Source: Archaeoglobaceae archaeon (GTDB lineage: Archaea > Halobacteriota > Archaeoglobi > Archaeoglobales > Archaeoglobaceae). Taken from it: 34,292 bases of DNA. The position numbers and the translations under genes were made by a program. Below, piece by piece: positions 1 to 34,292 of the stretch. The notes beneath the pieces are model-generated. The model saw only the letters and a program-made list of their open reading frames with translations, was not told the origin of the DNA and searched no databases. Every line of letters starts with the position of its first letter. Positions within the stretch are counted from its first letter, which is position 1. Location: contig WAKM01000047.1 of NCBI GenBank assembly GCA_015523335.1, positions 1 to 34,292 of the forward strand. Direction: 5' to 3'.

Positions 1-13
1 ACAAAGAGTAGGG

Positions 14-56
14 TTTATATATGGCTGAGTGGAAAAACTGTTTGGTTTTGGGAGGT
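14..56 (+). promoter_or_regulatory. TATA box and Shine-Dalgarno site of the surface-protein gene
   Basis: A TATA box (TTTATATAT, 14-22) predicts transcription starting near 44-47. A strong Shine-Dalgarno site GGAGGT lies at 51-56, eight bases before the ATG at 65. Unlike most genes here, which appear leaderless, this one has a short leader plus a strong ribosome-binding site, as expected for a very highly expressed surface protein. Promoter position is inferred from sequence only. Confidence 0.7.
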
Positions 57-64
57 AGAGAAAT

Positions 65-3000
65 ATGAAAGGCTTGGGTAAAATCGGTTTAGCAATATTA
101 GCGACACTACTGATTGCAGTAGCGACAGCGAGTGCGGCAACGGTAACAATCGCAGTCAACAAAACGGCGAGCGTAAACCATGTGTCCAACTACATTATCA
201 GTGGGCTTAATTACACTGCAATTGACGTTAACGTTAGCAATTTACCTGTTACTGCACCAAATAACTGGACATACTTCTACGTTAACATCAGCGGATGCAA
301 TGCTAAGATTGTTGGATATGAAAACTTAACGGGGAATAGCATTACGGTTGATAAGATATCAGACACGAGTATTAAAGTCACTAATCAGTCAACTTCAGCT
401 TTGTCTAGTGTTAAGCTACTGTTAAAGGTATTCCCAGAAGTAACAGGAACTTTGAAGATTAACGTTGATGTATATAATAAGACAAATGCTAGAGTGGATT
501 CTGGAAATACAACTATTGATGTAAAGGCCTCAGACACGGGGTCACCATTGCCGATCGACAACATTCAGCTTAAATATTACAACGGAACAAACGTTCAGTT
601 CATGATTAAGTTCTCACCAGCGAGCGACTACAAGGCTAACACATACCCGAAGATAATCCAGTATGATTACGGCAACAAGATTACGATCGACGTTTACAAC
701 TACAACCCCAACACGGATTACTACACGATGGTAGAAGTCAAGAACTTGGACAACGGTTTAATCGCCAAGTCATTCAGCATGGGTAAGGGTGTTACATACG
801 GCACATTCACGATCGACACAACTGAGATCGGTCCGGGTAACTACACAATCATAATAACGAACGGTCCAATGAAGTGGAATATAACTGACCCGAGTGCTCC
901 TACGAACGCTGGTGCTCACAAGATTTACGTTAAGTCGGTCTCACCAATAGTATCAGTTAGCCTGATGAACCCGAGAACACCCGTTGCAATGGGTGACATC
1001 GCCAAGTTCAAGATAAAGGTTCAGGGTTACGTGGGTGCAGCCACTGTAAAGGTTGAAGGTCCATTTGAGAACTCGCCAGTCACAAAGACGTTGTATTTCG
1101 GTGGTTCTAACGGAACTGAGCAGATATTCTTGGTTGATACATCCAACACAACGGAGTTCAAGAACGCACATGCTGGAACTTGGGAGTTGAAGGTAATAGT
1201 TGGCTCGACCACTGCAACCTATGACTTCCAGGTTGTAGATGTTACCGTCAGCGCTAACTTGCCGTCAACAGCATACCTGTCGCAGGAGATCAAGCTTAGC
1301 GGTGTTACCAACATAGCGGAAACCGGTAGCTCATACGATGCAAACGGTGACAACTATGTATATGTATACATCTTCAGTCCAAACGGTAGCTTAATTCAGT
1401 GGAATAACGGAGTATGGGTCATAAACACCAGCCTGACTACATCAAACGTTAATCCTGAAACAGACTTAGTCCATGTATCGTGCAAAGTTAACGTGAAGTC
1501 TGACGGCACTTGGGAGTTTGCACACAACCTCAAGCTTAACTTGAGCTGGGACACCGGCGCATACAGAATCGATGTCGTAGCAAGAACGAACTCATCACCC
1601 AACGCACCAAGTTCGATGTATGACCACGAGACATACTACATAAACGTCAAGAAGCCAAAGATCGAGTGGAGAATGAGCAAGCTTACGTTTACAAACGGTG
1701 AGAGCATAGTATTCAAGGGTATTGCAACCGTAAACGCTGGAACGAATGTCTACATTGCATGCACGAGCGGTAGCTTGAAGGATCTGCTTGAGGAGCCTAT
1801 ATCCAACAATTACATCGTCGTGTCTGTTAGCACGGATGGAACTTGGAAGTCGAACGAATACCACATAAGCCCGAGCGCCGCAAGAACGTCATACACGCTT
1901 GTAGCATACATCACGAAGGATAACAACTATCACGAATACACGAGCTCAGAAGTGCTATGTTCAGCCTACACAACGATAACGGTAGTTAAGGCAACTATAA
2001 ACGCAAAGCTGTCGAGACAGGTTCTTGTGAGGGGTGCTGATGTTGTATTGTCAGGACACAGCCCAATTGACACGCTATACCTCTACACAGACAAAGAGGG
2101 TGTATTTGACAACATTGCCAAGTTACCATCGACATCAACATGGTTGACTAAGGATCATCCGACGCTCGTTGTCAAGACCGACTCAAACGGAAACTTCAAG
2201 ATAACGCTAACAGTCAGCAAGACTGTTGATTCTGGTTCATACATACTGTATGTAATCGCTCCGGCAAACACAAGTGAGATCAACCTCGGCACGGACGCTT
2301 ACGTGCAGATACCAGTAACGATCCAGAGCGTAGGATTTGTCCACGTTCCAGACAAGATCGTAATAACGAGAGGTGGACAGAAGGATGTCTACATTGCCGT
2401 GAACGCCGAACCAGACACGGTCGTCATTGCGGCATACAAGCTTAAGGGACACGGTGTTGACATCGACTATGGCACGCCTCCGAACTTCCACGGATTCAAC
2501 AAGTTCAGCAAGTGGAACGAGACGAACGGCACATACTGGATGTTTGTTACACTGTATCCATACTACAACCCAGACACCACAAGCCTGAACTCCACATGGA
2601 CACCGGGATGCAAGCTGTTGCCAGTCGGCCAGTATGAGTTCTCAATTAAGCTATACAAGAAGAGCACCGGAAACTACTGGGAGGAGGCAGATGAAGTAAA
2701 GATTCCGCTAATAATCGAACCTGTAAAGCTCACGGTGGACGTTCCATCGATTGTCAAGAAGGGCGACGAAATAGTTGTAAAGATCAAGGAGAACAGAGCT
2801 GGCGAAAGATCCTACGACCACATCTATGTCGTGCTTGACCTCGGAACCAAGCTCAGGAAGTATGAGTCCGTAGCACTTAACGCAAGCGGTGAAGCAATCG
2901 TTAAGATACCCACAGCTGACATCACACCTGGCACATACAAGCTCTACGTTAGAGATACGCTTGGCAACGACGGTCCGAACGACCAGTGGTTCGTTAACAA

Positions 3001-3349
3001 CATTAGCACATACTACAACGTGCCTCCTACTGACAGCTACGCAAAGGTATTCGGTGGAGACGACGACATACTCGTAGTCAAGGATGTTACGATCACAGAG
3101 AATGTAACAGCCGTAGCCACACCTACACCGACCCCGACCCCAACTCCAACCCCGACTCCGACCCCAACTCCGACACCAACTCCAACACCTACGCCAACTC
3201 CAACTCCGACACCAACGCCTACACCTACGCCCACAAAGACGCCCGCTAAGCCAACGCCCACACCTACGAAGAAGTCACCTGGATTCGAAGCGATCTTCGC
3301 CATCGCTGGACTGCTGGCAGTCACTTACCTACTAAGAAGAAGACAGTAA
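65..3349 (+). CDS. S-layer-like surface glycoprotein with PGF-CTERM anchor
   Basis: A 1094-residue secreted protein, probably the main S-layer or another abundant cell-surface protein. Residues 1-24 form a signal peptide (Lys/Arg-containing start, hydrophobic core, likely cleavage after ATASA). The long middle, residues 25 to about 1015, is beta-rich and looks like successive Ig-like domains, with many N-x-S/T sites fit for N-glycosylation. Residues 1019 to about 1068 are a Thr-Pro stalk, likely extended and possibly O-glycosylated. The C-terminus carries S-P-G-F (1071-1074), a hydrophobic segment and a final LRRRQ: the PGF-CTERM sorting signal that archaeosortase A cuts before lipid anchoring. 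The start is fixed by a strong Shine-Dalgarno site. It is followed by a T-rich terminator, so it is probably monocistronic. The surface location is firm; the S-layer role is inferred from size, architecture and apparent expression strength. Confidence 0.85.
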   Translation: MKGLGKIGLAILATLLIAVATASAATVTIAVNKTASVNHVSNYIISGLNYTAIDVNVSNLPVTAPNNWTYFYVNISGCNAKIVGYENLTGNSITVDKISDTSIKVTNQSTSALSSVKLLLKVFPEVTGTLKINVDVYNKTNARVDSGNTTIDVKASDTGSPLPIDNIQLKYYNGTNVQFMIKFSPASDYKANTYPKIIQYDYGNKITIDVYNYNPNTDYYTMVEVKNLDNGLIAKSFSMGKGVTYGTFTIDTTEIGPGNYTIIITNGPMKWNITDPSAPTNAGAHKIYVKSVSPIVSVSLMNPRTPVAMGDIAKFKIKVQGYVGAATVKVEGPFENSPVTKTLYFGGSNGTEQIFLVDTSNTTEFKNAHAGTWELKVIVGSTTATYDFQVVDVTVSANLPSTAYLSQEIKLSGVTNIAETGSSYDANGDNYVYVYIFSPNGSLIQWNNGVWVINTSLTTSNVNPETDLVHVSCKVNVKSDGTWEFAHNLKLNLSWDTGAYRIDVVARTNSSPNAPSSMYDHETYYINVKKPKIEWRMSKLTFTNGESIVFKGIATVNAGTNVYIACTSGSLKDLLEEPISNNYIVVSVSTDGTWKSNEYHISPSAARTSYTLVAYITKDNNYHEYTSSEVLCSAYTTITVVKATINAKLSRQVLVRGADVVLSGHSPIDTLYLYTDKEGVFDNIAKLPSTSTWLTKDHPTLVVKTDSNGNFKITLTVSKTVDSGSYILYVIAPANTSEINLGTDAYVQIPVTIQSVGFVHVPDKIVITRGGQKDVYIAVNAEPDTVVIAAYKLKGHGVDIDYGTPPNFHGFNKFSKWNETNGTYWMFVTLYPYYNPDTTSLNSTWTPGCKLLPVGQYEFSIKLYKKSTGNYWEEADEVKIPLIIEPVKLTVDVPSIVKKGDEIVVKIKENRAGERSYDHIYVVLDLGTKLRKYESVALNASGEAIVKIPTADITPGTYKLYVRDTLGNDGPNDQWFVNNISTYYNVPPTDSYAKVFGGDDDILVVKDVTITENVTAVATPTPTPTPTPTPTPTPTPTPTPTPTPTPTPTPTPTPTPTKTPAKPTPTPTKKSPGFEAIFAIAGLLAVTYLLRRRQ
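3119..3270 (+). repeat. Thr-Pro codon repeat inside the surface-protein gene
   Basis: A low-complexity tract of alternating Thr (ACN) and Pro (CCN) codons encoding the stalk of the surface protein. Third positions vary between A, C, T and G, so the DNA is not a perfect microsatellite; this suggests selection for the Thr-Pro peptide rather than recent slippage alone. Near its end Lys and Ala residues interrupt the pattern. Confidence 0.9.
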
Positions 3350-3358
3350 CTTCCTCAA

Positions 3359-3386
3359 TTTTTTCCTTTTTTCTTTATTTTGTTTT
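3359..3386 (+). terminator. T-rich transcription terminator after the surface-protein gene
   Basis: Several T runs begin ten bases after the stop codon, with no convincing hairpin before them. This is the usual look of an archaeal intrinsic terminator. Confidence 0.6.
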
Positions 3387-3441
3387 GAAATATTAAATAA
3401 TCGGCACAACCGTTATCTTTAGCTAATTTTTAAATACTCCT

Positions 3442-4005
3442 ATGGAGAAACTGTTATCGACTTTGAGAGATCTCGGATACAACGATACCGATGTAGAAAT
3501 AAACGTAACCCTAAAGCATCCGCTTCTCAAACAACCGATTGTTATCGACTGCGCGGTTTTGAAGTATGGTGAAAGAAGATACGGAATGATAATCAAGTTC
3601 GGAGAGATAAGCAAAGATTCCGAAGCTGAATTGTGCGGAATATGCGCTTTAATCGGTGCAAAATACGGAATTCTGACCGATGGCTCGAAATACGTGGTTA
3701 TCAAACCTAAGGACGGCTACAGCTGGGATTATCTCGATAACATCCCCTCAAAGATAGAGCTCGAAGAGGAGCTCGGCATCAAGAGACATTTAATCATAGC
3801 TATCTCATACGACGAATACGAATCCAAGGTGGACGATATCGGATTCGTGATCGATAACAGCAGATACGTGTATTCCGACATGGATAAGGACGAGGTCGTT
3901 ATAGTTCACCCGAATGCAAAACTCGTCAGGTGGCTCATGGACAGAAACGTTAAATTCAGGGAATTCGACGACGAAGATTTCAGCAGACTTTTCGATTTAG
4001 ATTGA
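3442..4005 (+). CDS. Small protein resembling the N-terminal domain of type I restriction HsdR
   Basis: A 187-residue soluble protein. Residues about 25-75 (VIDCAVLKYGERRYGMIIKF, then a stretch ending AKYGILTDGSKYVVIKP) resemble the HSDR_N fold, a PD-(D/E)xK-like domain found alone in many archaeal hypothetical proteins: a beta strand with an acidic residue, a later strand with Lys, and the 'YGILTDG' turn. No helicase, methylase or specificity subunit is nearby, so a restriction role is not supported. A possible promoter (ATATTAAATA, about 3389-3400) lies upstream; another AT-rich stretch at 3427-3436 is too close to the ATG to act as its TATA box. The domain call is by eye and moderate; function is unknown. 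Confidence 0.6.
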   Translation: MEKLLSTLRDLGYNDTDVEINVTLKHPLLKQPIVIDCAVLKYGERRYGMIIKFGEISKDSEAELCGICALIGAKYGILTDGSKYVVIKPKDGYSWDYLDNIPSKIELEEELGIKRHLIIAISYDEYESKVDDIGFVIDNSRYVYSDMDKDEVVIVHPNAKLVRWLMDRNVKFREFDDEDFSRLFDLD

Positions 4006-4064
4006 TAATGCGGTAGAATTCGCCCCAAGGCAAACATTTATTATCTTCCTACAAATCCAACATT

Positions 4065-4397
4065 ATGCTTCCAACCAACATCAAGCAGATGAAGAAGATG
4101 ATGAAACAGATGGGAATAGACATCGAAGAATTGGATGCCGAGGAAGTGATAATCAGAACGTCCACAGAAGAGTTGATTTTCAAAAATCCCAGCGTTACGA
4201 AGATCTCAGGAAGGGGTATAGAGATGTTTCAGGTAACGGGGAGCTACGAAGTCGTAAAGAGAAAGCCGGAAATTAGCGAAGAGGACGTCAGGCTGATAAT
4301 GGAACAGGCCGGCGTAAGCGAAGAGGTAGCGAGAAAAGCGCTTGAAGAAGCCGGAGGGGATTTGGCGGAAGCTCTACTTAAGTTGCAGGAATCATGA
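4065..4397 (+). CDS. nac: Nascent polypeptide-associated complex protein (archaeal NAC)
   Basis: A 110-residue homodimeric chaperone that binds nascent chains at the ribosome exit tunnel. Residues about 1-20 are a basic Met/Lys-rich helix (KQMKKMMKQMG). Residues 24-70 are the NAC beta-barrel (EEVIIRTSTEELIF, then SGRGIEMFQVTGSYEV). Residues 73-110 are a UBA domain (ISEEDVRLIMEQAGVSEEVA). The length is normal for the archaeal family. A TATA-like CATTTATTATC at about 4035-4046 fits a leaderless start at 4065. The stop codon overlaps the start of the next gene (ATGA), so it is co-transcribed with the tRNA methyltransferase. Confidence 0.92.
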   Translation: MLPTNIKQMKKMMKQMGIDIEELDAEEVIIRTSTEELIFKNPSVTKISGRGIEMFQVTGSYEVVKRKPEISEEDVRLIMEQAGVSEEVARKALEEAGGDLAEALLKLQES

Positions 4398-5137
4398 TCA
4401 AGCCGCCCGTCGTTTTGCTTAAGGGAAGGCACAGCTTTTTAGTTGAGAAGTTCGAAGGACAACTTCATACACACCACGGAATCATAAATCTGGAGGAGCT
4501 TAGAAACAAGAACTACGGCGATGAGATAGAAACTCATTTGGGCGTTAGATACAAGATACTCCCGTTCAAGCCGGCTGACTTCTTCAAACACTTCAAACGT
4601 AGCGCAACGCCGATAATGCCAAAAGACATCGGAGCGATCATAGCCTATACCGGCTTAAGCCCCGATTCCCTGATATTGGATGCCGGAACCGGCACCGGAA
4701 TGCTCGCAGCCTACTTGGCTTACTTCAACAAATACGGTGAAGTCGTAACAGTAGAAAAGCGTCCGGAATTCGCTAAGATAGCAAGGGAGAACTTCAAACT
4801 GGCTAAATTAAAGAACGTTCACCAGATAATCGGAGACGTCAGGTTTGTGGCTGAGGGCTTCAAGAAGGAGTTCGACCTCATAGTGCTGGATATGAAGGAC
4901 GATGTCGAGTTCATTCCAACTGCTAAGAAGTTGCTGAGGATCAGCGGATACCTTGTGGTTTACAATCCCTACATAGAACCCACAAGGAGAGTTTACGAAA
5001 CCATGCTGAAAGAGGGATTCAGAGAAGTCGAAAGCTTCGAGATAATTCGGATAGATCTTGAACACAAAAGGGTTGGAACCCGACCCTTCACGAGGGTTTG
5101 GCATACCGGTTTTATCGTCATAGGTAGGAAAGTCTAA
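4394..5137 (+). CDS. trmI: tRNA (adenine-N1)-methyltransferase TrmI
   Basis: A 247-residue Rossmann-fold enzyme that uses SAM to make m1A in the T-loop (positions 57/58 in archaea) of tRNA. The N-terminal beta domain (residues 1-70) precedes the family's signature around 'PIMPKDIGAIIAYTGLSPDS', then motif I DAGTGTGMLAAYLA (about 96-109), the acidic end of strand 2 (VEKRPEFAKIA), motif II GDVRFV and motif IV DLIVLDM. The size fits TrmI. The start ATG overlaps the NAC stop by four bases. It is followed at 61 bases by lon, which has its own promoter. Confidence 0.88.
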   Translation: MIKPPVVLLKGRHSFLVEKFEGQLHTHHGIINLEELRNKNYGDEIETHLGVRYKILPFKPADFFKHFKRSATPIMPKDIGAIIAYTGLSPDSLILDAGTGTGMLAAYLAYFNKYGEVVTVEKRPEFAKIARENFKLAKLKNVHQIIGDVRFVAEGFKKEFDLIVLDMKDDVEFIPTAKKLLRISGYLVVYNPYIEPTRRVYETMLKEGFREVESFEIIRIDLEHKRVGTRPFTRVWHTGFIVIGRKV

Positions 5138-5198
5138 GTTTTCAGGTGTGATGAAGCTTGCTTGCATAACGTATTTAAGTTAATTTCTCACTCCTTTA

Positions 5199-8100
5199 GT
5201 GAGTATGGAGGTTAAGTTGCCATCCGAAGAGGAAGTTGACGAACTTGTCGGAGGCTTGAAGTTTAACACCACAGCTGAGATTGAAGTTCCCAAGAGGTTG
5301 ATCGATCAGGTTATCGGACAGGATCATGCCGTTGAAGCTATAAAGAAGGCCGCGGTGCAGAAGAGGCACGTAATGCTCATCGGCTCCCCGGGAACAGGTA
5401 AATCGATGCTAGCAAAAGCCATGGCTGAACTTCTACCGAAGGAAGAACTTGAAGACATCCTCGTATTCCCGAATCCGAAGGATCCGAATCAGCCGAAGAT
5501 CAAGGTCGTTCCGGCCGGTAAGGGAAGGGAGATAGTCGAAGCTTACAAGCAGGAAGCCCTGAAGAAGGCTCAGGCAAGGAACTTCTTCCTGATGATGCTC
5601 GTTTTCATGATAATCGGCTACACAATTTTGATTAGCCCTAAAGACTTCATCTGGGGCATCATTGCCGCGATACTGCTGTTCATGGTAGCAAGATACATGA
5701 TGCCGAGAGAGGAGAGAAACGTTCCAAAGCTCTTGGTTGACAATGCGGATAGAGAAACCGCCCCTTTTGAAGATGCAACCGGAGCTCATGCCGGCGCTTT
5801 GTTCGGAGACGTGCGTCACGATCCATTTCAGTGTTTTGAGGGAAATGAGTGGGTTATTGTGAAAAAAGATGGAAAATTGGAAAGATTAAAGCTGAAAGAT
5901 CTCGTAGATCAATTATTAGAAGAAAATTATAATATTACTGAAAAGAATGGAATTAGGGTATGCTACAAAGACGTATACAACGAAAACATCAGGATTTTAA
6001 CCAACGACGGTTTTGCCAGATTGCTATTCGTAAACAAGAGATTGGGGAAGCAGAAAATTAAGAATGTTATCAACCTAAGAAAGGATTTTTGGCTTACCTT
6101 AACTCCAGAGCACAAGGTCTACACAACGAAAGGTCTGAAAAGGGTTGATGAGATAACGGAAAGCGATGAATTGATTTCAAAGCCCATTACGATAATCGAC
6201 GAATACGATATCGCGAGGACGTATGATGAGAGGGAGTTTGAGAAGTTCGTAAATTACAACAGGTGGAGAAGATCAAAACTTGAGGTCGGATACAAGAGGG
6301 CTTCTAAGATTTTGGGCATCAAGCAGAGCACGATGAGATGGTGGTTTGCCGGAATGAAACCTAAAAGCGTCCAGCTCATCGAAAAGCTTAGATGCAAGGG
6401 TTTGATTCCTCTGAGAAGTGATGACCGAAGACTAGAGGATATCGCGTTGATATTGGGTGCATTATTCGGAGACGGTTGCATCGACAGAAATCTCAGCACC
6501 CTCAGCTTCACATCGAGTGAAAGGGAGATGGTTGAAAGGTTTGCCGAAATCGTTAGGCGTATATTCGGCGAAATTCTTTATGAGATAAAAGAAAACAGAG
6601 GTGCAAAAGGTGGAAGTTACCTATTCAGAACTTGGGATAGGAGCGTCATCAGGTTCTTCGTTGCTTTAGGTGCTCCGGTTGGCAAGAAAACGGAGATAAA
6701 GTTCGGATTTCCCGAATGGGTTCTTACGAGACCGAGCTTATTCTTAGCATTCGTCGATGGTCTGTTCAGTTCAGACGGTTGCGTTCCGAGATGGTCGTAT
6801 TCGAGAAGATTCAACGGATCGTTCGAGATTGCCCAAATTACGGATGATGTTGAAAACAAGATGGAGTTCTTTGAAACGATTTCAAGATTCCTCAGCAAGT
6901 TCGGCATAAAGAGCAAGCTTAGGATAGAAAAGCACGGAGATAGGTGGAAGATTAGGCTGATATTTGAGAACTCATTGGAAAATGCTGTAAGGTTCCTCAG
7001 CTTGATACCTATCAGCCTCTCAAACCGCAAACGATTCAAGTTCCTAAACGAGATCGAGATGTGTCTGGGAAAAGTTGAACTCGAAAACTTCGAGTTTATA
7101 ATCACGGAAGAGGAGGTGGACGTAACATACAACGTAACAACGGAAACCGGCAACCTGCTCGCCAACGGATTGCTCGTTAAGAACTCTGGCGGCTTGGAAA
7201 CTCCGGCACATGAGAGGGTTGAAGCCGGAGCAATTCATCGCGCTCATAAGGGAGTTCTATACATAGATGAGATAAACACGCTAACGATAGAATCTCAGCA
7301 GAAGCTACTTACAGCGATGCAGGAGAAGAAGTTCCCGATTACCGGACAATCGGAGCGTTCGAGCGGTGCGATGGTTAGGACCGAACCAGTGCCGTGCGAT
7401 TTCATACTCGTTGCTGCTGGAAACATGGACGCACTTATGGGGATGCATCCGGCTTTGAGGAGCAGGATCGAAGGTTACGGATACGAGATATACATGAACG
7501 ATACCATGCCGGATACCCCCGAAAACAGGAGGAAACTCGTCAGATTCGTGGCTCAGGAGGTCGTCAAGGACGGCAGAATTCCGCACTTCGACCGTTACGC
7601 TGTTGCTGAGATTATAAGAGAAGCTAAAAGAAGGGCCGGAAGGAGAGGACATCTAACGCTCAGACTGAGAGAGCTCGGAGGTCTTGTTAGAACGGCAGGA
7701 GACATCGCGAAGAGCGAAGGTTCCGATGTAGTCAAATTGGAGCACGTGCTTAAGGCTAAGAAGATAGCCAAAACGATTGAAGAGCAGTATGCGGATGAAT
7801 ACATTGAAAGGAGGAAGGACTACAAGCTATTTAAGATAGAGGGAGCCGAAATAGGAAGGGTGAACGGTTTAGCCGTAATAGGTCAATCTGCGGGAATAGT
7901 TCTTCCGATCATTGCGGAAATTACGCCGGCTTTAAGCAAGGAAGAGGGAAGGGTTATAGCCACTGGAAGGTTGCAGGAAATTGCGAGGGAGGCTGTTATG
8001 AACGTTTCCGCAATAATCAAGAAGTTCACAGGCAGGGACATCTCCAACTACGACATACACATACAGTTCGTCGGAACTTACGAAGGTGTAGAGGGAGATT

Positions 8101-8441
8101 CGGCAAGCATAAGCGTAGCCACAGCGGTTATATCGGCTTTAGAGGGTATTCCGGTTGATCAAAGCGTTGCGATGACCGGAAGTTTGAGCGTTAGAGGAGA
8201 TGTTCTGCCGGTTGGCGGGGTTACTCAGAAGATCGAAGCCGCTATTCAAGCCGGTCTGAAGAAGGTCATAATCCCGAAGGACAACTTGGACGATGTCTTA
8301 CTCGATGCCGAGCACAAGGGCAAAATTGAGATAATTCCCGTTTCGAGAATTGAAGAGGTCTTAGAGCACGCCTTGGTTGAATGCGATGAGAAGAGAAAGT
8401 TAATGGAGAAGTTCAAGCAGATTGTCTACTCCAATAATTAA
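5199..8441 (+). CDS. lonB: ATP-dependent protease LonB, interrupted by an intein
   Basis: The precursor is 1080 residues; removing the intein (212-662) leaves a 629-residue archaeal LonB, a membrane-bound AAA+ protease facing the cytoplasm. Walker A is GSPGTGKS (62-69). Two membrane helices lie at about 129-147 and 151-168, inserted between Walker A and B as is typical of LonB. Walker B is VLYIDE (686-691). The protease domain has the Ser-Lys dyad: Ser968 in GDSAS and Lys1011 in TQKIEA, 43 residues apart as in bacterial Lon. The start is GTG at 5199 (ATG at 5205 is possible); a TATA box at 5171-5179 favours a leaderless start near 5199. The protein would be inactive until splicing, since the intein separates Walker A from Walker B. 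Confidence 0.95.
5832..7184 (+). other. Intein in LonB (451 residues, with LAGLIDADG endonuclease)
   Basis: In-frame intein between host residues ...RHDPFQ and SGGLET, which join cleanly across the gap. It begins with Cys212 (CFEGNEW) and ends ...GLLVKN before a Ser+1. Block B is visible as LTPEHKVYT. Two dodecapeptide motifs, LGALFGDGC (419-427) and [10 protein letters not shown] (519-528), each keep an acidic residue, so the homing endonuclease may be active. A helix-turn-helix-like stretch ([18 protein letters not shown], from residue 365) precedes the first motif and may bind DNA. The penultimate residue is Lys rather than the usual His. From memory, Pyrococcus Lon proteins carry inteins at a comparable site. 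Confidence 0.95.
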
Positions 8442-8463
8442 AGTAACGCATCGCGACAAAAAA

Positions 8464-8543
8464 GTGAACCCCCGTCTGGGACCACTCCGTCATCGCTCGC
8501 ATTATCTGTTTCATAGCTACGGAGTGGGTGAGCTGGTCGTCTT
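8464..8543. ncRNA. Possible structured RNA between lonB and the CDF gene (strand unsure)
   Basis: The gap 8442-8620 holds a perfect 9-bp inverted repeat, CCACTCCGT and ACGGAGTGG, with a 28-base loop, plus weaker outer pairing (AAAG with CTTT, ACC with GGT). GC content is well above the flanking spacer. On the minus strand its 3' part (GATGACGG...CCAGACGGG) resembles the 3' half of the H/ACA-like RNA at 9503-9566. No clean ACA box or C/D boxes were found, so the class is undecided. It could instead be part of the lonB 3' end. Confidence 0.35.
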
Positions 8544-8620
8544 TAATTATTCGAAGATACTAATAAATTTTGCTGTCATCAACGAAAGTATGTTATTTTT
8601 AAAGAACAAAAACATCGAAA

Positions 8621-9508
8621 ATGAAGTTGAAGCTAACGGTAGCAACATACTCTGCGGTAGTTCTGGTTAAGTTCGTATGCTACGCGATTACCGGATACCT
8701 CGCGATGCTTGCGGAAGCCCTACACAATGTCGTCGATTTGCTCATATTTTCGGCTTTACTATACTCAGAGAAGGTCTCCGCAAAGCCCGCCGATCACCTC
8801 CATCCTTTAGGACACGGACTCGCAAAAAATCTGAGTGGAGTTGTAGTTGCCGTGGTATTTATAACGGTCGTAGCTTTCGAGCTTTTTTTGGAGGGAATCG
8901 AAAGGATCCTGCATCCTTCAGCCGGCAGATACCCGGAGTTCGCTGTAATCGTCCTCGTTGCAACGATATTGCCACCCGCCCTATTGACCTTGATCTACCG
9001 TGGTGAAAGGAGCTCTACGGAAGAGTCGGCTTTTGCGGAGTTGATAAATGACATAGCCTCATCACTCGGAGCTATTTTCGGAATATACTTCAGTTCAATC
9101 GGATATCCGATTGCTGATGGCCTTGCATCTATTTTCATAGCCGTGCTGATAAGTCTTAACGGCTACAGGCTCTTCAAAACTAACGCAAGCTATTTGCTCG
9201 GAAGAAGTCCAGACGAAAGTTTTTACGAGAGGGTTAAGGCTATCGTAGAGTCGTTTCCAGAGGTTGAAGATGTCCACGACATCATAGCCATATACATGGG
9301 TGAGAACAGAATCCACTTGGACATGCACGTAACGGTCGATGGCTCGATGAGCGTTAGGGATGCTGATGAATTAACGGCGAGAATTGCTAAGAAGATTTTG
9401 CAAGAAATACCGGAAGTCGCATACGTTCTGATTCACGTTTGTGCTGAGAAGGGCAAAGAATTCAAAACGACATACGATTCGGTTATGAGAAGAGTCTTCA
9501 AGATGTAG
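8621..9508 (+). CDS. Cation diffusion facilitator (CDF) metal exporter
   Basis: A 295-residue membrane transporter exporting divalent metal (Zn, Fe, Mn or similar) in exchange for protons. About six membrane helices fill residues 5-185, followed by a cytoplasmic domain (about 200-285) with the family fold (VEDVHDIIAIYMGENRIHLD). Helix 2 has the metal site H35xxxD39 (ALHNVVD). In helix 5 the usual HxxxD or DxxxD site reads E140xxxD144 (ELIND). The TM2-TM3 loop has His-rich DHLHPLGHG. The start at 8621 is leaderless, with a TATA box at about 8593-8603. The substrate cannot be settled by sequence alone. Confidence 0.88.
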   Translation: MKLKLTVATYSAVVLVKFVCYAITGYLAMLAEALHNVVDLLIFSALLYSEKVSAKPADHLHPLGHGLAKNLSGVVVAVVFITVVAFELFLEGIERILHPSAGRYPEFAVIVLVATILPPALLTLIYRGERSSTEESAFAELINDIASSLGAIFGIYFSSIGYPIADGLASIFIAVLISLNGYRLFKTNASYLLGRSPDESFYERVKAIVESFPEVEDVHDIIAIYMGENRIHLDMHVTVDGSMSVRDADELTARIAKKILQEIPEVAYVLIHVCAEKGKEFKTTYDSVMRRVFKM

Positions 9509-9566
9509 CCCGTCTGGAGCCCACGGGACATCATGCTTCTCAGTCCCGCCGGGTTCTAACGGGCAC
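9503..9566 (-). ncRNA. H/ACA-type guide RNA (predicted)
   Basis: Read on the minus strand, this GC-rich spacer folds as one H/ACA hairpin. The lower stem GCCCGT (9564-9559) pairs with ACGGGC (9513-9508), and an ACA box lies one base further on (9506-9504). The upper stem CGGGAC (9548-9543) pairs with GTCCCG (9529-9524) and can extend by a few pairs. The apical loop holds CUGA, five bases, then AUGAUG: the L7Ae-binding K-loop arrangement. The arms between the stems form a pseudouridylation pocket. The distance from the GCUC guide arm to ACA is 14 bases, as in the family. The 3' end overlaps the stop codon of the CDF gene on the other strand. A possible promoter (GATATC-centred AT stretch near 9590-9600) is weak. 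Confidence 0.65.
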
Positions 9567-9639
9567 ACATCGTTTGCTGAATGGAAAGATATCTTTTTCG
9601 CATCAACATTTTTATACTTTGCCAATCATTTTTACATCA

Positions 9640-11889
9640 ATGGAAGCTGAGATCTGGGTCGAAAAGTACAGACCGAAAACGCTCGATGAAGTCGTTGGGC
9701 AGGATGAGGTAATTAAAAGGCTCAAGAGTTACGTTCAAAAGAAGAACATCCCCCATCTGCTTTTTGCCGGTCCTCCGGGAACCGGGAAGACAGCTACCGC
9801 CATCGCCTTAGCAAGGGATCTATTTGGCGAGAATTGGCGAGATAACTTTATAGAGATGAACGCTTCAGTAACCCCAGACACACCTATCCTCGTAAGAATC
9901 AACGGAGTGATCAAGAGAACTACGTTTGAAGAGATCGATAGAATGTTTTTCAAAGACGAAAAAGAAGAATACGTGGTTCCGATCAATTTGGAAACTCTAA
10001 GCTTCCGCGAAGATGTTGGATTTTATCCCGTTTCGTTCATAGCAAGACACAAAGCTGATAGAATTCTGAAGATAAAGTTCGAAGGCGGAGAGGTGAAAAC
10101 AACACCAGATCACTCGGTCATGGTTCTAAACGAAAAAGGGGAGATAGTCTCTAAGAGAGCTGACGAACTCAAGAAGGGCGACTTTCTGCTGTCGTTTAAG
10201 AAATGCTTAGAGGGGTCAGAGTTATCGATAAATCTGCTGGAATATCTGCAGAGCTACAACAACCCGAAGCTAAGAACCGTGCTGACGGAGTTCCCGATCA
10301 ACGAGCAGACATCTTGGATAATGGGACTATTTTTGGCTGAAGGCTGTCTGAGTTTTAGAAACGGAACTTCTGGACAAGTAATATTTACAGTAAAAGAGCA
10401 GGAACTAATTGAACGAGTAAAGAGCTTCGGTTGCGCTTTTGGCATTTCGACATACACCCAGCCGGCATATTCCGGCTTTGATAGAAGTAGAGCATCAGCC
10501 GTTCACGTTAAACTTCTGAATACTCAGCTCGCAAGGTTCTTCAGAGATATCTTCAGCGGGCATGTAGCAAGATCGAAGAGAGTTCCAGAGATAATATTTA
10601 ACAGCACATTGCGAAACAGACTTTTGTTCCTAATGGGTTACATGGGTGACGGATGTGGAACTTGGGGAAGATACGTAAGATATACCTCCGTATCTAAGGA
10701 CATATTGATAGACATCGCTTGGCTCGGTAGGATTTCTGGTTTAGAGACATCGGTGTTCGATAGGGAAGTAAGACTCGTTTGGGATGTGTTCTCATACGTA
10801 AGATCAGAGTTACTACCAGTTGAGCCGTTTGAGATGTTTTTCAAGCAGATAGACGGAAAGATAGACATCAATTGGAAGTATCTACTTAGACATCAACTCT
10901 ACAGCGGAAAGAGAAGAGTTAAGAAGTCTACACTGCTGAAGATTCTGAAAGCTATTAGAACTGAAGAGCTGGATGAGGAAGAAAGAAAGACGTATTTGAG
11001 ACTCAAAGCTTTAGCTGAATCCAGCCTGTATGCTGTGGAGATCAAGGAGATCGAAAAGATGAGCTACGATGGATGGGTTTACGACTTCAGCGTTCCGAAT
11101 TCAGAGGTGTTCTTCGGCGGAACTACACCCGTTTTGTTGCACAACTCGGATGAGAGAGGAATAGATGTCGTTAGACACAAAATAAAGGAATTTGCAAGGA
11201 CTGCTCCTATTGGCGGTGCTCCGTTCAAGATCATATTCTTGGATGAAGCCGACGCTCTGACTGCAGATGCACAAGCGGCGTTGAGAAGAACCATGGAGAT
11301 GTATTCGAAAACTTGCAGATTCATACTGAGTTGTAACTACGTCAGCAGAATCATAGAGCCGATACAGTCGAGATGTGCGGTATTTAAGTTTAAACCCGTT
11401 CCGCCGGAGGCTATGAAGAAGAGACTGCTTGAGATAGCAGAGAAGGAAGGCTTAAAGATCACGGAAGACGGGCTCGAAGCACTAATCTACATAGCGAACG
11501 GAGACTTCAGAAAGGCTATAAACGCCCTGCAAGGTGCCGCAGCCTTCGGAGAAGTTATCGACGCCGAAGCCATATACCAGATAACCGCTACTGCTCGTCC
11601 GGAAGAGATCAAGAAACTGCTTGAAACTGCTCTGGAAGGCAGATTCATGGAAGCTCGACAGATGCTCGACAGAATGATGGTGGAATACGGAATGAGCGGG
11701 GAAGATGTAATTTCACAGCTTTTCAGAGAGATAATAGCCTCGAAAATCGATGAGAGAACGAAAGTGATGTTAATAGATAGGCTCGGCGAGATAGATTTCA
11801 GGCTTACCGAAGGAGCGCACGACAGAATTCAATTGGACGCCTACTTAGCATATCTCGCAACTGTCGGTAAGCGGAAGAAAGAATCGTAA
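9640..11889 (+). CDS. rfcS: Replication factor C small subunit, interrupted by an intein
   Basis: The clamp-loader ATPase that loads PCNA on DNA at the replication fork. The precursor is 749 residues from ATG 9640; without the intein it is 322, normal for RfcS. Walker A is GPPGTGKT (44-51), Walker B is IIFLDEADAL, and the arginine-finger motif is SRC (IQSRCAVFKF). The C-terminal collar follows. An upstream in-frame ATG at 9574 would add 22 residues unlike RFC; the family start MEAEIWVEKYRPKTLDEV and a TATA box at 9609-9618 favour 9640. The large RFC subunit, often adjacent in archaea, is absent from the window. The intein splits Walker A from Walker B, so activity needs splicing. Confidence 0.95.
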   Translation: MEAEIWVEKYRPKTLDEVVGQDEVIKRLKSYVQKKNIPHLLFAGPPGTGKTATAIALARDLFGENWRDNFIEMNASVTPDTPILVRINGVIKRTTFEEIDRMFFKDEKEEYVVPINLETLSFREDVGFYPVSFIARHKADRILKIKFEGGEVKTTPDHSVMVLNEKGEIVSKRADELKKGDFLLSFKKCLEGSELSINLLEYLQSYNNPKLRTVLTEFPINEQTSWIMGLFLAEGCLSFRNGTSGQVIFTVKEQELIERVKSFGCAFGISTYTQPAYSGFDRSRASAVHVKLLNTQLARFFRDIFSGHVARSKRVPEIIFNSTLRNRLLFLMGYMGDGCGTWGRYVRYTSVSKDILIDIAWLGRISGLETSVFDREVRLVWDVFSYVRSELLPVEPFEMFFKQIDGKIDINWKYLLRHQLYSGKRRVKKSTLLKILKAIRTEELDEEERKTYLRLKALAESSLYAVEIKEIEKMSYDGWVYDFSVPNSEVFFGGTTPVLLHNSDERGIDVVRHKIKEFARTAPIGGAPFKIIFLDEADALTADAQAALRRTMEMYSKTCRFILSCNYVSRIIEPIQSRCAVFKFKPVPPEAMKKRLLEIAEKEGLKITEDGLEALIYIANGDFRKAINALQGAAAFGEVIDAEAIYQITATARPEEIKKLLETALEGRFMEARQMLDRMMVEYGMSGEDVISQLFREIIASKIDERTKVMLIDRLGEIDFRLTEGAHDRIQLDAYLAYLATVGKRKKES
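9865..11145 (+). other. Intein in RFC small subunit (427 residues, with LAGLIDADG endonuclease)
   Basis: Inserted within the conserved host motif, between ...EMNA and SDERGID. It starts with Ser76 (SVTPDTPILVRING) and ends with the canonical LLHN before Ser+1. Block B is seen as TTPDHSVMV. The dodecapeptides are MGLFLAEGC (228-236) and MGYMGDGC (332-339); both keep acidic residues, so the endonuclease may be functional. Ser1 rather than Cys1 distinguishes it from the LonB intein. Confidence 0.95.
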
Positions 11890-11891
11890 AG

Positions 11892-12317
11892 ATGTTCGCG
11901 GAAAAGAAGAAAACGAGGATAGCGGGATTGCATGCGGACAACTCAAAGCCGGTTGCCGGGGAAGAGATCACAATCGCCGGCTACCTGCAATTTTACGATA
12001 ATAAGACTAAAAGGTGGGAACCGCTGAGAGCATGGGTTAAGCTCTACGTAGACGGAATCGAGGTCGATAGAACCGCAACGAAACCTAACGGCAGTTTTAA
12101 ATTCCGCTACTCATCGAACGTCACTGGCAAGAAGAAGGTTGAGGTCAGGTTCGCCGGCGACAATAGGTTTAAGCCCTGCAGAAAGGAGATTTCCATCGAA
12201 GTTGTAACGCAGGAGCAGAGGAAAAGGACAGAAAGGTTTGTAAAGCTCGCTCTTATAATATTTTTCACTCTGATTGTCGTCGTGTTCGTTTTGTCGATAG
12301 TCCTATCGAAGTGGTAG
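11892..12317 (+). CDS. Ig-like domain protein with C-terminal membrane anchor
   Basis: A 141-residue protein of unknown role. Residues about 8-100 form one Ig-like beta-sandwich: a start like invasin or carbohydrate-type repeats (KPVAGEEITIAGYLQF), then WVKLYVDGIEVDRTATKPNG, then KKVEVRFAGDNRFKP. Residues about 115-139 are a single membrane helix ending in SKW. There is no signal peptide, so the domain's side of the membrane is unclear: it may be tail-anchored and face the cytoplasm, or be exported by its C-terminal helix. The gene begins 2 bases after rfcS and ends 1 base before rnp2, so it is part of the same transcript. Confidence 0.7.
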   Translation: MFAEKKKTRIAGLHADNSKPVAGEEITIAGYLQFYDNKTKRWEPLRAWVKLYVDGIEVDRTATKPNGSFKFRYSSNVTGKKKVEVRFAGDNRFKPCRKEISIEVVTQEQRKRTERFVKLALIIFFTLIVVVFVLSIVLSKW

Positions 12318-12318
12318 T

Positions 12319-12684
12319 ATGAAGAGTTTACCCCCAGCTTTAAAGAGGAAGAAGAGATACATCGCTTTCGAGCTTGTTAGCGAAAGAGATGTCGATGAAA
12401 AGGAATTTATATCTTCACTTTGGAAAACTATGCTGTCTCTGTTCGGTGAATTCGGTTCGGCTCATTGCGGAATTTGGCTTGAGTATTTCGACGGCAGAAG
12501 AGGAATTCTGAGATGTCACAGAGAAGCTCTAAATAAGGTTAAAGTAGCATTAACGCTAATAAGCAGAGTTGGAGATGTCGATATAATTCCCAAGATATTG
12601 GGGGTTAGCGGAACAATTAAAAAGTGTAAAAAGAAGTATCTGGAGGTGTTAAAAGATGCATCTACCTCAGATGGGATACGATAG
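12319..12684 (+). CDS. rnp2: Ribonuclease P protein component 2 (Pop5)
   Basis: A 121-residue RNA-binding protein of archaeal RNase P, which trims the 5' leader of tRNA. The family signature is seen in [12 protein letters not shown] (strand 1), the helix around [36 protein letters not shown], and [13 protein letters not shown]. Its last 29 bases overlap the start of psmA, and the psmA Shine-Dalgarno site lies inside it. Rnp3 (Rpp30), which commonly sits beside it, is not here. The position at the head of the proteasome/exosome superoperon supports the call. Confidence 0.85.
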
Positions 12685-13402
12685 AGCGATAACGGTATTC
12701 AGCCCCGACGGAAGGCTGTTCCAAGTCGAATACGCAAGAGAGGCTGTAAAGAGAGGAGCAACGGCGATAGGAGTCAAGACGAAAGAGGGTGTTGTGCTCG
12801 TAGCCGACAGAAGGGTTGCGAGCAGATTGCTCGAACCTGATACGATAGAAAAGATATACAAGATCGACGATCACATCTGCGCAGCAACATCCGGCTTGGT
12901 GGCAGATGCGAGGGTTTTAGTTGACAGGGCGAGGCTTGAGGCACAGATAAACAGGCTTACATACGACGAACCGATAAGCGTTAAGGAGTTGGCGAAGAGG
13001 ATATGCGACTTCAAGCAACAGTTCACCCAGTTCGGCGGTGTAAGACCCTTCGGAGTTTCTTTGCTTATCGCGGGAATAGATGAAAAACCCCGGTTATACG
13101 AAACGGATCCGAGCGGAGCACTTTTGGAATACAAAGCAACGGCAATAGGAGCGGGGAGAAACGTCGTGATGGAATACTTCGAAAAGGAGTATGACGAAAA
13201 CATGAGCTTGGATGAGGCGATAATCAAAGCGATGGTCGCGATGGGTAAGGCGATTGAGAGCGAGCTTACGCCCGAAGGTGTAGAAGTCGGCTTGATCAGC
13301 GTTAAAGATAAGTTGTTCAAGTCTCTCAGTATAGAGGAGATAAAGCCCTATATAGATAAGGCTAACGAGATAATTAGGGAAGAACTAAAGAAGCAGTCGT
13401 AA
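12656..13402 (+). CDS. psmA: 20S proteasome alpha subunit
   Basis: A 248-residue outer-ring subunit of the archaeal 20S proteasome. The alpha-type N-terminal signature [20 protein letters not shown] spans about residues 8-27 and forms the gate helix H0; the chain continues with GVVLVADRR and the '[13 protein letters not shown]' region. It has no catalytic N-terminal Thr, as expected for alpha. The start at 12656 is chosen because GGAGGTG (12642-12648) lies seven bases upstream; a second Met (12671) would shorten it. It lies in the superoperon that couples RNA decay and protein decay in archaea. Confidence 0.96.
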
Positions 13403-13414
13403 GGAGGGATTGCA

Positions 13415-14122
13415 ATGGTTTCATTAGAGAAGGCAGTGATTGCAAGGTTGAGAAAAGCCGGAGAGACGTTCGAAGTTCTCGTCGATCCATACCTTGCGAG
13501 GGATTTGAAGGAGGGTAAGGAGGTAGACTTCGAGCAGTTGCTTGCTGTGGAGGAGGTTTTTAAGGATGCGAGGAAGGGCGACAGAGTTTCGAAGGAGGAA
13601 CTGCAGAAGGTATTCGGAACAACGGACATCCAAAAGATCGTCAGAATAATCATTGAAGAAGGTGAGGTTCAGATCACTGCGGAGCAAAGAAAGGAGATGC
13701 TCGAACAGAAGAGGAGGCAGATCATAGAGTTCATAAGGAGAAATGCGGTCGATCCGAGAACCGGAGCTCCGCATCCTCCAGCGAGAATAGAGAGAGCTCT
13801 TGAGGAAGCAAAGGTTCACATCGATATATTCAAATCAGTTGAAGCTCAGATAAAGGATGTAGTCAAAGCTTTGAAGCCGATTCTACCGCTAAGGTTTGAG
13901 GAGATAGAAATAGCGATAAAGATACCTCCGGAATACACCGGAAAAGCAATTTCCGCGCTTTATTCTTTCGGAAACATAACGAAGGAGGAGTGGCAGAGAG
14001 ACGGAAGCTGGATATGCGTCATGAGAATTCCGGCTGGGATGCACGGTGACCTGATGGACCTCTTGGGTAAGGTCGCAAAAGGTGAGGCTTTAACCAAGAT
14101 CCTGAGGAGGATACAGCTATGA
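13415..14122 (+). CDS. sbds: Ribosome maturation protein SBDS (Sdo1)
   Basis: A 235-residue three-domain protein that releases aIF6 from new 50S subunits in concert with an EF-2-like GTPase. The N-terminal FYSH domain (residues 1-90) holds [20 protein letters not shown]; the middle helical domain holds [20 protein letters not shown]; the C-terminal ferredoxin-like domain holds [20 protein letters not shown]. Its Shine-Dalgarno site AAGGAGGG (13401-13408) abuts the psmA stop. The stop overlaps the rrp4 start (ATGA). Confidence 0.95.
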
Positions 14123-14967
14123 TTAGCAGAAAGATCGTTTTACCGGGAGATTTGGTTTCGACCAATCCGAAAACTGCCGGCCCAGGCACCTACGTCGAAG
14201 GCGGGAAGGTTTACGCGAGGGTATTGGGGTTGCTCGATAAGACCGACTTGGGAGTCAGGATAATCCCGCTCAAAGGCAGATACATTCCATCCCTCGGAGA
14301 TACCGTTATCGGCATAGTCAAGGAGGTTACCGCAAATGGGTGGATAGTTGACATAAACTCACCATACATAGCTTTTCTACCGATTCCGGAGAATCCCGCA
14401 ATGAAACCGAACAGGAAGCCAAACGACGTTTTAGATATCGGAGATGCGATAATAGCCAAAGTCATGAACATAGACCCGAAGATGAAGGTGACGCTAACGA
14501 TGAAAGACAAGCTCTGCAGACCTATTAGGGTCGGTAGAATAGTTGCGATAAATCCGACGAGAGTTCCGAGAGTTATAGGCAAGAAGGGGAGCATGATAAA
14601 GCTACTGAAATCCGAACTCGACATTCAGATAATCGTCGGACAGAACGGACTGATATGGCTGAACGGTGACAGGAGAAAGGTTTCGATAGCTGAGGAAGCA
14701 ATATACATCATCGAACAGGAGGCTCATACGGAGGGACTGACGGATAGAATTACGGAGTTCATAAAAAAGAGGAAAGTCGAATTGGGTTTAGCCGAGCCGG
14801 AAGAAGTCGGGAAGACGGAAACGGAACAAGCAGAGGTTCCAGAAGAATTCAAGGAGAATGAAGAAAAGAAAGTTGAAGAAGCTGAAGAGAGTGTGACTGA
14901 AACCGAAAATGCCGGTGAAAAGTCGGAGTCCAAGGCTAAAGAATGTCAATTAGAAGAGAGAAGGTGA
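14119..14967 (+). CDS. rrp4: Exosome cap subunit Rrp4
   Basis: A 282-residue RNA-binding cap protein of the archaeal exosome. Residues 1-55 are the N-terminal domain (VLPGDLVST), 60-130 the S1 domain ([20 protein letters not shown]), and 140-200 the KH domain with the loop VIGKKGSMI. From about residue 228 there is an acidic Glu/Lys-rich tail of over 50 residues, longer than typical Rrp4 and probably disordered. The start overlaps the SBDS stop by four bases; rrp41 follows 4 bases downstream. Confidence 0.95.
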
Positions 14968-14971
14968 TTTT

Positions 14972-15706
14972 ATGGAAGAGATCAAGTTAATTGTTGACGG
15001 AAAGAGGTTGGACGGGAGAGATTTTGAAGAGCTCAGACCTATAAAGATCGAAGCCGGAGTCCTCAAGAGGGCTGATGGATCCTGTTACTTAGAGATGGGA
15101 AAAAACAAAGTCGTTGCCGCCGTATATGGTCCGAGGGAAGTTCATCCCAAACACTTGGAAGATCCCAGCATGGCCATAGTGAGATACAGATACAACATGG
15201 CTCCATTCAGCGTCGAAGATAGAAAGAGACCCGGCCCAGACAGGAGGAGCATCGAGATTTCCAAAGTTAGCAGAGAAGCTCTCGAACCCGTGATAATGAA
15301 GGAACTGTTTCCCCGCTCCGCAATCGACATATTTGTGGAAGTCCTACAAGCTGATGCCGGTTCGAGAACCGCCTGCTTAAACGCGGCAAGCGTTGCGCTT
15401 GTCGATGCTGGAATTCCGATGAAAGGGATGGTCGCATCGGTTGCCGTTGCGAAAGTTGACGGAGTTCTGGTTTTGGATCCGATGAAGGAAGAGGACAACT
15501 ACGGAGAAGCCGATATACCGTTCGCGTTTCTGATTAGAAATGGTAAGATCGAGTCGATTACGCTCTTGCAGATGGACGGAAGAGTGACTGCCGAAGAACT
15601 AAGGCGAGCGTTGGAACTCGCGAAGAAGGGAGCTATGCAGATATACCAGCTCCAAAGGGAAGCCATAATGAGAAAATACATCAAGGAGAAAGAGGTGGTC
15701 GAATAA
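14972..15706 (+). CDS. rrp41: Exosome catalytic subunit Rrp41
   Basis: A 244-residue RNase PH-type subunit; the hexameric Rrp41-Rrp42 ring degrades RNA 3' to 5' with phosphate and can add tails. Visible family parts are [13 protein letters not shown] (about 11-23), the RNA- and phosphate-binding segment [15 protein letters not shown] (about 77-91), and the catalytic acidic stretch [15 protein letters not shown] (about 168-182). A Shine-Dalgarno AGGTGAT sits before ATG 14972. Its stop shares one base with the rrp42 start. Confidence 0.96.
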
Positions 15707-16485
15707 TGCCGGAAGATATATTGATGGAGATCAAGAAAGATTACGTTCTCTCAAAGCTTAGAGACGGTGAAAGGATAGACGGAAGGCGACTCGACGAAAT
15801 CCGTCCAATAGAGATACGGACCGGTCTGATTGCGAAAGCCGAAGGATCGGCTTTGGTTAGGCTGGGCAACACCATGGTCGTTGCTGGAGTTAAGATGCAA
15901 CCCGGAGAACCTTTTCCGGATGCGCCGGATCAGGGTATAATAATAACGAACGCTGAGTTGGTTCCTTTGGCTTCGCCTACGTTCGAACCCGGTCCTCCGG
16001 ATGAAAACGCAATAGAATTGGCGAGAGTCGTTGACAGAGGAATCAGGCACAGCGATGCAGTAGATCTGTCCAAGCTCTGCATAGAGGAAGGCGAAAAAGT
16101 TTGGATGATATTTATCGATATATGGGCGCTGGATGACGACGGTAACCTCATGGACGCCTCGGCTTTGGCCGCAATAGCGGCGTTGCTAAACACGACAGTT
16201 CCGGCTGAACGATTTGAAGTCGGCGATAACTTTCCCCTGCCGGTTAGAGACTTGCCAGTGGCTATAACTTCACTTGTGTTTGAAGATAAGATACTCGTCG
16301 ATCCGTGCAGAGATGAACTCAGCATCGGAAAAAACACGATAACGATCACAACCGATCAGAACGACAACATAGTCTCAATTCAAAAGAGCGGTCCTTTTCT
16401 GCTGAGCGAGAAGGTCTTTGACAGACTGATTGACCTGAGTATAGCAAAGGCTAAGGAAGTTAGAAGGCTTTTAAAAGACGTTTAG
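15706..16485 (+). CDS. rrp42: Exosome non-catalytic ring subunit Rrp42
   Basis: A 259-residue RNase PH-like partner of Rrp41. It has the family start (RDGERIDGRRLDEIRPIEI), GNTMVVAGVKMQPGEPFPD, and the long insert typical of Rrp42 around AALLNTTVPAERF. The acidic active-site pair of Rrp41 is not conserved (it reads LVDPCRDELSIG), as expected for the inactive subunit, which helps bind RNA. It ends the exosome unit; the next gene is convergent. In many archaea L37Ae and Rpo12 follow directly, but not here. Confidence 0.95.
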   Translation: MPEDILMEIKKDYVLSKLRDGERIDGRRLDEIRPIEIRTGLIAKAEGSALVRLGNTMVVAGVKMQPGEPFPDAPDQGIIITNAELVPLASPTFEPGPPDENAIELARVVDRGIRHSDAVDLSKLCIEEGEKVWMIFIDIWALDDDGNLMDASALAAIAALLNTTVPAERFEVGDNFPLPVRDLPVAITSLVFEDKILVDPCRDELSIGKNTITITTDQNDNIVSIQKSGPFLLSEKVFDRLIDLSIAKAKEVRRLLKDV

Positions 16486-16553
16486 CCTCAACTTTTTAGC
16501 TACCATAAATTCAGAATTTTAATAGATATTCAAAAAATTAAATTATTATTTAA
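16486..16553. terminator. AT-rich convergent terminator region
   Basis: The 68 bases between the converging rrp42 and gatB stops are strongly AT-rich, with T runs early on the plus strand and A runs later (T runs on the minus strand). They could end transcription in both directions. No ORF or hairpin of note is seen. Confidence 0.5.
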
Positions 16554-17978
16554 TTAAGAGTTTTCGAGCATGGCCTTGATTATTTGGGCTGTTTCAGCCG
16601 GATTAGCTCTTCCCCTCGTAGCCTTCATGACGTAACCCACAAGGAAGTCCAAAGCCTTCTTCTTACCGCTCTTGTAATCCGCAACCGCTTTAGGATTCTT
16701 CTCAATAGCCTCCCTGCACAACCTCTCGATCTCATCCTTAGGAATCGCAAACAACCCCTTTTTCTTGATTATATCGTCTATATCTCCGCCGTGATCGAGC
16801 TTAGTCCTTATGACCTCAACTACACCCTTCTCCGTAATTTTCTCATCCTTGAAATACTTAAGCAACTTCGCGAATTCGTTCGGCTTGAGCCTCTCGTAGG
16901 CGAATCTGAAGTCCTTGCTTCTGTAGTTAAGCTCGCCCCTCAGCACGTCAACGACCCAGCTTGCCGCAAGCTTGGGATCGACCATGCTCGCAACTTCCTC
17001 GAAGTAGTCAGCCATCAACTTATCCAAAACCAACACTTTGGCGAAGTTGTCGCCTATACCGTATTGAGCCTTCAGTCTTTCCCTCTTCTCTTCCGGCATT
17101 TCTGGAAGGGTTCCCTTAACCTCTTCAACGAGTTCAGCCGTGTATATCGGCACCAGATCGGGTTCGGGGAAGTATCTGTAATCCTGCTCCTCCTCCTTTG
17201 ATCTCAGAGAAACCGTTATGCTATTGACCTCATCGAAGTGCCTCGTTTCTCTCTCGATCTTCCTTCCCATTCTGAGTAGATTCTTCTGCCTTGCGATCTC
17301 GTAGTTCAGAGCCCTCTCAACTCCCTTGAACGATGATATGTTCTTTATCTCAACTCTTCCTCCTCCCTTTATAGATACGTTTGCGTCCACTCTCATCGCT
17401 CCCTCCAAGCTTCCGTCGAAGACGTCGAGATACTCCAAGATTATCCTCAACTTGTTCAGGAAGAGCCTCGCCTCCTTAGGAGAGTGCATAACGGGTTCGG
17501 TAACTATCTCGAGGAGAGGAACTCCGGAACGGTTGTAGTCTATAAGGCAGTATTTTGCCGTTGTTATAGATCCCTTGTAAGTCAGCTTTCCCGGATCCTC
17601 CTCCATGTGTATTCTCTTTAACGTTATCTTCTTCTCACCTTCTTCCGTTTCTATTGTGACGTATCCTCCCAAAGCCAAAGGGCGATCGTATTGGCTTATC
17701 TGGAATCCCTTCGGAAGATCGGGGTAGAAGTAGTTCTTTCTGTCGAAAACCGTAAAGGGCTGAATTTCGGCATGCAAAGCCAAAGCGACCTTTATCGCAG
17801 CCTTGACTGCTTCCTTGTTAATTACCGGCATCGCACCGGGCAAACCCAAGCAGACGGGACAAACATGAGTATTCGGCTCGTCTTCGTGGTAATCCAAAGG
17901 GCAGGAACAGAACATCTTCGTCTTGAGCTTGTTCAATTGAACGTGAACCTCCAAACCGATAATGACATCGGGCTCCAT
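16554..17978 (-). CDS. gatB: Asp-tRNA(Asn)/Glu-tRNA(Gln) amidotransferase subunit B
   Basis: A 474-residue subunit that binds misacylated tRNA and phosphorylates the side chain so it can be amidated, using ammonia from GatA. The start [16 protein letters not shown] is diagnostic. A zinc site is seen as CSCPLD...CPVCLGLPG (about 23-45); the kinase region includes [18 protein letters not shown] and the 'RVDANVSIK' segment. The helical and YqeY-like tail (about 320-474) binds tRNA. It lacks the AspRS-like insert of GatE. A TATA-like TTTTATC near 18001-18008 gives a leaderless start. GatA and GatC are not in the window. Confidence 0.95.
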
Positions 17979-18015
17979 TGTTGTAGCCTCACCAATCCGC
18001 GATAAAACGTTTGCG

Positions 18016-18465
18016 TTAGCGGGTTACGTTCCAAACGAACATGGCTTCATCGTATGCCAAAATTCTACCCTCCCTATTTGCAACCTGAACTACGACTAAA
18101 ATCCCGTCACCGTTCTTCGGAACGTGTTTGGGATCTTTAAATCCGATGTAAGCTGTTATGTTGTCCCCTTCTGTCTCTATCGGAAGGCAAGTCGACGGCG
18201 TCACGAACCGTAACTTTCCGCCTCTCCAATCGTAAGCGAACAGGATTATGCTCGGAAAAGGAGTGTTATACCAAGGATACAGAGTCGGAGCTTCTTTTTT
18301 GGTTATAAAGGCAGGTTCTACCTTTTTTATTTTTAAGATGTGCTGACCCTTGATGTCGTAGTGCATGAAGACGACCTTTATAGCTGGAAGCTTTCTCTCT
18401 TGAGAGCATCCCGAAGCTAAAATTACCGAGAGAATGATAAATGCGAACAAAAGCTCTTTCTTCAT
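18016..18465 (-). CDS. Predicted lipoprotein of unknown function
   Basis: A 149-residue exported protein: a basic start (MKKELL), a hydrophobic core, and a lipobox-like LASGC with Cys20 as the likely lipid-modified residue. The mature part is beta-rich ([20 protein letters not shown], then [11 protein letters not shown]) with no family I recognise. Its ATG overlaps the stop of the cytochrome gene upstream (ATGA), so the two are co-translated; it may be an extracytoplasmic partner of the cytochrome. GatB has its own promoter just downstream. Confidence 0.7.
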
Positions 18466-19046
18466 ATTAGACCACCTAAGAATCCAAGAATACTCCTTAT
18501 TATGTCAAACAGAGAAAACGTCTTCGTCTTTTTAACTTCTTCAACTTTTGTGACGTTGAGTCCTATCTCCTTGCTTGCCGGTTTTATGAACTTGTATATG
18601 ACCTTTCCGTGGCAAAACTCGCATATGTCCATTAGTATGTCACCGTGAATCTCGTGAATCCCTCCTTTATGACAGTAATGGCAGTCCTTGGTGCCGGGAT
18701 TCGAAACGAGTCCCGCTCCGTGACATACGGAACAATTGAGATTTCTGTGAGGTATGTGTATTTCCCTTATCCCTATGTTGCTCTCGTTGTAGTCTGGCCC
18801 TATATGACACTTTATGCATATGTTGTTTCCGTGAAGCTTGTCGAGCTTGTTCATGTCTATTTTTTTCCCCCTCCAGATGTCGAGACTGTGGCATCTACAT
18901 CCAGAAAACATTTTTATTTTCTCGTTCTTCGGTATCAGTAAATCATGACAAGGAAAACAGATTTCTCCGTAGCCCGGAGGATGAACCCAAGCCGAAACCG
19001 GAACCGCCAGCATGAGGAGGATTAACAAAGTCAGTATCAGTCTCAT
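18462..19046 (-). CDS. Multiheme c-type cytochrome, membrane-attached
   Basis: A 194-residue exported electron carrier. A signal peptide covers residues 1-19 (MRLILTLLILLMLAVPVSAW). Five CxxCH haem sites lie at Cys30, 77, 105, 122 and 142, and a sixth, shortened CRCH, at 50-53. Many other His residues could be distal ligands. The C-terminal [17 protein letters not shown] is a hydrophobic or amphipathic helix that may hold it to the membrane. An in-frame ATG at 19085 exists, but a TATA box (TTTATATTC, about 19064-19073) places a leaderless start at 19046. It overlaps the lipoprotein gene. It could pass electrons between menaquinone and external metal or sulfur compounds; this is inference. Confidence 0.85.
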   Translation of the reverse strand: MRLILTLLILLMLAVPVSAWVHPPGYGEICFPCHDLLIPKNEKIKMFSGCRCHSLDIWRGKKIDMNKLDKLHGNNICIKCHIGPDYNESNIGIREIHIPHRNLNCSVCHGAGLVSNPGTKDCHYCHKGGIHEIHGDILMDICEFCHGKVIYKFIKPASKEIGLNVTKVEEVKKTKTFSLFDIIRSILGFLGGLI

Positions 19047-19123
19047 CACAGACAATTCGTTCTTCGAATATAAATCGATTTCCATCCGTTACGCTTATCT
19101 ATTCGCCTACCGATCTTTCGATT

Positions 19124-19540
19124 ATGAGAAGCTATGAAGAGTTGCTTGAAAGAGCTCTGGCTGAATTGCCGAAAAAGAAGATAGTCAGAAGTGAAAGATT
19201 CGAGATTCCCCGCGTTAGGGTTCAGAGGGAAGGTAGCAGAACGATCATCAAGAACTTCTCTCAGGTTGCAAAAATCCTAAACCGAAGCGAGGAGCATCTG
19301 TCGAAATACTTGGTAAAATCGCTGGGAACCGCCGGATTCTTGGAGGCTGGAAGGTTAGTCTTGCAGGGTAAGTTTACCGAAGACGATGTTCAGAAGGAGA
19401 TCGACGACTACGTGAGGAGGTTTGTGATCTGCAGAGAGTGCGGAGCGCCGGATACGGAATTTGTTAGAGAGGAGAGAGTTTTGATGATAAGGTGCTTAGC
19501 CTGCGGAGCGAAGTATCCCGCGAGGGGTCTGAATGTTTAG
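19124..19540 (+). CDS. eif2b: Translation initiation factor aIF2 subunit beta
   Basis: A 138-residue subunit of the archaeal initiation factor that brings Met-tRNAi to the ribosome. The N-terminal helix (SYEELLERALAELP, residues 3-16) binds aIF2-gamma; the alpha-beta core holds IIKNFSQVAKILNRSEEHLS; the C-terminal zinc ribbon has C-x2-C (CRECG) and C-x2-C (CLACG). Length is normal. It is divergent from the cytochrome gene across a 77-base promoter region. The DUF424 gene overlaps its 3' end by 8 bases. Confidence 0.95.
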   Translation: MRSYEELLERALAELPKKKIVRSERFEIPRVRVQREGSRTIIKNFSQVAKILNRSEEHLSKYLVKSLGTAGFLEAGRLVLQGKFTEDDVQKEIDDYVRRFVICRECGAPDTEFVREERVLMIRCLACGAKYPARGLNV

Positions 19541-19826
19541 ACTTAAGATTTACAGAGTTAGAGGGGAGGTGCTCGTAGCGGTTTGCGATTCGGATATAGT
19601 GGGAAAGACCTTCAGAGAGGGAGATTTGAAGATCGAAGTTAAGGAGAGCTTCTACGGCGAGAGGGAGGTTGGAGAGGAAGAAGTAAAGAGAGCTTTGAGG
19701 ATGGCAACCATCGCGAATATAACCGGAAGAAAAGCCGTGGAGCTTGCCATAAAGATAGGGATAGTCGATAAGGAGAACGTGCTTAAGATCGGTGAGTGCT
19801 GGCACGCTCAGATGGTAGTTCTATGA
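19533..19826 (+). CDS. DUF424 family protein
   Basis: A 97-residue archaeal protein of unknown function, recognised by its start (FRLKIYRVRGEVLVAVCDSD), the segment GKTFREGDLKIEV, and the end IGECWHAQMVVL. The family commonly sits with aIF2-beta or NMD3 genes, which suggests a role in translation or ribosome metabolism. It overlaps aIF2-beta by 8 bases and the downstream methyltransferase by 4, so all three are one operon. Confidence 0.8.
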   Translation: MFRLKIYRVRGEVLVAVCDSDIVGKTFREGDLKIEVKESFYGEREVGEEEVKRALRMATIANITGRKAVELAIKIGIVDKENVLKIGECWHAQMVVL

Positions 19827-21169
19827 TATACACTCAGGAGGTAGCGGCGGAAGTTTTGAAGATAGTCGACGAAACCCTTCTATCGGAAAAGGAAGCCCTA
19901 AAGAAGAGGCTTTCGGGAATGAACTTGGATTACAAGATAAGAGCCAGCATTCACGCCTACGTATTTGAAACCGAAAAGAGGAAGAACGTGATAGATCATA
20001 TCATATCGAGGTGTTTGAAGGGTAAGAGGATCGAAGAGCTCGACCCCCTCTTCAGAAATCTGTTGAGGGTTGGAGTTTACGAGATGCATTTCAAGGGCGT
20101 TCATCCCGCACTTGCTACTGATTCGATCGTTAGGATTGTCAAGCGCAGATTCGGGGAAAAGCTTGCGTCGCTTGCGAATGCCGTTCTAAGGAAAGCCGAG
20201 CTTGTCGATTTGGAAAAGGAAATTGACAAAATAAAAAGGAAGGACAAGATAAGGTATCTCGCACTTAAATACTACCATCCGGAGTGGTTCGTCGAATACG
20301 CAATCGAACTGCTTGGGGAAGAGGAAGCGGTGAAGCTGATGATTGCTAACAACGAAAAGCAGGCTGTCTACATTCGAGTTAACGAAATAAAAGCCTCGAT
20401 TGAATCAGTTAGGAGATATCTTGAGCAGAACAAAGTCGAAGTCGAAGAAACGCCTTTGCCGGATGTTTTCAAGGTTGTTTCATACGAAAGGGCTCCCGCA
20501 TCTCTCGACTGGCATGCCGAAGGAAAGTTCGTGATTCAGGATTTAGCCTCAGCCTTCGTCGCTCACATTTTGAACCCTCATCCGGATGAAGTGATCCTCG
20601 ATCTCGCCTCCGCTCCGGGCTTGAAAGCAAGCCACATAGCGATGCTCATGGAGAACAGAGGAAAGATAATAGCCGTGGATAATTCCAAGGACAGACTCAG
20701 GAGGATGAAGTCCAAGATGAAGATTTTGGGCGTTGGAAATATAGAATACAAACTTGCTGACGGAACGAAGTTTTACGTCGGTGATGTGGACAAGGTTCTC
20801 GTCGATCCTCCCTGCTCTTCCACCGGAAGCTTCAGAAATTACCCTTGCGTAAAGTGGAGGTTCGACGAAAGGAAGTATAGGGAAACCATTAGAGTTCAGA
20901 GAAGTATGATAAAGAACGCATTTAGGAACCTTAACGAGGGCGGGATCTTAGTTTACTCCACTTGCTCGATAACTTTCGACGAGAACGAGGAGAACGTTCT
21001 GTTCGCATCCCAATTCTTTAAGGTTGAAGATGTCGAGCCGGTAATTGGTGTTAGAGGAATCAGAAGGTTCGGAAGTAAGGAGTTTCCGTTTTGGGATAAG
21101 GTCGTTCGCACCTTTCCGCATCTCCATGACTGCGTAGGATTCTTCATATCGAAACTGAAGAAGGTTTAG
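19823..21169 (+). CDS. NOL1/NOP2/Sun RNA m5C methyltransferase with NusB-like domain
   Basis: A 448-residue SAM enzyme methylating cytosine C5 in rRNA or tRNA. Residues 1-130 are a helical NusB/RsmB-type RNA-binding domain (LDPLFRNLLRVGVYEMHF); the catalytic part has motif I DLASAPGLKASHIA, then VDPPCSSTGSF with Cys331 and YSTCSITFDENEEN with Cys381, the two cysteines of this family. The start ATG at 19823 overlaps the DUF424 stop (ATGA) and is preferred over an ATG at 19796. The RsmB-like layout favours rRNA, but archaeal homologues also modify tRNA. Confidence 0.88.
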   Translation: MIYTQEVAAEVLKIVDETLLSEKEALKKRLSGMNLDYKIRASIHAYVFETEKRKNVIDHIISRCLKGKRIEELDPLFRNLLRVGVYEMHFKGVHPALATDSIVRIVKRRFGEKLASLANAVLRKAELVDLEKEIDKIKRKDKIRYLALKYYHPEWFVEYAIELLGEEEAVKLMIANNEKQAVYIRVNEIKASIESVRRYLEQNKVEVEETPLPDVFKVVSYERAPASLDWHAEGKFVIQDLASAFVAHILNPHPDEVILDLASAPGLKASHIAMLMENRGKIIAVDNSKDRLRRMKSKMKILGVGNIEYKLADGTKFYVGDVDKVLVDPPCSSTGSFRNYPCVKWRFDERKYRETIRVQRSMIKNAFRNLNEGGILVYSTCSITFDENEENVLFASQFFKVEDVEPVIGVRGIRRFGSKEFPFWDKVVRTFPHLHDCVGFFISKLKKV

Positions 21170-21309
21170 TCAATCAAATACGATCTCATCAAAATTCTGA
21201 AATATGAATCGTGATTTTAGTTGAATTTAATATTTTCATATAGATTGCTATATTGAGGTAACCCAAACGTCGATGCTTTGCTAAGATATAACAAGCTACA
21301 TTAACGAAA

Positions 21310-21326
21310 GCTTATTATATTTATTA
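21310..21326 (+). promoter_or_regulatory. TATA box of the ilvE-hom operon
   Basis: An AT-rich stretch containing ATTATATTTATTA lies about 25 bases ahead of the ilvE ATG at 21343, consistent with leaderless transcription. The rest of the 173-base spacer (21170-21342) is AT-rich with no other element I can support. Confidence 0.6.
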
Positions 21327-21342
21327 ATAACTTCAAATTTCA

Positions 21343-22242
21343 ATGCTTGAGGAGGATTTGCTCGTCTATATCGACGGTGAATTCGTTCCAGCGACTCAGG
21401 CTAAGATAAGCGTTTTTGATCACGGATTCCTATACGGGGATGGTGTTTTTGAGGGAATAAGAGCCTACAACGGCAAGGTCTTTAAGCTTAAGGAACATAT
21501 AGACAGACTATACGATTCCGCAAAGGCGATCGATCTGCAGATTCCGATCTCGAAGGAGGAGTTCATGGAAGTTATCCTCGAAACGCTGAGGAGGAACAAG
21601 CTGAGGGATGCATACATAAGACCGATCGTGACGAGGGGTATCGGAGATCTCGGCTTGGATCCGAGGAAATGCGGTAAGCCTTCGATTATAGTCATAGCTC
21701 AGCCTTGGGGAAGGCTTTACGGTGATCTATACGAGAAAGGACTTAAAGCTGTGACAGTGGCGATTAGAAGGAACGCCATCGACTCCCTCCCGCCGAACAT
21801 AAAGTCTCTGAACTATCTGAACAACATCCTTGCGAAGATCGAAGCAAATGCGAAGGGCGGAGATGAGGCGATATTCTTAGACCACAACGGCTACGTTAGC
21901 GAGGGAAGCGGGGACAACATATTCATAGTTAAGAACGGCGAAGTTATTACACCTCCGACGATAAACAACCTGAAGGGGATAACGAGGGAGGTCGTAATAG
22001 AGCTTATAAAGAAGCTTGGAATTCCATTTAAAGAGGCGAACATAAGTCTATACGACCTATACACCGCAGATGAGATCTTCGTAACCGGAACCGCCGCGGA
22101 GATATGTCCGATAACTTGGATAGACGGAAGGATAGTTGGGGATGGGAAGCCGGGCAAGATAACGAAGACGCTGATGGAGGAATTCAGAAAGCTGACCGAG
22201 AAAGAGGGAGTTCCAATATATGCTGATAACGATAGTGGTTGA
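21343..22242 (+). CDS. ilvE: Branched-chain amino acid aminotransferase
   Basis: A 299-residue class IV PLP enzyme catalysing the last step of Leu, Ile and Val synthesis. It begins [20 protein letters not shown], followed by [18 protein letters not shown]. The PLP lysine is in [23 protein letters not shown] and [17 protein letters not shown] are family signatures of the cofactor phosphate site. Length is normal. It overlaps the ACT gene by 23 bases, so they share an mRNA. Its grouping with homoserine dehydrogenase suggests the Thr-to-Ile branch. Confidence 0.93.
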
Positions 22243-22720
22243 GCTTAAGGATCAACCGGGACAGCTTTTAAAAGCCTTAGAACCAATTTCGAAGCTTGGA
22301 GGCAACATAGTCAGTGTGTACCATCAGAGAGACAAGATAACACCTCTGAAAAGGATTCCCGTGGAGATCACGATTCAGATAGATGAGAGGAAGGTTGAGG
22401 ATCTGATTGAAGCGATAAGGAAAAATGGTGTGATCGTCAGGAGCTACAACGAGGTAAGACTTACCGCAACGACATCTCTTTTACTCATAGGACACATTAT
22501 CCACACGGATTTGGGAGATACGATAAATAGAATCGATTCTACCGGCTTTGCGGAAGTTGTTGACATGCACATAAGCATGCCCCAGCTAAATCACCCTTCA
22601 ACCGCTATGATCACTATTTCCGCAACCAGTGAGGAAAAGCTTAAGAAGGCAATAGAGATCCTGAAGAACACTTGTAGAGAAAAGGATATAACTGTAATAG
22701 AGCCTTTGGAGTTGCAATGA
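22220..22720 (+). CDS. ACT-domain regulatory protein for homoserine dehydrogenase
   Basis: A 166-residue protein with an N-terminal ACT domain ([20 protein letters not shown]) and a second ACT-like half (from about residue 88, with [20 protein letters not shown]). Archaeal homologues lie beside homoserine dehydrogenase and are thought to sense threonine or another amino acid. Here the dehydrogenase has no ACT domain of its own, and the genes overlap by four bases. The regulatory role is inferred from fold and context. Confidence 0.8.
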
Positions 22721-23709
22721 TAAAGATCGCAATCTTTGGATTTGGGGCTGTTGGGCAGGGAGTAGCTGAGGTTCTGCTGAATAAGAGGGATGCTCTAAGA
22801 AGGCTAATCGGGGATTTTAGGGTTGTGGCCATAACGGATTCTAAAGGAGGAATTGCCGACGAGAATGGAGTCGACTTATTGAAAGCCCTTGAGATAAAGA
22901 GAAAAAGGAAACGTCTGCCAGAAGGAATCACGACTTTGGATGTCATAAATTCTTTAGATTTTGACGTTTGCATCGAGGCTACGGTTACGAACATAGAGCA
23001 TGGGGAGCCAGGGTTAACGCATATCAAGGAATGCCTGAAAAGGGGAGTAGATGTAATAACATCTAACAAGGGTCCTTTGGTTGTAGCCTACAGAGAACTT
23101 GCAGATTTGGCTGATAGAAAAGATGCAAAGCTGATGTTCGAAGCAACCGTAGGCGGAGCTATGCCAATAATAAAGTTGGTAAAGAACGACTTGGCTGGAA
23201 ACGAGATCTATGCAATTAAAGGAATACTAAACGGAACCTGCAACTACATCCTTTCGAGGATGGAGAAAGAGAAGCTGTCATACGATCAGATATTGGCTGA
23301 AGCTAAAGAGCTTGGAATTGCCGAAGCGGATCCTACTTACGATGTCGAAGGAATCGATGCGGCAGCTAAGCTCGTTATAATTGCGAACTCTCTTATGGAC
23401 ATGGATGTAAAATTTGAGGATGTGGAAAGGATTGGGATTACAAATATAACGCCTGAAGCCTTCGAGGTTGCCATGGATAAGGGATACACGATCAGACTCA
23501 TAGCGGAAGTCGATAAGGTCGAAAGGATTCTTAGGGTGTCTCCCCGTCTGATTCCGATACAACATCCGCTTGCAATAAGCGGAACGCTAAATGCCGCTTT
23601 GATTAAAACGGATTTAGCTGGAGACATAGTTGTTGTTGGAAAAGGAGCGGGAAGTAAAGAAACTGCAAGTGCGATAATTTCGGATTTAATCGAGCTATAC
23701 AGGTGTTGA
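22717..23709 (+). CDS. hom: Homoserine dehydrogenase
   Basis: A 330-residue NAD(P)-dependent enzyme reducing aspartate semialdehyde to homoserine, at the branch to Thr, Met and Ile. The Rossmann motif FGFGAVGQGVAEVL is at residues 6-19; TSNKGPLV holds the conserved Lys; GGAMPIIKLVKNDL, KGILNGTCNYIL and EADPTYDVEGIDAAAKL are the catalytic-domain signatures. There is no C-terminal ACT domain; that function seems supplied by the gene upstream. Confidence 0.94.
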   Translation: MIKIAIFGFGAVGQGVAEVLLNKRDALRRLIGDFRVVAITDSKGGIADENGVDLLKALEIKRKRKRLPEGITTLDVINSLDFDVCIEATVTNIEHGEPGLTHIKECLKRGVDVITSNKGPLVVAYRELADLADRKDAKLMFEATVGGAMPIIKLVKNDLAGNEIYAIKGILNGTCNYILSRMEKEKLSYDQILAEAKELGIAEADPTYDVEGIDAAAKLVIIANSLMDMDVKFEDVERIGITNITPEAFEVAMDKGYTIRLIAEVDKVERILRVSPRLIPIQHPLAISGTLNAALIKTDLAGDIVVVGKGAGSKETASAIISDLIELYRC

Positions 23710-24419
23710 GCTTGATAAATGTTATCAAAGTTCTGATAACGCTTGCGGTCTTTATAAAAGCAAGCATCCACGATTTTAAGGAGAGAGAAGTTCCAGATGA
23801 GCTTTGGGTGTTCATGGTAATCTTAGGAGTTGTCTTGGATGTTATACAGTATTTTATCAATCCTTACAACATCTTAATCGCGATTCTCCAGTTTGTCATA
23901 ATATTTGCTCTTGCAAACTTCATGTTCTACGTTGCTGGCTTTGGAGGTGCGGATGCCAAAGCGCTGATAGCTCTTTCGGTCATGTTTCCTATCTATCCAA
24001 AGATAGGGATGTTTCCTCTCCTCAACACAGGAATCGGCATCTTTGCATTCTCAGTTCTATCTAATTCGGTAATAGTAGCTCCCATTTTGGCGTTGATACT
24101 GTTCATTCGAAATTTGAAAGAGAAAGATGGCAAGTTAATCTACAGATTCATCGGATTTAGAGTTGATGCGGATAAAATTCCGAAGTTCTACAACCTGCTT
24201 GAATACGTCGATGAAAACTGGAACGTCGTTAGAGTTGTTAGAGGAGTTGAGCCGGATGAGTCGATGCTGAAAAGGTTGAAAGAAGCCAAAGAAAGAGGGA
24301 TCGTCGATAGGGTTTGGGTTACTCCGGCTCTGCCTTTTTTGATCTTCATGACTGCTGGATTCGTCGTTGCCGTACTGTTAGGTGATCTTTTAGTTTGGTT
24401 TATCTTTAGATATCTATAA
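23703..24419 (+). CDS. Prepilin/preflagellin-type aspartic peptidase (A24 family)
   Basis: A 238-residue membrane protease expected to trim class III signal peptides of pilins or archaellins. The two catalytic Asp residues are D24 (in HDFKEREVPDELW) and D84 (in GFGGADAK), each next to a membrane helix. About six helices are visible, with a cytoplasmic region at about 135-215. The start is uncertain: GTG 23703 or TTG 23706, the latter overlapping the hom stop. No pilin or archaellin gene is in the window, and coupling to hom is probably only positional. Confidence 0.8.
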   Translation: MLSLINVIKVLITLAVFIKASIHDFKEREVPDELWVFMVILGVVLDVIQYFINPYNILIAILQFVIIFALANFMFYVAGFGGADAKALIALSVMFPIYPKIGMFPLLNTGIGIFAFSVLSNSVIVAPILALILFIRNLKEKDGKLIYRFIGFRVDADKIPKFYNLLEYVDENWNVVRVVRGVEPDESMLKRLKEAKERGIVDRVWVTPALPFLIFMTAGFVVAVLLGDLLVWFIFRYL

Positions 24420-24485
24420 TTGAATTTTTTATAATAGATGAAAGCAAATAGATGATAGTGAAAATTCCAGTCTGGAAAACCAAAA

Positions 24486-24497
24486 ATTAAAAATACC
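24486..24497 (+). promoter_or_regulatory. TATA box of tRNA-Phe
   Basis: ATTAAAAATACC lies about 26-30 bases before the tRNA 5' end, the usual position for an archaeal tRNA promoter. Confidence 0.6.
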
Positions 24498-24519
24498 CCT
24501 CAGTTCAATAATAGTGTGA

Positions 24520-24593
24520 GCCCGGGTAGCTCAGCCAGGGAGAGCGCGCGGCTGAAGACCGCGTAGTCCCCGGTTCAAATCCGGGTCCGGGCA
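24520..24593 (+). tRNA. tRNA-Phe (anticodon GAA)
   Basis: A 74-base cloverleaf. The acceptor GCCCGGG pairs with TCCGGGC (one G-U), with discriminator A. The D arm is GCTC/GAGC, the anticodon arm CGCGG/CCGCG with loop CTGAAGA (anticodon GAA), the variable loop TAGTC, and the T arm CCCGG/CCGGG with loop TTCAAAT. No intron is present and the 3' CCA is not encoded. Confidence 0.97.
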
Positions 24594-24596
24594 TAT

Positions 24597-24831
24597 AATC
24601 TCTCTTCTCAGACCGCTTTCTATCAGAATTATCTCCTCTCTGAGCTTTATATCAAAGTAGGAATTCCTCAGCTTTCTGATTTTATCTAAAGAGTGAACTG
24701 TATCCTTCCGATATCACGTGAGAACACTCAAGATATGGAAAAATAATTATTCTATCAAATCAATCCTGAGATGTTCAGAGTAGCTAAGATATTTCTGCAA
24801 ACTAAATTTACCCTTTTCGACACCATACTCC
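24597..24831 (-). pseudogene. Possible decayed gene remnant between tRNA-Phe and the Usp gene
   Basis: On the minus strand one frame reads protein-like sequence on both sides of two in-frame stops (TAA at 24747-24749, TGA at 24714-24716): first EEYGVEKGKFSLQKYLSYSE and a few more residues, then after the stops KDTVHSLDKIRKLRNSYFDI and KLREEIILIESGLRREII. The second part runs open up to and into the tRNA gene, with no ATG. It is charged and helical, like a real protein, but I recognise no family. It may also be chance, as the stretch is short. Confidence 0.3.
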
Positions 24832-25251
24832 TCACTTAACGACCAAAACTGAGCAGTTTGAGTAATCCACTACTTTATCACCAGTTCCGCCCAAAAACCT
24901 CCTTTTGAAGGGATGCTTGGTTTCAACACCGAGAACGATCAAGTCGGCTTTAATTTCCTCCGCTTTCTTGACTATCTCTTCACTTGGCTTACCAAACTCA
25001 AGATGCGTCTGGATTGTAACACCGCTTTCTGCGGCAATTTTAGAGGCTTCGTTCAAAAACTTTTGATGATATTCTGCGGCTTTCTTTTTCTCTTCCTCGT
25101 ATTCGTCACGTATTTTGGCAAATTCTGGAATTCTTGCAACTGTAATCACATGTAACTCGGAATTGCACAATTTTGCCATCTCTATAGCAACCTTCAAAGC
25201 CTTGTAAGACCCTTCGGAACCATTAAAAGCGGCAAGTATCTTCTTAAACAT
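24832..25251 (-). CDS. Universal stress protein (UspA family)
   Basis: A 139-residue soluble protein: start FKKILAAFNGSEGSYKAL, middle NSELHVITVARIPEF, and the end DLIVLGVET...GGTGDKVVDYSNCSVLVVK. The usual ATP-binding loop is altered (GVETKHPFKRRFLGGTGD), so nucleotide binding is uncertain. ATG 25251 is chosen over the in-frame TTG/GTG-type codons upstream because GGAGGTG (25264-25258) lies six bases before it. It overlaps the end of the NuoL-like gene by 8 bases, so it is the last gene of the riboswitch-led operon and may sense or respond to the same stress. Confidence 0.9.
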   Translation of the reverse strand: MFKKILAAFNGSEGSYKALKVAIEMAKLCNSELHVITVARIPEFAKIRDEYEEEKKKAAEYHQKFLNEASKIAAESGVTIQTHLEFGKPSEEIVKKAEEIKADLIVLGVETKHPFKRRFLGGTGDKVVDYSNCSVLVVK

Positions 25252-27055
25252 TTCCAGCACCTCCAGCAACGTAAATATAAATCAGAACTAAAAGCACTGT
25301 CAAGAATATATAAAATACGTAGATCCCCAATTTACCGTTCATCAGGTAACGTCTAAAAATGTCCGCAACATTTCGCGTAACTTCAGCGGAGTTAATGTAT
25401 AATTTCTCAATGAAGTCACCCCACATAACTCTGCAGACTTCTTCCTTCGTATTATATAACCACCTTAAAGTAAGTCTCGGGATGTTAGAGTAAGCCAAAG
25501 AGTTGTAACTTTCACTTTCGCAACCTCCATTCCAAGGTTTTGTAAGTCTGTATTTTTTCCTCGTTAAGACGAACAGGAGAGACACAAAGGCGACCAGAAA
25601 TACGAAGACGAAAGTAGGTGAGATCCCTCCGAAGCTCTTTCCTGAAAGGATTAGGTATCCGGGAGGAATGTTGAGTGCACCACTAATAAATTCGTCAGAA
25701 CTAATTCCTGAGAGAAGTTTGACTACGGGTGAGTAGAATCGAAGGACTAATTGCGGTAGGGCGCCAAGCAGGACAACCGTAACTATTAGAACTATAATTC
25801 CAAAATCTGTAGCCTTTACTCTCTCTTCTTCCGCCTTCTGGAAACCGAAGGAGATTATTTTGCTCATGGTTATAGTGCTAATTCCTGCAGCTAAGGCTAT
25901 TACAGCGCCAACGAGTAGCACCAGAATTCTGTATTCTACACTTGAGATTTCAAAGGACTGAAAGAGGGTTTCGAGTGCCATCCACTCTGAAACGAAGCCG
26001 GGGAATGGAGGGATTGCGGCCAGTGATAAGGCGGAGATGTAACCCCCAAGAACAGCAATTCTACTCAGTCTTGCTTTCTGGAGCCTTGCTAAATCTGAAG
26101 ATGATTTTTCAACAAGACCTGCAACGAGAAAGAGCAAAGCCTTCGCTGTACTGTGTGAGAAGGCAAAGAATAGAGCCGAGATCAGGGAGAATGCAGCCAA
26201 AATTGTGTTGTTGTGCCATGTTGCAATTATGTAAGCTCCGATGAGTACAAAAATTATTCCATCGTTCTCGATTGTGCTATATGCTGGGAGCTCTTTGACT
26301 TTCTCTGAAGTGGCTGCAAAAAGTGCCCCTATTGCAGCAGTAATAGCTCCAAGGATCAAGATTATGACCGAGACCCAGATAGGAGGTGTAGCTATAGAGA
26401 GCATCCTGAAGATTCCATAAACACCCATTAGCGTTAACACAGCGCTGAGCAACGATGACATATTCGAGGGTGCTGCTGAGTGAGCCGGTGGAAGCCAGAT
26501 GTGGAACGGAAATATTGCCATCTTAATACTAAAACCGAGTATGGCTATAAGCAGGATCCAGCTCAGCTCAGCTGAGTTTCTCCAGTCATTAAAGTGGATA
26601 CTTCCGGTCGATGCAATACCCATAGCGAAGCTGAGAAGGATTAGAATCGTGCTTAGCTCACCAAAAGCTAAGAAGCTGTATGCAGCTCTGCCACTTTCCT
26701 TTCTCGCGGAGATTGCTAAGAAAGACGCTATAGTCATTCCTTCCCATCCCACGAGGAAAGTCAAGGCGTCCCTGCTCACAAGGATCAAAACCATCGACAT
26801 AATTGCAAGTGCAAAGGATGCTGAAAGCCTGTTATCGTAGTGATCGTATCCTATCGAATATATACTTGCGGAGAACCAAACCAAAGACGAGATCAGCATG
26901 AAATATCTTGTTATAGGTTCAAGCTGGGCAGTCAGTGAGAGATAAATCAGCAGAGCACTACTGATTGCTGAAAGGATGTAGGATACCTTCTTAGACAGAA
27001 ACGCTATGAGCGAAGCTACAATGAGGAGTATAAAACACGATAAAAGCAACATCAT
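25244..27055 (-). CDS. NuoL/HyfB-like proton- or cation-pumping membrane subunit
   Basis: A 603-residue polytopic antiporter-like subunit with about 15-16 membrane helices. Family parts include LTFLVGWEGMTIASFLAI (the key Glu in helix 5), KMAIFPFHIWLPPAHSAAPS (the Lys and His of the ion path), FAFSHSTAKALLFLVAG, and PPFPGFVSEWMALETL. The C-terminal part extends past residue 480 with a long cytoplasmic stretch and a final membrane helix (FYIFLTVLLVLIYIYV), as in HyfB/MrpA-type proteins. Its ATG overlaps the stop of the small-subunit gene. It should move H+ or Na+ across the membrane. Confidence 0.9.
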   Translation of the reverse strand: MMLLLSCFILLIVASLIAFLSKKVSYILSAISSALLIYLSLTAQLEPITRYFMLISSLVWFSASIYSIGYDHYDNRLSASFALAIMSMVLILVSRDALTFLVGWEGMTIASFLAISARKESGRAAYSFLAFGELSTILILLSFAMGIASTGSIHFNDWRNSAELSWILLIAILGFSIKMAIFPFHIWLPPAHSAAPSNMSSLLSAVLTLMGVYGIFRMLSIATPPIWVSVIILILGAITAAIGALFAATSEKVKELPAYSTIENDGIIFVLIGAYIIATWHNNTILAAFSLISALFFAFSHSTAKALLFLVAGLVEKSSSDLARLQKARLSRIAVLGGYISALSLAAIPPFPGFVSEWMALETLFQSFEISSVEYRILVLLVGAVIALAAGISTITMSKIISFGFQKAEEERVKATDFGIIVLIVTVVLLGALPQLVLRFYSPVVKLLSGISSDEFISGALNIPPGYLILSGKSFGGISPTFVFVFLVAFVSLLFVLTRKKYRLTKPWNGGCESESYNSLAYSNIPRLTLRWLYNTKEEVCRVMWGDFIEKLYINSAEVTRNVADIFRRYLMNGKLGIYVFYIFLTVLLVLIYIYVAGGAGNV

Positions 27056-27705
27056 TTACTCAACCCCCCTCTTGCTTTCAAAAGCCCGTGTAGCAGGGCA
27101 ATAGGCGGTGGCGGGCAACCGGGGATTTTTACATCGACTTCAACGTATCTTTCAAGTCCCCCCTTACCTTCTTCAAAAATCCCACCACTCAGCGCACATG
27201 TGCCCGCAGCTACGACAATCTTTGGTTCAGGCATAGCATCGTAAGCTTCAAGCAGTGCATCGATCATTCTGTCAGTTGGGTAGCCTATAACCAGTAACAC
27301 ATCTGCATGCCTGGGAGTAGGTGTGAAGAAGAAGCCGAGCCTGTGGAAGTCGTAGAAGGGGTTATTCAGCATTTCGAGCTCCATATTGCAGGCGTTACAT
27401 GAGCCGACATCAACAACGAAAATGTGGATCGAGCGAGAAAAAGGTAAGGATTTTCGGACTTCTGCAAACTCAACATTTCTGCTTCTTTTGAATCCGTATT
27501 CCTCGCACTTCCCGCAAAATATACATTTGCTGACATCGATGGTGTCTGAGATTGCATTCGTTGGACAATATTTTCTTGCAGACTCTATATCCGCAACCTT
27601 AGGCATCGGTATTCCTATCTCCGGCACCTCGTCGTAACTCGGTCTTTTCTTGGGATATTTAGTGGTTAGAATACCTTTCTTTAAACCTCTCAGCACCCAC
27701 CTCAT
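27052..27705 (-). CDS. HyfI/NuoB-like small subunit with N-terminal ferredoxin segment
   Basis: A 217-residue iron-sulfur subunit. Cys47, 61, 64 and 67 (YCPTN, CIFCGKC) can bind one 4Fe4S cluster in a short ferredoxin-like segment. Cys103, 106 (GSCNACNMEL), 170 (GTCALSGG) and 197 (PGCPPPP) form the proximal cluster site of complex I and group 4 hydrogenases, all kept. It may combine the roles of HyfH and HyfI in one chain. A Shine-Dalgarno AGGTGAT precedes ATG 27705. The intact clusters suggest the complex still carries electrons although its NiFe site is lost. Confidence 0.9.
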   Translation of the reverse strand: MRWVLRGLKKGILTTKYPKKRPSYDEVPEIGIPMPKVADIESARKYCPTNAISDTIDVSKCIFCGKCEEYGFKRSRNVEFAEVRKSLPFSRSIHIFVVDVGSCNACNMELEMLNNPFYDFHRLGFFFTPTPRHADVLLVIGYPTDRMIDALLEAYDAMPEPKIVVAAGTCALSGGIFEEGKGGLERYVEVDVKIPGCPPPPIALLHGLLKARGGLSK

Positions 27706-27711
27706 AAAAGA

Positions 27712-29013
27712 TCACCTATCCGCCTCAGCAAAACTTAAACCAAAGCTCTCAATTGCGAAGGGAAAATCAGTAAATATATTACCTCTAACTGCATGAGCAA
27801 AAGCAACGTAGTTTATCAGCGACGAGGGTCTTATCCCCACCCACTTTAAAATGTCATCTTTTGCCTCGACAACTACAAGCACATCACCTTGGGGTGCTTC
27901 TACTCTGCCGTAACGGAATCCGTCAGCTTTATTATCACTCTTGAGTGCCGTCTGTGGCATTTCGTTGGCAAGATGTCTGATAATCTCAATGGAGTTCCGG
28001 ATTTCCTCGACTCTCACAACCATCCTCGCGAGCGAATCGCCGCTATGTTGCAAAGCAACACTAAAAGGCGTTTCTGAATAGAATGAGTCGAAGGTTCTTA
28101 CGTCCCTTTCGACTCCAGATCCCTTAGCGGTAACTCCCACCGCATCCAACCGTAGAACATCATCTTTACTTAGCACAGCTGTGTTGTGGATTCTGTCTAT
28201 AAATATCCTCGAATTGAGTAGTAAATCTATGAGTTCCTCAAATTCCTTTTCTATGTCATCCAACTTTCTTAGCAGAATGTCAGTGTCTATGTTCCTTCTA
28301 ATTCCTCCTGGAATATTGAGGCCGAAGATGTAACGGTGTTTGAATAGCTTAGCGTTCAGTCTCAAAACTTCTTCAACTAATGCTGAGAAGTGAGATGTTG
28401 CGACCTTTTGCGAAGCTGCCATGGCAAGCCTCTGGATGACACGAAAGTGGTTGTAAAGTCTCTCCAGCTCCAGAGCGATGACTCTTATGTATTCAGCTCT
28501 GTCAGGTGTATTGTTTCCTTCTACTGCTTTACAGAGTGCAGTTGAATACGCTACAGAATTCGTTCCACACATTCTTTCGATCAAGAACACCGCTTCCTCT
28601 ATTCTTCTACCTACCATTTTATCCTCAACGCCTCTGTACTTGTAACCAAGCTCAGGCACTACATTCAGAATCCTTTCGCCGTAGGTAAGTATTCTAAAAG
28701 CTCCAGCTTCCCACAAACCCGAAGTTACGGGACCGTAGTGTAACTCCACAACACCATTTGGACACTCCATAAGATAGGCATCCATATTACCGCAGAGAGC
28801 ATAGTAAATTGGCCTGAGAGTTCCAAGATCAAATTCGGAGTTGTTTACGTAGGTAAACTGCGTTTTTCCACTATTGTAATCTGTCCAAATGTATATATCA
28901 AGCTCGTCCTTACGGAAGTAAGCGGTGAGAGTAAGTTTTTTATCCTTAGCCATTTCAGCCAGCTCGTATTCGCTGGTCTCTTTGATTGCTTCTTCAACAT
29001 TACCGTGTATCAT
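27712..29013 (-). CDS. Hydrogenase-like large subunit lacking the NiFe-binding cysteines
   Basis: A 433-residue fusion. Residues 1-85 are NuoC-like (LTLTAYFRKDELDIYIWTD); residues about 90-433 are NuoD/HycE-like (HYGPVTSGLWEAGAFRIL, PELGYKYRGVEDKM). In NiFe hydrogenases the first metal motif is R-x-C-G-x-C; here it is ERMCGTNSVAY, with only Cys149. The second, near the C-terminus (DPCxxCxxR), is replaced by GLSFAEADR. So at least three of four Ni ligands are missing and hydrogenase activity is not expected. The rest of the fold is well kept, so this is not a decayed gene. It fits the Ehr class of complexes. Its start overlaps the HyfF-like stop (ATGA). Confidence 0.9.
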   Translation of the reverse strand: MIHGNVEEAIKETSEYELAEMAKDKKLTLTAYFRKDELDIYIWTDYNSGKTQFTYVNNSEFDLGTLRPIYYALCGNMDAYLMECPNGVVELHYGPVTSGLWEAGAFRILTYGERILNVVPELGYKYRGVEDKMVGRRIEEAVFLIERMCGTNSVAYSTALCKAVEGNNTPDRAEYIRVIALELERLYNHFRVIQRLAMAASQKVATSHFSALVEEVLRLNAKLFKHRYIFGLNIPGGIRRNIDTDILLRKLDDIEKEFEELIDLLLNSRIFIDRIHNTAVLSKDDVLRLDAVGVTAKGSGVERDVRTFDSFYSETPFSVALQHSGDSLARMVVRVEEIRNSIEIIRHLANEMPQTALKSDNKADGFRYGRVEAPQGDVLVVVEAKDDILKWVGIRPSSLINYVAFAHAVRGNIFTDFPFAIESFGLSFAEADR

Positions 29014-30368
29014 TTCAATATCACCCCCAAAACTCCAAAGCTTATTGCGAGGGCGATAAGGGCTGATAGCAACGGTATAGCTTCGGCGTAAAGCGGAAGT
29101 TTTCCGCCCTTACCGTAACCGAAGACCATCTTCGTGACGTGATAGTTCAGTGATAGAAAGGACAGAAGTATTGCTATAAGCAAAGTTATCGTGAGAGTTA
29201 GGTTTGAAAGGGAGTGTGAAATTATCACGAGTTCCGCTAAAAAGCTCGCAAAGGGCGGTGCACCTGTTACAGCTAAGGCACCCAGTATCAGCGCTATTCC
29301 TGTCAATCTAAAAGAGTTCAGAAGTCCACTAACTTCCCTAATTTTATCCGTTCCGTAAGTCGTTACCACATTTCCACCAGCGTAAAAAAGACCGGCTTTT
29401 GCAAAGGTGTGAATGATAAGAAGTAGGAATGAGGCAAGCGTAGCTTCTTTTCCGAGTCCTAAACCAGCAGTGGCAATTCCCATGACATCCATACATGAGT
29501 AAGCAAAGAGCCTCATGATAAATTCCTGAGGGATCATTAGAATAGCCGCTATCAAAGCCGTTACAGCTCCAAAAAAGACAGTCATGTTGGCAGCAACGTG
29601 AGCGTTGCTGGCTATGGCTATGGAGAGAATCCTGTAGTATGTGAGAAAAGCCACTGGAAGCAGGGCTGCTGAGAGCATAGCGCTGATCGGCGGTGGAGCG
29701 CATCCATACGCATCGGGATGCCATGTGTGCATAGGAAACAGCCCGATCTTTGTCCCAAGGCCTATAAGAGCGAACGCTACAGCAACTAGGGCGGTGTAAG
29801 GCGGAAGTCTGATCTCATACCAGTTTAAAGTGTTTGACGATGAATATATTACGTCCAGTGATAACAGAGCAAAGCCAAGGCCTACTGAGGCAAGTATCAT
29901 GTATCTCCAAGCAGCTTCTATACTCTCTATTCTCTTTTCCAGCGCTATTAAGAGAACGCTGACGATTGTCGTAGTTTCAAGTCCAATCCACATCAAACCG
30001 AGATTTGGCGTTAAAGACGTGAAGAACATCATCAGGGCAAATAGGTTTAGCAGAGGATAGTAATACCTCCTTTCAGAAGAAATATCACCCGTCCTTTTAA
30101 CATAATATACTGAGTAAGCAGAGGAAAACATGTATACGAAGGCTACGAGAAAGACAACTATTGCCGAGTAGAGATCGACGTAAAATATTCCATCCGTGGC
30201 ACTTCCACCTTTCACTGCTTCAATAAGTAGTAATACAGATACTCCAGCAGTTAGCATTGAGGATAGTAGAGTTATTGCCTCTCTGAACCTTTGGTATGGT
30301 AGCAACGATATAAAGGTGGCAAGCAACGGTGAAAGCAGTAATATCCACACTGCATTCTGCACATCCAT
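29010..30368 (-). CDS. HyfF/NuoN-like antiporter-type membrane subunit
   Basis: A 452-residue polytopic protein with about 13-14 membrane helices. Key parts are LGLMWIGLETTTIVSVLLI (the conserved Glu), GTKIGLFPMHTWHPDAYGCA (the ion-path Lys and His), and LLIIHTFAKAGLFYAGGNVV. This is the second antiporter-like subunit of the complex. ATG 30368 overlaps the stop of the HyfE-like gene (TGATG) and is preferred over the GTG one codon upstream. Confidence 0.9.
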   Translation of the reverse strand: MDVQNAVWILLLSPLLATFISLLPYQRFREAITLLSSMLTAGVSVLLLIEAVKGGSATDGIFYVDLYSAIVVFLVAFVYMFSSAYSVYYVKRTGDISSERRYYYPLLNLFALMMFFTSLTPNLGLMWIGLETTTIVSVLLIALEKRIESIEAAWRYMILASVGLGFALLSLDVIYSSSNTLNWYEIRLPPYTALVAVAFALIGLGTKIGLFPMHTWHPDAYGCAPPPISAMLSAALLPVAFLTYYRILSIAIASNAHVAANMTVFFGAVTALIAAILMIPQEFIMRLFAYSCMDVMGIATAGLGLGKEATLASFLLLIIHTFAKAGLFYAGGNVVTTYGTDKIREVSGLLNSFRLTGIALILGALAVTGAPPFASFLAELVIISHSLSNLTLTITLLIAILLSFLSLNYHVTKMVFGYGKGGKLPLYAEAIPLLSALIALAISFGVLGVILK

Positions 30369-30985
30369 CACCCCACAAGTTTCTCCAGCTCGACGTATCC
30401 GTATTCTTTCTCCGCAGCGAGAATTATGCCCACGAGAACTATGCCAAGCAGATCGAGAAGAACGCCAGCTTCAAACACCATCGGAAGATTCGTAAGGACG
30501 CTCACGTAAAGAAGAGCGTTCTCTTCGGATATATACCCTACAAGTTGTGCGAAAGCATTCTTCCTTGCTATCATTATAAGAAAGCTCAGGAGCAAAAGCA
30601 CAATTGCAAGCACCCCACTCTTAACGTTTAAGATCGAATGAAGTGGTTGGTATAATACATAGCCAACAATTGCCAGCAGAATTCCCGCCAACGTTAAACT
30701 TGGAACTCTCGTCTCAACTTCCCTGTAATCCCAGATGGGATTGTTGCGTATGTCACGTCGTATTATCCAAGGTATCAGTAGCCCTCTTACCATCAGCGTT
30801 AGTATCGACAGTGCTATCAGTTCAATTGAATGCCTGAAAACTCCGAGAATCCCGATGAGAATTGCGAGCAATATCGACTGCAATGCAATAGAGTTTATCA
30901 TCGGTTTTACGTAACTTTGGTTCAGAATCTCGAAAGTCACGAGGATTATTAGAATGCCCAAAAAGTCCACGAGCGTTTCGATCAT
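30368..30985 (-). CDS. HyfE-like membrane subunit
   Basis: A 205-residue, very hydrophobic protein with about six or seven helices, resembling hydrogenase-4 component E (HyfE), which is partly related to NuoK/MrpC. A conserved-looking stretch is LIPWIIRRDIRNN in a cytoplasmic loop. ATG 30985 is chosen because GGAGGTG (30998-30992) lies six bases upstream; a GTG at 30994 falls inside that Shine-Dalgarno site. The gene starts one base after the NuoH-like stop. Confidence 0.82.
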   Translation of the reverse strand: MIETLVDFLGILIILVTFEILNQSYVKPMINSIALQSILLAILIGILGVFRHSIELIALSILTLMVRGLLIPWIIRRDIRNNPIWDYREVETRVPSLTLAGILLAIVGYVLYQPLHSILNVKSGVLAIVLLLLSFLIMIARKNAFAQLVGYISEENALLYVSVLTNLPMVFEAGVLLDLLGIVLVGIILAAEKEYGYVELEKLVG

Positions 30986-30986
30986 A

Positions 30987-31934
30987 TCACACACCTCCGA
31001 ACAAGAAAAATGAAACGATCGCGAGGAGCGCGAGTGTGAAGGATATCGTCAGATAGTCTAGTATCTTGAAGAGCCTAATTTTAGCGAGAGTCTCCTCCAC
31101 AATAACAAAGACGAATATCAAAACGATCATCTTTAGTAGCAATGTCACCACTCCTGTTGCAACAGAAATTGCCGAGTAATCCCTTGCAACACCCCACGGA
31201 AAGGCGAAGACGTTGAGAAAAACTGCCATGAGTATGAAGGACTTCATGTATGCCCCCCATTTAAGTAATGCGTACTGCGGACCCGAGTATTCCATCACTT
31301 TACCCTCGTCAATCATGCCGAACTCCATCAGTCCCTCGCTTTCGATGGGAATCTTTCCGGTTTCAAAGAGAAGCAGCATGAAGAAGGCCGCCACAATTAG
31401 AAGATGAGTCGGTGAAACTATCCATTTCATCTGTGTGGACAAGACTTTATTCGTAACGAAGGGGTTGTTGGTGGAAGTTACCAAGGCAACACCAAAGAAA
31501 ACCATTATGAGTGTAGGCTCAGCGAGGGCTGCAAAGCTTATGGCTCTGCTTGCTCCAATTGCCGTGTAAAAGCTTCCAGTTCTTGTGACAGCTATCACCG
31601 ACACGATCGCTGCGAGCGTAAACAGAAACGCCCCTCCAAGAAAGTCAACCATTGGTGCAAAGGGTAGCGGGTAACCTGCAACGATAGGGAGAACCATGGG
31701 CAGTATCAGATAGCACGAGAAGGCGATAATGGGGGCAAGATGAAAGATCGGAGAAGAAGTTGGGGCTACGACTTCCTTCCTCATGAACTTTATCAGGTCG
31801 TAGTATGGTTGGAAAATACTGACTCCTCTTCGCGACTCCACGATTGCCTCTGCTTTCTTGAGTATTCCTACCATCAAAGGAGATGCGAGAACTACTAGTC
31901 CAACTTGGATAGCATTGACCACTTGCGGATGCAT
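30987..31934 (-). CDS. NuoH/HycD-like membrane subunit, first gene of the fluoride-riboswitch operon
   Basis: A 315-residue protein with about eight helices that joins the membrane arm to the peripheral arm. Family parts are RRGVSIFQPYYDLIKFMRKE (the complex I 'RxGPxxxQPxaDxxK' region), GASRAISFAALAEPTLIM, and LLFETGKIPIESEGLMEFG. ATG 31934 is chosen: GGAGGTG (31947-31941) lies six bases before it, while the GTG at 31943 overlaps the Shine-Dalgarno site. The site is directly next to the riboswitch aptamer. Confidence 0.92.
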   Translation of the reverse strand: MHPQVVNAIQVGLVVLASPLMVGILKKAEAIVESRRGVSIFQPYYDLIKFMRKEVVAPTSSPIFHLAPIIAFSCYLILPMVLPIVAGYPLPFAPMVDFLGGAFLFTLAAIVSVIAVTRTGSFYTAIGASRAISFAALAEPTLIMVFFGVALVTSTNNPFVTNKVLSTQMKWIVSPTHLLIVAAFFMLLLFETGKIPIESEGLMEFGMIDEGKVMEYSGPQYALLKWGAYMKSFILMAVFLNVFAFPWGVARDYSAISVATGVVTLLLKMIVLIFVFVIVEETLAKIRLFKILDYLTISFTLALLAIVSFFLFGGV

Positions 31935-31948
31935 TACGTCCACCTCCG

Positions 31949-32020
31949 AAAGATAGGCGTCATCAGCCCCCTTGTGGGACAGTTAGGGTGGACGCCATCA
32001 CCCGTTGGGGGGTTATCTTT
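31949..32020 (-). promoter_or_regulatory. Fluoride riboswitch (crcB motif)
   Basis: Read on the minus strand, the leader contains every hallmark of the crcB fluoride aptamer: GGGTGATGGCGTCCACCC (32003-31986), then TAACTGTCCC, a short loop, GGGGGCTGATGACGCC (31971-31956). GGCGTC (31996-31991) pairs with GACGCC (31961-31956); GGGTG pairs with CACCC; the CTGATG after the second hairpin is nearly invariant in the class. It compares closely with the Thermotoga petrophila aptamer as I remember it (GGGCGAUGAGGC...GGGCUGAUGGCC). An outer 7-bp helix (AAAGATA, 32020-32014, with TATCTTT, 31955-31949) closes the structure just before the Shine-Dalgarno site. The regulated gene is NuoH-like, at 31934. Confidence 0.93.
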
Positions 32021-32030
32021 GAATTTTTGG

Positions 32031-32041
32031 ATATATAAATT
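32031..32041 (-). promoter_or_regulatory. TATA box of the fluoride-riboswitch operon
   Basis: On the minus strand TTTATATATCC lies about 20-26 bases ahead of the first base of the riboswitch leader (about 32020-32010). The predicted transcript therefore begins at or just before the aptamer. Confidence 0.7.
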
Positions 32042-32135
32042 TTCTTAGGAATTTTATACTTGATGCAACCTTAAAAAAGTAAGGAACATCCAAGCAAATT
32101 GATCTTCCATACAGCAGATGTCGAGTCTGGGGTAT

Positions 32136-33176
32136 TCATTCTATTCTGTTCGAATCCAATATCGACATGAGTTCCGACGTATCTATTTCGCCTATACCTA
32201 TCGCCGAGTCTCCGGCGCCATACGATACTACGAGGCTGTCATCTACAAGCTGAGCACCGCATGGAAACACCGTGAAGGGTCTATCTCCGTAAACCTCGTA
32301 ACTCTCTTTCGGTTCCATGATGTAATAGGGCGTAACGGCCGTTACTTCCGCGTTGTCGTTCATCAGTATCGCAAACACCCTATACACCTTCGTTTCAACG
32401 TCTACGCCGTGGAGCAAGAACAGATACTCACCGTCAATCTTAACGGGTGGAGTTCCCCAACCGATTTTGTCTTCGAACTCGGCATGTTCCAAAACGAGCG
32501 TCGTGTTCTTTACGCTTATGTCTCTGAACTCAGTGAAACTGAATATGTCATCTGGAACATCGCTGATAGCCAAGTAAAACCTTTCATCCCTCATATGCGG
32601 TCTGTGGAAGAGTTTCAGCCCGTCCTTCATCTTAACCAGAAATGCATCCTTATCGCTGATTAAGAATCCCCTCAGAGCTTCCGGCATTCTGAAGACGCAA
32701 AGTTTTCGCCAGCCTTCTTTATCAAGAATCGCGGTAACGGGTAGAGTTCTCTCCACCCTAATCGACGGATCGAAGTAGTTTACGGTTCTGCCGCTGTAGG
32801 TTATAAGCCATTTACCGTCTATCTCGTAAACCCTCGGGTCTTCAACGCCCCAAAGGTCGAATTTGTTATTCGGATAGAGTATTATCTCGGCAGTGTAATG
32901 GCACGTGAAGAGGTTGTTAAAAACGTCCTTTATAGGGACTCTAAACTCGGCGATGGCGCTTGCATACGTGAAGTAACCCAAGACTATCCTGCCGTAAACA
33001 ATCAGCTCGTCTTCATCAACCATTATCGATGCGTTGAATATGGTAACGGGATTGTCTATCGGATACTTTTTGAGATGAACCTTGTTTGCAGTTATCACAC
33101 CTCGCCTCTTTACTATGTCTACGGTTTTGTTTTCCCTTCTAACATCTGTTCTGCAGATCGATCTGAACATCCCCAT
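32136..33176 (-). CDS. GH130-family glycoside phosphorylase/hydrolase-like protein
   Basis: A 346-residue five-bladed beta-propeller enzyme of the GH130 (formerly DUF377) type, which acts mainly on beta-mannosides by phosphorolysis or hydrolysis. Family parts are FNASIMVDEDELIVYGRI (first blade), DLWGVEDPRVYEIDGKW with the catalytic-region Asp (about residues 107-123), FHRPHMRDERFYLAIS, and WGTPPVKIDGEYLFLLHGVD. No signal peptide is seen, so it is cytoplasmic. ATG 33176 or 33170 are both possible starts; a TATA-like AAATATTTTAAAG is at about 33195-33207. Its sugar substrate and role in this archaeon are unknown. Confidence 0.82.
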   Translation of the reverse strand: MGMFRSICRTDVRRENKTVDIVKRRGVITANKVHLKKYPIDNPVTIFNASIMVDEDELIVYGRIVLGYFTYASAIAEFRVPIKDVFNNLFTCHYTAEIILYPNNKFDLWGVEDPRVYEIDGKWLITYSGRTVNYFDPSIRVERTLPVTAILDKEGWRKLCVFRMPEALRGFLISDKDAFLVKMKDGLKLFHRPHMRDERFYLAISDVPDDIFSFTEFRDISVKNTTLVLEHAEFEDKIGWGTPPVKIDGEYLFLLHGVDVETKVYRVFAILMNDNAEVTAVTPYYIMEPKESYEVYGDRPFTVFPCGAQLVDDSLVVSYGAGDSAIGIGEIDTSELMSILDSNRIE

Positions 33177-33328
33177 CCCGAGTAAGATTCAACTTTAAAA
33201 TATTTACGATTGTTGGTTATGATGATGGAAACATAATGAGCGTCCATTTTGTCGTATGTTGTCACGCCTGATCGGCCGATTCACTTTAACGAAAGTATTA
33301 AATGTTGACTTCTTACAGAGTTTTTGGT

Positions 33329-33577
33329 ATGGCGAGAACTAAGAAAGTGAAGATGGCCGGAAGGTTCGGTCCAAGATACGGACTCAGAGTAAGGAGAATG
33401 ATCATCAAGATCGAGGAGCTCCAAAGGCGGAAATACGTATGCAAGAGATGCGGAAAATTGGCTGTTAAGAGGGTCGGAACGGGCATATGGGAGTGCAAAG
33501 CCTGCGGATACAAGTTCGCCGGAGGTTGTTACGTCCCATCCGTTGCGACTAAGATCCTTGAGCAGATCGGCAGGTGA
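33329..33577 (+). CDS. rpl37ae: 50S ribosomal protein L37Ae
   Basis: An 82-residue zinc-ribbon ribosomal protein. It has the family start MARTKKVKMAGRFGPRYG, then CKRCG and CKACG zinc pairs, and the end KFAGGCYVPSVA. An upstream ATG at 33302 would add nine residues unlike the family, so 33329 is used; a TATA-like AGTATTAAATG at about 33293-33304 gives a leaderless start there. Rpo12 follows 4 bases after its stop. Confidence 0.93.
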   Translation: MARTKKVKMAGRFGPRYGLRVRRMIIKIEELQRRKYVCKRCGKLAVKRVGTGIWECKACGYKFAGGCYVPSVATKILEQIGR

Positions 33578-33581
33578 GGGG

Positions 33582-33734
33582 GTGTCCGAATTGGGCACCT
33601 ACATCTGCTTGGTTTGCGGTGCTGAGGTTGACGTCGATTTGGAGAGAAATCTAATTCAATGCACCAAGTGCGGGAACAGGATCTTGATGAAACCCCGTCC
33701 ACCGGCTTTGAAGAAGAGGGTTCCCGCGATCTGA
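33582..33734 (+). CDS. rpo12: DNA-directed RNA polymerase subunit Rpo12 (RpoP)
   Basis: A 50-residue zinc-ribbon RNA polymerase subunit: YICLVCGAEVDVD and IQCTKCGNRI give the four Cys ligands, and KPRPPALKKRVPAI is the typical basic end. GTG 33582 gives the family-like start SELGTYICLVCG; GGTGAGG at 33573-33579, overlapping the L37Ae stop, is its ribosome site. An earlier in-frame ATG at 33543 lies inside the L37Ae gene and gives an unrelated N-terminus. Pairing with L37Ae is usual in archaea. Confidence 0.92.
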   Translation: MSELGTYICLVCGAEVDVDLERNLIQCTKCGNRILMKPRPPALKKRVPAI

Positions 33735-33808
33735 TTAGTTTTATTTGGTTGCTTTTTATTCGGAATTAGATCGCAACCGAAATATACCATTTCAAAACTT
33801 AGCCAATT

Positions 33809-34246
33809 ATGGAAAAGATCAGGCTCGGAATGGTGGTAGCTGAGTTCAACAGGGACATAACTTATATGATGGAAATTCTTGCGAAGGAGCATGCCGAGTT
33901 TTTGGGTGCTGAAATAACCGACGTTATAAGGGTTCCCGGAGCCTTCGATGTTCCCATTGCCGTGAAGAGGATACTCGAGAAGGGCGATGTAGATGCGGTG
34001 GTTACCATCGGAAGCGTTATTGAAGGAGAGACGGAGCACGATGAGGTGGTAGCTCAGCATGCGGCGAGGAAGATCATGGATCTCAGCTTGGAATACGGCA
34101 AACCCGTAACCTTGGGCATAGCCGGTCCGGGTATGGGAAGATTAGCCGCGCAGGAAAGAGTCGATTACGCGAAGAGAGCGGTTGAGGCGGCCGTTAAGCT
34201 CGTTAAAAGGCTTAGAGAATATGACAAATCCAAAGAGAAAAAATAA
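33809..34246 (+). CDS. ribH: 6,7-dimethyl-8-ribityllumazine synthase
   Basis: A 145-residue enzyme joining the ribityl pyrimidine and the butanone phosphate to make the riboflavin precursor. Family parts are [15 protein letters not shown] (substrate aromatic Phe13), [31 protein letters not shown] (with the catalytic His), and [15 protein letters not shown]. It is of archaeal length and would form an icosahedral or pentameric shell. A TATA-like AAATATACC at about 33779-33787 precedes the leaderless start at 33809. An AT-rich stretch at 34247-34292 may be its terminator. Confidence 0.93.
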
Positions 34247-34292
34247 CTTTGTTAAAATATTTTAAATAATATATCTTACAAAAAGACAAAAT

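Follow-up and report, generated by a model that had tools for sequence, protein, structure and literature searches.

The window analysed here is the whole of contig WAKM01000047.1 (C47; 34,292 nt) of the Archaeoglobaceae archaeon assembly GCA_015523335.1, labelled G000. On its minus strand, flanked on one side by a gene for a cation-efflux (CDF) metal transporter and on the other by an intein-split replication-factor-C gene, lies a short element predicted to encode an H/ACA guide RNA. The features of the locus are as follows:

8621-9508: CDF (cation-efflux, metal transporter) open reading frame, with PF01545 and PF16916 from the family search
9588-9601, minus strand: promoter-like, BRE/TATA-like block GCGAAAAAGATATC, 24-37 nt upstream of the lower stem
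9504-9564, minus strand: putative H/ACA guide RNA, 61-nt core, from a covariance model match and covariation in 11 of 13 pairs
9559-9564, minus strand: 5′ strand of the lower stem, GCCCGU, with all six of its pairs showing compensatory changes across family members
9552-9558, minus strand: left (5′) guide arm UAGAACC, in which GAACC pairs with GGUUU of both candidate targets
9543-9551, minus strand: 5′ strand of the GA (upper) stem, CGGCGGGAC, with covariation
9530-9542, minus strand: K-loop UGA-GAAGCA-UGA-U with tandem G.A pairs, GA...UGA being invariant in 19 distinct rows
9521-9529, minus strand: 3′ strand of the GA stem, GUCCCGUGG, whose last G, in the 16S register, opens and becomes part of the 3′ arm
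9514-9520, minus strand: right (3′) guide arm GCUCCAG, which in the 16S register starts at 9521 and reads GGCUCCAG
9508-9513, minus strand: 3′ strand of the lower stem, ACGGGC, pairing with GCCCGU, with covariation
9504-9506, minus strand: ACA box, with CA invariant and the first A present in 18 of 19 distinct rows

The CDF reading frame and the RNA share only positions 9504-9508, that is, the ACA and the CDF stop codon, an overlap of five bases, and the RNA gene is essentially intergenic; the sequence-only reading had it run antisense to the last part of the CDF gene, a description that is not meaningful for so short an overlap. Upstream, 19 family members have an AT-rich block in common, in which the AT fraction between −31 and −25 is 0.79-1.0 and which often has GCGAAA-like bases in front of it, and this promoter-like block is what an archaeal promoter would be expected to look like. 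Elsewhere in the window, the replication factor C small subunit gene (9640-11889, plus strand) is interrupted by an intein (PF14890, LAGLIDADG), and a long open reading frame at 5199-8441 on the plus strand resembles an archaeal Lon-type protease with a seeming intein-like insertion, as judged by eye from its translation. A fluoride riboswitch (RF01734, 47.7 bits) is found at 31947-32011 on the minus strand, and a plasmid search gives no match.

The lower stem, pocket, upper stem, K-loop and ACA spacing that had been drawn for the minus strand are all found at those places, and the covariance model matches 9564-9504. The stretch alone folds at −31.9 kcal/mol compared with −19.7 ± 3.0 for its shuffles (z −4.0; 0 of 200), with one G.G mismatch in the GA stem. 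Counted from the C-G pair closing the originally drawn pocket (layer 12), the ACA lies at 14 nt; from the layer-11 G.G it lies at 15 nt and from the layer-10 pair at 16 nt, and across the family the distance is 11-16 nt depending on the register. The 14-15 nt spacing given in PMC4652768 is found in the window at layer 12 or 11.

A DNA search of 40 relatives finds copies of the RNA in other genera. A covariance model built from four copies matches in 33 of 59 genomes of the class Archaeoglobi, and reading of these matches sorts them into two groups. In 23 genomes, from 10 of the 16 genera, the RNA is of this family; the other 10 genomes have no more than a different guide, an RNA with other arms and a weak Rfam match to Pab91. 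When the model is rebuilt from 21 copies and run on 392 genomes of the phylum, 25 genomes match at E≤0.01, all in Archaeoglobi and comprising the same 23 family genomes and two with the Pab91-like RNA; this search used stricter filters, and both it and the 59-genome search may miss weak copies. Neither search finds the family RNA in A. fulgidus or in genus g10, so that the modification, if made there, would use something else.

The alignment (A6) and rebuilt model (R2) represent 21 of the 23 family genomes, leaving out G003 (whose motif is the same as that of G001), the outlier G016 and the second copies at G014:C1:884354 and G053:C28. In the 21 aligned copies 97.1% of 243 pair cells are paired, a figure that falls to about 50% when the structure is slid by one column, and changes on both sides of a pair occur in 11 of the 13 pairs, which none of 500 shuffles reaches. 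As judged by G-U wobble pairs, 239 of 244 cells pair on the minus strand and 222 on the opposite strand, which identifies the minus strand as the RNA strand. While the stems covary, little variation is seen in the unpaired parts, namely the K-loop, the ACA and, in the arms, the cores ACC/AAC and G-CU; in the left arm A12 is invariant. Taken together, the covariation, K-loop, ACA and conservation strongly support the earlier proposal of an unannotated H/ACA guide RNA, and we put the probability that minus-strand 9564-9504 encodes one at roughly 0.95.

Several members depart from the common pattern. Layers 4-10 of the GA stem pair in all members displayed except G016 and a Ferroglobus-like second copy. 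The G016 member (G016:C9:13039-13095) has an A.C at layer 10 and a right arm, GCAAU, that does not fit 23S U2580 and matches at most three bases of the 16S site discussed below. In genus g11, second family copies at G014:C1:884354-884411 and G053:C28:1897-1954 retain a left arm AGAACC and have a right arm changed to GCACA; these copies are perhaps retargeted. In G004, from the same genus as the window, the left arm is changed to GCACC, which weakens both candidate sites. The window's own genome also has a second H/ACA-like RNA (G000:C37:14001-14058, minus strand), found in G001 and G002 as well, with the same K-loop as the window RNA and other arms (GCCCGCCAGCCAUGCG...CCACACGGCGGGCUACA).

Structure, conservation and arm complementarity are results of computation; transcription, protein binding, catalysis and the choice of site are steps that we infer. 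The K-loop is, by analogy, an L7Ae site, and judging from PMC6138745 and PMC3726423 on reconstituted archaeal particles, L7Ae would hold the K-loop, Cbf5 (as Cbf5-Nop10-Gar1) would bind the stems and the ACA, and Nop10 would bridge Cbf5 and L7Ae. By the same analogy, the pocket would clamp the rRNA segment and Cbf5 would isomerise the flipped uridine to pseudouridine. A search for an H/ACA protein, Nop10, finds it in the window's own genome. RluC, which makes pseudouridine 2580 of 23S rRNA in E. coli, belongs to the RluA/RsuA family PF00849; a search of the own genome for this family gives no match, whereas ten bacterial controls matched, so that no RluC-like enzyme is available there.

At two rRNA sites the sequences that flank a U-N dinucleotide can pair with the arms, and the RNA probably guides pseudouridine formation at one of them at least. 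The first, 23S U2580, had been proposed from the sequence, and its number is borne out by counting on the E. coli 23S record. As the own assembly has no 23S match, the arms were compared with the 23S of G004, where the complementary segment is present and reads GUGAGC-U-G-GGUUUAG; G004 23S therefore served in the target scans. All 27 loci at which the E. coli 2580 segment was found, among 30 fetched, several of them from one genome, read GAGCUGGGUUUAGACC. In the register first drawn the window RNA pairs with GAGC-U-G-GGUUU through 4+5 bp, a match as short as anticipated, the fifth left-arm pair being a U-G wobble because the G004 segment reads GGUUUAG. From layer 12 the window and g12 RNAs fit 23S with a normal two-base spacer, and in this 12-layer, 14-nt register U2580 ranks first of 641 uridines for the window RNA. 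The site is also that of the known Pyrococcus guide Pab35.1. PMC4652768 pairs Pa35.1 of P. abyssi with L2672, and U2580 equates with L2672 on the basis of this pairing, the HgcF arm match and an equal distance of 13 nt to the Pab91/Af46 site (from L2672 to L2685, and from U2580 to the uridine at E. coli 2593). The anchor for that uridine is the single offset, out of 31, at which each of the four A. fulgidus sites tried is a U. The proposed target thus stands as one of two leading candidates, the original reading having missed a look-alike in 16S rRNA.

This second site, GGAGCC-U-G-CGGUUU, appears once the pocket boundary is left free. It corresponds to E. coli U950 by direct count and to A. 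fulgidus S909, with the numbering checked by a U at both S1004 and S1167. The window 3′ arm pairs with it through 7 bp, more strongly than with 23S, and U950 ranks first of 641 uridines in its own register. In the window and g12, 7-8 bp form with 16S from layer 11 and a third unpaired target base is required, so that the window spacer is an exact two bases for 23S and three for 16S. PMC4652768 counts S922 and L2672 of P. abyssi as true targets and notes that two guides could reach each of them, and in that species both positions appear to carry pseudouridine. P. abyssi S922 would equal A. fulgidus S909 if the 13-base offset between S1017 and S1004 holds; a 16S search of Thermococcus found none (0 of 4 genomes), and the equivalence is drawn from that offset.

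Scans of the rRNAs single out these two uridines and favour neither over the other, since the leader changes with the spacer and layer rule. In a family scan of all rRNA uridines in seven genomes with seven guides (two from one genus) and GA-stem layers 10-12, allowing a third spacer base at a penalty places 16S first (−121.5; six of seven genomes), 23S second (−94.2; all seven) and the next best context at −57.7 (three of seven). With a strict two-base spacer 23S leads at −70.5 (five of seven) and 16S follows at −58.9 (three of seven), and with layer 10 alone and the strict spacer 16S (−58.9; three of seven) is the one of the two that survives, barely ahead of other sites at −57.7, with 23S not among the best eight. 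A geometry-free ViennaRNA duplex scan with the window arms, which ranks 16S 8th and 23S 264th of 641 uridines, supports neither site clearly, and when the pocket is flexible 23S comes 13th with the window RNA, its rank with the other guides ranging from 2nd to 33rd. Arms cut with 23S in mind put it first in 11 of 12 Archaeoglobi guides and third in G004, a ranking biased by arm boundaries chosen for 23S and including a Ferroglobus-like second copy. For the window, target scans used its own 16S and the G004 23S, and in the rank test the G009 16S stood in for that of G026. The register comparison covers 20 RNAs, of which one is a second copy and the other 19 are family members; it omits G001, G003, G005 and G053, the G005 core being identical to that of G054. 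In most relatives 16S pairs better than 23S, and in the window's genus 16S offers the stronger pairing and 23S the cleaner pocket geometry.

It is possible, if tentative, that one RNA modifies both look-alike uridines by sliding its pocket by one base pair. The slide would take place at the foot of the GA stem, along a weak G.G/C-G step where the two registers differ by one pair, and individual lineages may have drifted toward a single target, g6, g7 and g16 toward 16S and g4 and g15 toward 23S. A guide serving 16S U950 only, the equivalent of P. abyssi S922, is similarly conceivable and, taken by itself, unlikely. An exact fit under the rules of PMC4652768 (10-layer GA stem, 14-15 nt to the ACA) is seen in g6, g7 and g16, and with a 14-nt distance, a two-base spacer and 5+6 or 5+7 bp it occurs in six genomes (G009, G052, G026, G060, G062 and G010); 16S also has the highest family score, and the window, G002, G004, G050, G015 and G054 form a 5′ duplex of 7-8 bp with energies from −16.5 to −18.3 kcal/mol. 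Against an exclusive 16S role, g1 and g12 need a third unpaired target base or a C.C mismatch, reported to be unfavourable, and the pairing is broken in G049 and G025, which have no 16S pairing next to the pocket and fit only 23S.

These two genomes favour the reading first proposed, a guide for 23S U2580 only as a counterpart of Pyrococcus Pab35.1, which on balance we regard as doubtful. The first rank in the 12-layer register and the lead under a strict spacer speak for it, as do the arm cores GAACC and GCUC that it has in common with HgcF motif 1, and HgcF/Pab35, the 23S guide of Thermococcales, is not found in 40 relatives. However, 11-12 stem layers are needed in the family and 12 in the window, against the 10-layer rule of PMC4652768, which reports departures from 10 as deleterious; the window requires layer 11 or 12 for any good target. 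The 5′ duplex with 23S is just 4-6 bp in most members, the 8-bp run of G057 extends into its lower stem, and the exact 10-layer fold of g6, g7 and g16 points to 16S.

It is very improbable that the element, in place of guiding modification, targets the CDF transcript as an antisense RNA or a terminator-like hairpin. Its position at the CDF stop codon and the g12 copies that are followed by similar CDF-like sequence speak for this; the five-base overlap, the invariant K-loop, ACA and arm cores beside stems that vary by compensation, the dissimilar flanks in other genera and a search of the locus that found no terminator-like site speak against it.

A guide of one or both rRNA sites would supply Archaeoglobi with an RNA for pseudouridines that the validated A. 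fulgidus guides listed in the literature consulted do not serve, these being directed to S1004, S1167, L2601 and L2639. PMC2584109 holds pseudouridine at 23S 2580 to be unlikely in Haloferax on the ground that this organism has no RluC-type enzyme, though the modification was reported in Halobacterium. A guide RNA would be a simple answer for archaeal 23S 2580, as in Pyrococcus. A two-register pocket, if true, would allow the stem-length rules published for archaeal H/ACA guides to be tested cleanly on a natural example.

Among known systems, the closest in its arms is HgcF/Pab35 motif 1 (RF00058) of Pyrococcus and Thermococcus, a guide for 23S L2672 whose arm cores GAACC and GCUC are those of the window RNA, whose target GUGAGC-U-G-GGUUU is the 23S site that the window RNA also fits, and which likewise has a pocket and an ACA. 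HgcF differs in build: it has several hairpins and a long apical part and measures about 168 nt, whereas the window RNA consists of one 61-nt hairpin that bears a K-loop. The HgcF arms (UUGAACC and GCUCACG in the Thermococcus hairpin) pair through 7 bp on each side compared with 4+5 at 23S here. An Rfam search gives no family match at the window site at E≤5, and at E≤1 RF00058 finds nothing either in the window's genome or among its relatives (0 of 40). Pab91 and A. fulgidus Af46 (RF02795; 23S L2685 and L2639) resemble the window RNA in having a single hairpin, a K-loop and an ACA, and the Pab91-type K-loop GAGAAGCAUGA is so alike that the window model finds it as a weaker match; their arms are different, the right arm of the Pab91-like A. 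fulgidus RNA beginning CGGUU, and so is their uridine, GACCG-U-C-GUGAG (E. coli 2593), and the window locus has no match to RF02795 either. That Pab91-like RNA lies at about 413565-413622 of contig C1 in genome G040, which we take to be A. fulgidus. It matches RF02795 with an E of 0.0024, and its target and this match indicate that it is probably Af46. The haloarchaeal Hvo1 hairpin (23S 2621, E. coli 2586) is also an archaeal H/ACA guide for the peptidyl-transferase segment, with a target six bases from U2580. A literature search found no paper naming the window RNA, with supplements outside its scope, so that an earlier prediction may exist. Belonging by model match to neither HgcF/Pab35 nor Pab91, the window RNA, with its possibly unusual two-register pocket, is by its sequence features a new family of a known kind, the archaeal H/ACA guide.

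Follow-up and report, generated by a model that had tools for sequence, protein, structure and literature searches.

Whether the large subunit encoded in the middle of a six-gene operon for a membrane complex still belongs to a hydrogenase is the question raised by this locus, which lies in a 34,292-nucleotide stretch of an Archaeoglobaceae contig (the whole of this stretch is referred to as the window). The operon runs on the minus strand in the order NuoH-like, HyfE-like, HyfF-like, large, small and HyfB-like subunit, followed by a gene for a universal stress protein (Table 1). An earlier note on the same DNA had proposed that the large subunit has lost its [NiFe] ligands and that the complex is of the energy-converting hydrogenase-related (Ehr) type.

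Table 1. Positions in the window of the operon genes, the former ligand motifs and the surrounding island.
Feature	Positions	Strand	Evidence or residues
tRNA-Phe; the block starts at its 3' end	24520..24593	+	
Presence/absence block of ~7.5 kb (Usp and six operon genes), missing from G001 and G003 of the same genus	24594..32130		
Universal stress protein, last gene of the block, putative link to the complex	24832..25269	-	PF00582
HyfB/NuoL-like antiporter-type membrane subunit, 603 aa	25244..27055	-	NF005046 above cut-off; channel residues E105, K178, K254, H301, K305
Small subunit, 217 aa, one-cluster ferredoxin domain fused to NuoB-like domain	27052..27705	-	C47, C61, C64, C67 (ferredoxin domain); C103, C106, C170, C197 (NuoB-like domain)
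Large subunit, NuoD/HycE type, 433 aa + stop, truncated NuoC-like N-terminal part	27712..29013	-	PF00346 match, tree, model
Former L2 motif G425-LSFAEAD-R433 (DPCxxCxxR in hydrogenases), last residue before stop	27715..27741	-	
Former L1 motif R147-M-C149-G-T-N152 (RxCGxC in hydrogenases)	28558..28575	-	
HyfF/NuoM/N-like antiporter-type membrane subunit, 453 aa	29010..30371	-	E132, K208, H321, E380
HyfE-like membrane subunit, 208 aa	30368..30994	-	NF008556, E 1.2e-9, below cut-off
NuoH/HyfC-like membrane anchor, 318 aa	30987..31943	-	PF00146; D49, R133, E142, E218 conserved
34-bp element between NuoH start and block end, putative shared promoter/operator	32032..32065		

The first of the former [NiFe] motifs reads E146-R-M-C149-G-T-N152-S-V-A-Y (residues 146-156) and the second GLSFAEADR (residues 425-433, with the stop codon directly after), exactly as had been read before. 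Measured against the RxCGxC...DPCxxCxxR consensus, the first cysteine of L1 (C149) is retained and the other three of the four ligands are replaced by N152, S427 and E430. The predicted model of the protein (pLDDT 91) had E. coli HycE as its best PDB match (7z0s_E, TMq 0.91), followed by NuoD of complex I. In an alignment of 26 large subunits from the clade, 24 have Phe at position 152, one has Tyr and the window alone has Asn; Gly occupies position 425 in all 26, and C149 is retained in just 12. The nearest operon-bearing relative, G021, an independent assembly with a 69% identical large subunit, carries the motifs CGTY and GLSFADSDR and hence the same ligand loss, and the same motif loss was found in 25 aligned relatives altogether (G021 and 24 further loci of seven lineages), so that the proposed ligand loss is upheld and a sequencing error is ruled out by its recurrence across independent assemblies. 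Both RxCGxC and DPCxxC are intact in E. coli HycE and HyfG and in the group-4 hydrogenases of some of the same genomes. An Mbh-like large subunit (L018) bears a C-terminal extension and that of the window bears none; the protein ends exactly at Arg433, which means that there is no maturation peptide. Judged by these motifs, the large subunit is predicted to be incapable of binding a [NiFe] centre of known type. The warning that automatic annotation would mislead was borne out for the HyfB-like subunit, which scored 513 bits against the NCBIfam cut-off of 460 for 'hydrogenase 4 subunit B', but not for the large subunit, which exceeded no NCBIfam cut-off and is assigned to the complex I 49 kDa/NuoD-like family (PF00346).

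The small subunit has its cysteines at exactly the eight positions listed earlier (47, 61, 64, 67, 103, 106, 170 and 197). Residues 47-67 correspond in the alignment to the CP of motif one and the CxxCxxC of motif two in NuoI, HycF and HyfH, indicating that a single cluster is retained where a NuoI/HycF-type domain has two; by analogy with complex I, we take it to be the N6b-like cluster adjacent to N2. The NuoB-like part displays the pattern CxxC...C...CP, spaced as in HycG and MbhJ, and since its alignment to both of these is free of gaps across the CxxC, full coordination of the proximal cluster is expected. On the strength of its sequence, the small subunit is assigned as a NuoI-NuoB fusion in which the eight cysteines make two clusters and the distal cluster has been lost; two [4Fe-4S] clusters, one medial and N6b-like, the other proximal and N2-like, should be present. 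The former statement that all cluster cysteines are kept is correct for the proximal cluster but not for the fused ferredoxin domain, which keeps one of the two NuoI/HycF clusters. This loss of the distal cluster, the clade-wide erosion of the other Fe-S sites and the island context described below had all been missed.

In the membrane arm, the equivalents of NuoL E144, K229, H338 and K342, of NuoM E144, K234, H348 and E407 and of NuoH R148, E157 and E228 occur in all focal members checked, the Bacteroidetes locus L048 among them; an apparent shift of the NuoH E-channel glutamates was disregarded, as the alignment there carries an indel. Residues that serve ion translocation in complex I are kept in both antiporter-type subunits and in the NuoH-like anchor. 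No gene for a dedicated electron donor or acceptor is contained in the block, and none for a dedicated electron partner was found beside the operon in the window or in the g7, Thermococcus, Aciduliprofundum, Thermotogae, Bacteroidetes and Metallosphaera neighbourhoods, in keeping with the earlier remark that the electron partner of such complexes is unknown. HdrABC-like genes near the operon of G010 were rejected as a partner, not being conserved elsewhere, and a second group-4 hydrogenase in the same genome was rejected as the true partner, the sole other large-subunit match being an Fqo/Nuo-like NuoD.

Relatives were collected in one scan of named genomes, which gave 31 loci from Archaeoglobaceae, Thermococci, DHVE2/Aciduliprofundum, a Methanopyri MAG, Thermotogae (Mesoaciditoga), Bacteroidetes and Metallosphaera. 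In an unrooted tree of 45 large-subunit rows, calculated with the C-terminal motif left out, the 15 focal sequences formed one clade (100/100), in which the window paired with G021, and a second Ehr-like clade devoid of the ligands (L008, L009, L010 and L105) attached to it (100/100), the Ehr label of this second clade resting on motifs in a tree without a named Ehr reference such as Geobacter EhrL. Both stand apart from HycE/HyfG, from Mbh and from the Nuo/Mbx group, which includes MBS and complex I. The description of the complex as Ehr-like is therefore supported by the placement of the window with other ligand-less sequences, away from hydrogenases and complex I. Since Nuo/Mbx is located among ligand-bearing hydrogenases on the opposite side of the tree, ligand loss probably occurred separately in the Ehr-like group and in Nuo/Mbx. 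Within a single genus, G021 and G010 (L106 and L107) were observed to carry two very different versions of the operon in the same genomic place, with large-subunit identities to the window of 69% and 46%, respectively.

The Ehr name, the loss of the CxxC motifs and the unknown function of these complexes are published (PMC10284858, PMC10432482, PMC7304191, PMC7894505), with examples in Geobacter sulfurreducens (GSU0739-45; PMC7894505), comammox Nitrospira (PMC10284858), ammonia-oxidising archaea (PMC10432482) and CPR bacteria (PMC7304191). The window shares with Ehr a group-4-like large subunit without [NiFe] ligands, the NuoL/HyfB-, HyfE- and HyfF-type membrane subunits and the combination of antiporter-like, NuoH- and HyfE-like membrane subunits in one operon, but differs in the one-cluster ferredoxin domain fused to the NuoB-like subunit, the truncated NuoC part and the size of the operon, which has six genes. 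The C-terminal motif is 'SFG..FADA' in the focal clade and 'NKS.NLSY.G' in the other Ehr-like clade sampled. With group 4 [NiFe] hydrogenases (E. coli HycE/HyfG, Thermococcales Mbh) the fold, the small-subunit CxxC spacing and the HyfB/C/E/F-type arm are held in common, whereas RxCGxC/DPCxxC, the maturation peptide and the distal cluster are missing. MBS (MbxL) has likewise lost [NiFe] ligands (two of four) and has an ion-pumping membrane arm, but contains three Fe-S clusters, a three-Cys proximal cluster and a full Mrp-type subunit set, and falls in another clade. Complex I, Fpo and Fqo share the NuoB-, NuoD-, NuoH-, NuoL- and NuoM-type folds and the C-terminal ..DR of NuoD; they differ from the window, in which the NuoB part carries CxxC rather than a tandem CC, the GPxHPxxHG loop of the quinone site is replaced by GPVTSG and the Tyr position is taken by G150, so that neither the His nor the Tyr is present. 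Their loss of the [NiFe] ligands lies on a separate branch of the tree.

The operon occupies an island. In G001, of the same genus, the flanks are 90% and 97% identical and the tRNA-Phe is followed directly by the end of a GH130 gene; the site is empty in G003 and holds only a short stretch in G002, and the large-subunit gene is also absent from G004. The operons of G021 and G010 adjoin RIO-kinase and KH-domain genes, unlike that of the window. No integrase or long flanking repeats were found at the island, and a viral origin was rejected, as no viral contig was found. Nucleotide identity between the window and G021 is 69% in the operon and 68-75% in other genes, and being so alike, these values cannot by themselves show transfer. 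The empty sites within the genus, the different place in G021 and G010 and the pairing of the window with G021 in the tree favour horizontal gain in the window lineage, with repeated loss as the alternative. The 34-bp element is also found upstream of a conserved ArsR-like HTH gene in the window genome and its relatives, and it is possible that this gene and the operon share regulation through it. Elsewhere in the window, genes for a LonB-type protease and replication factor C contain apparent large in-frame intein-type insertions (5199-8441 and 9574-11889), a candidate small multihaem cytochrome has five CxxCH motifs (18462-19085) and a large repetitive protein of the cell surface, probably S-layer related, combines a (PT)n linker with a hydrophobic anchor at its C-terminus (65-3349).

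HypF is required for the cyanide ligands of the [NiFe] site. It was not found in the operon-bearing genomes G021, G103, G104, G106, G109, G110 and G113; the genomes without it include those of the sampled Thermotogae and three from Aciduliprofundum/DHVE2. G021 belongs to the same family as the window and is 99% complete, and assembly of a [NiFe] site should hence be impossible in it. The window genome has HypF together with a group-1 hydrogenase small subunit, and with such a hydrogenase in the same genome the presence of HypF is uninformative on the Ehr operon. The dN/dS values of the ligand-less genes of G021 and G046 (0.098 for the large and 0.093 for the small subunit) indicate purifying selection. 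Ligand loss throughout the clade, the lack of a C-terminal maturation extension and several HypF-less operon-bearing genomes, among them that of the nearest relative with its genes under purifying selection, together bear out the earlier proposal that the complex, as judged from its genes, is not a hydrogenase. C149 and R147 of motif 1 do remain, and these residues, along with HypF and the group-1 small subunit of the window genome, could be taken to point to an active [NiFe] hydrogenase with a non-standard ligand set; given three lost ligands out of four, a cysteine at position 149 in fewer than half of the clade, no maturation peptide and no HypF in the genome of the nearest operon-bearing relative, this is considered extremely improbable. 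A decaying pseudo-operon, for which the patchy presence inside the genus might speak, is also very improbable, as all six ORFs are intact and overlap or nearly do so, dN/dS is about 0.1 in the nearest relatives and the channel residues of the membrane arm are conserved.

The Fe-S sites have been eroded to different extents in the clade. All archaeal small subunits of alignment A6, the window included, contain the four proximal-cluster cysteines, and nearly all archaeal rows contain those of the ferredoxin domain, one of which is Ser in two Aciduliprofundum-type rows; in alignment A2 the ferredoxin-domain cysteines of G010 and G030 are lost. The Thermotogae small subunits, which like those of Bacteroidetes score below the PF01058 cut-off and were identified from operon position and alignment, lack the ferredoxin domain and C106, with C103 present in L058 only. 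NuoB-like subunits without any cysteine were observed in Bacteroidetes (L048 10283-10774, L052 10250-10747 and L062 10236-10718), with dN/dS of 0.11-0.16 for the cysteine-free pair. No other Fe-S gene was found in the L048 operon, and its channel residues are intact, leaving a complex I-like operon with no predicted redox cofactor. Loss of the NuoB-like cluster cysteines (GSDGSP...GDD...PGD/PGN) was also seen in L009 (962-1477) and L010 (962-1477), from the same phylum as the window; these belong to the other Ehr-like clade and the loss is independent of that in the focal clade. The openly readable literature that was searched contained no report of Fe-S-free Ehr complexes.

The operon is most plausibly, and with moderate confidence, read as a ferredoxin-fed, ion-translocating Ehr complex with a probably non-quinone acceptor. 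A reduced soluble carrier, most likely ferredoxin, would dock on the fused one-cluster domain, electrons would travel by way of the medial cluster to the proximal one, which borders the emptied pocket, and would there reduce a small acceptor other than protons or a complex I-type quinone, and the reaction would drive H+ or Na+ outward through the membrane arm with coupling as in MBH, MBS and complex I. A ferredoxin donor is suggested by the fused ferredoxin domain, the lack of dedicated partner genes and the unrelated archaeal and bacterial hosts, though the loss of the ferredoxin-domain cysteines in G010 and G030 implies that this entry is not essential in every member. To our knowledge, Thermococci and Thermotogae are without quinones, and these hosts, together with the absent quinone-site residues of complex I, argue for a non-quinone acceptor; none was identified among the genes of the operon and its neighbourhoods.

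Against this stands, as the main rival, an ion translocator independent of electron transfer, exchanging cations and protons for pH or Na+ homeostasis, in which the Fe-S relay of the window would be vestigial or a redox gate. It draws on the erosion of redox sites in a clade where operon and membrane-arm residues persist: Thermotogae without the ferredoxin domain and the proximal-cluster CxxC, three cysteine-free Bacteroidetes small subunits evolving under the low dN/dS given above with the L048 channel kept, and the independent cysteine loss of the L009/L010 lineage. Several host names (Mesoaciditoga, Aciduliprofundum, Metallosphaera) denote acidophiles, and the partial or complete loss of the bacterial proximal cluster means that electron transfer may not be the conserved function. 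The proximal cysteines are, however, retained in all archaeal members of A6, the window among them, which argues for selection on electron transfer there, and this rival is regarded as rather unlikely. An MBS-like reductase of sulfane sulfur (polysulfide), in which the proximal cluster is catalytic in the emptied chamber, has a worked precedent in MBS itself, a group-4 relative in which [NiFe] ligands have been lost and this cluster serves as catalyst (PMC7684303), and would suit the many hosts from sulfur-rich vents and the dsrA of the window genome. The CxxC region of MBS is shorter by three residues, so that one iron lacks a cysteine (PMC7684303), whereas the MBH-like spacing of the window leads to an expectation of full coordination and so disfavours a catalytic cluster of the MBS type; the clade is moreover distant from MbxL, and Mbx-type large subunits already exist in operon-bearing Thermococcus and Thermotogae genomes (L101, L092). 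This reductase is judged improbable, and the ferredoxin-fed complex remains the preferred reading for the window. For the clade as a whole, it is tentatively suggested that a hydrogenase-derived, complex I-like machine may have turned into an ion translocator without electron transfer, losing in order the [NiFe] site and the distal, medial and proximal clusters, with the membrane arm under selection and the window as an intermediate whose two clusters serve as relay or redox gate. If this were true, the Bacteroidetes members would be complex I homologues without any known redox cofactor.

The Ehr type itself was already known. To it the present analysis adds a fused small subunit whose relay is cut down to two clusters, relatives that lack HypF, an island that is polymorphic within the genus and a series leading to cysteine-free members. 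Annotations as 'hydrogenase 4' call for caution before such operons are counted as hydrogen metabolism. Ehr complexes are widespread and their function is unexplained, and in this clade the same membrane arm is naturally combined with two predicted Fe-S clusters, with one or with none. Several of the members reside in genomes unable to make the [NiFe] site, and two near-isogenic genomes differ in having or lacking the operon. Such a series and genome pair make testable both the role of Ehr complexes and ion translocation by a complex I membrane arm without electron transfer.
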